Origin: a bacterium
GTDB taxonomy: Bacteria; Sumerlaeota; Sumerlaeia; MVZB01
Reading direction: 5' to 3'
Assembly (NCBI GenBank): GCA_021372575.1
Contig: JAJFUE010000076.1
Location: forward strand, 1 to 61,753
DNA: 61,753 bases
Below the pieces are notes generated by a model. That model had not been told where the DNA came from. It saw nothing but the letters and a program-made list of their open reading frames with translations, and did not search any database. Below are positions 1 through 61,753 of the stretch, one piece after another; position 1 is the stretch's first letter; each line of letters begins with the position of its first letter. Position numbers and translations under genes: made by a program.

Positions 1-144
1 GTCGGGCCAGCGGTTTGCCTGCGGCTTCCTTCGGATTCGGCCTCGCGACCGACACCCTTGCCGTCCGGCTAACAGTTCCCCCTGTCGGGTCTGTAGAGGA
101 CTCTCACCTCCAAGTGAGTGCGCCCTGCCGGGCGCACATGAAAG
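1..144 (+). other. Structured non-coding stretch at left window edge
   Basis: No convincing gene is visible. The stretch holds a series of short inverted repeats: ACAG/CTGT at 72-85 and a perfect 8-bp hairpin GTGCGCCC-TGCC-GGGCGCAC at 118-137. It runs directly into an intrinsic terminator. This looks like the 3' part of a structured RNA or a dispersed repeat that begins before the window. I could not name the family. Confidence 0.35.
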
Positions 145-178
145 AGGGGCGGTCCCGGGTGGATCGCCCTTCATTTTT
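145..178 (+). terminator. Rho-independent terminator
   Basis: An 11-nt arm (145-155) pairs with 161-170 around a CGGGT loop, with one G-T pair, and is followed by a T-rich run at 171-178. It reads on the plus strand and would end any transcript entering from the left, insulating the ORF at 222. Confidence 0.6.
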
Positions 179-221
179 GGAGCAGCTTTTAAGTGAGTTA
201 CGGTGTTGACGAGGATTTCCG

Positions 222-593
222 ATGAAGCGAAGGGATGAATTCACAACGCGCGAGAATTTAGCGGATGAGCAATTTCTGCTTCAGTTAAATGCAGGCGGTG
301 AGTTGGGAGCTATTTGTTGCGCGATCAGGTCGATCGTTGCAGATCAGTGCAAGATCGCGAAGGAGAAAATCTATCCCGGCGATGATACTCAGGTGTTGAG
401 TCTTCTGATGAAAGATTGGGACGTTATGACGTTCGTATTGAAAGCTGAAGAAGTTCTTAAAATTGAAATTGACGAAAAAAAAGTCCCTCCGTTTACGCGC
501 GCGGGTATATTCGGGTTTACAATCAATGATGGGCCGGAAAATTTTGGGAGATGGTGCCTCGATGTAGCTGGAAGGATTTGCGATCCGGATTGA
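222..593 (+). CDS. Small hypothetical protein, possibly acyl-carrier-like
   Basis: A 123-residue protein with a GAGGAT ribosome site about 8 nt before the ATG. I do not recognise a named family. Residues about 35-95 (IRSIVADQCKI, then PGDD, then a helix ending KAEEVLKIEIDE) resemble the helical layout of acyl-carrier-like (DUF1493-type) proteins, but there is no clear DSL serine motif. The gene is AT-rich beside its neighbours: by hand count 30% GC in 421-480, against 60-70% in the adjacent operon. That suggests acquisition by transfer. It stands alone between the terminator at 145 and a REP-like hairpin cluster. No function is assigned; the fold suggestion is weak. Confidence 0.55.
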   Translation: MKRRDEFTTRENLADEQFLLQLNAGGELGAICCAIRSIVADQCKIAKEKIYPGDDTQVLSLLMKDWDVMTFVLKAEEVLKIEIDEKKVPPFTRAGIFGFTINDGPENFGRWCLDVAGRICDPD

Positions 594-607
594 GGCGGAT
601 TTGTGCC

Positions 608-692
608 GCCCCTCCGGGGCTTGTGGGATTTAGGGGGACGCTGACCCAGGGTTCCGCTTCGCTCCACCCTTGTATGCCGCCCCTGCCGGGGC
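608..692. repeat. REP-like hairpin pair
   Basis: Two palindromes of the form GCCCC-N3/4-GGGGC (608-620 and 679-692) flank a short piece with GACCCAGGG. They resemble the hairpins that frame the transposase gene near 35.3-35.9 kb and the GACCC/CCAGGG motifs near 15.1 kb, so they are probably mobilised REP copies. Confidence 0.5.
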
Positions 693-739
693 TTGGTAAA
701 TAGCGAAATCGATTTGGATAGACTTGGTCGTGAGGTTTT

Positions 740-778
740 CGATTACGATTACGATTACGAGCACGAGCACGAGCACGA
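740..778 (-). repeat. Hexanucleotide tandem repeat, copy 1
   Basis: On the plus strand: three CGATTA units then three CGAGCA units and a final CGA. Read on the minus strand it is TCGTGC units followed by TCGTAA units, the same order as three other copies (18482, 24584, 57415). It lies just past the terminator of the DUF4954 operon. Confidence 0.85.
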
Positions 779-782
779 AAAA

Positions 783-808
783 GAGGGGCGATCGGTTGAT
801 CGCCCCTC
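783..808 (-). terminator. Intrinsic terminator of the DUF4954 operon
   Basis: A perfect 11-bp stem, GAGGGGCGATC (783-793) and GATCGCCCCTC (798-808) with a 4-nt loop. On the minus strand it is followed by TTTTTCG. It sits 33 nt after the DUF4954 stop codon and should end the leftward operon. Confidence 0.8.
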
Positions 809-840
809 CTCTTATTCGAATGACCTATCTGTCCTATTTC

Positions 841-2811
841 CTAATTCGTCGGGACGGGGCTGGTGATTGATTCGAGGAGCTTGATGGCGCGGATGGCAAC
901 CTGCTCGGAATCCTTGGCGAGTTCCTTGATGAACTTGTTGCCTTCGAACGTGCCGCGGACCGCCTCGAAATCGGCGTCCTTGACCGCCTGGTCGCCGTCG
1001 ATGCCGAAGCCGATCTTGGTGGCCGGATCGAACTCCTTCTTGGCGTCCTGCGCAATCATGTTGTTGAACTTGATCCGCGCATCGCGCCATTCGGTGACGA
1101 TCTTCACCATGGACTCGTTGTTCAGCTCGACGCCCTGCGACGCAAGCACGTCGGCGAACCACACCATCTTGTCTTCGGCATACGCGGCGTGGATCTCCTC
1201 GAGACGCTTCTGGACCGCCTCGATCGAGCCGAGCTTGCCGGAAGCGATGTCGGCCTGCATCGCCACGACCTTCCCGGCCGGAGCCACGAGGCCGGACAGA
1301 TCGACCCAGTGGCCGAGCTTGCCGCTGCGCAGTCCGGCGAGCTTCTTCGCCGCCTGCGCCGCGCCGCCGCACTCGTCGATCGCCTGCACGAGGCATTCGC
1401 CGAGGAAGATCTTGAGCGCGATCTCGTAGTACTTGACGGCGGTGCGCAGGTCGAGCCGGGCGATGTGCGCCCCGTTGTAGAACACGTATTCGCGTTCCTT
1501 CGGGGTCTTCTCGTAGAGGTCGCGCAGCTCGGCCATGCCCTTCAAGACGCGTTCCATGATGTAAGGGCTGAACAGGTCGAAGTTGATCGGGTCAAGCTTG
1601 TCGGCCTTGCGGCGGTCGCGGGCGGGCCACTTGGCGCTGTCGCGCTTCGTGCCGACCGTGAACAGGTTCATCGCCGGCGTGACGACGGTCTTGTGGCCGT
1701 CGCCGTCGATGTAGGAGAACGGCAGGTTTTCGGTGTCGAAGTTGGCCATGTTCTTGCCAATGACGACGCTGAACGGGCCGACGACCGAGGACCACAACAT
1801 GTAGGAGAACGAGCCCGTCTTGGCGCCGCGCAGAACCATGCCCTGGTGGAGCGGCCCGAGCTTGTACATGTGGTTGGACTGGTTGGTGCCCGAGCCGGCG
1901 TTGTAGAACGAGAACATGCCCGCGATGAGCAGGGTCGATTTGTGGTGCGTGACGGTATAGGGGCCGGCATAAATCGAGCACGCCTCGCCGTGGTAGCCCT
2001 CGCAGTTGGCGAAGAAGACGGAGTTTTCGGCGGAGTATTGCTTGCCCATGCGGACGCCCTGGCCGATGAACGCGTGGGCGAGGATGACGCCGTCCTCGAC
2101 GCGCGAGCCGGAGAGGATGATGAAGTTGCGGGCGATGACGCCGGCGCCGACCATGCTCGGGTCGGCCGCCGAGCTCGCAATGGTGCCTTCGCGCAGCTCG
2201 AGGGCGCCGCTGATCGTGGCGTTCGGCCCGCAGGCGATGTTGACCAGGGAGCCGCATCGCTCGATGCGGCTGTCCTCGCCGATCCGGCCGCGCGCCGATT
2301 TTCTCGACTCGACGTGCTTCCTGATCATCTCCTGCATGCCGGCGATCAACTTCGCGTCGTGCCGGTAGATCGAGAGCATGTAGGCGAACGGGGCGCTCAT
2401 GCGGTCGAACATGGTGAGCGTGCGACCGCCGCCCTCGTTGAGCGCATCGACCTCGGCGCCGTTGCCGAAGGCGGTCTCGCCCTCAACGGCGAGCGTGCCG
2501 ACGTCCTCGATGACGACACGGTCGCCGATGTCGTAGTTGGCGACGCGGCGGGCGCCGGCAATGCGGACGCCGTTGCCGACCGCGCACTCGTGCAGGTTGC
2601 TGTCATAGACGCCGCAGGCCAGGGGCATGCCGCCGGGGCCGGGGACGGTTCCCTCGAGGGAGCCCAGCGTCACGCGACCTGAAAATCCGGCCCGGGCAAA
2701 CTGCTCGGGCCGGAACGGGTCACACACGAAAACCTGACGCCAGTCCTGCGCCGTGCATCCCCGGGATTCCAAAGATTGACGTTCCACATCGGTCAGGTTT
2801 CGCGGGCACAT
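841..2811 (-). CDS. DUF4954 family protein (left-handed beta-helix)
   Basis: A 656-residue protein matching the DUF4954 family in length and in its opening segment (LTDVERQSLESRGCTAQDW). The first two thirds are rich in short hydrophobic periods such as GVIARNFIILSGSRVEDGV, as expected for left-handed beta-helix sugar-nucleotide-acyltransferase-like folds. The last 200 residues look helical. The family has no proven reaction; in other bacteria it is often found beside NagB, as here (16 nt downstream), which suggests a role in amino-sugar or cell-envelope sugar metabolism. The start is supported by GGGAG 9 nt upstream. It is the last gene of the leftward operon and is followed by a strong terminator. 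Confidence 0.8.
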   Translation of the reverse strand: MCPRNLTDVERQSLESRGCTAQDWRQVFVCDPFRPEQFARAGFSGRVTLGSLEGTVPGPGGMPLACGVYDSNLHECAVGNGVRIAGARRVANYDIGDRVVIEDVGTLAVEGETAFGNGAEVDALNEGGGRTLTMFDRMSAPFAYMLSIYRHDAKLIAGMQEMIRKHVESRKSARGRIGEDSRIERCGSLVNIACGPNATISGALELREGTIASSAADPSMVGAGVIARNFIILSGSRVEDGVILAHAFIGQGVRMGKQYSAENSVFFANCEGYHGEACSIYAGPYTVTHHKSTLLIAGMFSFYNAGSGTNQSNHMYKLGPLHQGMVLRGAKTGSFSYMLWSSVVGPFSVVIGKNMANFDTENLPFSYIDGDGHKTVVTPAMNLFTVGTKRDSAKWPARDRRKADKLDPINFDLFSPYIMERVLKGMAELRDLYEKTPKEREYVFYNGAHIARLDLRTAVKYYEIALKIFLGECLVQAIDECGGAAQAAKKLAGLRSGKLGHWVDLSGLVAPAGKVVAMQADIASGKLGSIEAVQKRLEEIHAAYAEDKMVWFADVLASQGVELNNESMVKIVTEWRDARIKFNNMIAQDAKKEFDPATKIGFGIDGDQAVKDADFEAVRGTFEGNKFIKELAKDSEQVAIRAIKLLESITSPVPTN

Positions 2812-2827
2812 ATTTGACGTCTCCCTT

Positions 2828-3631
2828 TTACAAAGCCAGTTTCAACGAGTCTTTTTCGATGTCCTTGAAGTAGGCAACGGTGCCGACCTTGAGTTCCATC
2901 GTCGAAGGCGTATCGCAAACGATGATGCCGTGCGGATGGAGCTGGAGCGCGGAGACCGTCCACATGTGGTTGACGCCTTCCTCAACGACCTTTTGCAGGG
3001 CGCGGGCCTTGCCGTAGCCGCTGATGATGATGAGGACTTCCTCGGAGTCCATGACGGTGCCGACGCCGACGGTGAGGGCCGTGGCCGGAACCTTGTTCAT
3101 GTCGTGGTCGAAGAAACGCGAGTTGGCGACGCGGGTGTCGTAGGTCAGGGTCTTGACGCGCGTGCGCGAGCGTAGCGAAGAACCCGGCTCGTTGAAGGCG
3201 ATGTGGCCGTCGGGGCCGATGCCGCCCAGGTAGAGCTGGATGCCGCCGTAGGACTTGATCTTGTCTTCGTAGCGCTGGCATTCGCCCTCGAGGTCCTTCG
3301 AGAGGCCGTTCAGGATGTTGACGTTTTCCTTCTTTATATCGACGTGGCTGAACAGATGGTGCCACATGAAGTAGTGGTAGCTTTCGGGGTGGTCTTCGGG
3401 CAGGCCCACGTATTCGTCCATGTTGAACGTGACGACGTTCTGGAAGGAGACCTTGCCGGCCTTGCACAGCTCGACGAGGTTCTGGTAAGTGCCAATCGGC
3501 GAGGATCCGGTCGGGAGACCCAGCACGAACGGTTTCTGCGGGGTCGGCTTGAAGTCATTGATCTTCTTGGCGACGTAATAGGCAATCCACTTGCTGAGGC
3601 TTGCATAGTCGTCGTGAATGATGATTCTCAT
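2828..3631 (-). CDS. nagB: Glucosamine-6-phosphate deaminase
   Basis: A 267-residue cytosolic enzyme that converts glucosamine-6-phosphate to fructose-6-phosphate and ammonia, the entry of amino sugars into glycolysis. The length and residue numbering match E. coli NagB: D72 in [17 protein letters not shown], and D141, H143 and E148 in [18 protein letters not shown], are all in place. The C-terminal HPHGIIVCD and PSTMELK segments are also conserved. GGAG lies 8 nt before the ATG. It sits between the acyl-CoA ligase (51-nt gap) and DUF4954 (16-nt gap). No nagA or transport gene is visible in the window, so the amino-sugar source is unknown. Confidence 0.95.
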
Positions 3632-3681
3632 CGTGATTCTCCTTGATCTTGCCCGGGATTAAGAATCCTCGGGTGTACAAA

Positions 3682-5814
3682 TCAGATCATGATGCGGGCG
3701 TCGCCCACATAACATCCCTTGCCTTCCTCGAACACGAACAAAGGATTCAGATCCAGTTCCTTGATTTCGGGACAATCGAGCGCCAGGCAGGTCAATCGCT
3801 GGATGCAGTCCTCGACCGCCGCCAGGTCGCGGCATACGCGCCCGCGGGCGCCGTTCAGGATCGGGTAGGCCCGGATCTGCCGGATCATCTTGTGGACCTC
3901 GGCCGGATCGATCGGGGCCACGCGGAAACTGACATCCTTGAAAATCTCGACGAACGTGCCGCCAAGGCCGAACATCACGACCGCGCCGAAAGACGGGTCG
4001 CGCTTGATACCCAGAATGACTTCCTCGCCTCCTTTCATCATCCTCTGAACTAGGACGCCCCTGACCGTGGCGTTGGGGCAGTTTTTGGCCGCGTTGGCCA
4101 TGATCCGGTCATATGCGGACCGCGCTTCCCCGGCGGACTCGATATTGAGGACCACGCCGCCCACATCGACCTTGTGGGTGATCTGGTCACTCATGACCTT
4201 CATCACGACCGGGAAGCCCAGCTCGGACGCCCACTTGGCCGCCTCGTCCGCCGACGCGGCGACGCGGTCGCGGACCAGGGGCAAGCCGTAGGCCGTCAGC
4301 ACGGCCGAGATCTCCTCGGGGCGCAGCAGGTTGCGCCCGTCGCCCGAGGCCTGGCCCAGCGCCGCCTGGGCCTTCGCGTGCGAGAAATCCGTATAAGGCG
4401 CCGCGGGCGTCGCCGGCGACTCGCATTCCTGCCGGAACTTGAGCGCGCGAGCAAACGAGCGGCACATCGCCTCGGGAACGGTATAGTGGGGGATATGGCG
4501 CCGCAGCAGGATGTCGATCCCGCTGGCCACGTCGGCCTCGCCCATGAACGACGCATAGACGGGCTTGTCGGACTGGTGGCCGAGGGCGCTGATTTCGTCG
4601 GCGATCTGTTCGATGTCGGTCATCGACTGCGGGGTCAGGATCACCAGCGCGCCATCGACGTTGTCGTCGGCGAGAACGGCGGTGACGGCCGCGTTGTAGC
4701 GGTCGGCACGGGCGTCGCCGATCACATCGACGGGATTGTGGATGTTGGCGGTCTTGGGGAGGGCACGCTTGAATTTCTCGGTTGTCTCCTCGGAGAAATT
4801 CGCCAGCTCGAGCCCTTCCTCGATCGCAGCGTCGGTGGTCAACACGCCGGGGCCGCCGGCGTTGGTCACGATCGCGACCCGGTTGCCACGCGGCAGCGGC
4901 TGGTAGGCCATCGCCATCGCGATGTGGAACATCTCGTCGATCGTCTTGCAGCGGATGATGCCGGCCTGTTTGAGCGCCGCATCGCAAACGTTGTCGCTGC
5001 CGGCCAGCGATCCGGTGTGCGAGGCCGCCGCCGCCGCGCCCTGGCTCGTGCGGCCGCTCTTGAGCGCGAGGATCGGCTTGCCGGTCTCGGAGATAATGTC
5101 GCGGGCGGCCTGCATGAGGGCCTTGCCGTCGCTGATTTCCTCGAGGTAGATCAGGATGACCTGCGTCTTGGGGTCATCCTTGAGATAATAGAGCAGGTCG
5201 ATCTCACTGATGTCGGCCTTGTTGCCAAAGCTGACGAACTTGGAGAATCCGATGTGCTTGCTGCGGGCGTAGTCGAGGACGGCTGTGCAGAGGGCGCCCG
5301 ACTGCGACAGGAAGCCGATGGGCCCCTCGTCCGGCATGGCGCGGGCGAACGAGGCGTCGAGGCGCACGGAGGGATCGGTGTTGATAACGCCGAGGCAGTT
5401 GGGGCCGATGAAGGAGATGCCATACTGGTCGGCGATCGCCTTGAGCTGCTTTTCGCGCTCGATGCCTTCGGGGCCCGTTTCCTTGAAGCCGGCCGAGATG
5501 ACGATGGCGCCCTTGATCCCCTTCTGGCCGCACTGCTCGAGGGCGCGGCTGCAGACGGTGTTGGGGAAGACCAGGATCGCCAGATCGACGGGATCCTCGA
5601 TATCCTTGACATACTTGTAAGTCTTGACCCCGTCGATGGAGCGGTTGCCGGGCGAGACGGGGAAGATCATGCCCTGGAATTTGTCGCGCATGAGGTTGGC
5701 GAAGATGTCGTAGGGAACGGTGCCTGCGGTGCTGGTGGCCCCGACGACGGCCACCGAAGTCGGGTTGAAAATCGGATCGAGCTGCTCACGCGTTTTAATG
5801 TGAGACGGCGGCAT
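3682..5814 (-). CDS. ADP-forming acetate/acyl-CoA ligase (fused alpha-beta)
   Basis: A 710-residue fusion of the two halves of NDP-forming acyl-CoA synthetase, which interconverts acyl-CoA + ADP + Pi and free acid + ATP + CoA. It has an N-terminal CoA-binding Rossmann domain (VAVVGAT near residue 24), two ligase-CoA domains with the phospho-histidine site AASHTGSLAGSD (His266), and a C-terminal ATP-grasp domain from about residue 490. There is no GNAT domain, so it is not a Pat-type acetyltransferase. The upstream neighbour, 69 nt away, is an acyl carrier protein, an unusual partner that hints at a carrier-linked acyl substrate. The true substrate cannot be read from sequence. Confidence 0.88.
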   Translation of the reverse strand: MPPSHIKTREQLDPIFNPTSVAVVGATSTAGTVPYDIFANLMRDKFQGMIFPVSPGNRSIDGVKTYKYVKDIEDPVDLAILVFPNTVCSRALEQCGQKGIKGAIVISAGFKETGPEGIEREKQLKAIADQYGISFIGPNCLGVINTDPSVRLDASFARAMPDEGPIGFLSQSGALCTAVLDYARSKHIGFSKFVSFGNKADISEIDLLYYLKDDPKTQVILIYLEEISDGKALMQAARDIISETGKPILALKSGRTSQGAAAAASHTGSLAGSDNVCDAALKQAGIIRCKTIDEMFHIAMAMAYQPLPRGNRVAIVTNAGGPGVLTTDAAIEEGLELANFSEETTEKFKRALPKTANIHNPVDVIGDARADRYNAAVTAVLADDNVDGALVILTPQSMTDIEQIADEISALGHQSDKPVYASFMGEADVASGIDILLRRHIPHYTVPEAMCRSFARALKFRQECESPATPAAPYTDFSHAKAQAALGQASGDGRNLLRPEEISAVLTAYGLPLVRDRVAASADEAAKWASELGFPVVMKVMSDQITHKVDVGGVVLNIESAGEARSAYDRIMANAAKNCPNATVRGVLVQRMMKGGEEVILGIKRDPSFGAVVMFGLGGTFVEIFKDVSFRVAPIDPAEVHKMIRQIRAYPILNGARGRVCRDLAAVEDCIQRLTCLALDCPEIKELDLNPLFVFEEGKGCYVGDARIMI

Positions 5815-5883
5815 ACACGCTGACCCTTTCGGCCGTGCAAAACTGCAACGGCGTCCGGAGGATTAGATCGAATACGCTCCTGT

Positions 5884-6123
5884 TTAGAGGTATTGAGCGA
5901 CGAACTTGACGCAGCTGTCGATGTCCTGAACAGCCAGAGCCTTGTCCTCGTCCAAGGAAACCCCGAATTCCTCCTCGAGGGCTCCGACGAGCTGGACGCT
6001 CTGCTTGGAATCGGCGCCAAGGTCGAATACGAAATTGGCGTCGTCGCTGATCTGCTCCGGATCAATCTTCAGCACAAAACCGGCGGCTTTCTTGACGCGA
6101 GACACAATTTCACTCTCGTTCAT
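5884..6123 (-). CDS. Acyl carrier protein
   Basis: A 79-residue ACP starting MNESEIVSRVK. The phosphopantetheine site is DLGADSKQSVQLV: Ser is present but the usual DSL is DSK, a divergence from housekeeping AcpP. I chose the internal ATG at 6123 because GGAGGAT lies 8 nt upstream; the open frame extends further but has no site. It is the first gene of the leftward operon with the ADP-forming acyl-CoA ligase, NagB and DUF4954. It would need 4'-phosphopantetheine from an Sfp/AcpS-type enzyme; one is encoded at 32153. It probably serves a dedicated acyl-transfer step rather than bulk fatty-acid synthesis. Confidence 0.85.
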   Translation of the reverse strand: MNESEIVSRVKKAAGFVLKIDPEQISDDANFVFDLGADSKQSVQLVGALEEEFGVSLDEDKALAVQDIDSCVKFVAQYL

Positions 6124-6379
6124 GACAGCACATCCTCCGAACATCAGTTTTTCGAAACGTGGAACGACTTCTTCGGTCGATGGACAATACGGTCCATGCT
6201 GTGTCGAATTCAAGAAAAAAATGATCGGGTTTCGCATATTTCTTGATTGATCAATGTTCTTGCGGATCACAGGTTTCGGGAACGCCGATTCTGCCGCGCC
6301 AGCATGCCGGCTTGAGTAAGGGCCGAATCGAACCGCGTCGGCCGGCCGTCCCAGCCGGATTGTCGCCGGACTAAAAGAT

Positions 6380-6408
6380 TTATTATCGTTTGTACCGGCT
6401 TAGCACAA
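6380..6408 (-). promoter_or_regulatory. Candidate sigma-70 promoter for the ACP operon
   Basis: On the minus strand: TTGTGC (6408-6403), a 17-nt spacer, then TAATAA (6385-6380). It lies about 257 nt before the ACP start within a 396-nt gene-free stretch (6124-6519). The rest of that gap holds only a small AGGGCC/GGCCCT hairpin at 6455-6469, a possible weak terminator for the pseudopilin gene. Confidence 0.4.
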
Positions 6409-6519
6409 TGTATTGCGCTTAAGAATAAACCGGATTCAAGCATCCGAAAATGGGAGGGCCGCCGGCCCTGGAGGAGGAGGACCGGCGGGTTTGGGGGAGG
6501 CACATCCACATCTCGAGAC

Positions 6520-7272
6520 TCAGAACGTCGCGCCGCCGATCGGATCCTGCCGGCCGACGATTTGACCGTTGAGCATGAAGCGACCGCTGCGGTAATCGCC
6601 GCCGAAGCGATAGACGTCGCCCAGGCTCACGGTGCCGTTCGTCGGGTCGTATTCGGTCCAGCACATGGGCTGCTGGTTCTTGCCAAGGTCCGTGCCCGGG
6701 CCGGCCGCGCCGTAATCGCTGCCGCTGGCGGCCTGCATGAACGGGAAGCACTTGTAGGCCATGCGGCAACGGTTCTTGTCGGGGCCGATGCCGATGATGG
6801 CGTAACACTGACGCGGCCCCATCTGCTGCATGACTTCATACGAGCCCTGGTTGTCGCTGAAGCCCGACGAGCCATAGGACCATGAGCCCGAAGCGATGCG
6901 GTAACCGATCGCCGAGCCGCCGCCGCCGACGGCCATCGTCTGCGTTCCCTTGGCGAACGGATCCTCGAGGACGCCGGACATGTAAGCGATGGGCGTGGTG
7001 AGCTGGACGACGCCGTTGGCGTATTCCGTGTAGCCCTTGCCGGCAATCTGGCCGATCGTGTCGAGGCTGGAGTCGCTGTCGCGGGTGTAGGAGCCCCAAT
7101 CGACAAAGTAGGACTCGAGGGCGAGCGCCTGCGTCCGGATGTCGGACTGCGTGCGCGAGACGCGGGCGCGCGTCTGGGCCTCGAGGAAATTCGGGACGGC
7201 GATGGCCGCCAGGATCGCGATGATGGCCACCACGATCAACAACTCGATCAACGTGAAACCATGACTCTTCAT
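6520..7272 (-). CDS. Type II secretion-type pseudopilin
   Basis: A 250-residue secreted/membrane protein with a class III prepilin leader: MKSHG/FTLIELLIVVAII, cleavage expected after Gly5 by a PilD-type peptidase, Glu at mature position 5, then a hydrophobic helix to about residue 28. The globular part has the YAIIGIGPDKNR segment that many large environmental pseudopilins carry, and a C-terminal DPIGGATF. I chose the start at 7272 (GGAGGG 5 nt upstream) over the in-frame ATG 11 codons earlier. No assembly ATPase or secretin is nearby. Such solitary pseudopilins are frequent in Planctomycetota and related phyla. Its role (minor pilin or secretion substrate) is open. Confidence 0.85.
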   Translation of the reverse strand: MKSHGFTLIELLIVVAIIAILAAIAVPNFLEAQTRARVSRTQSDIRTQALALESYFVDWGSYTRDSDSSLDTIGQIAGKGYTEYANGVVQLTTPIAYMSGVLEDPFAKGTQTMAVGGGGSAIGYRIASGSWSYGSSGFSDNQGSYEVMQQMGPRQCYAIIGIGPDKNRCRMAYKCFPFMQAASGSDYGAAGPGTDLGKNQQPMCWTEYDPTNGTVSLGDVYRFGGDYRSGRFMLNGQIVGRQDPIGGATF

Positions 7273-7420
7273 CGAACTCCCTCCTTGTGGGAATTTGTTT
7301 TTCACTTCCAGTTCACGGAAGGAGTTTTAGCGGCGAATTGTTAAGCGATGATGATTCTAATATTTAAATGGGGTTTAAATTCGGCTAGATATTGGTTAAT
7401 GAAATTGGAGGGATCGATGC

Positions 7421-7567
7421 ATGAATCACAACCGGAAACCCAATCGTTTCGGCCGCTGGCGACCTTATGTGTTGATTGTGATCGGTCTATTGGCGGCGGC
7501 CGGGCTTGTGGCCCTGGCGTGGTTCTCGATGATCATGATCTACATTTCCCGCCACGGCCTTGACTGA
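7421..7567 (+). CDS. 48-residue single-pass membrane protein
   Basis: A short gene with a strong ribosome site, GGAGGG 7 nt before the ATG. The product starts MNHNRKPNRFGRWRP, a basic cytoplasmic tail, followed by a hydrophobic segment (about residues 16-42) and a short SRHGLD tail, as for a type II single-pass inner-membrane peptide. It is divergent from the pseudopilin gene and convergent with the antitoxin gene, whose 3' end is 18 nt away. No family was recognised. The ribosome site and positive-inside topology support it being real. Confidence 0.6.
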   Translation: MNHNRKPNRFGRWRPYVLIVIGLLAAAGLVALAWFSMIMIYISRHGLD

Positions 7568-7585
7568 CAAGCCGAACCGACGCCT

Positions 7586-7864
7586 CTAAACCAGTTCGAT
7601 CGAAACATGACGGCCCACCACCGCCGCCGCGCGCTGAAGGCTCGACAACGTGATGTCGGTTTGAGGATCAAGGATCCGATCGACTTGCGTGCGGCTGGTC
7701 TTGAGCATCATGGCCATTTTGTTCTTCGAGATTTTTCGTTTCCTCATGGCCTCGGCGAACTGCCAGGCGACGACTTCCTTGATCGCCTGCGCCTGCGCTT
7801 CTTCAAAGATACCTTCCTCCTTGAGGAAATCATCGATGCTGGAACCCATATGTTTTTTGCTCAT
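7586..7864 (-). CDS. HigA-type antitoxin (XRE helix-turn-helix)
   Basis: A 92-residue DNA-binding protein of the HigA/XRE antitoxin class. The opening SIDDFLKEEGIFEEAQAQA is typical of antitoxins paired with RelE/HigB-like toxins. The helix-turn-helix spans about residues 44-75 (ISKNKMAMMLKTSRTQVDRI). It would repress its own operon and bind toxin. Its start codon overlaps by ATGA the stop of a short upstream reading frame that looks like the 3' end of a toxin gene. No full toxin is present, so this is an orphan antitoxin in a decayed module. Confidence 0.85.
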   Translation of the reverse strand: MSKKHMGSSIDDFLKEEGIFEEAQAQAIKEVVAWQFAEAMRKRKISKNKMAMMLKTSRTQVDRILDPQTDITLSSLQRAAAVVGRHVSIELV

Positions 7865-7956
7865 CGCTCCAACTCTCTTTGTCGCTTTCGCGCCAATTCC
7901 AAATCGTCCTCCGGCATCGCGCGCGTCTTTTTGGCACTGTACCTAATAATGTGCAT
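7861..7956 (-). pseudogene. Truncated RelE/HigB-like toxin remnant
   Basis: A 31-codon frame from ATG at 7956 to TGA at 7861, overlapping the antitoxin start by ATGA. Its product, MHIIRYSAKKTRAMPEDD then LELARKRQRELER, resembles the C-terminal tail of RelE/HigB-like toxins (KKT-x3-P-x4-I-x-A-x2-R), which normally precede this antitoxin type with the same overlap. The frame is open upstream only to about 8016, where an in-frame TAA ends it, and no good ribosome site fits. About two thirds of the toxin is missing. Confidence 0.55.
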
Positions 7957-8083
7957 GGCGAGCCAGGCATTTATTCTGGCTGAAGCTCGGCTTATTCTGA
8001 TATTCACCTCCACTGCAAATTAGTTGCGAACTTTTTGCCGCCCTGTTCGTCTGATTGTGTAGAGCTTATTTTGGAGACGATGC

Positions 8084-8890
8084 ATGAAGGATCCCGACAC
8101 TCCGAACAGCGACCGGAAATCCAGGCGGCGATTCCTGTTGATTGGCGGCATCGTGGGGCTGGCGATGGTTTCGATCTTGTTCTGCGCCGTGCTGGTCGTT
8201 GCCGGTAGAGATCTGACGCGCAACGTGCCGACTCCGAATCTCGTGCAAAAGTTTTCAGTCGAACATAATCAGAAATCCCCCCCGCCGCCGGAAACAACGG
8301 TGTCGATCACATCGGCCACGACCACTCGGCAAACTCAAAAATTAATCGCCATGATCCCTGATTCGAAGCAGCTTCCTGACGAAGTCCAAAAACACCGCGA
8401 CGAGTGGAATGCAAAAATCGCGAATTTCAATTCAAAACTGGAAGCCTTTCGCCGGGAAAAGAATTCCATTCCTTCATTCGATCAATTTGCCACGCGCTGG
8501 TATGAGATCAATGAGTCGTGCAACGTTTCGATTCCGGTTTGGATGGCCTATGGAATGAAATATGCCGGCGATGATCCTGTATTTTTAAATACTTGCCTCG
8601 TGAGCGTCGAGATCAAGAGGGAATTGCAAGGCGATCTCAAGCCTGCCTACATTCGTTATGGCAAGTGGGGACAATTGGCCATTGGGGCCGAACAGGACGG
8701 CAATTGGGATGAGGCGGTTTATTACTGGAGGCAGCACGGGATCCGCGGTCAATATCGGATCGTCACCGGCTCGCTCAACCGCCGATTTGGTTTCGATAAG
8801 AATTATCTGGCCAAGTTAGTCCGGTATCTACCATACTCCGGCCCCAAATCACCGAGGCCATTGATACCTCAGTCCGTGCCGGTCCGTTAA
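8084..8890 (+). CDS. Membrane-anchored hypothetical protein
   Basis: A 268-residue protein with GGAG 9 nt before the ATG. Residues 1-16 are polar and basic (SDRKSRRR), residues 17-41 form one transmembrane helix, and the rest should be periplasmic. A charged helical stretch (about 95-125) is followed by a domain with WYEINESCN, WMAYGMKYAG and a final part, AIGAEQDGNWDEAVYYW, that reads like a single TPR-type helix pair. I do not recognise the family. GC content is lower than that of the transporter genes to the right, which may mean a different origin. It lies alone between the toxin-antitoxin remnant and the HlyD gene. Confidence 0.65.
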   Translation: MKDPDTPNSDRKSRRRFLLIGGIVGLAMVSILFCAVLVVAGRDLTRNVPTPNLVQKFSVEHNQKSPPPPETTVSITSATTTRQTQKLIAMIPDSKQLPDEVQKHRDEWNAKIANFNSKLEAFRREKNSIPSFDQFATRWYEINESCNVSIPVWMAYGMKYAGDDPVFLNTCLVSVEIKRELQGDLKPAYIRYGKWGQLAIGAEQDGNWDEAVYYWRQHGIRGQYRIVTGSLNRRFGFDKNYLAKLVRYLPYSGPKSPRPLIPQSVPVR

Positions 8891-9045
8891 GTGCGTTTTT
8901 TCTCTGTTCCCTCCGTTGCCTCCTGTTCAATTTGAAAACTGAAATTAAATCACATCCATACCCCCTTGCTTGCGTTTTTGCGGCGGTCGCGGCTAAGATT
9001 CATCAACGAATCGATGATGCGCAAACCTTCCGGCGGGCGGCGGTT

Positions 9046-10179
9046 ATGTTCAAACGAATCCTGGTCGTAGCGGCGCTGGCGGCGGTCATGGCGACGTTCC
9101 TGATTTTCAGCCAGCACCGCCGCGAGCCGCTCATGGTGTCGGGGTTCGTCGAGGCCTACGAGATTCGCGTCGGGTCGCGCGTGGGCGGACGCATTGCCGG
9201 CGTCGAGGTCAACGAAGGCGACCGCATCACGTCCGGGACGGTGCTCGTGCGGCTCGATCCGTTCGATTTGTATCGGCAGCGCGAGCGCGCGAAGGCGCAA
9301 TACGAATCGGCAAAGGCCGCCTATGAACGCGTGGTGAACGGGTCCCGGCCGGAGGAAATCGAACAGGGGCGCGCGCGATACGACCAGGCCAAGGCGCATT
9401 TGAACGAGCTTGTCAACGGCCCGCGGCCGCAGGAGATCGCCGGCGCGCGGGCACAGCTCGCCGAAGCCGAGGCGCAACTCGCGCTGGCCATGGTAACGTT
9501 CACCCGCGTGAATTCCCTGAGCAAAGATGGCGTGGCTTCGATCGAACAACTCGACCAGGCGCGCGCCACGCGCGACGCGGCGCGGGCAACCGTCGAATCG
9601 CGGCGGCAGTCGCTCGAGTTGCTGCTCATCGGCACGCGCATCGAACAGATCCAGCAGGGGCGCGCGCAGCTCGCCGACACGAGCCAGACGCTTCGATTAC
9701 TGGTGATCGGCCCACGCGCGGAGGACATCGCCGCGGCGAAGGCAAATGCCGAGGCGGCCGCGGCCAACCTGCGCGTGATTGAAAAACAGATCGACGAGCT
9801 CACGATCCGGGCGATGCTGCCGGGGATCGTCGAGGCGGTCGATCTGCGGCCGGGCGACCTGATCGCGCAGGACGCGCCGGCGCTGTCGATCATGGACACC
9901 AGCCAGATGTGGGTGCGCGCCTACGTGCCGGAGAGCCGCCTCACGTTCGGCGTCGGCGACGCTGCGACCGTGACGACCGACAGCTTCCCCGGCGAAAAAT
10001 TCAGCGGCACCGTGACGTTCATCGCGCGGCAGGGCGAGTTCACGCCGAACAACGTGCAGACGCCCGAGGACCGCTCGAAGGTCGTGCTGCGGATCAAGGT
10101 GCAACTGACGAGCGGGCTCGACAAGCTGCGGCCCGGCATGGCCGCCGACGTTCATCTGCCCGAGAGGCCGCGCCGGTGA
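9046..10179 (+). CDS. HlyD-family membrane fusion protein
   Basis: A 377-residue periplasmic adaptor anchored by an N-terminal helix (residues 1-22). A lipoyl-like half (GSRVGGRIAGVEVNEGD), a long alpha-helical hairpin, the second lipoyl half (LPGIVEAVDLRPGDLI) and a beta-barrel follow in the order of YbhG/YhiI-type adaptors. The hairpin repeats the motif G-x-R-x-E/Q-E/D-I four times (GSRPEEI, GPRPQEI, GTRIEQI, GPRAEDI). I chose ATG 9046 over earlier in-frame starts because the anchor helix then begins at once. Its stop overlaps the GTG of the next gene (GTGA), so the two are translationally coupled. No TolC gene is present in the window. Confidence 0.9.
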   Translation: MFKRILVVAALAAVMATFLIFSQHRREPLMVSGFVEAYEIRVGSRVGGRIAGVEVNEGDRITSGTVLVRLDPFDLYRQRERAKAQYESAKAAYERVVNGSRPEEIEQGRARYDQAKAHLNELVNGPRPQEIAGARAQLAEAEAQLALAMVTFTRVNSLSKDGVASIEQLDQARATRDAARATVESRRQSLELLLIGTRIEQIQQGRAQLADTSQTLRLLVIGPRAEDIAAAKANAEAAAANLRVIEKQIDELTIRAMLPGIVEAVDLRPGDLIAQDAPALSIMDTSQMWVRAYVPESRLTFGVGDAATVTTDSFPGEKFSGTVTFIARQGEFTPNNVQTPEDRSKVVLRIKVQLTSGLDKLRPGMAADVHLPERPRR

Positions 10180-12392
10180 ACGACGAGCCGCAAGCTCCCC
10201 TCGCCCGCCCCGACGATCGCCCGATCGTGATCCAGACACGCGACTTGGAGCGGCGCTTCGGTGACCTGGTCGCGCTGCGCGATATCAACCTGTCGGTGCG
10301 GCGCGGATCGATTTTCGGGATGCTCGGGCCCAATGGCAGCGGCAAATCGACACTCATTCGAATTCTGTGCGGCGTGCTGTCGCCGACGGCCGGCTCGGCG
10401 AGCGTGCTCGGGTTCGACGTGATGCGCGACGCCGAGGCGATCAAGCGCCGCATCGGTTACATGTCGCAGGGGTTCAGCCTCTACGGCGACCTCAGCGTGC
10501 GCGAAAACCTCGAGTTTTACGGGCGCATTTACAATCTGGATAAAGAGCGGCTCGAGCGGCGCATCGGCGAGGTTTCCGAACTGATCGGGCTCGGCGAGCG
10601 CATGGAGCAATTCGCGCGGACGCTTTCGGGCGGCTGGAAACAAAGGCTCGCGCTGGCGTGCGCGCTGATCCACGAACCCGAGCTCATCTTCCTCGACGAG
10701 CCGACGGCGGGGATCGATCCGGTGGCACGGCGCGAACTGTGGGATCTGCTGTTCACGCTTTCCGGGCGCGGCGTGACGCTGTTCGTCACGACGCATTACA
10801 TGGACGAGGCCGAGCGCTGCGACGCGATCGGGTATCTGTACCAGTCACGGCTGATCGTTTCCGGAATGCCGGATGATTTGAAGGGACTGCCGGATGTCAC
10901 GCCCGCCGGAACGCGGCGCTGGGAGCTCGAAACGCATTCGCCGTCGGAGTTGCTTGCGAAATTGCGCGAAATCCCGGGCGTGATCGACGCGACGATTTTC
11001 GGGCAGGCGATCCACCTGCTCGCGCGGGAGTCGATGAGCGAAACCGATCTGATGCGAGAGTTAAGACCGCCCGAGGGCAGCCAGTTAAGGCCGATCGAGC
11101 CTTCGCTCGAAGACGTGTTCATTGCATTGTGCAGGCGCGAGGAGGTAGGTCGGCTCTCCGAGCCGACTCCGGCACCAGAGTCGGGTCAGAGACCCGACCT
11201 ACCCTCCGCACCGCCGCACAAAACCGTTCCCGAACGCGCGTCGCCGCTGGCGGGCTTCTGGGCGATTCTCATCAAGGAATTCATCCACATGCGGCGCGAG
11301 CGCACGACGCTGTTTTTCATGTTCATCGTGCCGGTGCTGCAGATCACGATTTTCGGCTACGCGATCCGGCTGCAGATCGAAAACATCCCGCTCGTCGTGT
11401 TCGACATGGACGGCCGGCCGCAGGCGCGCGCGTTGCAGGAGTCGTTCGTCAACACGCGCACGTTCCAGGTCATCGAGCGCGTGCGGGACAGGGATGCGCT
11501 CGACGCGGCGCTGCGGTCGGGACGCGCCAAGGCCGCGCTGGTCATTCCTCCCGATTACACGGAGAAATTGACCGAGGGCCGGGCCGCGCAAGCGCAGGTG
11601 CTCATCGACGGCAGCGATTCGCAGCAGGCAACGACGGCGCTGCATGCGTCGGGCCTGCTGGGGCAGGTCAATGCGGCGCAGCTTCAATTGCAATTCCTCG
11701 AGGCGTTGCCGCGCGCGCTGGCGCGCAATCCCGCGGGGCACGTCGCCCAGCCAATCGAAATCAAGCCATGGCTGCTTTACAACCCGGGGCTGAAGAGCTC
11801 GTATTTCTTCGTGCCGGGGCTCGTGGGTCTCGTGCTGCAACTGGTGACGCTGTTCCTGACGTCGTTCGCGATCGTGAGGGAACGCGAGCTCGGCACGCTC
11901 GAGCAGCTGTTCGTGACGCCGGTGGGCCGGACCGGGCTGATGCTCGGCAAGCTTGTGCCGTACGCGCTGACAGGATTTCTCGAAACGCTGATCATCCTGA
12001 GCGTGATGGTTGGGATTTTCGGCGTGCCGATCGCCGGCAGCCTGCTGCTGCTGCTGTGCCTCACGGTGCTGTTCCTGGTGTGCGCGCTGGCTCTGGGGCT
12101 GCTCGTCTCGACCATCGCGCGCACGCAGGTTCAGGCAATCCAGTTCGCGTTCCTGGTGATGCTGCCATCGGTGCTGCTGTCGGGGTTCATGTTCCCCAGA
12201 AGTCAGATGCCCGGCCCGATCTGGATTTTCACATTCGCGATCCCCGTCACGTATTTCCTGGAAATTCTAAGAGGAATAATTCTAAGAGGCGCGCATTTAT
12301 TGGATTTAATCCCATTCGTCTCCGGATTGATCATTTGTACGACGACACTGCTGACGATCAGCGTGCTGAGATTCAGAAAACGGCTGTCGTGA
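10176..12392 (+). CDS. ABC transporter ATPase-permease fusion (ABC-2 exporter)
   Basis: A 738-residue fusion with a GTG start overlapping the HlyD stop. Residues 16-315 are an ABC ATPase: Walker A GPNGSGKS at 51-58, signature LSGGWKQ near 150, Walker B LIFLDEP near 170. Residues about 365-738 form an ABC-2/YhhJ-type permease: one helix, a large periplasmic loop and a bundle of helices. The layout resembles RbbA/YhiH-YhhJ exporters. With the HlyD adaptor it should make a tripartite efflux pump; the substrate is unknown. The linker at residues about 323-343 is encoded by a palindromic repeat element that stays in frame. Confidence 0.9.
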   Translation: MNDEPQAPLARPDDRPIVIQTRDLERRFGDLVALRDINLSVRRGSIFGMLGPNGSGKSTLIRILCGVLSPTAGSASVLGFDVMRDAEAIKRRIGYMSQGFSLYGDLSVRENLEFYGRIYNLDKERLERRIGEVSELIGLGERMEQFARTLSGGWKQRLALACALIHEPELIFLDEPTAGIDPVARRELWDLLFTLSGRGVTLFVTTHYMDEAERCDAIGYLYQSRLIVSGMPDDLKGLPDVTPAGTRRWELETHSPSELLAKLREIPGVIDATIFGQAIHLLARESMSETDLMRELRPPEGSQLRPIEPSLEDVFIALCRREEVGRLSEPTPAPESGQRPDLPSAPPHKTVPERASPLAGFWAILIKEFIHMRRERTTLFFMFIVPVLQITIFGYAIRLQIENIPLVVFDMDGRPQARALQESFVNTRTFQVIERVRDRDALDAALRSGRAKAALVIPPDYTEKLTEGRAAQAQVLIDGSDSQQATTALHASGLLGQVNAAQLQLQFLEALPRALARNPAGHVAQPIEIKPWLLYNPGLKSSYFFVPGLVGLVLQLVTLFLTSFAIVRERELGTLEQLFVTPVGRTGLMLGKLVPYALTGFLETLIILSVMVGIFGVPIAGSLLLLLCLTVLFLVCALALGLLVSTIARTQVQAIQFAFLVMLPSVLLSGFMFPRSQMPGPIWIFTFAIPVTYFLEILRGIILRGAHLLDLIPFVSGLIICTTTLLTISVLRFRKRLS
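11144..11203. repeat. In-frame palindromic repeat inside the ABC fusion gene
   Basis: A 60-bp element bounded by GGTAGGTCGG (11144-11153) and its exact complement CCGACCTACC (11194-11203). It contains two internal perfect hairpins: GTCGGCT/AGCCGAC (11149-11167) and GTCGGGTC/GACCCGAC (11180-11198). It encodes part of the interdomain linker (about VGRLSEPTPAPESGQRPDLP). Confidence 0.8.
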
Positions 12393-12398
12393 TTTTCT

Positions 12399-12650
12399 TT
12401 GTCGCAGAGATGCGGAGATTGGCAGAGTTGCCGAGATAAGAAATTCACTAACGCCAAGACGCCAAGTTCGCCAAGAGATTCTGATCTTAAATCAAAAATG
12501 ATCTTCCTTTGCTTCTTTGCCCGACTCTGCTTCTCTGCGACAAAAAAAGGCCCATCAATTTCCACAAGCCTCCTCTTGGCGGCCTTGGCGTCTTGGCGTA
12601 AATATCTTCTCTGCCTCTCGGCCTAACTCTGCCTCTCTGCGACAAAAACT
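12399..12650. repeat. Long composite inverted repeat
   Basis: Fills the gap between two convergent ABC genes. The left part has CGCCAAGACGCCAAGTTCGC and, before it, GTCGCAGAG...GGCAGAG. The right part (12574 on) carries the near-complement TCTTGGCG-GCC-TTGGCGTCTTGGCG and GCCTCTCTGCGAC. The 25-nt arms match at 23 positions. It runs into the 3' end of the Wzt-like gene, whose last codons and stop it encodes. Confidence 0.7.
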
Positions 12651-13870
12651 TTCAATTCCACCGGCGCGACGGTGTCCCACTCCGGGTCGGATTCTATTGA
12701 GAAGTGGAACAGGCGGTAGAGGACGTCCATGTGCTCGTTGGGGCGGGCGGGGGCCGACAGGGAGATCGTCATGCGGTAGCGGCCGGCCAGCAGCATCGGG
12801 TCGGGGACGTCGATGCGGAACGTGCCGCGGCCGTCCGCGCCGGGCTTGATCACGCCGCCGTCGCGCAGGGCGCGCCACCACGTCAGGTTCGTGCCGTCGC
12901 TGACGGAATCGACGGGGATCGTGCAGTCGAGTTCGGTAACGCCGGGGCCGGCCTTGTAATCGACTTCGATGCGGATCGGCTCGCCGCGGCGGAAATTCGA
13001 GCGCGGGCGGCCGAAGGCGTCGGTGATGCGCACAGCCTCGATGCGTGCCTCGCCGGTGCCGAAGCGGCCCGGCAGGCCGGCCGTGATGATCGCCGAATCG
13101 AGGATGCCCTGGCTGCCGGCATAGCGGCGGCCGATCGTGTCGTCGTGATAGGCCGCGAGGATTTCGGTGGCCGGCCCGAGCGTGCGCACGCGGCCCTGCT
13201 CCATCCACGCGACGCGGTTGCAGAGGCGCTCGGCCTGCTCGGGGTAGTGCGTGACGAACACGATCGTAACGCCCTTGTCGCGCAGGCGGCGGATCTCGCG
13301 CAGGCAGCGCTCCTGGAAATCCTGGTCGCCGACGGCGAGGACTTCATCGACGAGCAGGATGTCGGGCTCGATGTGCATGGCGATCGCGAAGCCGAGGCGC
13401 ACATACATGCCCGAGGAGTAGTGCTTGACCGGCATGGCGCGAAAATCGGAAAGCTCGGCGAAGGCCAGGATCGGCTCGATGCGCGACTCGACCTCGGCGG
13501 CGGTGAGTCCGTAGATCGAGCCCTGCAGGCGGATGTTTTCCTCGCCGGTGAGCTCGGGGTGAAAACCGGCGCCGAGCTCGATGAGGCCCAGGATGCGGCC
13601 GGCAGCCTCGACCGTCCCGCGGGTCGGCGTCGTGATGCCGGCGATCAGCTTGAGCATCGTCGATTTGCCGGAGCCGTTGGCGCCGATAAGGCCGAATGCC
13701 TCGCCGCGCGCGATGTCCAGATCGACCTCGTCCAAGGCGGCGATGATGTCCGAGCGCTGACGCAGGGAAAGCGAACTGATCAGCTTTTCCTTGATCGTGT
13801 CGGCGCGCGCCTCCGTGCGCGAGTAGATCTTGCTGACGCCGCGAAGGGAAACTGCGGATTCCGGATTCAT
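12623..13870 (-). CDS. Wzt-like polysaccharide ABC transporter ATPase
   Basis: A 415-residue ATPase of the O-antigen/teichoic-acid export class. It has Walker A GANGSGKS (63-70), the polysaccharide-type signature YSSGMYVRLGFA, and Walker B DILLVDEVLAVGD. Residues about 260-412 form a Wzt C-terminal-like beta domain (FRRGEPIRIEVDY), which in homologues reads the glycan end. Its partner permease (Wzm/TagG) is normally adjacent; none lies in the window, so this is an orphan ATPase. ATG 13870 was preferred to an in-frame GTG six codons earlier. The last eight residues (VFVAERQS) and the stop are encoded by a dispersed repeat, so the C-terminus may have been altered. Confidence 0.88.
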   Translation of the reverse strand: MNPESAVSLRGVSKIYSRTEARADTIKEKLISSLSLRQRSDIIAALDEVDLDIARGEAFGLIGANGSGKSTMLKLIAGITTPTRGTVEAAGRILGLIELGAGFHPELTGEENIRLQGSIYGLTAAEVESRIEPILAFAELSDFRAMPVKHYSSGMYVRLGFAIAMHIEPDILLVDEVLAVGDQDFQERCLREIRRLRDKGVTIVFVTHYPEQAERLCNRVAWMEQGRVRTLGPATEILAAYHDDTIGRRYAGSQGILDSAIITAGLPGRFGTGEARIEAVRITDAFGRPRSNFRRGEPIRIEVDYKAGPGVTELDCTIPVDSVSDGTNLTWWRALRDGGVIKPGADGRGTFRIDVPDPMLLAGRYRMTISLSAPARPNEHMDVLYRLFHFSIESDPEWDTVAPVELKVFVAERQS

Positions 13871-13987
13871 AGACTCAGGTCTCAGCACTCAGGACTCAGA
13901 ACTTAGGTTCAATCGGGCCATCGCCACAGGCGTGCCGCAATAACTCTATCACCGGCTCACGACAGCGCCATGAAAAACCAAAAGCAA

Positions 13988-14066
13988 TTCAACCACCAAG
14001 ACACGAAGCAGGGACTGAATATGGGAGTTCCGAAAGACTTTGTGTCTTCGTGACTTTGTGGTTCAA
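13988..14066. repeat. Imperfect inverted repeat
   Basis: Arms 13988-14008 (AACCACCAAGACACGAAG core) and 14046-14066 (CTTCGTGACTTTGTGGTT core) match at 18 of 21 positions around a 37-nt centre. It is a separate repeat type, close to the gspG promoter. The gap 13871-14157 holds this and a CTCAG-rich tandem at 13871-13900. Confidence 0.55.
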
Positions 14067-14106
14067 TGCTTTGGCCCGGTTGTTGCTTTTACATCTCAGG
14101 GCCGCC

Positions 14107-14135
14107 TTGATCGGCCGTGCCGAACGTGGCATAAT
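14107..14135 (+). promoter_or_regulatory. Candidate sigma-70 promoter of gspG
   Basis: TTGATC (14107-14112), a 17-nt spacer and CATAAT (14130-14135), about 22 nt before the ATG of gspG. The good spacing and location support it. Confidence 0.5.
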
Positions 14136-14157
14136 CCGTAGCTGGAGGTAAGCCAAC

Positions 14158-14631
14158 ATGACCCAGAACTTGATTCGCCGCGAGGGGCGCCGGGGATTCA
14201 CCCTCATCGAGATCATCCTCGTGGTCGTCATCATCATGACCCTGATGGCCGTCGTCGGGCCGCGCCTGGCCGGCCAGGGCAGAACGAATAAGATCCGCAT
14301 CACGCGCATTCAGATGGATTCGCTCAAGGGCACGCTCCAGCAATACGAAACTCAAATGAGCACATTCCCGACCACGGCGCAGGGGCTCAAGATCCTGCTC
14401 GAGAAGCCGACCGGCGCCGACGCCGACGACTGGCCCGGCAAGCTTGTGGACAAGATGCCCAAGGACGGCTTCGGCACCGAGTTCAAATACATCTGCCCCT
14501 CCGAGCACGGGCTCGACTACGACCTGATTTCGGCCGGCCCGGACAAGAAGTTCGGCACGAGCGACGACATCGCCAATTACGATGACGCCAAGGCGGACGG
14601 CTCGGCATCGAAATCGAGCAGCAACCTGTAA
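14158..14631 (+). CDS. gspG: Type II secretion system major pseudopilin GspG
   Basis: A 157-residue pseudopilin with leader RREGRRG/FTLIEIILVVVII and a standard GspG C-domain: TTAQGLKILLEKP, WPGKLVDKMPKDGFGTEFKY, and the calcium-loop region DYDLISAGPDKKFGTSDDI. GspG forms the shaft of the type II secretion pseudopilus in the periplasm. GGAGGT lies 9 nt before the ATG and a good promoter is just upstream. No other gsp genes lie nearby, so it is separated from the secretion operon. A four-cysteine microprotein starts 7 nt after the stop and is probably co-transcribed. Confidence 0.92.
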   Translation: MTQNLIRREGRRGFTLIEIILVVVIIMTLMAVVGPRLAGQGRTNKIRITRIQMDSLKGTLQQYETQMSTFPTTAQGLKILLEKPTGADADDWPGKLVDKMPKDGFGTEFKYICPSEHGLDYDLISAGPDKKFGTSDDIANYDDAKADGSASKSSSNL

Positions 14632-14637
14632 GCGGCA

Positions 14638-14808
14638 ATGAGGCGGCTTGTTCATAAAGCGCAGTCGTGGTTGCGCGCGCTGATCCGCGCGGCGGGGGGC
14701 GGCGATGACGAATTCTTGTGCGACACCTGCCAGTACGACCACGGCAGCGTGTGCCGCCGCCCCGAACGGCCGAACGCGACACGGTGCAAGGATTACCGCG
14801 GGAAATAG
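14638..14808 (+). CDS. 56-residue four-cysteine microprotein
   Basis: A short gene starting 7 nt after the gspG stop. The N-terminal 20 residues are basic and amphipathic (MRRLVHKAQSWLRALIR). The C-terminal part, CDTCQYDHGSVCRRPERP then NATRCKDY, has four cysteines spaced C-x2-C-x7-C-x10-C, fitting a small zinc- or iron-sulfur-binding knuckle. No separate ribosome site stands out, so translation is probably coupled to gspG. No family was recognised. The cysteine pattern and tight coupling argue that it is real. Confidence 0.5.
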   Translation: MRRLVHKAQSWLRALIRAAGGGDDEFLCDTCQYDHGSVCRRPERPNATRCKDYRGK

Positions 14809-14920
14809 CGCCGTGAAAAAGAATACGACCTCGGCAAAATGAAATCGCGCAAGAACCCATTCGCGCGGGTTCTCTGACGGCAACTGACCGACAAAGCGCA
14901 AAAGACCAAACAAAAATAAT

Positions 14921-15180
14921 TTGCCTTCAGCACTTGAGGGCTAAAGCCGGCTGAAAATATATCGAGATGGGCCGAAAACCACCGGCTGAAGCCGGGTATC
15001 TGTTTAGCGTTCGAGGATGTCCGTGACTGGCCCTGAAAGGGTCTCACAATCCTGACTCACCGCGGTCATTCCACTGGGAAACCCTTTCAGGGTTACGATG
15101 ATGAACGGGGACTTAACCCAGGGGTGCGCTTGCTGACCCTGGGCTGTTTGGATTGGGTCAGCCTTTCAGGCTGAGCGCAA
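14921..15180. repeat. Degenerate repeat cluster in a 481-nt gap
   Basis: The gap 14809-15289 has no gene. 14921-15003 is an inverted, decayed copy of the triple-hairpin element seen at 23.6, 32.9 and 60.5 kb (GGCTAAAGCCGGCTG, CCACCGGCTGAAGCC). 15024-15180 holds other palindromes: CCCTTTCAGGG, AACCCAGGG...CCCTGGGCT and CAGCCTTTCAGGCTG. Nothing else was seen. Confidence 0.6.
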
Positions 15181-15289
15181 AATACGCTAATCACCATTGA
15201 TTCTCCGACCGTTCCGCATTAAAAATATAACCTCTGTCGTAGTGCCCGATGCTCAACAGTTTGTTCAATAAAAACACGAGGTGATGGTG

Positions 15290-18256
15290 ATGAGGAACTG
15301 CATGTGCCCGGCAGCCTGGATTTTCGTCGCGATCGTCGCGCTGGCCGTTCCGGCCCACGCGCGCGTCAAGGCGTGGGAGGGCAAGATCAGCATCCCGACC
15401 TATCAGCTCGCTCCGGGCGACCCCAACCCACGCATCCAGGAACTCGACAACACGATCGTTTACCCCTACACGATGCAGGACGAGTTCACGACCCGCTGCC
15501 TGCCGCAGGATCACCGCGCCCTCTTCCTCGAAAACGAATACCTCAAGGTCACGATCCTGCCCGACATCAACGGCCGCATCCACTCGGTTTTCGACAAGAC
15601 GACCGGCCAGGAGATGTTCCACACCAGCGACGTGATCCGCCCGGCGCGCATCGCCCTGCGCGGCGCGTGGATCTTCGGCGGCGTCGGCTGGAACGCCGGT
15701 CCACAGGCCCACAGTGTCGTCTCCTACTCCCCGCTCAACAGTTCGATCGAAAATCACCCCGACGGCTCGGCGTCGGTCCTCATCAGCAACACCCGCCAGG
15801 ACACCCGCCTGCGCTGGCAGGTGCGCGTGACGCTTCACCCCGGCCTCGCCCTCATCGACGAACAGATCCGCATCTTCAATCCGACCGACGGCGTGCACGC
15901 CTACTATTTCTGGAACAACACGTCATTCCCCAACAACGACGACTGCACGCGCATTATCTGGCCCGCGACGCTGATCTGCGACCACTACGGCACCAAGTTC
16001 AACCGCTGGCCGATCGACAAGGGCATCGACATGAGCCGGCTCAAGAACTACCACGACACGGCCGCGATGTTCGCCTACAAGTGCGTGTTCGATTTCTTCG
16101 GCGCCTACAGCTCGAGCCTCGACCGCGGCATCGTGCAGTTCGGCGACCACCGCGTCCTGCCGGGCAAGAAGGCCTGGACGTGGGGCAAATCCGATTACGG
16201 CCGGCTGCGCGAGGCCGTCATGGGCCACAAAGACACCGAATACATCGAAATCCAGAGCGGCCCGCTGCCGACACAATCCGACTACGAGTTCCTCGACCCG
16301 CACCGCCAGATCGCGTGGCAGGAGTGCTGGTATCCCGTGCACGGCCTCGGCGACGGCTTCGAATTCGCCACGCGCGACGTCGCGATCCAAACCGACCGCC
16401 CCGCCGGCGGCGACCTCAATATTCGCATGATCGCCACGTCCGCATTCAAGAAAGCGAACCTGCGCGTTGAGCGCGACGGCAAGACCCTCGCCGAACAAAC
16501 CACGAACCTCACGCCCAACGAACCGTTGGCGATCAACGTCCCGCAAGCCGCGTCGGCCCCTGTCCGTATCCTCGTCACCGCGAAAGACGGCAGGGTGCTC
16601 GCCGACTACAAGTCGCCACTCGAGATTCCCTACGAAGAAGTTCCCAAGCTGGCCGATGCTCCGACCAGCACGACCGCCGAGGGCTCCTACCTCCTCGCGC
16701 GGCGTCTCGACAAGAATTCCGACCGCGTCCAGGCCCGCCAGATGTATGAGCGCACGCTCGGGTTCTATCCCAATCACCCGGGCGCCTTGCGCGCGCTCGC
16801 CGTGCTCGACATCGAATCGGCCCGCTACGATCAGGCGCTCGAGCGCCTCGCCCGCGTGCTGAAGATCGAGCCCGCCGACGGTCAGGCGCGTTATCTCGCC
16901 TCGGTCGCCGAACTCTCCAACGGCAATCTTGAGAAGGCACTCATTCAGGCCTACGAGGCCATTCGCCGCCCCGAAACGCGTTCGCTCGGCTGGGATGTCG
17001 CCGGCCGCGCCTACATGCGCCAGGGCCAGGTCAAAAAAGCCGTCGAAGCGTTCCGCTCGGCCGTCGCCGCCGATCCCACCGATCTTCGTGCCCGCGATCA
17101 CTTGCTCATCGCGCTCATGGCCGATGACGACACGCGCGCCGTTCGCGAGCTCGCCGACGAGATCTGCGCCGACGACGACACGAACCTCATCGCGTGGCTC
17201 GCCCAGACCGCCGTCCTGAAAAACAAGCTGCCCAAGCCCTCGCTCGGCGAGCCCGATTTCGAGGCGATCGAAGCCGCCGCCGAGTTCAGCGAGCTCGGCC
17301 GCTGCACCGAAGCCGAACATCTGATCACGGCCATCTGCGGCGACAACCCGCAGAATCGGCTCACGCTTTACTGGCTCGCGTGGATTGTGTATGACCACCA
17401 GCCCGCGCGCGCACAAAAGCTCCGCGCGAAAGCCGCCGCCGCTACCGATAACGTTTACGCGTCGAATCCGATGGCATACTCCGTCCTGAGCGAGGCTATC
17501 AAGGCCAACCCGAATGACGCGCGCGCCAAATGCGACCTCGCCAACCTCCTGGCCGGACTCGGCCGCCTTGATGACGCCGTGGTGCTATGGCAACGCGCCG
17601 TCGAGACCGATCCGAAGCAGGCCGTCGCGTGGCGCAATCTCGGCCTCTACGAGTGGAAGACGAAGAAGAACCTCAAGGCCTCCGAGGCCAATTACACGGC
17701 CGCCGCGCAGGCCAACCCCGCCGACCAGACCTGCTGGCGCGACCGGGCGTACATCATGATGCAAGATCGCCGCCCGGCCGACGCCCTCGCGCTCCTCAAC
17801 TCGATGCCGACGTTCGGCGTCAAGATCCGCGACGACATCCAGCTCATCCTCGTGCGCGCCAATCTCGAAACCGGCCGCTATGACGACGCACTGAAGATCC
17901 TCGACACAACCCACTTCACCGCCGGCGAGTTCACGTTTGAAACTCACGAACTCTTCGTCGCGGTTCTCATCGCGCGCGGCAAACAGTCGTTTGACCGCGG
18001 CGACAACAAGGCCGCCCGCGCCGACTTCGAACGCGCGCTCACCTACCCGCGCAACCTCGGCATCGGCAAGCGCTCCAAGCCCGCCGAGGCGCAGCAGTAT
18101 TTCTGGCTCGGCAAGGCCCTCCAGAAGCTTGGCAAAACCGAGCAGGCGCGCGAGGCCTGGAAAACCGGCGCCACCCAGGAAGTCGGCCAGCCCGGCTGCG
18201 GCAAGGAACAAGCCTCGTTCAAAAAACAATGCGCCGAAGCGCTGAAGACGATCTAA
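15290..18256 (+). CDS. Secreted DUF5107 domain protein with TPR repeats
   Basis: A 988-residue protein. A signal peptide (WIFVAIVALAVPAHA) is followed by a DUF5107 domain (about residues 40-440): LKVTILPDINGRIHSVFDK, then the galactose-mutarotase-like WNNTSFPNNDD and YPVHGLGDGFEFATRD. From about residue 460 it is a run of TPR helices (ARQMYERTLGFYPNHPGALR and many more) to the end. DUF5107-TPR proteins are thought to bind or process carbohydrates in the periplasm or outside the cell; no catalytic residues are established. I chose ATG 15290 because the site GAGGTG lies 7 nt upstream; earlier in-frame starts overlap the site. It stands alone between repeat clusters. Confidence 0.85.
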   Translation: MRNCMCPAAWIFVAIVALAVPAHARVKAWEGKISIPTYQLAPGDPNPRIQELDNTIVYPYTMQDEFTTRCLPQDHRALFLENEYLKVTILPDINGRIHSVFDKTTGQEMFHTSDVIRPARIALRGAWIFGGVGWNAGPQAHSVVSYSPLNSSIENHPDGSASVLISNTRQDTRLRWQVRVTLHPGLALIDEQIRIFNPTDGVHAYYFWNNTSFPNNDDCTRIIWPATLICDHYGTKFNRWPIDKGIDMSRLKNYHDTAAMFAYKCVFDFFGAYSSSLDRGIVQFGDHRVLPGKKAWTWGKSDYGRLREAVMGHKDTEYIEIQSGPLPTQSDYEFLDPHRQIAWQECWYPVHGLGDGFEFATRDVAIQTDRPAGGDLNIRMIATSAFKKANLRVERDGKTLAEQTTNLTPNEPLAINVPQAASAPVRILVTAKDGRVLADYKSPLEIPYEEVPKLADAPTSTTAEGSYLLARRLDKNSDRVQARQMYERTLGFYPNHPGALRALAVLDIESARYDQALERLARVLKIEPADGQARYLASVAELSNGNLEKALIQAYEAIRRPETRSLGWDVAGRAYMRQGQVKKAVEAFRSAVAADPTDLRARDHLLIALMADDDTRAVRELADEICADDDTNLIAWLAQTAVLKNKLPKPSLGEPDFEAIEAAAEFSELGRCTEAEHLITAICGDNPQNRLTLYWLAWIVYDHQPARAQKLRAKAAAATDNVYASNPMAYSVLSEAIKANPNDARAKCDLANLLAGLGRLDDAVVLWQRAVETDPKQAVAWRNLGLYEWKTKKNLKASEANYTAAAQANPADQTCWRDRAYIMMQDRRPADALALLNSMPTFGVKIRDDIQLILVRANLETGRYDDALKILDTTHFTAGEFTFETHELFVAVLIARGKQSFDRGDNKAARADFERALTYPRNLGIGKRSKPAEAQQYFWLGKALQKLGKTEQAREAWKTGATQEVGQPGCGKEQASFKKQCAEALKTI

Positions 18257-18291
18257 TGTAGTGTCTCCGAATTGGAGTCGATTTTGTTTTT

Positions 18292-18402
18292 GAACCACGA
18301 AGTGGTTCGATCCCTAAGCCGGGGGTTGGTTTGGCGAACTTGTTCGACAAACCTACCCCCGGTCGAGTCGCGTTCAATTCGGAACCGATTGATCGGTTCG
18401 AT
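18292..18402. repeat. Three-stem dispersed element, copy 1
   Basis: Stem 1 GAACCAC/GTGGTTC (18292-18308), long-range stem CCGGGGGT/ACCCCCGG (18319-18362) and stem 3 AACCGAT/ATCGGTT (18383-18398). The second copy at 58755 keeps all three stems with paired base changes. It lies in the 349-nt gap (18257-18605) between convergent genes. Confidence 0.75.
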
Positions 18403-18481
18403 AATCACCGAATATTCACCACGCCATAATCTGCGATCAGCGTGGGACACCACACTGGAGCGCTTGCCGATAGTTGTCCGT

Positions 18482-18520
18482 TCGTGCTCGTGCTCGTGCT
18501 CGTGCTCGTAATCGTAATCG
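18482..18520 (+). repeat. Hexanucleotide tandem repeat, copy 2
   Basis: Four TCGTGC units then two TCGTAA units and TCG, on the plus strand. It lies 3' of the DUF5107-TPR gene, in the same orientation relative to upstream transcription as the other copies. Confidence 0.85.
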
Positions 18521-18605
18521 AACCAATCATCGAATCGCCAAACTTGGAACCATCTCGATTGGCGCATTGCCGGAAAACTTTTGTCAATCACACTAACTCA
18601 CCACA

Positions 18606-20948
18606 TCATGACCCCAACATCAAATGCTCAATGAACCTCTCCTCGAAACTACCGACCGAGTTCAACTGAATCACTTCCCACTCCGCGCGCATCGATTCCA
18701 TTTTCTCGAGCACTTCCCGGTCCATCAGTGCGAGGTATGCACCCGCGAGCGCCGAGTTGCCGATCACCCGCACCTGCTCTTCACGAACGCGGGGAAGCAG
18801 CCCGATCGCAATCGCATGCGCGACGTTGAGGTGCATTCCGAACGCCCCCGCCAGATACACCCGCCCAAGATCCGATACGCGAACGCCGGCTTTCTCAAGC
18901 AGGATTTCGATTCCCGCCCCGATCGCCGCCTTCGCCTGCTGCAGCAACGCAATATCACGTTCGTGAATCGATAAATTTCCGAACCGCACCGCGCGCCCGT
19001 TCTTGTTTTCGATTCGATTCTCCACCGAAATCCCGTGCCATTTTCCCCGATCGAACCGCCCCGTTTCGGTCAGCAGCCCGCAGCTTCTGCCGAGCGCGAG
19101 GAAATCCACGTATGCCGATCCGCAAAGGCCCGCGGCGCGATCGGGTGCAACGCCGCCGATCGTCCCGGCCTCCAGAACAAACGGCTCCAGCCCGAATCGA
19201 ATTTCGCTCACCGCGCCCGTCTGAGCCGGCATGCCGCAGCTCAACCCGCAACCTTCAAACGCCGGACCGGCAGCCGTCGCGCACGCGATCAGTTTTCCCC
19301 CGGCCTGCAGCGCGATCTCGCCGTTCGTGCCGATATCGACCAGCAGGCTCGGCGCGGAATCCAGCGCCATCCCCGACGCCGCCACGCCGGCCATGATGTC
19401 CGCCCCGATATACGCGGCAATGCCCGGCAACAACTGGATCGGCGTCTCCGGCGCCAGTCCGTCAAACGACATGTTGATATCCGCCGCCCGAAGGCGCTTG
19501 CCGGAGATAAACGTGGGCGTAAACGGCGCCACCCCAAGCGGCGTCGGATCCTCGCCGACCAGCAGGTGCAACATCGTCGTGTTCCCGGCGATCGTCCCGC
19601 CCGCGATGCTTCCCATGGGTCGCCCGGCGATCCCGCACGCGCGCGCCAGTAACGGCCGGATCGTTTCCTCCACGACCGCGCGGTTCATCTCCGCAAGCCG
19701 CGCCGGATCGCGCGCCGCATCGATGCGCGCGAGCACATTGTCGCCGAACCGCAGCTGCCGGTTGAATTCCCCCGTCCTCGAAAGCACTTCGCCGCTGGCA
19801 AGGTCCACGAGGACCAGATCGACCGTCGTCGTGCCGACATCGATCGCAAACGCCGTGTGTTTCCCGGCAACAGGGAACAACGGGCGCACCGCATGGGCGA
19901 CCCCAACATCGAACGCCTCGAATCGTTCCGCTTTTGCGAGTTGTGCGCGCGCCGGGATGTAGATGCTGGCCGCACCGTTCAATTTCGACAGACATGCCTG
20001 AACCGTAGCCGGAGCCGATACGATCTCGCCGTAGCGCGTGACGCTTCCCGCGCGCAACTCCAACTCGCAGCCGCGGCACAACCCGCGCCCGCCGCAGCGC
20101 GTGTTGATCGCAATCCCATTGGCCGCCAGGATTTCCGCCAGCGACCGATTGTCGCGCTCCACCGCAATCCGCCGGCTGCCGTTCGATTCCAACTCGACGT
20201 CAATGTTGATCGTCGCCACAGGCTCGGCGCGCATGATCGATTCGTCGGTTGCATGCGCGAGCCGCATCCCCGGCTGCACGATCTGAAACCGTCCTTCGTC
20301 CCAGTTGCCCCAGATCAAGTCGCGCAGCAATTTCGGATCGCCTTGCATGCGTTCGAATCGCCAGCCCAGCCACTGCGCGCACCGCCGCGCATACGCGCAT
20401 TCCGTCTCCGCATCGTCCGTCCCGAGATCGAGAAAAACCGCCGCCTGATACGCCCGCCACTGTTCGCGTTCGGCCTCGATCAGATCGTCGATCTCTTCCG
20501 CGTCGAACTTCGCCGCGTATTCCGACCGCAGCCACGCGAGCCGCTCGGGCCCGGGCACACGGCGTTTCCGATTCCACCCCGGCGTGTAGTAATAGCAATC
20601 CGCGCACTGCTTCCTGTGCCGCGCGTAAGCTTCCTTGCTCCCCATGAACAGCGTGATGCAATCGTGCGCGCGTGGTAGGACGAGCGCATGGCGCGACGCG
20701 TGCAACCCGACCGTCCCGAGCCCGCACAACCCGTACGCCAGCACGATCGCCTCGATGTCGCCGCGCGCATCGAGCTGGTCCACATGCTCCTGCAGCACGA
20801 TCCGCATCTGTTCAGGCCGGTCGTGCATGCCCAGCTCGAAGAACCTCGTCTCGACGATATGCCGCGCCCCGCGCGCAAGCAGCTTGATCTCGTTCTCGAG
20901 GACCGAGCACGCAAGCACGGCAATGGACGAGGCGTTGTTCTGACTCAT
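18606..20948 (-). CDS. DUF1638 - [2Fe-2S] - ASKHA corrinoid-activator fusion
   Basis: A 780-residue protein. Residues 1-240 match DUF1638 (IEAIVLAYGLCGLGTVGL, LPRAHDCITLFMGSKEAY). Residues about 245-335 are a plant-type ferredoxin domain with C285-x5-C291-x2-C294 and C319. Residues about 360-775 are the ASKHA/DUF4445 domain of RACo-type reductive activators (AFAIDVGTTTVDLVLVDL, LLVDIGTNGEIAL, ACATAAGPAFEGCG). RACo proteins use ATP to reduce inactive Co(II) corrinoid back to Co(I). DUF1638 is usually a separate protein near corrinoid methyltransferases; here it is fused. The ATG at 20948 follows the MFS stop by 5 nt. Confidence 0.88.
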   Translation of the reverse strand: MSQNNASSIAVLACSVLENEIKLLARGARHIVETRFFELGMHDRPEQMRIVLQEHVDQLDARGDIEAIVLAYGLCGLGTVGLHASRHALVLPRAHDCITLFMGSKEAYARHRKQCADCYYYTPGWNRKRRVPGPERLAWLRSEYAAKFDAEEIDDLIEAEREQWRAYQAAVFLDLGTDDAETECAYARRCAQWLGWRFERMQGDPKLLRDLIWGNWDEGRFQIVQPGMRLAHATDESIMRAEPVATINIDVELESNGSRRIAVERDNRSLAEILAANGIAINTRCGGRGLCRGCELELRAGSVTRYGEIVSAPATVQACLSKLNGAASIYIPARAQLAKAERFEAFDVGVAHAVRPLFPVAGKHTAFAIDVGTTTVDLVLVDLASGEVLSRTGEFNRQLRFGDNVLARIDAARDPARLAEMNRAVVEETIRPLLARACGIAGRPMGSIAGGTIAGNTTMLHLLVGEDPTPLGVAPFTPTFISGKRLRAADINMSFDGLAPETPIQLLPGIAAYIGADIMAGVAASGMALDSAPSLLVDIGTNGEIALQAGGKLIACATAAGPAFEGCGLSCGMPAQTGAVSEIRFGLEPFVLEAGTIGGVAPDRAAGLCGSAYVDFLALGRSCGLLTETGRFDRGKWHGISVENRIENKNGRAVRFGNLSIHERDIALLQQAKAAIGAGIEILLEKAGVRVSDLGRVYLAGAFGMHLNVAHAIAIGLLPRVREEQVRVIGNSALAGAYLALMDREVLEKMESMRAEWEVIQLNSVGSFEERFIEHLMLGS

Positions 20949-20953
20949 CAAAC

Positions 20954-22285
20954 TTATTCGAGCTCGGAAACCGGCATGCTCTCAAGCTTCGGCAGCAGCA
21001 TCTGGATGCACGCAAGCCCGACCAGATACGCCCCGGCGGCCACGGCGAATGGCGCAAAGTAATTGTTATGCGTCATCTCCAGAATCCGCGACACAAATTG
21101 TGAAAAAAACATCCCCGCGATGGCGCCGGCCATCCCGCCGATCCCGATCACCGAGCTGACCGCCTTGCGCGGAACCGTGTCGCTCACAACCGTGAACAGG
21201 TTCGCCACGAACCCGCAATGCGCCGCCGCCGCCACCGCCACCAGCGCGACCGACAGCCACAGGTTGTTGATGATCGGCGTCAGGAACACCGGCACCACCG
21301 CCAGCGCGCATGCCAGCATCGCCGTCTTCCTCGCCGCGTTGATGCTCCACCTGCGTTTGATCAGCATCGACGACAGCCACCCGCCGCCGATCCCGCCGAG
21401 ATCCGCGATGACGAAGATCGTGATCAGCGGCGCGCTGCTTTGCGTCAGCGTAACGTGGTAGTGCTTGTTCAGGAAATCGGGGATCCAGAAAATATAAAAC
21501 CACCAAACCGGCGAGGACACGACCGTGCCGACGACGAACGTCCACGTCTGCGGGTGCTTGAGCAGCACGTGCCACGGGATCTTCACCGCCGGGTCGGGCG
21601 GGTCTTTGCGTATATACGCAAGTTCCGCCGCCGAGACTCTCGGGTGTTCGCCGGGCGACCTGTAAAGCACGCGCCAGCAAACGACCCACAAAAGCCCGAC
21701 CGCGCCAGTGAATACAAACGCCGACTGCCAGCCATATCGATGCTCGAGCCACGGCACGAGCAGCGGGCAGGCCACCGCGCCGATCTGCGCGCCCGAATTG
21801 AACAGCCCCGCCGCCAGCGCGCGCTCTTCCTTCGGGAACCATTCGGCGATCGTCTTGATCGCGGCCGGAAAGTTGCCGCCCTCGGCAAGCCCCAGCGTCG
21901 CGCGCGCCGTGCAGAACCCGGCCACGCTCCGCGCGAGCCCGTGGCACATCGCCGCCACGCTCCACAGCGTCACCGACAGAAAATATCCGAGCCGCACGCC
22001 GATGCGGTCGAACAGCCATCCCGCGCCGACGTAACCCGCCGCGTAGGCGATCTGGAACGCCGTCACGATGTTGCCGTAGTCGATCTGCGTCCAGCCGAGC
22101 TTTTCGTCCAGCGTCGGCTTGAGCACGCCGATCACCGCGCGGTCGATGTAATTGATCACCGTCGCGAAGAACAACAGAATCACGATCACCCAGCGGAATC
22201 CGAACCGCGGGCGGCGTTCCGTTTGGCCGCCTGAAGTCGCGCGTTGGGGTTCGGCCGTTAATTGGGCTTGGTCTTTGGCGCTCAA
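20954..22285 (-). CDS. MFS transporter, anion:cation symporter (ExuT-like)
   Basis: A 443-residue transporter with about 12 membrane helices. It carries ACS-family marks: VINYIDRAVIGVLKPTL in helix 1, GWLFDRIGVRLGY in loop 2-3, and GLAEGGNFPAAIKTIAEWFP, as in ExuT/GudP-type carriers of hexuronates, glucarate and other organic anions. The start is TTG at 22285, overlapping the stop of the upstream URO-D gene (TTGA), with GAGGGTG just before it. The coupling to a methyltransferase and a corrinoid activator suggests that it imports the methylated anionic substrate of this locus; this is inference. Confidence 0.88.
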   Translation of the reverse strand: MSAKDQAQLTAEPQRATSGGQTERRPRFGFRWVIVILLFFATVINYIDRAVIGVLKPTLDEKLGWTQIDYGNIVTAFQIAYAAGYVGAGWLFDRIGVRLGYFLSVTLWSVAAMCHGLARSVAGFCTARATLGLAEGGNFPAAIKTIAEWFPKEERALAAGLFNSGAQIGAVACPLLVPWLEHRYGWQSAFVFTGAVGLLWVVCWRVLYRSPGEHPRVSAAELAYIRKDPPDPAVKIPWHVLLKHPQTWTFVVGTVVSSPVWWFYIFWIPDFLNKHYHVTLTQSSAPLITIFVIADLGGIGGGWLSSMLIKRRWSINAARKTAMLACALAVVPVFLTPIINNLWLSVALVAVAAAAHCGFVANLFTVVSDTVPRKAVSSVIGIGGMAGAIAGMFFSQFVSRILEMTHNNYFAPFAVAAGAYLVGLACIQMLLPKLESMPVSELE

Positions 22286-23424
22286 TAGACACCCTCTTCC
22301 CGCGCGGCCTCGATCATGGCGACGACGTTCTCGCGCGGCGTGCCGCGCTCGAGGAAGTCCGATGCCGCGAAGATGAACCGTCCGCCGGGCTTGCCGATCC
22401 GCACGATTTCACGCGCCCTTTCGGCGACTTGCGCCGGTGTCGCACGCTTCAGGAAATCGACCTGGTCGAGGTTGCCGAGCAGGCAGATGTCCCTGCCGAG
22501 TTTCTCCTTGGCATCGGCCAGCCGGTTGTCCCCGCGCGGCGGCTCGCTCACCGTCTCCCACACCGTCATCCCGAGTTCGCGGTAATTCTCATACAGATTC
22601 TTCGCGCACCCGCAGTTGTGATACACGCTGAACTTTCCCCCCGCGTGAATCGCGTCAATCATGCGCTTCTCATACGGCTGCACGAACTGCCTGAAATAAT
22701 CCGGCCCCGTCGTCGTCCCGCCCGCCATGTGCCCCTGGATGCCGATGCAGTCGATTTCAGTTTCGCCAAGCGCCAGGCAGTGCTCGGCCATCGAGTCGGC
22801 CACCGCCCCCATGAGCGCGCGGTATTGATTCTCATCCTCGTACGGCGCGACGTAGAGTTCGTCCATCCCGCGCAGGTCGGCGCAACAATTGAACACGCCA
22901 GCGAATCCCCACGGCGCGAGCACGCCGCGCTCTCCGATGATCCCGCGCCACCGCGCCGCGATCTCGCGCATCTCCTCGACGTCTTTCTTTTCCAGCCGCG
23001 GCAGATACTTGATGAACGGCTCGACGTCGTCCTCGTCGGCAAGCAGCGAGCGCGTCACCATGAACCGCACGCCCGCCGTTGCCGCGCCGACGTCCGGGCC
23101 CGTTTCCTCCTGCACGAGCGTCCGCTCGGGCGTCACGATCTCGAGCGTGCGCCTGATCATCCCGTCGGCTCGCGTCTCGCTGCGGCGCAATTCCCAGTTG
23201 GGATAACTGCGCCGGAAGAAATGTGGTGTCTCGAACGCGCGATGCTTCGCCATCAGGTCGAAATCGAGTTCGTTGGCCAGTTCGACCGCGTCAATCACGC
23301 GATCGACCGACGCCTTACGCGGGTAATAAAACGAGAGGTATTCCTCCTGCACGAACGGCGAAACCGGCACGCGGTCGGCAATCTGTCCCCGCAGCGTCGT
23401 CAGCAGTCGTTCTCGCGAATTCAT
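22282..23424 (-). CDS. URO-D-type corrinoid methyltransferase 1
   Basis: A 380-residue cytosolic protein of the uroporphyrinogen decarboxylase-like superfamily, the family of MtaA/CmuA and several O-demethylase components. The zinc-site-like motif is H269-x-C271-x-C273 (VYHNCGCAKN). FDLMAKHRAF and WGFAGVFNCCADLRGMDEL mark the barrel. It is not a heme enzyme by context: no hem genes are near, while a corrinoid protein, an activator and a transporter are. AAGGA precedes the ATG by 10 nt. It heads the leftward trio URO-D, MFS, activator and is divergent from the AraC regulator. Confidence 0.85.
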   Translation of the reverse strand: MNSRERLLTTLRGQIADRVPVSPFVQEEYLSFYYPRKASVDRVIDAVELANELDFDLMAKHRAFETPHFFRRSYPNWELRRSETRADGMIRRTLEIVTPERTLVQEETGPDVGAATAGVRFMVTRSLLADEDDVEPFIKYLPRLEKKDVEEMREIAARWRGIIGERGVLAPWGFAGVFNCCADLRGMDELYVAPYEDENQYRALMGAVADSMAEHCLALGETEIDCIGIQGHMAGGTTTGPDYFRQFVQPYEKRMIDAIHAGGKFSVYHNCGCAKNLYENYRELGMTVWETVSEPPRGDNRLADAKEKLGRDICLLGNLDQVDFLKRATPAQVAERAREIVRIGKPGGRFIFAASDFLERGTPRENVVAMIEAAREEGVY

Positions 23425-23581
23425 CGGCGTCCTTGATCCTGTCGGGAAAGAAAATGCTGCCCCACGGAAATTCCTCGTGTTCCGATCATTTCAGGTTGGC
23501 TTTGCCCCACTGTCAATGCGATAATGCTAGCCGCGCAGGTCATGAAAGGAAATGCTATCTTGTCGCCAGTGATTTGTTTAT

Positions 23582-23697
23582 GCCCGCTTCAGCGGGCAGA
23601 ATGGGTTGCCACCGGCTTCAGCCGGTGGTTGGCGGACACTTTTATGATATCGAGCCGGCTTTAGCCGGCTTCTCGTTCAGCGGCTTTAGCCATCAAT
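23582..23697. repeat. Triple-hairpin dispersed element, copy A
   Basis: Three perfect hairpins: GCCCGCT/AGCGGGC (23582-23597), CCACCGGCT/AGCCGGTGG (23609-23628) and AGCCGGCT/AGCCGGCT (23653-23670), then AGCGGCTTTAGCCAT. It lies in the 294-nt divergent gap between URO-D 1 and the AraC gene, so it may affect their leaders. Confidence 0.85.
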
Positions 23698-23718
23698 TAC
23701 GAAAGCGACCTCATCGCC

Positions 23719-24561
23719 ATGACCGCCTCATCTCCCCCCGTCCCCCGCACGCTCTACCTGCCTCCCCCGGGCCGCCCGCGATGGGTCTGTCCGAAAAGCA
23801 TGAAGCTCGACCTGCAATACCTCGGCTGGGGCAAGCGCCGCTTCGCGCATAGCCCGATCCCCGTTTCTCTTCACCACGGCTGGGTTTACATCCTTGTCCT
23901 CAAGGGCGCGCCCGTCCTGCAACTGGTCTCGAAAACGTTTCGAACCCGCCCCGGCCAGGTCCTGATCATCGGCCCCGACTGCGCGACCGGCTGGACCGCC
24001 GAATCAAAAGACATCGCCGAGATGCTGATCTGGGTTTGGGACGGTGCGTCGCAATGCGCCGGCCTCACGCCAAAGTCAAACGGCTTTCAGGCGTTTGCGG
24101 CCGACCGCGCGCTCATTCACGCTTTGCGGCAAAACCATGCATTGTGCCGGCGCGAAGTCGAGATGGCTGACGCCCACACGGCCGTCGTGCTCAAGGCCCT
24201 GCGCGCGCGCTGCGATGTCGCCCTGGCACGCTCGCTCAAGCCCGCCGCGGCCGCGCCCGAGCCGACCATGCGCCTCGAATTCGCCCTGCGCTGGCTGGCG
24301 CAGAACATCGCCGAGCGCCGCCCCGTCGCCGGTCTCTCCGAATACCTTCAGGTCTCGCCGGTCACATTGAACCGCCTCTTCCGGGCGCACCTCAACGAGT
24401 CGGTCGCATCCTATTACACGCGCATCCGCATGGAGCGCGCGCGCCAGCTCATGCAAACCGGCGCCACGATCAAAAAGACCGCCTACACGTTCGGCTACCG
24501 CCACCCCAACGACTTCAGCCGCGCCTTCAAAAAATTCACCGGCCGCAGCCCGTCAAAGTAG
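23719..24561 (+). CDS. AraC-family transcriptional regulator
   Basis: A 280-residue regulator. Residues 1-135 form a probable cupin-like sensing domain (HHGWVYILVLKGAPVLQL, FRTRPGQVLIIGP). Residues about 180-280 hold the two AraC helix-turn-helix motifs, with LSEYLQVSPVTLNRLFRAHL and the family stretch YTFGYRHPNDFSRAFKKFTG. It lies divergent from the URO-D/MFS/activator operon and convergent with the second URO-D/corrinoid pair, so it probably controls the locus in response to the methylated substrate. The ligand is unknown. Confidence 0.88.
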   Translation: MTASSPPVPRTLYLPPPGRPRWVCPKSMKLDLQYLGWGKRRFAHSPIPVSLHHGWVYILVLKGAPVLQLVSKTFRTRPGQVLIIGPDCATGWTAESKDIAEMLIWVWDGASQCAGLTPKSNGFQAFAADRALIHALRQNHALCRREVEMADAHTAVVLKALRARCDVALARSLKPAAAAPEPTMRLEFALRWLAQNIAERRPVAGLSEYLQVSPVTLNRLFRAHLNESVASYYTRIRMERARQLMQTGATIKKTAYTFGYRHPNDFSRAFKKFTGRSPSK

Positions 24562-24583
24562 CGATACACCTGCCACAATCAGG

Positions 24584-24616
24584 TCGTGCTCGTGCTCGTG
24601 CTCGTAATCGTAATCG
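24584..24616 (+). repeat. Hexanucleotide tandem repeat, copy 3
   Basis: Three TCGTGC units, two TCGTAA units and TCG, starting 22 nt after the AraC stop codon and ending 3 nt before the stop of the convergent URO-D 2 gene. Same order and orientation relative to upstream transcription as the other copies. Confidence 0.85.
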
Positions 24617-24619
24617 AAC

Positions 24620-25648
24620 CTATTTCCTCAAAATCTCTTCGACCTTTTCCCTGATCGTCCGCTCCCGCCCGGGGACGCTCAGCACGTCGCATTCGCTTCC
24701 GAGGATGAACGGGTGGCCCGTCTCGCGCATTTTCCGCAGCAGCTCGTCGCACAGTTGCCGCACCCTGCCCGCGCTTATCAACTCATCCGAATAGAACTGT
24801 TTCGTCGGCAAATTTCCATATAAGACCACGTCTTTCGGCACGAGCGCGGCGTCTTCCCACAGCCTACGCGAACTGCCGAGGCTCAGCATCGCCGGATCGA
24901 GCCCGCCCAGCCGCCGGACCATGTCGTCCGTCAATTCCCCGCAGTCGTGAAGCATCAGGTCCACGCCGCGTGCCCGCAGCCGATCGCGAATGGCCTCGTT
25001 GGTGCGCATCACGTAGCGGTCGAAAATCTCGAAGCTCTCCGCGAGCTGGTTGGGCGAGAAATAGACGTTATTGGCCGCCGGCTCGCAAACAATGATCGCC
25101 TTCGCGCCGGCGTCCATCTGCGCGTCGAGATACTTCAGGATCGTCTCGAGCGAGATCTCGAGCAGCCGCTCGACAAGCCCGATCTCCGGTTCTTCATCCG
25201 CGCTGCAGCCGTCGCCCGCCAGGAACACCGGCGTGATCGGGTCCGCGATCAGCTTGGTCATCAGCGAGAACGGGCCGATGCCCATCCCGACCGGCACGAG
25301 ATCGGTCTGCGTCGCGATGTAATGGAGCGCGCCGCACGTCGCCTCCATTCGCCGCGTCAGGTGAAATCCGCCATCCTGCCCGGGAATTTCATCGAAATGG
25401 AACGTGTCGATCGCGGCCACGGGCACGCCACGCGCCAGCAGCATCGACTCCTTCTCGAGCGCCAGGTCCATGAGCGGCAACGCCAGTGGCGAACCGTAAC
25501 GACGCGCCGATTCCTCCACAACACGCCCCAGCCGTTCTCCATCCAGCAGAATTTCCCCGTGGTCTTCGTGCTCGTGCAGCACAAGGTGCGTGCCGATCGG
25601 GATTCGCACCCCCGCGGCCGCCAGCCCAAGGTAAAATTGACGGTCCAT
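24620..25648 (-). CDS. URO-D-type corrinoid methyltransferase 2
   Basis: A 342-residue paralogue of the URO-D/methyltransferase family. It carries the classic H-x-C-xn-C zinc motif of MtaA/MtbA/CmuA: H234 and C236 in LMLHDCGELTDDM, and C320 in LGSECDVLSVPG. DTFHFDEIPGQDGG and YIATQTDLVPVGMGIGP are substrate-barrel loops. The start at 25648 follows GGAAG by 8 nt; a longer open frame to 26467 exists but runs antisense-frame through the corrinoid gene and is not real. It lies 17 nt after the corrinoid protein gene, so these two are probably the direct methyl-transfer pair. Confidence 0.87.
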   Translation of the reverse strand: MDRQFYLGLAAAGVRIPIGTHLVLHEHEDHGEILLDGERLGRVVEESARRYGSPLALPLMDLALEKESMLLARGVPVAAIDTFHFDEIPGQDGGFHLTRRMEATCGALHYIATQTDLVPVGMGIGPFSLMTKLIADPITPVFLAGDGCSADEEPEIGLVERLLEISLETILKYLDAQMDAGAKAIIVCEPAANNVYFSPNQLAESFEIFDRYVMRTNEAIRDRLRARGVDLMLHDCGELTDDMVRRLGGLDPAMLSLGSSRRLWEDAALVPKDVVLYGNLPTKQFYSDELISAGRVRQLCDELLRKMRETGHPFILGSECDVLSVPGRERTIREKVEEILRK

Positions 25649-25665
25649 GTTGTTCTTCCGGATTT

Positions 25666-26304
25666 TTAATTGGAACTTCCGCGCATGAGTCCAAGCGCCA
25701 TATCGACCGCGCTGCCGGCATCGGGCGCGTAGCCGTCCGCCCCGATTTCGCGCGCGAATTCCTGCGTCACCGGCGCGCCGCCGATCACCACCCTGGTCTT
25801 GGCGCCGGATTCCCGGATCGCGTGAACCGCGTCGCGCATCGCGGGCATCGTCGTCGTCAGCAGCGCCGAAAGCCCCACTACATCGGGCTTGTGTTGCGCG
25901 ACCGCCTCGACGAACTTCGCCGGCGTCACGTTGACACCCAGGTCGATCACGTCGATGTTCGCGCCCTTCCACATCGTGGCGACGAGGTTTTTGCCGATGT
26001 CGTGCAGGTCGCCCTCGACCGTGCCGATCAGCGCGCGGTGTTCCGGCCTCACCCCAGCCGCGACCAGCATCGGCTCGAGCACCTTGAGCGCCTCCTTCAT
26101 CGAGCGCGCCGCGATCAGCATCTCGGGGACGAAGATCTCGCTCCGTTTGAATCTCTCCCCGATCTCCATCATGCCGGGCACAAGGCGCTTCTCGACGATA
26201 TCGCCCGCAGCCTCGCCCGCGTCGATGCACTGCTGGACAAGGGCCGGCACATCCCTGCGCCGTCCCGCGATGACTGCCTGTGTGAGTGGGTGATCGATGT
26301 TCAT
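25666..26304 (-). CDS. Corrinoid (B12-binding) methyl-carrier protein
   Basis: A 212-residue MtaC/MtbC-type carrier: an N-terminal helical cap (about 1-88, with VPGMMEIGERFKRSEIFVPE) and a Rossmann B12 domain with the cobalt-ligand motif D99-L-H101-D-I-G104 (EGDLHDIGKNLVATM). Later, VDVVGLSALLTTTMP-like and VVIGGAPVT segments complete the fold (the sequence reads DVVGLSALLTTTMP). It accepts a methyl group on cobalt and passes it on, for example to tetrahydrofolate. ATG 26304 has GAGGT about 10 nt upstream; earlier codons lack a site. First gene of the pair with URO-D 2. Confidence 0.92.
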   Translation of the reverse strand: MNIDHPLTQAVIAGRRRDVPALVQQCIDAGEAAGDIVEKRLVPGMMEIGERFKRSEIFVPEMLIAARSMKEALKVLEPMLVAAGVRPEHRALIGTVEGDLHDIGKNLVATMWKGANIDVIDLGVNVTPAKFVEAVAQHKPDVVGLSALLTTTMPAMRDAVHAIRESGAKTRVVIGGAPVTQEFAREIGADGYAPDAGSAVDMALGLMRGSSN

Positions 26305-26482
26305 CGGCCAGGTTACCTCGCGCAATCTGTTTTGTTTTGAATTGCTGTGCCGACACAAAATCCACGGCACATTTGACCATTGCTATCAGATTTATTGGAA
26401 CATAACAACCTTCGTGTTTGGCCCCGAGGCATGATGGGAAGATGAGCCGAGACGCAGCGGACTTCAAGATAGGCCGTCATCC

Positions 26483-29185
26483 TCATTCGTACCATTCCCA
26501 CTGCCGAGCGGCGTTCAGGTAATCCGCACCGGACAGCGTCCGGCTGTAAAGCACGTCATAATCGCCCGCGCTCGTTCCCCCCAGCGTTTCCTGCGTGTAC
26601 CAGGTGAAATGCGCGCGCCCGTACTTGTCCACGACCACCCTGGGATCGTAATCCGTAATCGAATCCGCATACCCCGTGGCGTTGGCGAGAATCGGCACGG
26701 CGCTCGACGGGAACTTCAGCGGCGGCCGGATATTCACATAACGGATATCGCCATCGGTTCCAGCCGAAATGACTGCGGTATCGACGCTTCGCCAGACGAC
26801 ATGCAGGCCGCCGGCCTTGTCGCCGACCATATACGGCGACATGTCGTAACCGTTGTCGCTTGTCATGTCGCTCAGCAGCGGCTGCGCCTGCGACCACGCT
26901 CCGCCGCTATAGCTCGCATGAAACAAATCCTCGTCGTTCCCCGAGCCTTGCAGGTCGATCCACGACGCCCAGACGCAATGCAGCACGCCATCGGGCGTAA
27001 AGGCCAGGGTTGGCAACTCGTCGTAGGCGCCGTCGCTCGTCGCGTAATGGTTGACGAATTTTGGATTGGACCACGAACCGCTGCTCCGGTTGGAGTAATG
27101 AATGTCGCGATCGATTCCCGCGCCGTTGTAATTCGCGTCCGATTGCCACGCGACGTGCGGCACGCCGAAGCGGTCGAGCGCCAGCGATGGGTTCTTCTCC
27201 GTCGAATGCATCGCGGCATACGCCTTGTCGATTGTTTCGACCGCGCCCCAGCCCGATGCCGACCGCTGCGCGTACGAGATATCGCCGTTGGCCGCGGTTG
27301 CCGGTTTCGGGGTCGTGGTCCATACGACGTGCACCTTGCTTCCATAAACCGCGACGTGCGGCCAATAATCGCACATGTCCGGCGGATCGGTCAGACCCGT
27401 TTTGTTGACCAGTTCCGGCGCCGTCCACCCCGCGCCCGAATTGGTCGTATAAAACACGTCCATGTCGTCGCCGGTCAATCCGCCGATATTGGCCTGGGAT
27501 GCCCACACGACGTGCAACCTGCCTGAATCGTCGATGGCCAGTTCCGGGTCGAGGTCCGATTGGCTGTCGTTGGTGCCGTTCCCGTTGACCAGGTCCGGGG
27601 CGCTCCAGCCGTATGCCCCGAGCGTCGCGTGGAAAATGTCGAGATCGGTTCCATGGGCCGGCGCGCCGATGCCATTGTAATTAGATGCCCAGACCGCGTG
27701 CAGGACGCCATCGGGCGCAAACGCAAAGCTTGGAGAGACGTCGCTATCATAGACCGTGTCCGGTGCGCCCCACTGATTGATGTATTGCGGGCGCGTCACC
27801 CCGCGCCCGAATCCGAGCGCGTGCAGGATGTCCCAGTCGGTCCCCTTCGTGCCGAACAGGCTGTCGTTGCTCTGCCACGCGCAACTGATAACGTCTTTGG
27901 GCGTGCACTTGATATCCGGCAACCAATCGTTGCATCCGGCAGTGTCAAACCACCCGTTCAGGTTGAGCAGATCAACCGGGCTCCAGGCGTTCCCAAAATA
28001 GACCGCGTTGGCAGAGTGGTGGATGTCCTGGTCGCTCCCGGTCGCGCCGCCCGTGCTGACCCACGCGCAATGGGCGATCCCTCCCGGCTCATAACAGATT
28101 GTGGGATAGAGATCCTCATCCGCCGCCCCGTCGGTTTTGGCGTCGCTGTTGATCAGCCCAGCCTCCCGGCACTGATATTTTCCGAGAGGTCCCGTGATAA
28201 TAATCGTCGCTGCAAGGATATCCGTGTCGGTCCCCTTGCCGAGCATCGGATCGTTGCTCGACCAGACGATCTGAACCTCCTGCCCGAACGTGGCGATCGC
28301 CGGATCCGTGTCCGCCCCCATGTCGGTCTTGGACGAATACGCAACGATGCCGGGCGTCGTCCAGCTTCCGCCCGGCACCAGAATGGATATGACGATGTCC
28401 CGATCGGAACCCTTGCCGGCGATCTTCGGCTCGTCACTGCTCCACGCCGCGGCAACGCTTCCATCGGCGACGATTCCCATCGCCACCGGACCCCAGTCCT
28501 TGCCGGTATCGGTCGTCGCATTGCCGTTCAGCGGGCGCGCCGTGGTCCAGACCCCGCCGACCCGGATCGAATACATGATGTCACCCTCGGTCCCGGTTTT
28601 TCCCGTACCGGTCGTCAGGTCATAAACACTGGCCCACGCCGCCACCACGCTGCCGTCCTTCCTCACGATCAGCCCCGGCCCGGAGTCCTCACCTTTGACG
28701 GTGTAGTTGTCGCTGGTCGCATAGCTGTTCACGACCTCGGCCGCGCTCCACGACGAGTTGCCGACTTTTTTCTGCGAATAGAAAATGTCGCCGTCCGTCC
28801 CCGTCCCCGCATAATTCGACGCGCCCCGCCAGATGCAGTGCAGCGTCCCGTCCGGGCCCTGCACAAGCTTCGGCGCCTCGTCGTTGCCCGTGTCGTATTT
28901 GCCGTAGGAATTCACCAGGATCGGCTTGCTCCAGCCGCTGCCGGCGCTGACCGAGTAATAAATGTCCGCGTCGGTGCCGGCGTCGCCGGTGTAGTTGTCC
29001 TGGCTCGCCCACACGGCGTGATACGTGTTGTTGGAATCGATCAGGTGGGATACGAACTGGTCGGCGCCGGAATCGGTCGTGCCGCCCCAATTAAGCACCC
29101 CCGGCGGCCAGAACGGCTGCGCGACGGCGTCAAAACCCGCCCCGAAGATCAGGGCCAGAACCCCCAATATGACAAGTCTGCACAT
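26483..29185 (-). CDS. Secreted beta-propeller repeat protein, paralogue 1
   Basis: A 900-residue protein with a signal peptide (VILGVLALIFGAGFDAVAQ) and about 13 repeats of 60-70 residues. Each repeat contains D-x-HxVWxS, then G-T-D-x-DI, Y/S and GWSxPxLVN, the pattern of sialidase/BNR-like or YD-type propeller blades. Asp-rich GTDxDI loops suggest calcium binding. No catalytic FRIP motif or Asp boxes in sialidase spacing were seen, so an adhesive or ligand-binding role is more likely than hydrolysis. GGAGG precedes the ATG by 6 nt. The product ends NAARQWEWYE. Its upstream neighbour is a close copy, 63 nt away. Confidence 0.8.
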   Translation of the reverse strand: MCRLVILGVLALIFGAGFDAVAQPFWPPGVLNWGGTTDSGADQFVSHLIDSNNTYHAVWASQDNYTGDAGTDADIYYSVSAGSGWSKPILVNSYGKYDTGNDEAPKLVQGPDGTLHCIWRGASNYAGTGTDGDIFYSQKKVGNSSWSAAEVVNSYATSDNYTVKGEDSGPGLIVRKDGSVVAAWASVYDLTTGTGKTGTEGDIMYSIRVGGVWTTARPLNGNATTDTGKDWGPVAMGIVADGSVAAAWSSDEPKIAGKGSDRDIVISILVPGGSWTTPGIVAYSSKTDMGADTDPAIATFGQEVQIVWSSNDPMLGKGTDTDILAATIIITGPLGKYQCREAGLINSDAKTDGAADEDLYPTICYEPGGIAHCAWVSTGGATGSDQDIHHSANAVYFGNAWSPVDLLNLNGWFDTAGCNDWLPDIKCTPKDVISCAWQSNDSLFGTKGTDWDILHALGFGRGVTRPQYINQWGAPDTVYDSDVSPSFAFAPDGVLHAVWASNYNGIGAPAHGTDLDIFHATLGAYGWSAPDLVNGNGTNDSQSDLDPELAIDDSGRLHVVWASQANIGGLTGDDMDVFYTTNSGAGWTAPELVNKTGLTDPPDMCDYWPHVAVYGSKVHVVWTTTPKPATAANGDISYAQRSASGWGAVETIDKAYAAMHSTEKNPSLALDRFGVPHVAWQSDANYNGAGIDRDIHYSNRSSGSWSNPKFVNHYATSDGAYDELPTLAFTPDGVLHCVWASWIDLQGSGNDEDLFHASYSGGAWSQAQPLLSDMTSDNGYDMSPYMVGDKAGGLHVVWRSVDTAVISAGTDGDIRYVNIRPPLKFPSSAVPILANATGYADSITDYDPRVVVDKYGRAHFTWYTQETLGGTSAGDYDVLYSRTLSGADYLNAARQWEWYE

Positions 29186-29248
29186 GATATTCCTCCCCCG
29201 CGAACCGGATCCGGCCCGCGCCGAGACAGCCGTGCAGATTGCATCGAA

Positions 29249-31957
29249 TCATTCGTAGCATTCCCACTGACGCGCGGCGTTCAGGTAATCCGCCCCGAAC
29301 AGCGTCCTGCTGTAATACACGTCGTAATCGCCCGCGCTCGTCCCCCCCATCGTGTCCGGCGTCTCCCAGATGAAATGCGCGCGCCCGTACTTGTCCACGA
29401 GCACGCTGGGATTGTGATCCCCCGATATATCCGCATAGCCGGTGGCGTTGGCCAGGATCGGCGCGGCGCTCGACGGGAACTTCAGCGGCGGCCGGATATT
29501 CACATAACGGATATCGCCCTCGGTTCCGGCCGAAATGACTGCGTTGTCCATGCTTTCCCAGACGACGTGCAGGCCGCCGGCCTTGTCGCTGACCATGCAG
29601 GCGAAATTATCCCAGCCGGTGTCGCTGGCCATGTCGCTCAGCAAAAGTTGCGCCTGTGACCAATTGCCGCCGCTGGTGCTCGCATGGAACAAATCATAGT
29701 CGCCCCCCGAGCCCTGCAGGTTGATCGATGACGCCCAAACGCAATGCAGCATGCCATCGGGGGTAAAAGCCAGGCATGGCGACATGTCAAACGCACCGTC
29801 GCTCGTCGCGTAATGATTGACGAATTTCGGGGTTGACCACGTGCCGCTGCTCCGGTTGGAGTAATGAATGTCCACGTCGTTCCCCGCGCCGTTGTAATTG
29901 GCATCCGATCGCCACGCCACATGCGGCACGCCATAACGGTCGATCGCCAGCGCCGGGTCCAGCTCCGTCGATTGCATCGCGGCATACGCCTTGTTGACCG
30001 TTTCCACCGCGCTCCAGCCCGACGCCGTCCGCTGCGCGTACGAGATATCGGACAGATAGCCGTTGTCCCTGGTATTCGGCTCCGTGGTCCAGACGACGTG
30101 CACCTTGCCTCCAAAAACAGCGATCCGGGGGCGAGTATCATCCACCTTGGATGTGTCGGTCAGGCCGGTTTTATTGACCAGTTCCGGCGCCGACCACCCC
30201 GCCCCCGAATTTTTAACATAGAACACGTCATAGTCGTCGCCGGTCGTCCCGCCGATGTTGGCCTCGGATGACCATGCGACGTGCAGCGCGCCTGCATCGT
30301 CAATTGCTAGCACCGGCTCGGTGTCATTCTTGCTGTCCAAAATGCCGTTCGAGTTGACCAGATCCGGTATGCTCCAGCCTGTTGGCCCGAGCGTCGCATG
30401 GAAAATATCGAGGTCCATTCCATGTGTCGGGCCCATGTATTCGTTATTGGATGCCCAGACCGCGTGCAGAACGCCATCCGGGGCAAATGCGAAACTCGGG
30501 AAATAATCCACATCGGTGTGGGCATCGGTGCGGGCCAACCAATTGACGTATTGCGGGCGCGTCACACCCCGGCCGCTTCCCAGCGCGTGCAGGATGTCCC
30601 AGTCGGTCCCCTTCGTGCCGAACAGGCTGTCGTTGCTCTGCCATGCGCAACTGATAACGTCTTTGGGTGTGCACTTGATATCCGGCAACCAATCGTTGCA
30701 GCCGGCCGTGTCAAACCACCCATTCAGGTTGAGCAGTTCGACCGGGCTCCAGGCGCTTCCCCGGACGGTCGCGTTGGTCGAATGGTGGATGTCCTGATCG
30801 CTTCCGGTCACGCCCCCCGTGCTGACCCACGCGCAATGGGCAACCCCTCCCGGCTCATAGCAAATCGTGGGATACAGATCCTCGTCCGTCGTGTTGTCGG
30901 TCTGGCCGTCGCTGTTGACCAGCCCCGCTGCTCCGTAGAGGTATCCACCCGGAAAGCCTCCTCCAACCACGATCGTCGCCGCGAGAATATCGGTATCGGT
31001 TCCCTTGGCAAGCCCCGGGTCGCTGCTCGACCAGGCGATCTGAACCTCCTGGCCGAACGTCGCAAGCGCCGGATTTGCGTCCGGCCCCACATCGGTCTTT
31101 GCGTTCGTGCAAACGATGCTGGGCGCGCTCCAGTTCCCCCCCGGCTCCAGGATGGATACGACAATGTCCCGATCGGCGCCTTTGCCCTGGATTTTGCTCG
31201 GCTCATCGGTGCTCCATACCGCGACAACGCTTCCATCGGTGACGAGTCCGACCGCCACCGGACCCACGTCCGCGCCGGTGTCGCTCGTCGCATAGCTGTT
31301 CAGCGGCCGCGCCGTCGTCCAGACCCCGCCGACCCGGATCGAATACATGATGTCGCCCTCGGTCCCGGTCTTTCCCGAACCGATCGTCAGGTCATAAACA
31401 CTGGCCCACGCCGCCACCACGCTCCCGTCTTTCCTCACCACAAGCGCCGGCCCGGAGTCTTCACCTTTGACGATGAAGTTATCGCTGGTCGCATAGCTGT
31501 TCACGATCTCGGTCGCGCTCCACGACGAGCTGCCGACTTTTTTCTGCGAATAGAAAATGTCGCCGTCCGTCCCCGTCCCCGCATAATTCGACGCGCCCCG
31601 CCAGATGCAGTGCAGCGTTCCGTCGGGACCCTGAACCAGCTTCGGCGCCTCATCATTGCCCGTGTCGAATTTGCCGTAGGAATTCACCAGGATCGGCTTG
31701 CTCCAACCGCTGCCGGCGCTGACCGAATAATAAATATCCGCGTCGGTCCCCGCGTCGCCGGTGTAATTGTCCTGGCTCGCCCACACGGCGTGATAGGTGT
31801 TGTTGGAGTCGATCAGGTGGGATATGAACTGGTCGGCGCCGGAATCGGTCGTGCCGCCCCAATTGAGCACTCCCGGCGGCCAGAACGGCTGCGCGCCGGC
31901 ATTCAATACCGCGCTGAAGATCAAGGCCAGAAATCCGAGTATGATAAACCTGCACAT
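29249..31957 (-). CDS. Secreted beta-propeller repeat protein, paralogue 2
   Basis: A 902-residue tandem paralogue of the gene downstream, nearly identical in the first 150 residues (WPPGVLNWGGTTDSGADQF) and diverging more in the middle blades. Signal peptide (FIILGFLALIFSAVLNAGAQ) and the same C-terminal NAARQWECYE. The start at 31957 has GGAGGGAG 5 nt upstream; the longer in-frame ORF to 32083 lacks a site. The first blades and the 3' third have stayed alike while the centre drifts, which suggests recent duplication or gene conversion. A TATAAT hexamer at 32061-32066 (minus strand) may belong to its promoter. Confidence 0.82.
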   Translation of the reverse strand: MCRFIILGFLALIFSAVLNAGAQPFWPPGVLNWGGTTDSGADQFISHLIDSNNTYHAVWASQDNYTGDAGTDADIYYSVSAGSGWSKPILVNSYGKFDTGNDEAPKLVQGPDGTLHCIWRGASNYAGTGTDGDIFYSQKKVGSSSWSATEIVNSYATSDNFIVKGEDSGPALVVRKDGSVVAAWASVYDLTIGSGKTGTEGDIMYSIRVGGVWTTARPLNSYATSDTGADVGPVAVGLVTDGSVVAVWSTDEPSKIQGKGADRDIVVSILEPGGNWSAPSIVCTNAKTDVGPDANPALATFGQEVQIAWSSSDPGLAKGTDTDILAATIVVGGGFPGGYLYGAAGLVNSDGQTDNTTDEDLYPTICYEPGGVAHCAWVSTGGVTGSDQDIHHSTNATVRGSAWSPVELLNLNGWFDTAGCNDWLPDIKCTPKDVISCAWQSNDSLFGTKGTDWDILHALGSGRGVTRPQYVNWLARTDAHTDVDYFPSFAFAPDGVLHAVWASNNEYMGPTHGMDLDIFHATLGPTGWSIPDLVNSNGILDSKNDTEPVLAIDDAGALHVAWSSEANIGGTTGDDYDVFYVKNSGAGWSAPELVNKTGLTDTSKVDDTRPRIAVFGGKVHVVWTTEPNTRDNGYLSDISYAQRTASGWSAVETVNKAYAAMQSTELDPALAIDRYGVPHVAWRSDANYNGAGNDVDIHYSNRSSGTWSTPKFVNHYATSDGAFDMSPCLAFTPDGMLHCVWASSINLQGSGGDYDLFHASTSGGNWSQAQLLLSDMASDTGWDNFACMVSDKAGGLHVVWESMDNAVISAGTEGDIRYVNIRPPLKFPSSAAPILANATGYADISGDHNPSVLVDKYGRAHFIWETPDTMGGTSAGDYDVYYSRTLFGADYLNAARQWECYE

Positions 31958-32152
31958 GATCTCCCTCCCCCGCGGACCGAATCCGATCCGTGACAAGACA
32001 GCTGTGCAGCGTGAATCCACAGGTTCATGCGGTCTGCCTGTTGCTTGTATTGAACGTCCAATTATAGCATAGCCGGCTGACATCCGGCCCGTTTGTGTTT
32101 ACTATGAACTGCGGCGATTTTTGATTCTGCGTTTTGATCGGATTAGCGCTTG

Positions 32153-32899
32153 ATGAACGAGTGGCCCACACCACCCACGTTTCCTCCCCTGCCCCCTCAC
32201 GAACTGCATGTGTGGCGGGTTTCGCTTTTGCCGCGTGAAGGCCGCGTCGAACACTTGCGTGGATTATTGGACAACGGCGAGCGCATCCGCGCCGACCGCT
32301 TCGCGTTCGACCATCTGCGCGCGCGTTACACCATCTCGCACGGGGTCCTGCGCCTGATCCTCGGCAAAACCATTGAGCGCGATCCCGCAACGCTCCAATT
32401 CGAAACCGGCGATCGCGGCAAACCCGCGCTCATCGATGGCGGCGACGTCCAATTCAGCCTTTCGCATTCCGGCGAACTGGCCCTCATTGCCGTCACGCGC
32501 GGCCGCCGCGTCGGCGTCGATGTCGAATACACCGGCCGAAAAATGCCCGAGCCCGGTTTCGTCGAGCGCTTCTTCTCCAAAGCCGAGATCGCGGCTTACA
32601 CCGCGCTCCCCCAAGACCAGCGCCTCGATGCGTTTTACGCGGGCTGGACGCGCAAGGAAGCCTACATCAAGGCGCTCGGCGAAGGCCTCGCGCGACCGCT
32701 GCACAGCTTCGACGTCAGTCTCGCGCCGAACGACGATCCGCCGGCTCTGCTGTGCGTCCACAACGCGCCCGACGAACCCGCCCGCTGGCAGATGCGATCC
32801 CTCAACCCCGGCGAAGACTACGCCGCCGCCGTCATCGCCGAGCATCCCGACTGGACCTTATCTGAATTTTCGTGGCCCGAAACTTGGGAACCGCGCTGA
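32153..32899 (+). CDS. 4'-phosphopantetheinyl transferase (Sfp type)
   Basis: A 248-residue two-domain enzyme that moves phosphopantetheine from CoA to Ser of acyl or peptidyl carrier proteins. The family motifs are FSLSHSGELALIAV, RVGVDVE (metal Asp/Glu) and the WTRKEAYIKALGEGL helix (residues about 164-178). No PKS or NRPS lies in the window, so the likely clients are free-standing carriers such as the ACP at 5884. ATG 32153 is used; the codon before it is an in-frame TTG. No clear ribosome site was seen. It is transcribed divergently from the propeller genes. Confidence 0.92.
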   Translation: MNEWPTPPTFPPLPPHELHVWRVSLLPREGRVEHLRGLLDNGERIRADRFAFDHLRARYTISHGVLRLILGKTIERDPATLQFETGDRGKPALIDGGDVQFSLSHSGELALIAVTRGRRVGVDVEYTGRKMPEPGFVERFFSKAEIAAYTALPQDQRLDAFYAGWTRKEAYIKALGEGLARPLHSFDVSLAPNDDPPALLCVHNAPDEPARWQMRSLNPGEDYAAAVIAEHPDWTLSEFSWPETWEPR

Positions 32900-32917
32900 T
32901 GTGATTGCATTTTAAAA

Positions 32918-33031
32918 AGCCCGCTTTTAGCGGGCTGAATGGGTTGCCACCGGCTTCAGCCGGTGGTTAGCGGCTTCTTAATTTCAATGAGCCGGCTTCA
33001 GCCGGCTTCTCGTAGCCCGGCTTCAGCCATT
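32918..33031. repeat. Triple-hairpin dispersed element, copy B
   Basis: AGCCCGCT/AGCGGGCT, CCACCGGCT/AGCCGGTGG and AGCCGGCT/AGCCGGCT hairpins with the shared GAATGGGTTG spacer, then GGCTTCAGCCATT. It sits between the convergent transferase and pseudouridine-synthase genes and may act as a bidirectional terminator. Confidence 0.85.
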
Positions 33032-33038
33032 AAATGGC

Positions 33039-33755
33039 TCAAAGCTTTTCTCCCAGCGAAATCTCCCCAACCAATTCCTTGAAATACTCCGGCACCGGCG
33101 CTTCAAACGTCATCTCTTTCCCGCTATACGGATGCCTGAACGAAATCGACCGCGCGTGCAGCGCGAGCTCTTTGTTCTTGTCTTCCTTCGGCCCGTATTT
33201 GCGGTCGCCGACCACCGGATGCCCGATCCCCGCCAGGTGCACGCGAATCTGGTGCTTGCGCCCGGTCAGCAAATCGACCTCCAGCACGCTGTAAATCTTC
33301 GTTTCCTTGATGACGCGGTACGCGGTCTTGGCCAGCTTTCCGCGTGACGAATCCGGCGTCGAATAGACGTGATACACGCTGTTCTCGGCCAGGTAGCTCG
33401 TAATCAAATCCGATTTCTTCTCGAGCTTGCCGTGCACGACCGTCAGGTATTTCTTGCGGATTTCGCTCCAGTGATCCTGCAGCTGCATTTTCGCCGCTTC
33501 GGTTTTGGCGAAAATCAACACGCCCGATGTTCCCTTGTCGATTCGGTGCACGACATACACGCGGTTGGGCGACTTGGCCGCGCCCTTGCGCACGTAATCC
33601 ATCAGGATGAAATACGCCGTGCGCTCCCTGTCCCGTTCCGTTGCGATCGTCAGAAGTCCCGCCGGCTTGTTCACGACGATGATGTCGCGGTCCTCGTGAA
33701 GGATCTCGAGCCCCGCATCCAACACCTTGTCGCCTGGTCTCGCGTGTTTGCGCAC
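33039..33755 (-). CDS. RluA-family pseudouridine synthase
   Basis: A 238-residue enzyme that isomerises uridine in rRNA or tRNA. The catalytic motif is HRIDKGTSGVLIFAKT with Asp74. VNKPAGLLT, then LLTGRKHQIRVHLAGIGHPV and GDRKYGP, complete the family pattern. There is no S4 RNA-binding domain, as in RluA/RluC short forms. I chose a GTG start at 33755 with GAGGG 6 nt upstream; the annotated open frame runs 60 codons further in an antisense-like frame over the helicase gene. The start lies 11 nt after the RhlE stop, so both RNA genes form an operon. Confidence 0.88.
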   Translation of the reverse strand: MRKHARPGDKVLDAGLEILHEDRDIIVVNKPAGLLTIATERDRERTAYFILMDYVRKGAAKSPNRVYVVHRIDKGTSGVLIFAKTEAAKMQLQDHWSEIRKKYLTVVHGKLEKKSDLITSYLAENSVYHVYSTPDSSRGKLAKTAYRVIKETKIYSVLEVDLLTGRKHQIRVHLAGIGHPVVGDRKYGPKEDKNKELALHARSISFRHPYSGKEMTFEAPVPEYFKELVGEISLGEKL

Positions 33756-33766
33756 GGCAATCCCTC

Positions 33767-35032
<1,266 letters not shown>

Positions 35033-35250
35033 TCAGAATTCCTGTCTTGTGGTGCCCGAGATAAGCTGCGGCTTGCTCTCGGTGATCCTCACAAAACAGG
35101 CGCCGAGAAATGGACGCGATTGGTCTTAAAGGGCGTATCCGGCAGCCGTCATACACGGCCGCACTCAGGCCATACCCTACCAGATCAGCGAATCATAAGA
35201 TAGAAGAACTTCATCAGCGCCCAGGGTCACAGCGTCATCTTGTGCTTCCA

Positions 35251-35939
35251 GCGCCCCACCGGGGCGCCCGCAAGTAGCCCCCGGCGAAGCAAAGCGCCGC
35301 CGGGGGTTAGCGGTTCGTGAAAATCACGCGCCCCACCGGGGCGCCCGCACCTGCCATCGCAATTCAATCAAACAAATATTTTTCCTCAAACTCCACGCCG
35401 TTCTTCCTCAAGAAATCAATATATTCTTCTTTGAATGATTTCTTCTGATGATGCAGTGCCTGGTTGCGGATGTATGCCATCACACGCGGAACCATCGAAT
35501 GGCTGACTGTGAAAATTCCGCCCCCGGATTGCCAGTAAAAATCCTTATGCCCGTTAAACGTTTTATGTATCCATTTCGTCGAATCCGATTTCATCTCCCG
35601 AACGAGATCCTTGATTGCATCGGTATTCCACCGAACGAGCATATGCACATGATCATTGATCCCGCCGATTTCATATAAAACGCCTCGATGATTACGGATG
35701 ATGCCGCCCAGGTATTCGTATAAGCGCGGCTGGATCTCGGCCGTGATAACCGGCTGCCGGTTTTTGGGTCCAAAAATAATGTGATACAAAATGTTCGTGT
35801 ATGTGTCGGCCATGGCAATGAATTTTATCCTTTCGATCTGGATCGCGTGCGCCCCTCCGGGGCGCATTTTTTCTCGCCCCCTTACCCCCGGCGGCGTTGC
35901 GCTTCGCCGGGGGCTACTCGCTCTCGCCCCGCCGGGGCG
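35251..35939 (-). mobile_element. REP-transposase unit with inverted flanking clusters
   Basis: A transposase gene (35364-35813) framed by two three-hairpin clusters. Left: GCGCCCC/GGGGCGC (35251-35267), a CCCCCGGCG/CGCCGGGGG stem (35275-35309), GCGCCCC/GGGGCGC (35328-35344). Right: GCGCCCC/GGGGCGC (35849-35865), the same CCCCCGGCG stem inverted (35882-35916), CGCCCC/GGGGCG (35925-35939). The two central stems are inverted copies of each other, so the unit is symmetrical, like a BIME/REPIN around a RAYT. Confidence 0.75.
35364..35813 (-). CDS. REP-associated (IS200-like) tyrosine transposase
   Basis: A 149-residue HUH-type single-strand DNA transposase of the Y1/RAYT family. It starts MADTYTNILYHIIFGPKNRQ; the HUH pair is H55-V-H57 (NDHVHMLV) and the nucleophile is Tyr114 (MAYIRNQ), with the Gln four residues later as in active members. 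It would nick and join single-strand DNA at hairpin REPs. The catalytic residues are intact, so it may be active. I used ATG 35813; codons upstream are intergenic. GC is lower than in neighbouring genes. Confidence 0.9.
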   Translation of the reverse strand: MADTYTNILYHIIFGPKNRQPVITAEIQPRLYEYLGGIIRNHRGVLYEIGGINDHVHMLVRWNTDAIKDLVREMKSDSTKWIHKTFNGHKDFYWQSGGGIFTVSHSMVPRVMAYIRNQALHHQKKSFKEEYIDFLRKNGVEFEEKYLFD

Positions 35940-35948
35940 TTTTGTCCG

Positions 35949-37580
35949 TCATTCCCCCAGAACGCGTGCGACGTGCCGCGCGAACGTCCTTTGGCTGATC
36001 TTGAGGCGGCCTTCGGCGATGAGGGCGCGCCAGGCGGCCGAGAGATTCCAGCCCGGCGAGCTCGCAAAACGGTATTGATCGAGATATTTTTTGAGCCGCG
36101 CGGGGTCGGCAAGGATCTCCTCGCCTCCCGTGCGCGATATTTTATCGCGCGCCGGAGTCAGGCGGTGTTCGAGCTCATTGATCAGCCGGCCCAATAAATG
36201 TTCGCGCTCTTCCGGCGCCTCGGCCGGCGGTTCCGGCTCGGCGGCTTCCTGCGCGAGATCGCCGAAATGCCCCGGGCGCAGCATCTGTTCGCCGTCATCG
36301 ATGCAGCGCAAAAACGCCGTCTCCACCGCGGTGATCAGCTCGCGCGTGTTGCCGTTCCAGCGGCAACGCATGAGCAGCGCGCGCGTCTCGTCACTCAGCC
36401 ACGGCGCCGCGACGCCGTGCGCGCGCGCAAGACGCTCGAGATGGATCATCGCGAGCGCAATGATGTCAGCCTGGCGCTCGCGCAGCGGCGGAATGCAGAT
36501 GTGGACCGCCGCCAGCCGGTAATACAGGTCGCGCCGGAACCGGCCGGCCGCGATCTCCGCCGTGAGGTCGCGGTTGGTCGCCGCGATGATCCGCGCGCGC
36601 ACGCGCCGCACCTTCGACTCGCCGACGCGCTGGAAGCGGCCCGTGTCCAGGAATACGAGCAGCTTGGCCTGCATCGGCATCGGCAGCTCGCCGATTTCGT
36701 TCAGGAACAACGTGCCGTCGTGCGCCTCCTCGATGCGGCCGGGCTTGTCGCGGATCGCGCTCGTGAACGCGCCGCGCGCGTGTCCGAACAACTCCGACTC
36801 CCACAGCTCGGGCTGGATCGCCGGGCAATCGATGACGACGAATTCGCCGCCGGCGTGGCTGCCGATCCTGTGCGCCCAGTGCGCGAGGTGATCCTTGCCG
36901 ACGCCGGTCTCGCCCGTGAGCAGCAGGTTGCGGTCGCGGCTCGAGCGGATGCGCGTCATCACGTCCTGCATGGTCGGGCTGACGCCGACCGGGTGCGCGA
37001 GGTCGTCGATCCGCCACGTCGAAGCCGCGGGCTGTTGCGAAACATCCTGGCGCGCGCGCCCAGGCGGCCAGATCCCGCCGGCAACAATCAGGTCCGCCGC
37101 CGCCCACGCGAACATCTGCGCGATCTGGATCGAGTCGGCACAGAACGACGGCAATCCCGGCCGGCGGTTCAGCATGCTCATCACGCCAATGCGCCGCCCC
37201 TGCGCGATCAACGGGCACGTCAACAACTGCCGCGTCTTGCTGTGCAGCAGCCGATCGACGCGCGGGCTGTGGCGCTGGTGGTCGGGCGCGTTCTCGAGGC
37301 TGAACGGGCGGCCCGTCTCGAGGCAGAACCCCGCGACGCCTTCGCCCGGCGCAAGCCGGAATCCCTTGAGCCGGATGTGCGCGTTGTCGAGCGCGAGCAG
37401 GCACGCGACGTCGCCGTCGTTCTGCACGAGCCAGACCGAGCCGCCTTCGCAGCCGAGCAGCTCGGCGCAGCGCGCAAGCAGCCGCCTCAGGCGTTCGACC
37501 GCTTGGCCGCGCCCCGACGGCGGCGCCTGTTCGCGCAGGGTTTCGATGAATAACGTGGCGGCGAGCCGTTCTTCGTTCAT
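35949..37580 (-). CDS. GAF-AAA+ sigma-54 activator-like regulator, divergent motifs
   Basis: A 543-residue regulator. Residues about 20-165 form a GAF sensor domain (PGEGVAGFCLETGRPFSLEN). Residues about 195-430 form a sigma-54-type AAA+ domain: Walker A GETGVGKD (223-230), ELFGHARGAFTSA (GAFTSA at 270-275 instead of GAFTGA), TLFLNEIGELP (Asn294 where the Walker B Asp is usual), IIAATNRDL and FRRDLYYRL arginine fingers. The C-terminus (LSAAWRALIAEGRLKISQRT) may be the DNA-binding helix. ATG 37580 was chosen (AAGGA 9 nt upstream). The divergent gene has a perfect -24/-12 promoter, its likely target. Confidence 0.85.
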   Translation of the reverse strand: MNEERLAATLFIETLREQAPPSGRGQAVERLRRLLARCAELLGCEGGSVWLVQNDGDVACLLALDNAHIRLKGFRLAPGEGVAGFCLETGRPFSLENAPDHQRHSPRVDRLLHSKTRQLLTCPLIAQGRRIGVMSMLNRRPGLPSFCADSIQIAQMFAWAAADLIVAGGIWPPGRARQDVSQQPAASTWRIDDLAHPVGVSPTMQDVMTRIRSSRDRNLLLTGETGVGKDHLAHWAHRIGSHAGGEFVVIDCPAIQPELWESELFGHARGAFTSAIRDKPGRIEEAHDGTLFLNEIGELPMPMQAKLLVFLDTGRFQRVGESKVRRVRARIIAATNRDLTAEIAAGRFRRDLYYRLAAVHICIPPLRERQADIIALAMIHLERLARAHGVAAPWLSDETRALLMRCRWNGNTRELITAVETAFLRCIDDGEQMLRPGHFGDLAQEAAEPEPPAEAPEEREHLLGRLINELEHRLTPARDKISRTGGEEILADPARLKKYLDQYRFASSPGWNLSAAWRALIAEGRLKISQRTFARHVARVLGE

Positions 37581-37590
37581 CACAGCCATC

Positions 37591-37652
37591 CTTTTTGCCA
37601 GAAAAAGACTTTTGGACAACTATGCCGTCAATATTTCCACTGCTGGCAAAAA
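37591..37652. promoter_or_regulatory. Candidate activator-binding inverted repeats
   Basis: A palindrome CTTTTTGCCAGAAAAAG at 37591-37607 and the exact complement of its half (TTTTTGCCAG) as CTGGCAAAAA at 37643-37652. It lies about 97-158 nt upstream of the sigma-54 promoter, the normal range for enhancer sites, and over the 5' leader of the regulator gene. It may be an operator for autoregulation or activation. Confidence 0.4.
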
Positions 37653-37748
37653 AAGCAAATGAAAGTTTCCCCCTCGCGGCGGCTGATGTGTGCGGCCTGA
37701 GTCGATGACGATTGGGGTAATGCGCGCAAACACCGGCGAGATTCGTTG

Positions 37749-37764
37749 CGGCACGCAACTTGCA
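37749..37764 (+). promoter_or_regulatory. Sigma-54 (-24/-12) promoter
   Basis: CGGCACGCAACTTGCA: GG at 37750-37751 and GC at 37762-37763, with the 12-nt distance required for sigma-54 holoenzyme. It matches the TGGCACG-N4-TTGCA consensus at all but the first base. It reads rightward, 136 nt before the coiled-protein gene at 37900, with the regulator divergent. Confidence 0.75.
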
Positions 37765-37899
37765 TAAACATTCCCCGGACGATGAAAACCCGTGCGGCGG
37801 CGCGGCGAATCGCGAAGAGCCAACACAAACCCCACCCACCTTAAAGCTCGATCGATCGCCAAACCGCTGCACGGGTTCTCGTCCACCGGAGGTGATTCC

Positions 37900-38262
37900 A
37901 TGGGACGGATGCCCAAAAACCGCGCGGCCATTGATGCACTGGCCGAGGCGATGATGGCCGGCCTCCTCGCCAACCGCGAGCTTTTCCCGGCCGATCTCTT
38001 CAATCCCGAGCCGCTTGTCATCCTGATCGGCAAAAGCCGCACAATGGCGCTGCGCCGGCGCGAACTGAAACTCGCGCTGCAACGGCTCGACGACGAGGAA
38101 AAACATCTTCACGCGCGCAAAGTCCAGCTCATGCGCCAGCTCATGCGATCGGCCCGATCGTTCTGCAAAGGCGATCCCGCGCGCCTCGCGCTGATCGGCC
38201 TCGACGCCCACCCCCGGCTGCACTCTCCGCAAAATGGACAAACATGCGCCGCGGAGGCATAA
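37900..38262 (+). CDS. Small helical hypothetical protein
   Basis: A 120-residue protein that begins MGRMPKNRAAIDALAEA. GGAGGTGA lies 6 nt before the ATG, a near-perfect ribosome site. Residues about 50-95 are a charged heptad-like stretch (MALRRRELKLALQRLDDEE, KHLHARKVQLMRQL) suggesting a coiled coil. No cysteine motif, signal peptide or membrane segment was seen. I do not recognise a family. It is the first gene after the sigma-54 promoter and 84 nt before the FG-GAP/caspase gene, so it may be an accessory or chaperone to it. Confidence 0.65.
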   Translation: MGRMPKNRAAIDALAEAMMAGLLANRELFPADLFNPEPLVILIGKSRTMALRRRELKLALQRLDDEEKHLHARKVQLMRQLMRSARSFCKGDPARLALIGLDAHPRLHSPQNGQTCAAEA

Positions 38263-38346
38263 TGCTGCAGACTTAAGCCGTAACAAACAGCTTTCTGCCT
38301 GTGGTTGCCGTTCCGGTTTTCAAAATCATCCCGGGAGGACGCTTCA

Positions 38347-41300
38347 ATGCGGACTACACGAATGCAAATGCGTTCATGGGCGATGCTGTCGGCGTTGATT
38401 CAAGTTTCTCTTGCAGTGTCGATCGCGGCGTTCACGACTACCTCCGCGCATGGCGCATGGGAACGCATCGACGAAGGCCACATCAACGGGCAGATTGCGC
38501 AGGCATTCAATGGCGGCATGTCGATTTCCAAGCCGTTTCTGGTCGATTACGATCATGACGGCGACCTGGACCTGTTCGTTGGACGTCACAATGGATCCAT
38601 CCGATTTTATCGAAACGACGGCACGCCGAACCGCGCTTCGTTCACGCTTGCCGATGACCAGTTCCTTGGCATTATCGGCTCATTCAGCGGATCCCAGTTC
38701 GGGTCCCACAATTGCCCCGCGTTGGCCGATATCGACGGCGACGGCGACCTCGACCTGATTTATGGCGAATACACCGGCACGCTCCAGTTTTACCGAAACG
38801 ACGGCAGCCCGACAGCGCCCGTTTATGTTCAGAGCACCCAGTATTTTGGTTCCATCAGCGTAACCGATTTTTCGCAGCCGGTCTTTTGCGACATCGACGG
38901 CGATCAGGATCTCGATCTCTTCGTGGGGTATGGTGTTTATCCCGGAGGGCAATCGGGCGGGATCGCATTCTATCGCAACACCGGCACCGCGACGGCGCCC
39001 AATTTTGTCCAGGACCCTACGATCGCCATCCCGACAACGGGCGCGGATCTGCATCCGACGTTTGTTGATATCGACGGCGACGGCGATCTGGACTGTTTTG
39101 TCGGCGCATACGGCGGCTCGCTGAACTTTTATCGCAACACCGGGTCAAGAACGGCGCCGGTCTTTGTTTCTGAGACCAGCCCGTTGCCTGCTTTCGCGGC
39201 TGATCGTTGGATTTCGCCCACGTTCGAGGATCTGGATCACGACGGCGACATGGATTGCTTTGTCGGCGGCATGTGCGGAAGCATTTTGTATTTCGAGAAC
39301 AAGGGAACTTCATCCGCGCCGGCTTTTGCCGAGCCGACGCTCGACCTGCCCGGTATCAGCTTCGCGCTTGAAGTCGGCGGTTGGGGTTGGGAGCGTGGCA
39401 GCGACAGCGCCCCGGCGCTTGTCGATATCGATGGTGATGGAGATCTGGATCTATTCGCCGGCCATGCCTCTCCCGGCCAGATCTCGTTTTATCGCAACGA
39501 CGGCAGCCCGCAAAACGCGGCGTTCACGTTTGTCACCGACGAATTCGCCGGCATCCATTTCACTTCAAATGCCGTGGACTCCAATTTCGTGCTGAGCCGG
39601 CCGTGCTTCGGCGACATCGACGCCGACGGCGACCTGGATCTGTTCATCGGCAAGGCCGACGGCCACATCATGTTCTATCGCAATGATGGCGCATTAACGT
39701 TCTCGCTTGTCAGTGAACAGTATCTGGATGTTCCGGGCAAAGACGGCAACGGCCGCGCGGTCTGTTCGCCAACCCTGGTCGATTACGACGGCGACGGCGA
39801 CCTCGATTTTGTCGTCGGCAAGCTTGTCGGGATGCCAAGTCCCGGACCGATCTACCTGTTCCGCAATCACGGCACGGCAACATCGCCATCTTTTTCCGGT
39901 TACGAGGATACCGGCGTTACGATCCCCACCGGTTCATTCCCCAAGCCGGCGTTTTGCGACATCGACCGCGACGGAGACATGGACCTGTTCGTCGGCGTCG
40001 GTCAGGCCACGTCGGGCGTCGATCGGATCATGTTCTATCGCAATACCGGATCGGCCACGTCGCCTGCATATACCCTTGAGGACGACCAGTATGCTTCAAA
40101 CGAAGCAAACTATAACTGGCCCTCGCCGGAGTTCGGCGACCTGAACGGCGACGGCGATCCGGACCTGCTCGTCGGTTACGTGGAGGGCGGCCTCAATTTC
40201 TACCAGAACACGGCGCCGCACCTGCTCGTGCGTCCGGCATCGGTCACACTTGTTTCGGGCCAGTCGATTGATTTTGAAACGACCGGCACGATTTCGGGAC
40301 TGGTGACATGGCATTTTGTGGACAACCGAAGCTCGGGCACGCTGAATACGATGACAGGCCAATATTCCGCAGGCGCCGCCAATCACGTGATCGATTCGAT
40401 CGAGGCGCGCGATTCGAGCGGGACGCTGGGGCGGGCTTATGTGAACGTGATTTCGGCGGGCCAGCTTGCAGCGTCGGGGAAGGCGGTCGTGATGGCGGGG
40501 CGCAAGGCCGGTGACACGCTGTGGCCGGCGACCAACTCCCTGGCGCACTCGATCTACCGCACGCTCCTGTATCGCGGCTTCTCCAAGGCCAATATTCATT
40601 ACCTCAACCCCATCGCGGCGCAGGATGTCGATGGCGACGGCGACGCGGGCAACGACATCGCGGCCCCATCGTCACTCGCCAATTTTGAATCGGCGATGAA
40701 CACGTTCGCGCCCGGCAGCCCCAACCTGCTCGTGTACCTGATCGATCACGGCGACGCGCTCAACGACGGCACGCTCGGCTTCGTGCGCTGCAACGAAACC
40801 GACGTGCTCTACGCGAGCCAGCTCAAGACCATGCTCGACGACCTGCAAGCCAACCACGGCGTCACCACCGTCACGCTCGTCGTCGATTGCTGCCGGTCGG
40901 GCTCGTTCCTGCGAACCGTTTCAGGCGCGCCGGCCGGCAAGGCGCGCGTCGTCATCACATCGGCCGGGGCCAGCCAGCCTGCGTTTTTCTCCGCGGGCGG
41001 CCTCATCTCGTTCACCAACAGCATGGTCACGAGCATTTACTCGGGGCTGCCGCTCGGCCAGGCGTTCCGGCTCGCGGCCGGCGCGATGGACCGCTACCAA
41101 CAGCCGGCGCTCGACGACACCGGCGACGGCATCTACAACCGCGACGAAGACCTGGCGATCGCCGACCGCATGACCATCGGCGCGACATTCATCGCCGGCG
41201 CCGACCGGCCGCAGATCGGAACCATCTCGCCGAACCAGACGCTCACGAGCGGCACGCAATCGGCCACGATCTGGGCCGCCGACGTCAGCTCGGCGTATCC

Positions 41301-42747
41301 GATCGAGCGCGTGTGGGCAACGATCGCCGCGCCCAATTTCATCCCGCAATCGCAGGCCGATCCGGGCCAGCCTGTCACCGGGCTTCCCACGCTCGAACTC
41401 GCATGGAACAGCGGCAACAACCGCTACGAGACGACGACCAACGCGCTCGCCGAGCTCGGCGCATACACGGTCAACCTTTACGCGCAGGACATCTGGGGCG
41501 GCGTGTCGTATCCCAAGCAGACCTACATCAACCAGACCGCCTCGGACGAGCGGATGATCATCGTCTGCGGCGACGGAGCGTATGACTCGAACTCGCCGTG
41601 GGCCAACAGCAGCTATCTCGCGGGCGAGGTGTATCAGACGGCGCTCGCGCGCTGGTTCACGCCCGAGCGCGTCGCGTACTTGAGCAGCGCGACCGGACCG
41701 GGCGTCGATCAGCCGCCGACGAAGGCGAATCTGCAATCGGCGATCGCGGCGGCGGGCTCAGCGAAGCTCACGATCTATCTCGTCGGGTGCGGCAATGTGG
41801 CCGCCTTCGACATCGACGGCGACGGTGCCGACGCCGACGATCTCCCGCCGGCCGAGCTCAAGGGCTGGCTTGACGGCCTACAGTCGGGCGGCTCGATATC
41901 GGTCACCGTCGTGCTCGACTTCAACCAGTCCGGCGCGTGGCTCGGCGGGCTCATCGCGCCGGCCGGCAGGCAACGCGTCGTGATCGCGTCGTGCGGCGCG
42001 GGCGAGGCCTCGTGGTGCGAGGAGGGCGGCATGCTCTCGTTCTCGCAGTGGTTCTTCAACAAGCTGTTCAACGGCGTCAACCTGCGCGACGCGTTCGCGA
42101 GCGCGCGCTCGGCGATGCGCACCATGTCGTTCGAGGCCCAGAACGCCCAGATCGACGACGACGGCTCGGGGACTTCGGACTGGCGCGACGGCGCGCTTGC
42201 CTCGGCGATGTATCTCGGCGCGGCGTTCGTGACCGGCGGCGATCCGCCCACGATCGGCGACTTCGCGCGGTTCGCGTTCGTGACGTCGAATACGGGCCTC
42301 CTGTGGGCCAGCGGCGTTCACGCCGGCGCGGGCATCAGCGAAGTCTTCGCCTACGTCATCCGCCCCGGCTCCACGCCCGTCCAGGACCGCATGGAGAAGG
42401 TCGGCCTGGCTTACAACAGTTCCACGAGCCGCTGGGAAGCGACTTACACCAACTTCGACCCGAGCGGCTTGAACACCGTGATTTATTACGCACGCGACAA
42501 TGAGGGGAACCTCTCCGAGCCGCAGTCGCTGCTCGTTGACCCCGGCCTGATCTGGGTGAATTTCAGCCAGACCGGCGCCGAATACGGGACGCAGGCGAAT
42601 CCGTTCAACACGCTCGTCGAAGGCGTGTGGGCGGTGAACTCGGGCGGGACGGTGCGGATTTTCAGCGGCTCGGCCGCCGGCGCGATCCGGATCACCAAGC
42701 CGACGCGCGTCGAATCGCACGGCGGAACGGCCACGATCGGGCGATGA
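38347..42747 (+). CDS. Secreted FG-GAP/VCBS protein with tandem C13-type caspase-like domains
   Basis: A 1466-residue secreted protein; GGGAGGAC precedes the ATG. After a signal peptide (about 1-32) come about ten FG-GAP repeats with D-x-D-x-DGDxD calcium loops (residues 50-620), then a first clan CD (C13/caspase-like) protease domain (about 710-930) with the dyad His801 in YLIDHGDA and Cys849 in VVDCCRSGSF. A second similar domain (about 1065-1310) has Cys1148 (YLVGCGNV) and Asn1193 (VVLDFNQSGAW) at those places, so it should be inactive. Residues 1401-1466 are a C-terminal domain also found on the next protein. It probably binds calcium and cleaves or binds proteins outside the cell. Confidence 0.85.
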   Translation: MRTTRMQMRSWAMLSALIQVSLAVSIAAFTTTSAHGAWERIDEGHINGQIAQAFNGGMSISKPFLVDYDHDGDLDLFVGRHNGSIRFYRNDGTPNRASFTLADDQFLGIIGSFSGSQFGSHNCPALADIDGDGDLDLIYGEYTGTLQFYRNDGSPTAPVYVQSTQYFGSISVTDFSQPVFCDIDGDQDLDLFVGYGVYPGGQSGGIAFYRNTGTATAPNFVQDPTIAIPTTGADLHPTFVDIDGDGDLDCFVGAYGGSLNFYRNTGSRTAPVFVSETSPLPAFAADRWISPTFEDLDHDGDMDCFVGGMCGSILYFENKGTSSAPAFAEPTLDLPGISFALEVGGWGWERGSDSAPALVDIDGDGDLDLFAGHASPGQISFYRNDGSPQNAAFTFVTDEFAGIHFTSNAVDSNFVLSRPCFGDIDADGDLDLFIGKADGHIMFYRNDGALTFSLVSEQYLDVPGKDGNGRAVCSPTLVDYDGDGDLDFVVGKLVGMPSPGPIYLFRNHGTATSPSFSGYEDTGVTIPTGSFPKPAFCDIDRDGDMDLFVGVGQATSGVDRIMFYRNTGSATSPAYTLEDDQYASNEANYNWPSPEFGDLNGDGDPDLLVGYVEGGLNFYQNTAPHLLVRPASVTLVSGQSIDFETTGTISGLVTWHFVDNRSSGTLNTMTGQYSAGAANHVIDSIEARDSSGTLGRAYVNVISAGQLAASGKAVVMAGRKAGDTLWPATNSLAHSIYRTLLYRGFSKANIHYLNPIAAQDVDGDGDAGNDIAAPSSLANFESAMNTFAPGSPNLLVYLIDHGDALNDGTLGFVRCNETDVLYASQLKTMLDDLQANHGVTTVTLVVDCCRSGSFLRTVSGAPAGKARVVITSAGASQPAFFSAGGLISFTNSMVTSIYSGLPLGQAFRLAAGAMDRYQQPALDDTGDGIYNRDEDLAIADRMTIGATFIAGADRPQIGTISPNQTLTSGTQSATIWAADVSSAYPIERVWATIAAPNFIPQSQADPGQPVTGLPTLELAWNSGNNRYETTTNALAELGAYTVNLYAQDIWGGVSYPKQTYINQTASDERMIIVCGDGAYDSNSPWANSSYLAGEVYQTALARWFTPERVAYLSSATGPGVDQPPTKANLQSAIAAAGSAKLTIYLVGCGNVAAFDIDGDGADADDLPPAELKGWLDGLQSGGSISVTVVLDFNQSGAWLGGLIAPAGRQRVVIASCGAGEASWCEEGGMLSFSQWFFNKLFNGVNLRDAFASARSAMRTMSFEAQNAQIDDDGSGTSDWRDGALASAMYLGAAFVTGGDPPTIGDFARFAFVTSNTGLLWASGVHAGAGISEVFAYVIRPGSTPVQDRMEKVGLAYNSSTSRWEATYTNFDPSGLNTVIYYARDNEGNLSEPQSLLVDPGLIWVNFSQTGAEYGTQANPFNTLVEGVWAVNSGGTVRIFSGSAAGAIRITKPTRVESHGGTATIGR

Positions 42748-42876
42748 GTGAACAAATGAGCGAATCATCCGCGGCTCGCCATGTGGCGGTTAAATTCCTC
42801 ATGGACAAACCTGTTGCCGAATATCATCATTCCCGAATTGATTTAGATGTAAATAAATGACGAGGAAGTGCGCATT

Positions 42877-45800
42877 ATGTGCCGACCGCTGCTGCTCTGC
42901 CTTCTTGTCGCGTTCTGTTCTCAGATCACAGCCCTGTGCGCGGGGCCTGACCGTGCGCCCAGAGCCGACGGACAGATACTCGTGCGGTATCGGCCCGGGA
43001 TCCTGTCCGCCACAGACCAAAAGAAAAGCAAACCCGATTCGATCGGCGCGCTTGAAAAGAAATTCGGCCTCAAGAAAACGCGCCGGCTCGGATTCGATTC
43101 GGCCGGCCGAATCGGCTCGAAACAAAATGAAGTGGCGCTTAGGAATCCGAATCGCGCAACGCGCAGGCTCGTGCAATCGATCGAGGTCGTCGAGTTCGGG
43201 AGCGGCGCGGATTTGAACGAAATCATTAAGGAATACCGCAAGAACCCGCTGGTCGTGAGCGCCGAGCCCAACTACACGTATCGGATGGCGCTCACGCCGA
43301 CCGATCCATATTACAGCGCCAACCAGTCCGACGATTTCGGCTACGTCGGGCTGCCCGCGGCGTGGAATGTTCAAACAGGATCGCCGTCGATCATCGTCGC
43401 GGTGATCGATTCGGGCTGCGACATCCTGCACGAGGACCTGGCGGCGGCCGTTTCAGCCGCGCATTGGGACTTTGTCGATGACCACGCCGATGTAACCGAC
43501 GACCAGGGCCACGGCACGCGCGTCTGCTCGATCATCGGCGCGCAAGGCAACAACGGCAAGGGCATGGCCGGCGCGGCGTATGGCGTCACGATCCTGCCGC
43601 TGGACGTCGTCGCGGCTGACGGCACGATTTCGAATGCCGACGTGATCGAGGCGCTCGACTACGCGGTCGCCCAGGGCGCATCGGTGATCAACATGAGTTT
43701 CGCCGCGACGGGCCGATCGGACCTGCTGGCCTCGGCGATCGCCACGGCGTCGCAGTCGGCGGTGCTCGTGGCTGGCGTCGGCAACGATGGCCGCAACGAC
43801 CGGCCAATGTATCCGGCCGCCTATGACGGCGTGATCGGCGTGGCGGCATGCGTCGATGGCGCTTCGACCCGCGCGGATTTCTCCAATTACAACGGCCCGA
43901 CGGTGACGATGTGCGACCTGGCCGCCCCCGGCGTGACGGTCTTCGGCGCAACCCCCGGCAACCAGTACGACGGCGTTTACGCCAGCGGCACGAGCTTCGC
44001 CACCCCCATCGTCTCCGCCGCCGCGGCCTTACTTATGTCGCAAAATCCTGGTATGTCACCCGGAGCAATTGCACAGCATCTACAATCCACGGCAAATCCT
44101 TCGGCAAGGAGCTACACGAACCATGGATTGCTCGCAGTCGATAACGCGCTCAATACACCGATGAGGCCATTATTACGTGTAGCGAAGATCATTGTGGACG
44201 ATCGCCCGGCCTATTCAGCTAGCAACAATGGAGACGGCACACTTGATAAAGGAGAAACGGTACGTCTGGCAATCAAGCTTGCCAATGACGGCGCAGATTG
44301 CAACGCAACCACGGCCACGCTCACAACGACCGATACGCTTGTCACGATTGCGGATACGACAGGGGCATGGGGTTCGATCGCTTACGACGCGGAGACGACG
44401 GGGACGAACGATTTCTTAAACATCGGCATCAGTGCCGTAGCGCTCGCCCACGACGTATATTTCAGCCTGGCGACATCGGTGGTCTGTACAAATGGAACTG
44501 TCTTCGCCCAGGATATCTCATTCAGCTTGCCGGTCACAAATACCCATACTCCGCCGACAATTATCATGGAGGACTCCATCTGGACCAGCGATACGACCTA
44601 TATTGTCAATCAAAATACAATTATCTTTAACAGTGCGAAGCTCACAATCCAACCCGGAACAATGATCAAATTTGGTTTATCCGGCGGGTTGGAAGTTCGG
44701 GGATCGATCGATGCAAATGGAACCGCCCAGAATCCAATAACGCTAACCTCGATCACGATGAAACCAAGCGGTGGCTTTGATCCTTATGTCAGCATTTCTG
44801 TGGGCGATCGTCCATATTGGGTCGTTGTCGCCGACGCCGATAGCGACGGTGACAACGACATTCTTTCTGCGAATGTATGGTCAAACACGATTTCGGTATT
44901 CCGCTGGAATGAGACGTCGTTTGATACCGAAATTCAGCTACCATGCGTGGGCTGGCCGTCCTGCGTTGCCGTTGGCGATGCAGACGATGACGGCGACAAT
45001 GATATCGTCGTCTCGACCGCCTTTATAAACCAGGTATCATTGATACGATGGAATGGTACCGGATATGATCCGGAAACCCGCATTGCGGCCGGAGACCAGA
45101 CAGAGTGTGTGTTCTTGGGAGACGCCGACAACGATGGCGATAATGATATCGTAACGGCGAACCATGGTTCGAACGATGTGTCGATCATTCGATGGAACGG
45201 TACAGGCTTTGATGCGCATGTACGACTTGTGGCAGGCTCAGGGCCATTTTCTGTTGTCGTTGCCGATGCCGACAATGACGGCGACAACGATATTGTTGTA
45301 TCAAACCGATATTCAAACGACGTGTCATTGATTCGTTGGAACGGAAGCGGTTTTGATCCGGATGTAAGATTTGCTACGGGTGAAGGCTCTCAACCAGTTT
45401 CCGTGGCTGTTGCTGATGTAGATCATGATGGTGATAATGACATCGTCACAGCGAATCGCAATACTAACGACCTGACATTATTACGATGGAATGGCACTGA
45501 ATTTGATTCCGGGCTTCATCTAGCCGCGGGCGGCGGACCGAATTCCGTCGCGATTACCGACATTGATCAGGACGGCATTACCGACATCCTGGCATCTAAC
45601 CTGACAACTAACGATGTCTCATTTTTGCGCGGAAACGGCACATCCTATAATTTAGCAATAAGCATTCCAACCGGGCCGTGTCCGGATTGTTTAAACGCTG
45701 GGGACGCAAACAATGATGGCGTTAATGAAATTCTAACAACAAGCAGAGATTATGACAGCGTCTCGATTATAAAATTTAACGATTCGCTGGGTAGGGATTC

Positions 45801-48399
45801 CGCCTACAAACCATCATGGATTCGCGATACCACAACCCATGCCGTGTTTTCCCATTGCATATTCCAGTTTGCCCCTGTTCTTGACGAATGCGCTATTACA
45901 TCCTTCAGCGATTGCGTCTTCGACCGGACCGGTGGCTGCAGCCTGTCTTCAATCAATGGTACCAATCCGATCATTCGTTGCACGGTGACCGGGAATGGCG
46001 GTGGCGATGGGATTCAGGCTGGCAGTAAAGCATTGATCAGTTGCATGGCCGCGGGAAACGACGGGAGCGGATTAGTTGGCGGATCGGCTACTGGATGTTC
46101 AGCCACAAATAATGCTGGCAAAGGAATTCATGTGGCAGGCGATGCAACACAGTGCATAGCTAAAGAAAATGGCGATGTCGGAATTGATGCAAGCGGACAA
46201 GTTAACAGTAGCACGGCGGTGGATAACGATGGCGCCGGGATCAGTGCCACGGGACAAGTTTCGAAGTCGACCTCATCAAATAACGGTGAGGCAGGAATCC
46301 GATCCGCCAATTCAGTTAATGAATGTAATTCACGATTTAATGTTTTCGGTATCATCTGCAATGGAGATATTACCTCCTCGACCGCTGCAAACAACAGTGG
46401 GATTGGCCTGCAGAGCGGCGGCATCATCACCAACGCGACGGCAACTGATAATGGCGGCGCTGGGGCCGTGGCGAACAATATCACAGATACCTACCTTGCC
46501 AACAATGGAGCAGGCCTGTCGCTTTCTGGGACGGCGACGCGGGCATATATCGCCGGTAACACAGGCGATGGTGTGCTTGGAGGAAATGTCGCAACCAGCG
46601 CAGTCATTGGCAATAGTGGTGACGGGATCAAAAATTCTTCATCAGTAAATGGTAGCTGGGCCATCAACAATCAGGGCGACGGAATCGATGGTGCGGGGAG
46701 CGTCATGCGAACAACGGTAAAATTCAACCAAGGCGCAGGGATTCGGGGAACATCCTCCAGCCCATGGACAACAATTACCGATTCGATTATCCGGGAGAAT
46801 GCAAGCCATGGCTCCATTGCAACGGGGGCAATTTGCGGCTCGATACTGGAAGGCAACGATACTGCTGCCACCGGTTCGAAATACGATTACTACGAGTCTC
46901 GCGGCAGTTCATTAATTACTCAGGTTAATGTTGGCGGGAATTGGTGGGGCGTCGCAACAACAGCCGAGATGAGCGCAGATCCTTATCCCGGTTACATCAC
47001 CCGCATTTACGATTTCTTCGATGATACAAACCTCACAGCAGCGAATTACTCGAACTATTTATTAGGGGAGCCGCAGGGCAACATTGGCGCCGATGCCAGC
47101 ACACCGGCCTTCCTGCTTTCAGTTTCGCCAAACACGGCTAATACGGTCAATGCTGGCCGAGTCACGTTCACGCTCACGTTCAGCGAACACATGAACACAT
47201 CCATCCAGCCGACGGTCACGTTTGATCTTGGCGCGCCTTACACCAAGAATGTCGTCGTTGCCGATCCGGGGTGGGTCGATTCAACCACTTGGCGGGGCAG
47301 CTTTGCGGTCGATGTCAATACCGGCGACGGCACGCACACCATCCGCGTATCGGGCGCTCGGTCCGCCGACGGCTTCGACATCCCCGACGACACAACGCAC
47401 AAGTTCACGGTCGATACGAGCGGCGGGACGATCGCCAACAACGGCATCGCGACGATCCTGGGCTCGACGCAGGTATCGATTCAGTGGGACAGCGCGGGGG
47501 CGACGCTCGGCGGCCTGTGCGCAATGACCATCACGCCCACGGCCGGCTTCAACGTGCTGCGCTCGACGACTGGCGCGCCCGGCAGCTACCGCCAGATCAA
47601 CGCCTCGCTCATCCCCAACTCCGGCGGGCCGAAAACGACGTATCTCGACTCGACGCTCACGGCCGGAACGCAGTATTACTGGCTCGTCTATCGCGTCGAT
47701 ACAAGCGGCAACAGCGAGGTGTGGAGCGGCCCGCTCTCCAACACGATCGCCGAGGTGGACGTGAAGGACGGCTCCACGCAAATCCCCGACGGCGGCGGCC
47801 CGGTCAACGTCGGCGCGGCGATGCAAGGCGGCGCTGCGGTGACGAAAACGTTCACTGTCTATAACTACGGCTACGCGACGCTCTCGACGTCGAACCTGTC
47901 GGTCGGCGCGCCGTTCACGATCACCGAGGGCCTCGCGGCGACGATTCCGGCGGGCGGCTCGGACTCGTTCACGGTTTCGCTGCCGACATCGACGGCCGGC
48001 GCGTTCAGCGCCGCGGTCTCGTTCACAACCAGCGATGCCGACGAGAACCCGTACAACTTCACGATCACGGGCCGCATCGAGGCGGTCGATGCGGGCCTCG
48101 TCTGGGTGAAGTTCAATTACAGCGGAGCCGAATTCGGAACGCAATCGTTCCCGTTCAACACGCTGCCCGAGGGCGTCGCCGCCGCGAATACCGGAGGCAC
48201 GGTGCGCGTCTATGCCGGCTCGACGCCCGGCTCATTCCGCATCACGAAGCGGTCGCGGCTCGAGTCCTACGGCGGCATCGCCCACATCGGCCGCGCGGCC
48301 GGCCTCAACTCGGGCTCAGAGGATCAGGACGGCGCGACACCCAACGGCACAACAATCCGCCGCCGCACCGCCACGCGGAACTGGGTGCTGTATCGATGA
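42877..48399 (+). CDS. Multidomain subtilase (S8) with FG-GAP, beta-helix and Ig-like domains
   Basis: A 1840-residue secreted protease. After a signal peptide (MCRPLLLCLLVAFC) and a propeptide (about 30-125) comes an S8 domain with Asp178 (VIDSGCD), His212 (DDQGHGTRV), Asn303 (AGVGND) and Ser373 (ASGTSFATP), all present. Then a CARDB-like segment, FG-GAP repeats (about 630-960), a right-handed beta-helix (about 1020-1360), a bacterial Ig-like domain, FN3, a choice-of-anchor D domain (about 1630-1740) and the C-terminal domain shared with the caspase-like protein. ATG 42877 is preferred to GTG 42868 because GAGGA is 10 nt upstream. GC falls sharply between about 44030 and 47150, so the gene is a mosaic. 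Confidence 0.87.
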   Translation: MCRPLLLCLLVAFCSQITALCAGPDRAPRADGQILVRYRPGILSATDQKKSKPDSIGALEKKFGLKKTRRLGFDSAGRIGSKQNEVALRNPNRATRRLVQSIEVVEFGSGADLNEIIKEYRKNPLVVSAEPNYTYRMALTPTDPYYSANQSDDFGYVGLPAAWNVQTGSPSIIVAVIDSGCDILHEDLAAAVSAAHWDFVDDHADVTDDQGHGTRVCSIIGAQGNNGKGMAGAAYGVTILPLDVVAADGTISNADVIEALDYAVAQGASVINMSFAATGRSDLLASAIATASQSAVLVAGVGNDGRNDRPMYPAAYDGVIGVAACVDGASTRADFSNYNGPTVTMCDLAAPGVTVFGATPGNQYDGVYASGTSFATPIVSAAAALLMSQNPGMSPGAIAQHLQSTANPSARSYTNHGLLAVDNALNTPMRPLLRVAKIIVDDRPAYSASNNGDGTLDKGETVRLAIKLANDGADCNATTATLTTTDTLVTIADTTGAWGSIAYDAETTGTNDFLNIGISAVALAHDVYFSLATSVVCTNGTVFAQDISFSLPVTNTHTPPTIIMEDSIWTSDTTYIVNQNTIIFNSAKLTIQPGTMIKFGLSGGLEVRGSIDANGTAQNPITLTSITMKPSGGFDPYVSISVGDRPYWVVVADADSDGDNDILSANVWSNTISVFRWNETSFDTEIQLPCVGWPSCVAVGDADDDGDNDIVVSTAFINQVSLIRWNGTGYDPETRIAAGDQTECVFLGDADNDGDNDIVTANHGSNDVSIIRWNGTGFDAHVRLVAGSGPFSVVVADADNDGDNDIVVSNRYSNDVSLIRWNGSGFDPDVRFATGEGSQPVSVAVADVDHDGDNDIVTANRNTNDLTLLRWNGTEFDSGLHLAAGGGPNSVAITDIDQDGITDILASNLTTNDVSFLRGNGTSYNLAISIPTGPCPDCLNAGDANNDGVNEILTTSRDYDSVSIIKFNDSLGRDSAYKPSWIRDTTTHAVFSHCIFQFAPVLDECAITSFSDCVFDRTGGCSLSSINGTNPIIRCTVTGNGGGDGIQAGSKALISCMAAGNDGSGLVGGSATGCSATNNAGKGIHVAGDATQCIAKENGDVGIDASGQVNSSTAVDNDGAGISATGQVSKSTSSNNGEAGIRSANSVNECNSRFNVFGIICNGDITSSTAANNSGIGLQSGGIITNATATDNGGAGAVANNITDTYLANNGAGLSLSGTATRAYIAGNTGDGVLGGNVATSAVIGNSGDGIKNSSSVNGSWAINNQGDGIDGAGSVMRTTVKFNQGAGIRGTSSSPWTTITDSIIRENASHGSIATGAICGSILEGNDTAATGSKYDYYESRGSSLITQVNVGGNWWGVATTAEMSADPYPGYITRIYDFFDDTNLTAANYSNYLLGEPQGNIGADASTPAFLLSVSPNTANTVNAGRVTFTLTFSEHMNTSIQPTVTFDLGAPYTKNVVVADPGWVDSTTWRGSFAVDVNTGDGTHTIRVSGARSADGFDIPDDTTHKFTVDTSGGTIANNGIATILGSTQVSIQWDSAGATLGGLCAMTITPTAGFNVLRSTTGAPGSYRQINASLIPNSGGPKTTYLDSTLTAGTQYYWLVYRVDTSGNSEVWSGPLSNTIAEVDVKDGSTQIPDGGGPVNVGAAMQGGAAVTKTFTVYNYGYATLSTSNLSVGAPFTITEGLAATIPAGGSDSFTVSLPTSTAGAFSAAVSFTTSDADENPYNFTITGRIEAVDAGLVWVKFNYSGAEFGTQSFPFNTLPEGVAAANTGGTVRVYAGSTPGSFRITKRSRLESYGGIAHIGRAAGLNSGSEDQDGATPNGTTIRRRTATRNWVLYR

Positions 48400-48404
48400 A
48401 ACCA

Positions 48405-48432
48405 TGGACGATTCTGATGAATTTGTTATAAA
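48405..48432 (+). promoter_or_regulatory. Candidate sigma-70 promoter of the cyclase-TPR gene
   Basis: TGGACG (48405-48410), a 16-nt spacer and TATAAA (48427-48432), ending 43 nt before the ATG at 48476. It begins right after the subtilase stop codon, so the regulator may have its own transcript. Confidence 0.35.
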
Positions 48433-48475
48433 ATTTCACCCGCAACCAAGGCGATACGAGAGAAGGGTTTGAACC

Positions 48476-51400
48476 ATGAGCCAGGTAGTCTGTCCTGTAT
48501 GCGGAGAACCGCTCAAGTCCGCCGTGGCGGGCTCGTGCGCCGAGTGCGGGGCATTATTGACAGACGAGATTCTGCAGAATGCGCGCGCCGCCGCGGCCCA
48601 GATCCCGAAGCCGCAGCCTGCCGAGCCGGCTCCCGAGCCGACCGAAACCGAGGAGCTCATCGAAGCCTTCCGCGCACAGTTCGAACGCCACCAGATTTAC
48701 CTGCCGCGCTCGTGGACGAAACGGCTTGAGCGCCTTGCCGCCGAGGCCGAAACCAGCCGCCGCCAGGCGATGGTCTTCTTCGTCGATTTGCGCGGCTACA
48801 CGGCGCTCGCCCAGAAACTCAGCGAAAAACAGCTCGACTCGCTGCTCCAGTGGTTCTATGGCCTCTGCACGCGCCACGTGGAACGCCACGGCGGATTCGT
48901 CATCCAGCTCGTGGGCGACGCCGTGTTTGCGGCGTTCGGCGCACCGTGGGCGTTCGAGCGCGACGCCGAGTCCGGCCTGCGCGCGGTCCTGGAAATTCGC
49001 GACGAGGTGCGAGCCAAGGGCAACTTCGAGGGCTATCCGCTTGCCGTCCGCGCCGGTGCGGACTGCGGCACGGTCAACGTGCGCCTCGACACGATTCACG
49101 GTCAGCGCCGGCCCGATCTTGTCGGCTCAACGGTGAACCTGGCGGCGCGGCTGCAGGCCGCCGCCGAGACGTGGGAAATCCTCGTCTCCGACACGCTCGC
49201 CGATCAGGTGCGCGGCATCTTCAACATGGAGGCGCGCCCGCCGTTCGTGCCGAAAAATTTCCACCGCGAAGTGCAGCCGTGGTCCGTCACGGGTCACCGT
49301 TTGCAGGACGCCGTCCGGCGCCGGCAGGACCTGCGCTTCGTCGGCCGCGTCGAGGAGCTCAACCGCCTCCTGGCCGCGATCGACGAAACCAGCCGCGGCG
49401 GCTGCCGCATGATCAGCCTCAGCGGCGAAGCCGGCGTCGGCAAGACGCGCCTGGTCCGCGAGGCATTCAGCCGCGTCGATCCGGCGCGCATCGCAACGGT
49501 CTCGGTCGATTGCGAACCGCACTACCGCTACGCGCTTTTGCAGACCATGCTGGACCTGATCGCCGCGCTCACGCGGCCCGGTGAGCCGTCTTCCGATCCC
49601 GCGGCAAGGCTGGCCGCCGTCGCCGCGCTCTGTTCGGAACTCGACCCCGCCGTGTTGCCGAGCATCGGCTACGTGCTTGGCGTCGAGCCGCATGCCGGCG
49701 CGTTGCGCGCGCTGCCCGGGCCGCAACTTCGCCGGCAGATCGTGGCCAGCCTGGCCGCGCTGATTAAGGCCGCGGCGCACGCGAAGCCGCTCGTGCTGTT
49801 CATTGACGACGCCCAGTGGATCGACCGGGTGTCGTGGGAAGTTTTCGAGCGGCTCTTCGAGGAACGCCCCGCGGGGCTGATGCTGATCGTGACCGCACGG
49901 CCGCAGCCCGAATCCAACCTGCCCGACGATTTCAACGTCGCCCTGCTGCTCGAGGAAGGCCCGCTGGAAAAGATGACGCTGCGCGCGCTGCCCGATCCCG
50001 AGTTGCGCGAGTTGCTCAACCAGATTCTCGACCTGGACCGGCTTCATCCGCTGGTCCGGCGGCGGCTCCTGAGCGAGACCGAGGGCATTCCGCTCTACCT
50101 CATCGAGCTGGCGCGCTGCATCGAGGAACAGCAGCAATTGCCGCTCGCCGAGGCGCTCGCGCACGATCATCCCGGCGGCCCCACCCCGCACATCCCGCCG
50201 GTCGTGATCGAGGTCATGCAGGCGCGCATCGACAACCTTCAGGCGCAGCGGCGGGCAATCCTGCAATGCGGCGCCGCGCTGGGCCGGCGATTTTCCCAGC
50301 GGCTCATCCAGGTCTTCGAGTCGATCTACCCGGCGCTCCTCGCCGAGCTGTTCGCGCTCAAGGGCATGCAGATGCTCGAGGACCAGCCACTCCCAAACGA
50401 CATCGAATATTTCTTCACGCCCACGCTGCTGCGCGACGTCGCCTACCATATGATGACGGCCGACCAGCAGGTGCGGCTGCACCGGCGCGTCGCCGAGCTC
50501 ATCGAGGAATTTTTCCCCGAGCGCGCCGACCAATTCGCCTTCGAGCTGGCCGTGCACTGGATGCGCGCCGGCGACATGCAGCGCGCGCGCTGTTTTTTGC
50601 GCCGCGCAAGCCGGCAATCGATCGGCCGCGGCGCGCCGCAGGAAGCCTACGAGCTGGTGCTCCAGGCGCTCGAATCGTTCGCCGACGGCCAGCCGATCCC
50701 AAGCGGGCCGCTTTCGCCGCAAATGCTTCTCGACGTCCAGCAGCGCGGCATTATCGAGCAGCTTGCCGGCCAGGCCGGCCGGATGCTCGGCCAATACAGC
50801 GAATCCGACATTCACTTCCAGAAATTCCTCGAGATCGCACGCGTGATCGGGAACGAACAGTGGCTCGCGCGCGCCCATTTCGAGCTCGCCGGCAACGCCG
50901 TGGAACGCGGCGAGATGGACAAGGCCAGCGGCCTGCTCGACCTCATCGGGGATGCCAACCCCGGCAGCCCGCTCCACAACGTCACGCACAACCTGCGCGG
51001 CATGATCAAGCTGCGAACCGGCAAAGTGGATGGCGCCATCGAGGAATTCCGCGCCATCGCCGAGCTCATGCAGGAGGAATCCGGCTCCGTCGCCGACGCG
51101 TGGAACAACATGGGCCTCGTGTTCTGGATGCAGGGGCGCCTGCAGGAATCCGAGGCCTCGTTCGGCCGCGCGCTCGACATCTGGCGGCGCATCGGCCAGC
51201 CGTTCGGCGAGGTCGCCACCGAGTCCAACCTCGGCATCATCGCGGAAAAACAGGGCCGCCACGGCCTCGCCGAGCGCCATTACGCGCGCGCGCTCGAAAC
51301 CGCCGAGTCGATCGGCTATCTGCACGGCATCTCGGCGATCGAGGCGAACCTTGCGAACCTCGCTCTGCTGCGGCGCGATTTCGAGGAGGCCCGCCATCGC

Positions 51401-51916
51401 TCGGCGCGCTCGCTTCAGTCCGCACGCATGATCGGCCATCGCAACTCCGAGGCCATCGCGCTCGAGAACCTCGGCCTCGCGTTCGGGGCCCAAGGCCTGT
51501 TCGATGAAGCGCTCGCCTCGTTGGCCGAGGCCGAAGGCGTGTCGGAAAAAACGGGCGATCCCGAGCGCCGCGACTCGGCGCGCCTCGCCCGGGCGTGGAT
51601 CGCGCTGCTCAACCGCAAGTGGGATTTATGCCGCTCAACGGTCGAAACGCTCCCGGACGAAATCGGCGCGGACCTTCGCTCGTGGCGCGAATCGATGCTG
51701 CTCGCGTTGGATCTCGTCGGCGGCAACCGCGCGCCCTCATCCGACGACCTGGACCGCCTCGACGACCTTCAGAAAACCGCCTCGACCGAGGATTACCTGC
51801 GCCACATCGACGCGCTGACGGCAGCCTCGGCCAGCGCCGGCGCCAACGATCTCGTGACGACGCTGCATCAACGCCGCGCCGACGCCATGGACATCGCTGC
51901 GGTCGGCGGGATGTAA
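48476..51916 (+). CDS. Zinc-ribbon / class III cyclase / AAA ATPase / TPR signalling protein
   Basis: A 1146-residue cytosolic protein. A zinc ribbon (C6, C9, C21, C24) is followed by a class III nucleotide-cyclase domain (about 95-270) with metal residues Asp104 and Asp148 and the transition-state pair Asn221 and Arg225. The substrate Lys usual in the KxxGD motif is Gln144 (IQLVGDAV), so ATP specificity or activity is in doubt. Then a STAND-like ATPase (Walker A GEAGVGKT at 317-324, Walker B LVLFIDDAQW) and a long TPR array to the end. The layout matches guanylate/adenylate cyclase-AfsR hybrids. It may sense a partner through the TPRs and signal by nucleotide. Confidence 0.87.
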   Translation: MSQVVCPVCGEPLKSAVAGSCAECGALLTDEILQNARAAAAQIPKPQPAEPAPEPTETEELIEAFRAQFERHQIYLPRSWTKRLERLAAEAETSRRQAMVFFVDLRGYTALAQKLSEKQLDSLLQWFYGLCTRHVERHGGFVIQLVGDAVFAAFGAPWAFERDAESGLRAVLEIRDEVRAKGNFEGYPLAVRAGADCGTVNVRLDTIHGQRRPDLVGSTVNLAARLQAAAETWEILVSDTLADQVRGIFNMEARPPFVPKNFHREVQPWSVTGHRLQDAVRRRQDLRFVGRVEELNRLLAAIDETSRGGCRMISLSGEAGVGKTRLVREAFSRVDPARIATVSVDCEPHYRYALLQTMLDLIAALTRPGEPSSDPAARLAAVAALCSELDPAVLPSIGYVLGVEPHAGALRALPGPQLRRQIVASLAALIKAAAHAKPLVLFIDDAQWIDRVSWEVFERLFEERPAGLMLIVTARPQPESNLPDDFNVALLLEEGPLEKMTLRALPDPELRELLNQILDLDRLHPLVRRRLLSETEGIPLYLIELARCIEEQQQLPLAEALAHDHPGGPTPHIPPVVIEVMQARIDNLQAQRRAILQCGAALGRRFSQRLIQVFESIYPALLAELFALKGMQMLEDQPLPNDIEYFFTPTLLRDVAYHMMTADQQVRLHRRVAELIEEFFPERADQFAFELAVHWMRAGDMQRARCFLRRASRQSIGRGAPQEAYELVLQALESFADGQPIPSGPLSPQMLLDVQQRGIIEQLAGQAGRMLGQYSESDIHFQKFLEIARVIGNEQWLARAHFELAGNAVERGEMDKASGLLDLIGDANPGSPLHNVTHNLRGMIKLRTGKVDGAIEEFRAIAELMQEESGSVADAWNNMGLVFWMQGRLQESEASFGRALDIWRRIGQPFGEVATESNLGIIAEKQGRHGLAERHYARALETAESIGYLHGISAIEANLANLALLRRDFEEARHRSARSLQSARMIGHRNSEAIALENLGLAFGAQGLFDEALASLAEAEGVSEKTGDPERRDSARLARAWIALLNRKWDLCRSTVETLPDEIGADLRSWRESMLLALDLVGGNRAPSSDDLDRLDDLQKTASTEDYLRHIDALTAASASAGANDLVTTLHQRRADAMDIAAVGGM

Positions 51917-51968
51917 GCAGGCCGGGTCATTTGAGGAAATGGGGTGTTGATTTCAGAGCAAAATGAAT

Positions 51969-52034
51969 TTTGAACTCCTGACATAAATTCCATCGGCGCT
52001 CACGCGAGGTTGGAATTTCAGCCAGGAGTTCAAA
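51969..52034. terminator. Long hairpin between convergent genes
   Basis: TTTGAACTCCTG (51969-51980) pairs exactly with CAGGAGTTCAAA (52023-52034), and the inner AAATTCCA/TGGAATTT also pairs. It lies between the 3' ends of the cyclase-TPR and M56 genes and probably ends transcription from both sides. Confidence 0.65.
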
Positions 52035-52082
52035 CTTTAGTTTGCCTGATCCAACAATAAATTTATTTTGATCAAAAGACCT

Positions 52083-54584
52083 TCACTTGCGATCGTCTTC
52101 GACTTTCAGCCGAACCAGCGGGAAATCCTTGCCGGCACGGCCGTGGAAATCCAATGAATTGGCAAATTCCTTGTCACCCATCGGCGCGGCGGCGGCGGCG
52201 AAGATGATCGTCTGGAGGGTTTTGCCGTCGCGCACGAACCTGTTCTCCCACAGCGAAACGAAATGGCGGTTATCGATCGTGATTGGAGCCGTGCGCAATG
52301 AGACTTCCATTTTGGCGCCGGGCGGGATGGAATGTTTATTTTCGGTTCTGACTTGACCACCTTTGTCTTTCAGGATCGTTGTCATGATCAGGTTGTCACC
52401 GTCGCGGCGCGTGCGGATCCAGAATTCGACAGGCGATTCGTCCCCAGCCTGGTTCGGCCCGAATCCCCAGTTTTGCGGCCAGGAATCATCGGTCGGCATC
52501 ATGATTCCACGAACAATCGTCTGCAGAGTTGCCGTGGTGTCAACCCGCCAGCCAAACTCCGCGTTATCGACCGAAATCGGCGCATTCACCCGCGATTTGG
52601 TCTCGAGAAAGCGAACGTTATAGCGCGGTTCCTGCGCTTCGGCCTTCATCAACTTGCTTTTGTATTCAGAGGTCGGCTCAAATCTCACCCAATCACCCAC
52701 AACCTCTCGTCCATAGAATTTGCGAATAGGCGGATGCGCGATCGCGACCTTCTGGCTCGGCTTGAAGATCAGACGCCACCGTTTTTCGGGCGCATTCTGC
52801 CACGTGAGCGCCTTCGTGCCGAAATACGCGTCGTATCCTCCCTTGCCGCCACCGAAATTAAGCGTCCCCGCCGGATACAGCGCGGAATCGCCTTCGCGCT
52901 GTGCAAAGACATCGAAGGCCAGCGCAAAAGGCAATCCGGGTAGAACCGTCACCTCCAAAAGAAGCGCATCGTAATTGGGATCGTACATTGTCCGCTTGTC
53001 GTTGAATGCATACTTCAGATGATCGCGAAGAATTTTGTCCCAACCGTCTTCGTATGCGGCTTCGAAATACTTGTCCGGCAGTCGATCGACGACGTCGAAT
53101 TCAATCGTGTTCGATTCGAGAGCCTTGATTTCGCGTGGCTGGCCGCCACCGACCGGGTGCAACCTGATATCGCGATAGATCATCGAAACTCGGTAGTGAC
53201 CGGGCGTAAGTCGGGGCCCATCTTCTGTGTCATCTTTCAGATGGAAATAGAACATCCAGGTCCCATCCTTGCTGAATGGCGACGGGCAAAGACGCGCCCG
53301 GTATTCGCGGCCATTCACTTTCGCAAACAGCGGATGCTCTGAATATTCGCGTATATCGAACGTGTATTTGTCGTTGGCCGGAATATTGATCGTGATGACC
53401 GGATCAGTTCCCGCCGGATAAAATTCGTGGGCAACGAGTAGGGGAGCTTTCAATTCCGGTTCATTGGCACGATTTGTAGCGGCTCCGCGCGCGCTCAGTT
53501 TGACGCATCCGAGAACCCCGGCCAGCCCCAGCGAAATAAAAATCCCTGCCACGCATACATGACGCTTGATCGAAGTTCGATTTTTCGTCCCATCAAGTAT
53601 CGACAGCAGCCGGCCTTCGAGCTGGCTTTTCTTGGCCATCGTGATCGCCGCGGCGGAGGCGAGCCGGCCGGCCTGCATCGTGCGCGCGATCTCCAGCAAA
53701 TGATCGGCATACGTCGAAGGGCGTTCACCGGCGGTGAGCACGAGGTCGTCGCAGGCGCGCTCGCGCTCGATGCGCAGCCAGCGTAGCGCCATCCACGCCA
53801 GTGGATTGAACCAATGAACCGAGACGGCAACGCGCGCCAGCGCGTGTGTCAGGCAGTCGCGGCGTTTCACGTGCGCCAGCTCATGCAGAATCACCGCGCG
53901 TTTCTTCTCGTCCGTCCAGCCTGTTGCCGACTCGGGCAGCAACACCGTCGCGCTCACGAACCCCGTCGCCATCGGCATGGCATCAGGCCCAACAAAAAGA
54001 ACATCGACATGGCGGTCGAGACCGATCGAGTCGGCAAGCGTGTTCACGAGCATGAGCCAGCCATGATCCAACCGCCAACCCGCGCGAATCAGCCGCGCCA
54101 GCGCAATCATTCCCCCCAACAGTGGCGCAACGGCCAAAAATGCGGCAAGAATCCAAACCGCCACGATCCAGAACGCCGGCGACATGCTGTTGGAAACGGA
54201 AACCGGCGAACCCACTGGGACCTTGGCGACCACCGCGGCCGGTTGGCTCACAATTTGTTCCGGCGAGGTCGCGGTCGCCTCTGTTTGTGCCGCCATGACC
54301 GGCCGAGCCGGCGCGACCTGCACAACCGGTTCCGGCCCGCGCGGGAGGATTGGCAACTGCCATTTGGGCATGACGATCGAGAGCAGCGGCATAACAAGCA
54401 GCCCGCCGAGGGCCAGCGCCCACACCAGATGCCGCGCGGACGCCGACGAACGCCGCATCGCGCAGACGATCAACGCCGCGAGCGATAAAAGGACAAGGCC
54501 CTTGAGCCCGCTGTCGATCAGGACGACTAGCGCGCTGGACCAGATTCCGCCTGAAGGCGGGACTACGAGCGAAAGAGCTTCCAT
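52083..54584 (-). CDS. BlaR1-like M56 metalloprotease sensor
   Basis: An 833-residue membrane protease and sensor. The N-terminal half has several membrane helices (WSSALVVLIDSGLKGLVLLS; FWIVAVWILAAFLAVAPLL) and the zinc motif His234-E-L-A-His238 (ILHELAHVKRRD) on the cytoplasmic side, with the downstream RERACDDLVL. After residue about 350 a further helix leads to a large unrecognised periplasmic part (about 400-833) in place of a penicillin-binding domain. In BlaR1/MecR1 such proteins sense a signal outside and cleave the BlaI-type repressor. The gene follows its repressor by one base. The C-terminal half decides what is sensed; no beta-lactamase-like domain was seen. Confidence 0.87.
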   Translation of the reverse strand: MEALSLVVPPSGGIWSSALVVLIDSGLKGLVLLSLAALIVCAMRRSSASARHLVWALALGGLLVMPLLSIVMPKWQLPILPRGPEPVVQVAPARPVMAAQTEATATSPEQIVSQPAAVVAKVPVGSPVSVSNSMSPAFWIVAVWILAAFLAVAPLLGGMIALARLIRAGWRLDHGWLMLVNTLADSIGLDRHVDVLFVGPDAMPMATGFVSATVLLPESATGWTDEKKRAVILHELAHVKRRDCLTHALARVAVSVHWFNPLAWMALRWLRIERERACDDLVLTAGERPSTYADHLLEIARTMQAGRLASAAAITMAKKSQLEGRLLSILDGTKNRTSIKRHVCVAGIFISLGLAGVLGCVKLSARGAATNRANEPELKAPLLVAHEFYPAGTDPVITINIPANDKYTFDIREYSEHPLFAKVNGREYRARLCPSPFSKDGTWMFYFHLKDDTEDGPRLTPGHYRVSMIYRDIRLHPVGGGQPREIKALESNTIEFDVVDRLPDKYFEAAYEDGWDKILRDHLKYAFNDKRTMYDPNYDALLLEVTVLPGLPFALAFDVFAQREGDSALYPAGTLNFGGGKGGYDAYFGTKALTWQNAPEKRWRLIFKPSQKVAIAHPPIRKFYGREVVGDWVRFEPTSEYKSKLMKAEAQEPRYNVRFLETKSRVNAPISVDNAEFGWRVDTTATLQTIVRGIMMPTDDSWPQNWGFGPNQAGDESPVEFWIRTRRDGDNLIMTTILKDKGGQVRTENKHSIPPGAKMEVSLRTAPITIDNRHFVSLWENRFVRDGKTLQTIIFAAAAAPMGDKEFANSLDFHGRAGKDFPLVRLKVEDDRK

Positions 54585-54585
54585 C

Positions 54586-54969
54586 TCAGCGACCCTCCTT
54601 CTTCGCGGAATCGATCATTTTCGATAGCCGGTCGAGGTCGTCGGGCGAAAGCTTTTCCTGGTCGAGGATCGACGCCACGGCCTCGCTCGCCGAGCCGCCG
54701 AAGAACGTCGAAAGCAAACTCCGAATCGCCGAGCGCCGCGCCCTTTCGCGCGGCACGGTCGGCAGGTAAAGGAACTTGCGCCCGGCCGCCTTGCGCCGCA
54801 GGTGCCCCTTTTCCTCGAGCAGGTTCAGCATCGCGCGCACGGCCGAGTAACTCGGCGGATCGGCCAGCGCCTCGAGCACATCCGTCACGCTCGCCTCCCC
54901 CCTGGCATAGACGACTTCCATGATCTGGCGCTCACGCCGCCCCAGGTCCAGTGGTGCGTTCCTGCCCAT
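54586..54969 (-). CDS. BlaI/MecI-family transcriptional repressor
   Basis: A 127-residue winged-helix repressor: LGRRERQIMEVVYARGEASV, then SYSAVRAMLNLLEEKGHLRR and KFLYLPTVPRERARR. The C-terminal dimerisation helix holds the site that an M56 protease would cut. ATG 54969 has GAGGT about 8 nt upstream; the longer frame lacks a site. Its stop is 1 nt before the M56 start, so the pair is one operon. Two operator-like palindromes lie in its promoter, supporting autorepression. Confidence 0.9.
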   Translation of the reverse strand: MGRNAPLDLGRRERQIMEVVYARGEASVTDVLEALADPPSYSAVRAMLNLLEEKGHLRRKAAGRKFLYLPTVPRERARRSAIRSLLSTFFGGSASEAVASILDQEKLSPDDLDRLSKMIDSAKKEGR

Positions 54970-55015
54970 TTTTGCAACCTCGCCCGCCGAAGTGAAAACG
55001 ACTTGATTGGCCAAC

Positions 55016-55075
55016 AAGTGCTAACCTAGCAGCACTTTCGGCTCCGGTCAAGAAAATAGTGCTAGTGTATTAGCA
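55016..55075 (-). promoter_or_regulatory. BlaI-type operators over the repressor promoter
   Basis: Minus-strand promoter: TTGACC (55051-55046), 17-nt spacer, TAGGTT (55028-55023). Operator 1 (55016-55037) is a palindrome with arms AAGTGCT and AGCACTT, over the -10. Operator 2 (55057-55075) has TAGTGCTA and TAGCA arms just upstream of the -35. The shared GTGCTA/TAGCA code is the expected kind of BlaI site. Confidence 0.65.
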
Positions 55076-55145
55076 GATACATTCTATTAACGCTTGCGGC
55101 GGGCGGCGCGCCGGATAATACTGGAATTTCCGGAGGTTGCGCGCA

Positions 55146-56051
55146 GTGAAACTCTACAGTCTCTTCAACGAGAACCAGATGCTCCTGGGCGAGGAGGTCG
55201 GCTCGATGCCCGAGGCCATCGAGCGCCTCCTTGGCGTCTTCAGCGGCATGATCGACCGCGACCAGATCCCGCAAATCCAGCAAAATCTCCTGCAGCGCGA
55301 GGAACACTACCCGACCTTCATCATCGACGGCATCTGCATCCCGCACGTGCGCCTCGAAGAGCTCGACAGCTTCCTCGTCGGCCTGCTCGTCCCCGAGAAG
55401 CCGTTCCCGCACATCGCCGAGGGCCAGCCGGATGTCTCGGCGATGTTCATGGTCCTGACCCCGCAAAGCAAAAACACGATGATGCTGCAGACGCTGTCGG
55501 CGGTCGCCCGGCTGCTGAAAAGCAAGGAAACGCGCACGGCGCTGCTCCAGGTCAAGTCCCCCTCGCGCCTCATCCGCTTCATCGAGGACAGCGGCATCGA
55601 CGTCAAGAAAACGCTCGTCGCGGCGGACATCATGACGCCGCTGCCGGCGACGATCAACCAGGACGCGATCCTCAACAAGGCCGTCGACACGCTCGTCGAG
55701 GTCCCCGACGAAGGCGTCGCCGTCGTCGACGACCAGGGCCGCCTCGTCGGCGAGCTCACCAGCAAGGAGCTCCTCACGCTCGGCATGCCGCGCTACATGG
55801 ACCTGCTCACCAATCCGATGATGCTCGAGAACTTCGAGCCGTTCGAGAACTACTTCCGCCAGGAAAACGTCCTGCGCGTGCGCGACCTCTGCCGCCGCGA
55901 CGTGATCGCCGTCGAGCCGAACATGCCGATCGTGCAGGTCACGCACATCATGATGACCAAGCAGCGACGACGCGTCTATGTCGTCGAGGACGGCACGCTC
56001 AAGGGCATCATCTACCGCAAGGGAATCATCGCGAAAGTCCTTCACTATTGA
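55146..56051 (+). CDS. PTS EIIA (PtsN-like) - CBS domain fusion
   Basis: A 301-residue cytosolic protein. Residues 1-145 are an EIIA domain with the phospho-accepting His67 in DGICIPHVRL. Residues about 155-300 are a pair of CBS domains (VAADIMTPLPATINQDAI; VRDLCRRDVIAVEPNMPIVQ) that usually bind adenine nucleotides. EIIA-CBS fusions are thought to couple phosphotransfer state to energy sensing and regulation, not to sugar uptake; no EIIB/EIIC is near. GTG start at 55146 with GGAGG 8 nt upstream. It reads toward the arginine genes with a 94-nt gap. Confidence 0.85.
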   Translation: MKLYSLFNENQMLLGEEVGSMPEAIERLLGVFSGMIDRDQIPQIQQNLLQREEHYPTFIIDGICIPHVRLEELDSFLVGLLVPEKPFPHIAEGQPDVSAMFMVLTPQSKNTMMLQTLSAVARLLKSKETRTALLQVKSPSRLIRFIEDSGIDVKKTLVAADIMTPLPATINQDAILNKAVDTLVEVPDEGVAVVDDQGRLVGELTSKELLTLGMPRYMDLLTNPMMLENFEPFENYFRQENVLRVRDLCRRDVIAVEPNMPIVQVTHIMMTKQRRRVYVVEDGTLKGIIYRKGIIAKVLHY

Positions 56052-56145
56052 AAATATTCCCCGCGTTGCCCTTGACGCCGGCGTTCCCGCCGGTATAATA
56101 ACTATTTTTTTCAACGGCGCGATGGCGCAAGAGGTACCAACGAAA

Positions 56146-57390
56146 ATGACCCAGTCCCATTCCCTTTCCGAAGCTTACCCGGCCGGCCTGCCCCGGCTCA
56201 GCAACAGCCAGTGGCGCGAAGAATACGATAAGTACTTCACGCCCAACTTTGGCAAGCGCCGCCTGGCGCTCGTGCGCGGCGAAGGCTCGCACGTCTGGGA
56301 CGCCGAAGGCCGGCGCTACCTCGACTTCATGACGGGCATCAGCGTCAACAACCTGGGCCACTGCCACCCAAAGATCACGGCGGCGATCCAGCAGCAGGCC
56401 GCCACGCTCGTCCACACGACCAACCTTTACTACGTCCCCGTGCAAATCCAGCTCGGCAAGCTGCTCATCGAACACAGCTTCGCCGACCGGCTGTTCCTCG
56501 GCAACTCCGGCGCCGAGGCCAACGAGGCCGCGATCAAGATCGCGCGCCGCTACAACAAGGAAACGCACGGCCCCAGCCGTCACGAAATCATCTGCACGCT
56601 CGGCTCCTTCCACGGCCGCACGATGGCCACCCTCACCGCCACCGGCCAGGAAAAGACCAAGATGCACTTCGAGCCGCTGCTCGAGGGCTTCAAGCACGTG
56701 CCGTACAATGACCTCGGCGCGCTGAAAGACGCCATCACCCCGGCCACCGGCGCGATTATGTTCGAGCTCATCCAGGGCGAGCCCGTCGTCTATCCGGCCA
56801 CCCAGGAATACGTGCGCGGCATCCGCGAGCTCTGCAACGAGCGCGGCATCATCATGATCATCGACGAAGTCCAGACCGGCCTCGGCCGCACGGGCAAGCT
56901 GTTCGCCTACGAGCATTACGGCATCACGCCCGACGTGCTGACGCTCGCCAAAAGCATCGGCGGCGGCCTCGCGATGGGCGCCATGCTCTGCACCGAGAAG
57001 ATCTCGACCGCGTTCGGCCCCGGCGCGCATGGCTCCACGATGGGCGGCAACGCCCTGACCTGCGCCGCCTCGCTCGCCTACCTCACCGAACTGATTGAGG
57101 GCGACTGGCCGGCCAAGGCCGCGCAGTCGGGCGAGTACCTCCGCGCCGCGCTGCAGAAGGAGCTCGGGCCGACCGGCAAGCTCAAGGAGATCCGCGGCAT
57201 GGGCCTCATGATCGGCGTCGATCTGACGGTCCCGGCGGCAAGCGTCGTCCTGGCCGCCGAGCAGCTCGGCCTCCTGACGAACGCCCCCGCACCGAACACG
57301 CTGCGCGTCCTGCCGGCGCTCAACATCACGCGCGAGGAGATCGATGAGGCGGTCGATATCCTCGTCCGCGCCGTGGCGTCGGTTCAATAG
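56146..57390 (+). CDS. argD: Acetylornithine aminotransferase
   Basis: A 414-residue class III PLP aminotransferase of arginine synthesis (N-acetylornithine + 2-oxoglutarate to semialdehyde + glutamate). It shows LFLGNSGAEANEAAIKIARR, FHGRTMATLTATGQ, IMIIDEVQTGLGRTGKLFAY and Lys269, the PLP base, in TLAKSIGGGLAMGA. ATG 56146 has GAGGT 10 nt upstream; the in-frame ATG at 56122 lacks one. It is followed by argF, with a repeat-filled 201-nt gap. ArgD/SuccinylDAP activity may also serve lysine synthesis. Confidence 0.93.
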   Translation: MTQSHSLSEAYPAGLPRLSNSQWREEYDKYFTPNFGKRRLALVRGEGSHVWDAEGRRYLDFMTGISVNNLGHCHPKITAAIQQQAATLVHTTNLYYVPVQIQLGKLLIEHSFADRLFLGNSGAEANEAAIKIARRYNKETHGPSRHEIICTLGSFHGRTMATLTATGQEKTKMHFEPLLEGFKHVPYNDLGALKDAITPATGAIMFELIQGEPVVYPATQEYVRGIRELCNERGIIMIIDEVQTGLGRTGKLFAYEHYGITPDVLTLAKSIGGGLAMGAMLCTEKISTAFGPGAHGSTMGGNALTCAASLAYLTELIEGDWPAKAAQSGEYLRAALQKELGPTGKLKEIRGMGLMIGVDLTVPAASVVLAAEQLGLLTNAPAPNTLRVLPALNITREEIDEAVDILVRAVASVQ

Positions 57391-57414
57391 ATGTATGAAG
57401 TGAGCCCCGATTTT

Positions 57415-57459
57415 TCGTGCTCGTGCTCGTGCTCGTGCTCGTAATCGTAATCGTAATCG
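57415..57459 (+). repeat. Hexanucleotide tandem repeat, copy 4
   Basis: Four TCGTGC units, three TCGTAA units and TCG, 25 nt after the argD stop. The longest copy in the window; same order and orientation as the others. Confidence 0.88.
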
Positions 57460-57493
57460 ATAAACCGAACGCTGAATGTAACCACCCCGACTT

Positions 57494-57570
57494 TGGATTT
57501 GGATTTAGGATTTCGAATTTCGGATTTCCTTCGTATTTCGAATTTCGGATTTCCTTTTTGATTTCGCGCT
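57494..57570. repeat. GGATTT / TTTCGAATTTCGG tandem repeat
   Basis: Irregular short repeats of GGATTT and TTTCGAATTTCGGA between argD and argF. A related GGGATTTCGGATTTC piece is at 59585-59600. AT-rich against its surroundings; it may separate the two transcripts. Confidence 0.55.
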
Positions 57571-57591
57571 TTAACTTCAGAGGTGTTCGCC

Positions 57592-58539
57592 ATGACCACA
57601 ATTCCCGCCACCAAACGCGATCTCCGCACCAGCGCCGATCTGAGCGCCGATGATGCCGCTGAAATCCTGTCGATCGCGCGCACGCTCAAGCGCGACCTCA
57701 AGGCCGGCGGAAACGAACCCCTGCTCAAGGGCAAGTCGCTGGCGATGGTCTTCGAGAAACCTTCGCTGCGCACGCGCTGCACGTTCGAGCTCGGCATGGT
57801 CCAGCTTGGCGGCCACGCCGTCTATCTGCCGCCCAACGAAATCGGCCTCGGCAAGCGCGAGTCGGTCGCGGACGTCGCCCATTGCCTCGAGCGCTGGTTC
57901 GACATGATCATGGCGCGCACGTTCTCGCAAAAGACCGTCGATGAGCTCGCGCGCCACTGCAAGCTGCCCGTCATCAACGCGCTCTCCGATTATGAGCACC
58001 CCTGCCAGGCGCTCGCCGATTACCTGAAGCTCACCGAGCACGCCGGCGACCTGCGCGGCTACAACCTGACCTACATCGGCGACGGCAACAACATCTGCCA
58101 TTCGCTCATGCACATCGGCGTGATGCTCGGCATGAACATCACCGTCAGCACGCCCGCCGGTTTCGAGCCCGCCAAGTCGGCCGTCGAGGCGACGCTCCAG
58201 GCCGCCTCGGCCGGCGGCGGCAGTTACACCTACGAGCGCGACCCGCGCGCCGCCGTCAGGAATGCGCAGGCGATCTACACCGACGTCTGGGCCAGCATGG
58301 GCCAGGAGCACGAGGCCGCCGAGCGCGAAAAAATCTTCGCCGGCTACATGGTCAACGCGGAGCTGGTGGCGCACGCCCCCAAGGGCGCCTTCATCATGCA
58401 CGACCTGCCGGCCCACCGCGGCTCCGAGATCGCCGCCGACGTCATCGACGGCCCGAACTCGATCATCTTCGACGAGGCCGAAAACCGCCTCCACGCCCAG
58501 AAAGCGGTCATGGTCTTCCTCGACCGCGCAAGTCAGTAG
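57592..58539 (+). CDS. argF: Ornithine carbamoyltransferase
   Basis: A 315-residue trimeric enzyme (carbamoyl phosphate + ornithine to citrulline). It has the carbamoyl-phosphate site S58-L-R-T-R (EKPSLRTRCTFELG), HPCQALADYLKL and the ornithine SMG loop (DVWASMGQE). The HCLPxHRG motif reads HDLPAHRG: the ornithine-contacting Cys is Asp271. Whether this changes activity or specificity cannot be told from sequence. GAGGT lies 7 nt before ATG 57592. The last codon and stop (CAG-TAG) fall at the edge of a dispersed repeat. Confidence 0.92.
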   Translation: MTTIPATKRDLRTSADLSADDAAEILSIARTLKRDLKAGGNEPLLKGKSLAMVFEKPSLRTRCTFELGMVQLGGHAVYLPPNEIGLGKRESVADVAHCLERWFDMIMARTFSQKTVDELARHCKLPVINALSDYEHPCQALADYLKLTEHAGDLRGYNLTYIGDGNNICHSLMHIGVMLGMNITVSTPAGFEPAKSAVEATLQAASAGGGSYTYERDPRAAVRNAQAIYTDVWASMGQEHEAAEREKIFAGYMVNAELVAHAPKGAFIMHDLPAHRGSEIAADVIDGPNSIIFDEAENRLHAQKAVMVFLDRASQ

Positions 58540-58586
58540 GCCGCGGTCAGTAGGCCGCTTCGGCTCGAAGCGACATCGCTGTTCGA
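58533..58586. repeat. TCAGTAGG-family repeat at the argF 3' end
   Basis: TCAGTAGGCCGC occurs twice, first over the argF stop codon (58533-58544) and again at 58547, followed by CTTCGGCTCGAAGCGAC. The same motif, TCAGTAGGTCGCTTCG, overlaps the stop codon of the GNAT gene at 59334. Confidence 0.6.
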
Positions 58587-58683
58587 GTAGCTTTATGCAG
58601 TAGCCCAAACGTCAGCGAGATTTACCACATCGACCACTGCAGGCCAATGTGGGGCCGGCGCCCTCGCCGGCCATGAGCGAGTT

Positions 58684-58712
58684 GATGCAGTAGCCCGAGC
58701 GTGAGCGAGGGA
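58684..58712. repeat. 29-bp direct repeat, copy 1
   Basis: A 29-bp sequence (start GATGCAGTAGCCCGAGC) that recurs exactly at 59412-59440; a diverged relative lies at 58594-58620. It lies in the 342-nt gap 58540-58881, which otherwise holds repeats only. Confidence 0.75.
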
Positions 58713-58754
58713 TTACTATTTCTTTGATCGATTCCGATTCGGATTTGTTGTTCA

Positions 58755-58864
58755 GAACCGCGAAGCGGTTCGATCTCTAAGCCGTGGGTTGGTTCGGAGA
58801 ACTTGTTCGACGAACCTACCCACGGTAAGATCGCATTCATTCAGAACCGATTAATCGGTTCGAT
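58755..58864. repeat. Three-stem dispersed element, copy 2
   Basis: The partner of copy 1 at 18292. Stems GAACCGC/GCGGTTC, CCGTGGGT/ACCCACGG and AACCGAT/ATCGGTT are kept, and the first two differ from copy 1 by paired changes on both arms. It lies 17 nt before the GNAT start and may form its leader. Confidence 0.75.
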
Positions 58865-58881
58865 CATCCCAACCAATTCAA

Positions 58882-59340
58882 ATGCAACACGACCCCATCA
58901 CTTACCACCCCATGTCCCTCGCCGACCACCCCGAGGCCTACGCCCTGTGGCAGGCCACTCCCGGCGTCGGCGTGAGCCTCGCCGACGAGCGCGCGGGCGT
59001 CGAGCGCTACCTCGCGCGCAACCCAAACATGAGCTTCGTCGCGCGCCTCGGCGGCCGCATCATCGGCACGCTCATGGCCGGCCACGACGGCCGCCGCGGC
59101 TACATGTTCCACCTTGCCGTCGCCCCCGAATTCCGCAACCGCGGCATCGCCCGCGAGCTCGTCAACCGTTCGCTTGCCGCGCTCAAGGCCGACGGCATCG
59201 AACGCACGCACATCCTCGTCTATTCCAACAACGCCTCCGGCCGCGATTTCTGGGCGCACCTCGGCTGGCAGCGTATCGATTTCATGGACCTGTTCTCGAT
59301 CAACCTCATCTCACCGGGCAAGCAATGGAACCGTCAGTAG
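58882..59340 (+). CDS. GNAT-family N-acetyltransferase
   Basis: A 152-residue acetyl-CoA-dependent transferase. The family fold is shown by FVARLGGRIIGTLMAGHDG, the acetyl-CoA loop VAPEFRNRGIARELV (R/Q-x-x-G-x-G/A type) and ILVYSNNASGRDFWAHLGWQ. The substrate is not predictable. No clear ribosome site precedes ATG 58882, which follows a structured repeat. The last residues and stop are provided by a repeat arm that starts at 59337. Confidence 0.85.
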   Translation: MQHDPITYHPMSLADHPEAYALWQATPGVGVSLADERAGVERYLARNPNMSFVARLGGRIIGTLMAGHDGRRGYMFHLAVAPEFRNRGIARELVNRSLAALKADGIERTHILVYSNNASGRDFWAHLGWQRIDFMDLFSINLISPGKQWNRQ

Positions 59341-59518
59341 GTCGCTTCGAGCCGAAGGTAAGTGTTTAGCGCGCCTCTCTTTTCTATGCCGCTTTCGCCG
59401 AACGCGGCATGGATGCAGTAGCCCGAGCGTGAGCGAGGGACTCGCGATCATATCGTTTTTCCCAACACTCATCGGTTTAGGCAAATACCGCTAAACACAT
59501 ACAGCCGAAGCGACCTAC
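59337..59518. repeat. MITE-like inverted-repeat element at the GNAT 3' end
   Basis: Imperfect terminal inverted repeats: 59337-59371 (GTAGGTCGCTTCG...GTGTTTAGCG) and 59489-59518 (CGCTAAACACAT...CGAAGCGACCTAC). Inside is an exact copy of the 29-bp repeat at 59412-59440. The left arm includes the stop codon of the GNAT gene. The rest of the gap to 59626 shows a short GGATTTCGGATTTC repeat only. Confidence 0.6.
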
Positions 59519-59626
59519 CGCCCAAGACTTTGTTGCCCCCAATTCACTGCTTCTATTTTCCCTCGCTTTTCCCTATGATTTGTCCGGGATTTCGGATTTC
59601 TGCCCGATCGGATATTTCGCCCGGTC

Positions 59627-60325
59627 ATGACCTTCAACGTCTTCCACCTCGCCGCCTGGTATCTGGTCTTCGTGTTCTCGACGACGCTGCACGAAGCCGC
59701 GCACGCGCTCGTCGCGTGGAAGCTCGGCGACCCGACCGCCTATCACGGCGGCCAGGTCACGCTCGACCCGCGTCCGCACATGAAGCGCGAGCCGTGGGGC
59801 ATGATCTGGATCCCGCTGCTCACGTTCATGATCAACAAGACGTGGATGATCGGCTGGGCCAGCGCGCCCTACGACCCCGAGTGGGCGTGGCGCTACCCCA
59901 AGCGCGCCGCGTGGATGGCGCTTGCCGGGCCGGCGTCCAACCTGCTTCTCGTCATCATTTCGTTCATCCTGATCCGGATCGGCCTCAACGCCGGCGTGTT
60001 CTACGCGCCGATGAGCATCGACTTTACCAACGCAATCGGCGCGCAAGGCCCGTGGCAGGGCATTGCGCTGCTTTTGAGCGTCATGTTTTCGCTCAACCTC
60101 GTCCTGTTCGTGTTCAACCTGCTGCCGCTGCCGCCGATGGACGGAAGCGCGGCGCTCCCGCTCATCCTGAGCGAAAACGCGACCCAGGCGTGGATGATCC
60201 TCATGCGCCAACCCGCCGTCATGCTGATCGGCATGATCGCCGCCTGGAACGGCTTCGGCTACATCTTCCGCCCCATCTTTCTGACCCTGATCAACCTCCT
60301 CTACCCCGGATCGTATTACAGGTGA
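59627..60325 (+). CDS. Site-2 protease-like M50 family membrane protein
   Basis: A 232-residue membrane metalloprotease with His22-E-A-A-His26 (TTLHEAAHALVAWKLG) in the first helix and the second metal motif NLLPLPPMDGSAAL (Asp near residue 183). About five to six membrane helices. The M50 core is present without PDZ or CBS domains. Such proteins cut membrane-embedded substrates, for example anti-sigma factors; no such partner is beside it. No strong ribosome site was seen for ATG 59627. Confidence 0.88.
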   Translation: MTFNVFHLAAWYLVFVFSTTLHEAAHALVAWKLGDPTAYHGGQVTLDPRPHMKREPWGMIWIPLLTFMINKTWMIGWASAPYDPEWAWRYPKRAAWMALAGPASNLLLVIISFILIRIGLNAGVFYAPMSIDFTNAIGAQGPWQGIALLLSVMFSLNLVLFVFNLLPLPPMDGSAALPLILSENATQAWMILMRQPAVMLIGMIAAWNGFGYIFRPIFLTLINLLYPGSYYR

Positions 60326-60417
60326 TCGGAGTCCATCTCTCGCGGCCAGCTCTGCATTCACCCTGAAAAGGTCACCCAGCGAAGTATTATCGCTGAACCA
60401 TTAATAGCAATCCTCGT

Positions 60418-60441
60418 AACCCCGCGATTCATCGCGGGGTT
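60418..60441 (+). terminator. Hairpin after the M50 gene
   Basis: AACCCCGCGAT (60418-60428) pairs perfectly with ATCGCGGGGTT (60431-60441), an 11-bp stem with a 2-nt loop, 92 nt after the M50 stop. There is no clean T-run, so it may end transcription weakly or be another repeat. Confidence 0.45.
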
Positions 60442-60482
60442 TAGACTCGTTCTCCAAAATTTTTTCCCGAATATATCATCAA

Positions 60483-60596
60483 TGCCCGCTTCAGCGGGCT
60501 GAATGGGTTGCCACCGGCTTCAGCCGGTGGTTGCATTGGATACTGTTTTTTTATAGCCGGCTTTAGCCGGCTTCTCGCCAAGCGGCTTCAGCCATC
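60483..60596. repeat. Triple-hairpin dispersed element, copy C
   Basis: GCCCGCT/AGCGGGC, CCACCGGCT/AGCCGGTGG and AGCCGGCT/AGCCGGCT hairpins with the shared GAATGGGTTG spacer, then AGCGGCTTCAGCCAT. It lies in a 513-nt gene-free gap (60326-60838). The rest of that gap shows no other element apart from the hairpin at 60418. Confidence 0.85.
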
Positions 60597-60838
60597 GATT
60601 CGCCTCACGCCGGCAACGCGTAATTTCGGAAATTATTTTCGAGATCGGGTTTACTCGGCCCTTTGTTCGAAAAACCGTTTCAACGGTTTCCCGCGCTGGC
60701 ATACGCGAGCATGTTCAACTCCCCTTGAACGCTTGTATCATTTTCGTTTTTGTTCTGCTAACGTATGCATCGATGACGCCCGGCGACGTCGCGAAATTTT
60801 CGCAGGGCGCTCACGTTCAGACTGGAAGAAGTGAGAGC

Positions 60839-61513
60839 ATGGCCAGCGAGCACAAACCACTCATCACCGTCCGCAACATCGTCTGGCGGCGCGTGCCGGT
60901 TAAAACCCATCGCATCACGGAACAGGACAACATCGTCGAGGTCTGCGACCGCTACAGCAAGGAACTGCGCAAGCCCGGCGACGTCCTGTTCGTGAGCGAG
61001 AAGGTCTGCGCCGTCACGCAGGGCCGCGCCATCGTCGCCGCCTCGATCAAGATCGGCTGGCTCGCCAAGCTCCTGTGGCCGCGCGTGCGCAAGGTCTCCT
61101 ACGGCGTCGGCCTGCGCTCGCCCGAAACGATGCAGTGCGCGATCAACGAGTGCGGCCACGCCCGCATCCTCTTCGCCGCGATCCTCGGCGGTCTCACGCG
61201 CGCGCTCGGCCGCCGCGGCGATTTCTACCGCATCGCCGGCATGCAGGCCGCCACCATCGACGCCCACGGCACCAGCCCCATGCAGCCCGACTGCGTGATC
61301 CTCGGCCCCAAGAACCCCGACGAGATCGCGAAGAAAATCCACGCGGCCACCGGCTTGCCCGCCGCCGTCGTCGATGTCAACGACATCGGCGGCTCATGGG
61401 TCCTCGGCTCCGACGGCATCGACGACGTCAAGCTGATCGAGGACATCCTGCGCGACAACCCACTCGGCCAGACCGACGAGCAAACCCCCTTCGGCCTCAT
61501 CCGCCGCGACTAG
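60839..61513 (+). CDS. Coenzyme F420-0 gamma-glutamyl ligase-like protein
   Basis: A 224-residue protein of the CofE/F420 ligase fold: ITEQDNIVEVCDRYSKE, then PGDVLFVSEKVCAVTQGRAI and the later SYGVGLRSPETMQ and VVDVNDIGGSWVLGSD. CofE adds glutamates to F420. No other F420 genes are here, and many members of this family lie outside F420 organisms, so the real substrate is open. ATG 60839 has GGAAGAAGTGAG just upstream; a longer frame to 60725 adds a hydrophobic start (MNACIIFVFVLLTYASM) but lacks a site. It is the last gene in the window. Confidence 0.8.
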   Translation: MASEHKPLITVRNIVWRRVPVKTHRITEQDNIVEVCDRYSKELRKPGDVLFVSEKVCAVTQGRAIVAASIKIGWLAKLLWPRVRKVSYGVGLRSPETMQCAINECGHARILFAAILGGLTRALGRRGDFYRIAGMQAATIDAHGTSPMQPDCVILGPKNPDEIAKKIHAATGLPAAVVDVNDIGGSWVLGSDGIDDVKLIEDILRDNPLGQTDEQTPFGLIRRD

Positions 61514-61699
61514 CGTCCTACGAAAAAACGCGGGAAGTCGTCGTGCTTGCTCCCATGAAAATTCAATACGCTCAGGCTGGTTCCTGGGCTCGTATACTCA
61601 GTCATTTTCATTCTTTCAGGGTGATGCCGCAGGCGTCATGAATGACTACTACGAAAATTCCAAATTCAAGTTGGTTCCAAATGATTTCGAAACAACCCA

Positions 61700-61753
61700 G
61701 GCCCGAAGGGCCGGCAGGCTGTAGCCGGGGGTGACCAACGGGAACCCCCGGTG
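61700..61753. repeat. Repeat cut by the right window edge
   Basis: A GGCCC-GAA-GGGCC hairpin (61700-61712) followed by CCGGGGGT/ACCCCCGG (61725-61751) and more beyond the edge. It is another dispersed palindromic repeat. The preceding stretch 61514-61699 shows nothing that I recognise. Confidence 0.55.

Follow-up and report, generated by a model that had tools for sequence, protein, structure and literature searches.

A candidate operon of exported proteases and a cytosolic signalling protein, under probable sigma-54 control, in Candidatus Sumerlaeota

Next to nothing has been learned about the ways in which the uncultured phylum Sumerlaeota interacts with its surroundings. A sequence-only reading of the window (the whole stretch of DNA that was analysed, 61,753 nt from a Candidatus Sumerlaeota genome) had proposed that a cluster of genes for secreted proteases, lying behind a sigma-54 promoter and beside a signalling ATPase gene, forms a joint system gated by a divergent GAF–AAA+ regulator. 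The genes, domains, −24/−12 promoter and common C-terminal domain that it described are all in place (Table 1).

Table 1. Features of the locus and the promoter of its paralogue; positions are those of the window unless a contig is named.
Feature	Position	Strand	Remarks
Regulator: GAF, Sigma54_activat and AAA_lid	35949..37580	−	Open frame to 37619 (TTG)
10-bp perfect inverted repeat, TTTTTGCCAG ... CTGGCAAAAA	37592–37601 ... 37643–37652		
−24/−12 (sigma-54) promoter, CGGCACGCAACTTGCA	37749–37764	+	One mismatch to TGGCACGNNNNTTGCW
Small protein, 120 aa	37900..38262	+	No known family
Secreted FG-GAP protein with legumain/caspase-fold pair, 1466 aa	38347..42747	+	
Caspase-like domain 2	41533–42528	+	C1148 and N1193 at catalytic positions
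C-terminal domain of FG-GAP/caspase-like protein	42544..42744	+	Ends at stop codon
Secreted subtilase, 1843 aa	42868..48399	+	Prodomain, S8, FG-GAP repeats, Ig-like region, C-terminal domain, WxLY tail
C-terminal domain of subtilase	48094..48294	+	
NWVLYR C-terminal motif of subtilase	48379..48396	+	Instance of (N)AAxxWxLY[REKQ]-COOH signature
Zinc-ribbon, class III cyclase-like (Guanylate_cyc), AAA_16 ATPase and TPR protein, 1146 aa	48476..51916	+	Cytosolic
Promoter of caspase-like paralogue, CGGCATGCAATTTGCA	G000:C92:30943–30958	−	About 150–170 nt upstream of open frame

The FG-GAP protein had been described as carrying tandem caspase-like domains. Both are present and homologous to each other, but only the first retains its catalytic residues: the H801/C849 pair of domain 1 is kept in nearly all of 20 homologues, whereas in domain 2 Cys and Asn stand in place of the His and Cys, and the pair is lost in the homologues as well. 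By sequence and conservation, domain 2 is a predicted pseudo-enzyme partner of domain 1. A match to PF01650 (E = 2.4e-6) and a structure model of the pair (pLDDT 84.6), for which the best Foldseek hits in the PDB are legumain, asparaginyl ligases and GPI transamidase (E down to 2.3e-8, for legumain/AEP), assign the pair a predicted fold of legumain type (C13, clan CD) as opposed to C14. The signal peptide and FG-GAP repeats indicate that the protein is probably exported. Animal pseudo-caspases act as regulators, and the fusion of an active protease to a conserved dead copy raises the question of whether the dead half here is a built-in regulator.

The neighbouring subtilase has an intact S8 triad (D181/H215/S376; PF00082, E = 4.5e-45), in a region that aligns to deseasin MCP-01. 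Intact catalytic residues and signal peptides in both proteins suggest extracellular proteolysis by the locus. The two proteins end in a common C-terminal domain, as had been noted, with copies 62% identical. This domain proved to be a genome-wide module of 21 copies, barely found outside the host's family, and so is not a locus-bound co-occurring feature and does not identify a system peculiar to this locus; most of its genes have no sigma-54-like site upstream. A structure model of the domain, built with AlphaFold from two sequences, reached a pLDDT of 40 and was discarded. Searches of NCBIfam gave no match of the subtilase's C-terminal region to a type IX secretion (T9SS) C-terminal sorting domain (E up to 5) and no PEP-CTERM motif at the C-terminus. 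The WxLY signature that closes the subtilase occurs on exported proteins phylum-wide.

The caspase-like gene is present in 12 of 40 genomes, and it is the cyclase–ATPase–TPR gene that accompanies it. The two lie on the same strand, with the ATPase–TPR gene no more than two genes away, at seven loci in six families (the window, L159, L163, L165, L166, L207 and L210), against about 0.07 expected (P about 2e-12, in a calculation that ignores shared ancestry); many of the relatives' contigs are short. Gene order varies among these loci, which are scattered over several deep branches on one side of the ATPase–TPR tree. The ATPase–TPR gene is found in 11 of the 12 genomes with the caspase-like gene and in 6 of the 28 others (P = 5e-5). 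The expected co-occurrence of these two genes in related genomes is thus borne out, and it points to a real partnership, in which the cyclase–ATPase–TPR protein would be a conserved companion of legumain-type proteases in Sumerlaeota. The family also adjoins other secreted proteins and pilin-like genes and is therefore not protease-specific. At the named loci from other phyla, no ATPase–TPR gene was found in the vicinity of the caspase-like gene. A literature search found no paper on cyclase–ATPase–TPR proteins with secreted proteases. The subtilase is a less constant neighbour, adjoining the caspase-like gene at one other locus (L191) and the ATPase–TPR gene, with overlapping frames, at one (L229). 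The cyclase domain of the window protein keeps its metal-binding Asp residues (D104 and D148) together with D214 and the transition-state residues N221 and R225, and has Gln144 for the substrate Lys. One homologue (L159) has a degenerate cyclase domain, so it is uncertain that the family signals through a second messenger.

The four rightward genes all lie on the plus strand. The three gaps between them measure 84, 120 and 76 nt and contain no terminator-like site on that strand; this arrangement is consistent with a single transcript. The small protein at its head matches nothing in Pfam or NCBIfam, has no homologue among 40 relatives and is missing from the paralogous transcript described below, so that it is peculiar to this locus and was rejected as a conserved part.

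The case for sigma-54 control is built on a paralogue. A second caspase-like gene, on contig C92, is 67% identical to the window copy, and the two promoters, which both fit GG-N10-GC with TGGCAC/TTGCW context, agree at 14 of 16 positions at similar distances from their genes. Outside the promoters, the two upstream sequences cannot be aligned, and the flanking DNA is unrelated. The chance of a one-mismatch site within 220 nt is about 0.002. The promoter had been called textbook, and it is present in the place claimed, but the word by itself does not rise above chance: the genome has two exact matches to YGGCACGN4TTGCW where about 2.2 would be expected, and one-mismatch words number 78 against 131 for the reversed pattern, so such genome-wide counts are uninformative. 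The promoter's weight therefore comes from its position and from the matching promoter of the paralogue. No gene among the 21 that encode the C-terminal domain has a comparable site upstream of its own open frame except the one on C92; another (C31) has a weaker candidate, and the window's promoter stands upstream of the small gene. The genome encodes RpoN and about 21 activators. Together these observations support sigma-54 control of the locus, as the sequence-only reading had it. Within the phylum such a promoter is seen in this genome only: where the start of a caspase-like locus is intact in other Sumerlaeota, no convincing sigma-54 promoter precedes it. The inverted repeat upstream is, tentatively, a candidate activator-binding site. 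TTTTTGCCA is found also upstream of the paralogue's promoter; the repeat may be a chance one, because part of its left arm falls within what is probably the ribosome-binding site of the regulator gene.

Which activator would work at this promoter is less clear. The divergent regulator (probable start at the ATG at 37580, judged from sequence) has a strong AAA+ domain (PF00158, E = 3.8e-56) with Walker A GETGVGKD and R-fingers FRRDLYYRL, and a short C-terminal tail with a weak DUF5338-like match only. Its Walker B reads LFLNEI for LFLDEI, making it the one Asn among 47 readable activators (Asp in the 46 others), and GAFTGA has become GAFTSA. These two changes make the regulator a doubtful activator of the locus and weaken the claim of gating by it, the divergent gene itself being present as described. 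Given the change in its ATPase site, the promoter may be served by a different activator, out of roughly 20 in the genome, with or without it. On this alternative, to which we assign a minor but appreciable probability, an activator acting in trans would run a regulon that takes in the promoter and the two protease genes, and the divergent protein would be decaying or purely modulatory, for instance as a subunit that mixes into another activator's hexamer or restrains it. The paralogue on C92, which has the promoter and no adjoining regulator gene, fits this alternative, and rings of PspF that include a hydrolysis-defective subunit still function (PMC4132715). Against it, the regulator gene is intact, divergent and directly adjoining, the usual position of a cognate activator; Walker A and the R-fingers are retained; and GAFTSA recurs in two activators of related genomes whose Walker B is normal. 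Conservation does not make the regulator a member of the locus: no activator gene was seen at the other caspase-like loci of the phylum, and at the named loci the one activator-like gene lies several genes from the caspase-like gene (L198).

The remaining alternatives concern what the proteases are for. The resemblance of the fold to asparaginyl ligases and GPI transamidase, the 21-copy domain and the WxLY signature on exported proteins would all suit a surface transpeptidase that, like a sortase, trims C-terminal signals and anchors exported proteins in place of degrading them. PorU, which belongs to the clan's gingipain branch, plays this role in type IX secretion (PMC8545088, PMC4560394). 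We consider this unlikely: the distributions differ, the domain being bound to the host's family, the signature phylum-wide and the caspase-like gene confined to its minority of genomes, and the caspase-like gene itself encodes the domain at its own end. Similarly improbable is a chance neighbourhood of separately controlled, nutrient-scavenging exoenzymes with a generic cyclase–ATPase regulator. The rarity of the subtilase–caspase adjacency would be expected of it, but dedicated control is favoured by the matching of the two sigma-54 promoters and by an ATPase–TPR adjacency far more frequent than chance would give. Conflict systems are known to pair a STAND-type ATPase–TPR protein with a protein of caspase fold, and an NLR-like sensor that releases a caspase in cell death or anti-phage defence would fit this and a weak similarity to Pycsar cyclases; the signal peptide and FG-GAP repeats of the caspase-like protein, and a PADLOC search that returned weak domain-level matches and no anti-phage system, leave this reading very little room.

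The locus is most likely an inducible operon of exported legumain and subtilisin with its own intracellular sensor ATPase. We give about even chances to the explanation in which sigma-54 switches on exported proteolysis together with a signalling protein that works inside the cell. From the genes, domains, catalytic residues, promoter pair and conserved adjacency, which can be read in the DNA itself, we infer how it would work. RNA polymerase with RpoN would stand poised at the promoter until a triggered enhancer-binding protein opened it, yielding a transcript of about 14 kb for the small protein, the legumain-type FG-GAP protein (a cysteine protease fused to its own inactive duplicate), the subtilisin and the cytosolic cyclase–ATPase–TPR protein. 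The legumain-type gene on C92 would be induced jointly through its matching promoter. The two proteases would work outside the cell or at its surface, and the ATPase–TPR protein would remain inside, where it would probably sense or regulate the production or export of the proteases and not act on what they cleave. The proposal of controlled joint proteolysis thus keeps its footing in the caspase–ATPase–TPR co-occurrence and the sigma-54 promoter, and loses the regulator, the small protein and the C-terminal domain as locus-bound members. More speculatively, and with distinctly less confidence, Sumerlaeota may possess a dedicated inside–outside module, under sigma-54 in some lineages. In it, a cytosolic zinc-ribbon, cyclase-like, STAND-type ATPase–TPR protein would be encoded together with a legumain-type surface protease that carries its own dead copy, and would control how this protease is produced or exported; the phylum's exported proteins would also bear an undescribed C-terminal WxLY signal. 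The promoter pair (which predicts jointly induced genes), the recurrent partnership of cytosolic ATPase and exported protease, and the C-terminal signature each offer a testable handle.

Several known systems resemble the locus in part. Sigma-54 as a controller of the cell exterior was described by Francke et al. (2011, PMC3162934), with activators, about 10% of which have GAF, beside genes for the exterior; the emphasis there is on polysaccharide, flagella, LPS and lipoproteins, with no legumain or subtilisin operons. In Aquincola (PMC9850573), too, a −24/−12-driven gene for an exported protein, pepA, lies beside a TPR-protein gene, prsT, and exported proteins have a common C-terminal module; the proposed activator is the PrsK–PrsR two-component pair, protease and cyclase–ATPase are missing, and the module is PEP-CTERM, unlike the Sumerlaeota domain. 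The TOMM kinase/cyclase fusion family (TIGR03903), the best NCBIfam match of the ATPase–TPR protein, likewise joins a cyclase to a large ATPase region, but the window protein falls far below its cut-off (205.6 versus 705.75 bits) and has no kinase domain. Type IX secretion with the PorU sortase similarly combines a clan CD peptidase with large exported proteins sharing a C-terminal domain, here of a kind that its sorting models do not match. Bacterial orthocaspases (C14) have the clan CD fold and include pseudo-variants without the catalytic pair (PMC6426788), whereas the window protein matches C13 in sequence and predicted fold and places active and dead copies in one chain. Family C13 itself, with legumain, the asparaginyl ligases and GPI transamidase, shares the fold and the catalytic His and Cys; the Sumerlaeota protein differs in being a predicted exported, multidomain bacterial member, in tandem with its own pseudo-enzyme copy.

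The locus lies in a 4.63 Mb, 96% complete genome, and the named genomes with contigs homologous to the window belong to Candidatus Sumerlaeota. Its genes and domains were found as the sequence-only reading had described them. The four rightward genes are separated by 84, 120 and 76 nt, gaps in which no terminator-like site was seen on the plus strand. The small protein was seen at no other caspase locus of the phylum.

Features of the window
Feature	Position	Strand	Description
Exported protein	26483-29185	-	ends in WxLY signature
Exported protein	29249-32083	-	ends in WxLY signature
Transposase-like gene	35364-35867	-	IS200/IS605-type Y1, adjoins regulator; possibly domesticated single copy
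Regulator	35949-37619	-	GAF, Sigma54_activat and lid domains; start likely ATG at 37580, preceded by ribosome-binding site
Promoter word	37749-37764		CGGCACGCAACTTGCA; right of regulator
Small protein			follows promoter; 120 aa; no known relatives
FG-GAP protein	38347-42747	+	predicted exported; two caspase-like domains
Subtilase			predicted exported; follows FG-GAP protein
C-terminal domain plus WxLY tail	48094-48396	+	also at L142 and L149
WxLY signature	48379-48396	+
ATPase-TPR protein	48476-51916	+	zinc-ribbon/cyclase-like/AAA_16/TPR; no signal peptide; last rightward gene
M56 peptidase and repressor	52083-55017	-	BlaR1-like and BlaI-like; convergent to operon

Profile and fold evidence both place the caspase-like pair with family C13: Pfam Peptidase_C13 matches at E 2.4e-6, and an AlphaFold model of the domain pair, built from 20 sequences (mean pLDDT 84.6), finds its best PDB matches in legumain, asparaginyl ligases and GPI transamidase. 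Domain 1 retains H801 and C849; in the homologous domain 2 (34% identity) the catalytic pair positions hold C1148 and N1193. The pair is likewise missing from domain 2 of homologues in Sumerlaeota, Verrucomicrobiota, Kiritimatiellae and Lentisphaerae, so the order of active copy first and dead copy second is old and conserved. The subtilase triad is intact. In the Lentisphaerae genome GWF2_57_35 (L191:5033-13636) a subtilase gene stands directly 5' of a caspase-like gene, the window's pairing in another phylum.

Across 40 Sumerlaeota genomes, 12 have caspase-like genes and 17 encode full ATPase-TPR proteins (28 copies). At seven loci from six families both genes stand on one strand within two genes of each other, against ~0.07 such cases expected by chance (P ~2e-12), and ATPase-TPR genes are present in 11/12 genomes with the caspase-like gene versus 6/28 without (P 5e-5), both figures ignoring shared ancestry; the proposed co-occurrence in related genomes thus holds for this pair. 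Order varies (caspase, subtilase, ATPase-TPR in the window; ATPase-TPR, dockerin/cohesin protein, caspase at L159; caspase, ATPase-TPR at L163; ATPase-TPR, caspase at L165, L166, L207 and L210) and the loci occupy several deep branches on one side of the ATPase-TPR tree, which speaks against inheritance as one block. Elsewhere, ATPase-TPR genes adjoin different exported proteins (subtilase, beta-helix, kelch-like) or pilin-like genes, and at L229 a subtilase gene overlaps the ATPase-TPR gene by 4 nt. By a crude test, signal peptides are enriched among close same-strand neighbours (14/22 versus 59/150 background pairs, P 0.04). Given such varied, signal-peptide-enriched neighbours, the family is probably a general partner of exported proteins, of which C13 proteases are the commonest. 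Among the key residues of its cyclase domain only the substrate lysine is lost, but in the L159 homologue the domain is degenerate, which makes it uncertain that the protein produces a messenger. In several relatives (L226, L228, L235, L237, L160 and L162) type IV pilin-like genes (FTLIELL...) adjoin ATPase-TPR or caspase-like genes, possibly a sign of export that depends on pseudopilins.

The C-terminal domain shared by the FG-GAP protein and the subtilase matches nothing in Pfam or NCBIfam and mostly terminates at the stop codon. With 21 copies in the genome it was rejected as a mark of the locus; two copies in a family relative, and only weak, single, partial matches in two other genomes, mark it as a lineage-specific module of many exported proteins. 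Exported proteins also carry a C-terminal signature, A-x-x-W-x-[LVF]-[YF]-x-stop (typically RNAAxxWxLYR), without an NCBIfam match. The genome has 20 matches against 2 with the pattern reversed; 19 of the 20 are convincing open-frame ends, and most of those whose N-terminus is readable have a signal peptide. The phylum-wide count is 218 (70 reversed). We consider it a candidate for an undescribed sorting signal. All three domain proteins with tails of at least 26 aa (the window subtilase and those on contigs C178 and C170) end in it, consistent with a domain plus optional tail. The two large exported proteins that lie side by side at 26483-29185 and 29249-32083 on the minus strand both end DYLNAARQWE[WC]YE and look like tandem paralogues.

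Taken alone, the promoter word does not stand out: the genome has two exact copies where ~2.2 are expected, and sites with one mismatch show no enrichment relative to the pattern reversed. What raises the proposed sigma-54 promoter above chance is its fitting position and orientation between divergent genes, together with the promoter of a second caspase-like gene (contig C92, 67% identical), where CGGCATGCAATTTGCA lies ~150-170 nt upstream of the open frame; the chance of a one-mismatch site within 220 nt is ~0.002. Nothing else in the two upstream regions can be aligned, so the promoters have persisted as the sequence around them drifted. The genome has rpoN and ~21 activator genes. Among the 21 genes with the shared domain, a strong site lies directly upstream in C92 alone, with a weaker one on contig C31. 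No such site precedes the caspase-like genes of other Sumerlaeota whose starts could be read, so sigma-54 control looks locally acquired.

Whether the adjacent regulator activates this promoter is uncertain. Its Walker B reads LFLNEI, where all 46 other activators with a readable motif have Asp, and its sigma-54-contact loop reads GAFTSA in place of GAFTGA, a loop shared with two activators of relatives, both with normal Walker B. GAFTGA alterations can abolish activation (PMC3162934). In PspF, the Walker B mutant E108Q is still able to remodel the polymerase complex despite its poor hydrolysis, and rings of mixed subunits function (PMC4132715, in which we found no discussion of Asp to Asn at the first acidic residue). 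An activator acting in trans, with or without the regulator in its ring, is a live alternative. The regulator had been counted a member of the locus, a view weakened by the phylum's other caspase loci, where no activator gene was seen.

From the directly observed gene content, catalytic residues, promoter pair and adjacency we infer transcription, export, activity and sensing: sigma-54 induction would co-transcribe the operon, a legumain-type enzyme and a subtilisin would be exported for proteolysis, and a cytosolic sensor ATPase would regulate their production or export. We consider this the likeliest reading and hold it at about even confidence. The fold makes a sortase-like role for the legumain-type protein attractive, but the shared domain, the WxLY signature and the caspase-like gene differ in their distributions, and we think it improbable.

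Our literature search, partial in coverage, returned no description of this gene combination or of the Sumerlaeota C13/ATPase-TPR partnership. The separate parts are all of known kinds, and sigma-54 governing the cell exterior is a known theme (PMC3162934). The closest curated family to the ATPase-TPR protein is the TOMM kinase/cyclase, at a score far under cut-off. The nearest described arrangement is in Aquincola, where an RpoN-dependent PEP-CTERM gene stands beside the TPR gene prsT (PMC9850573).
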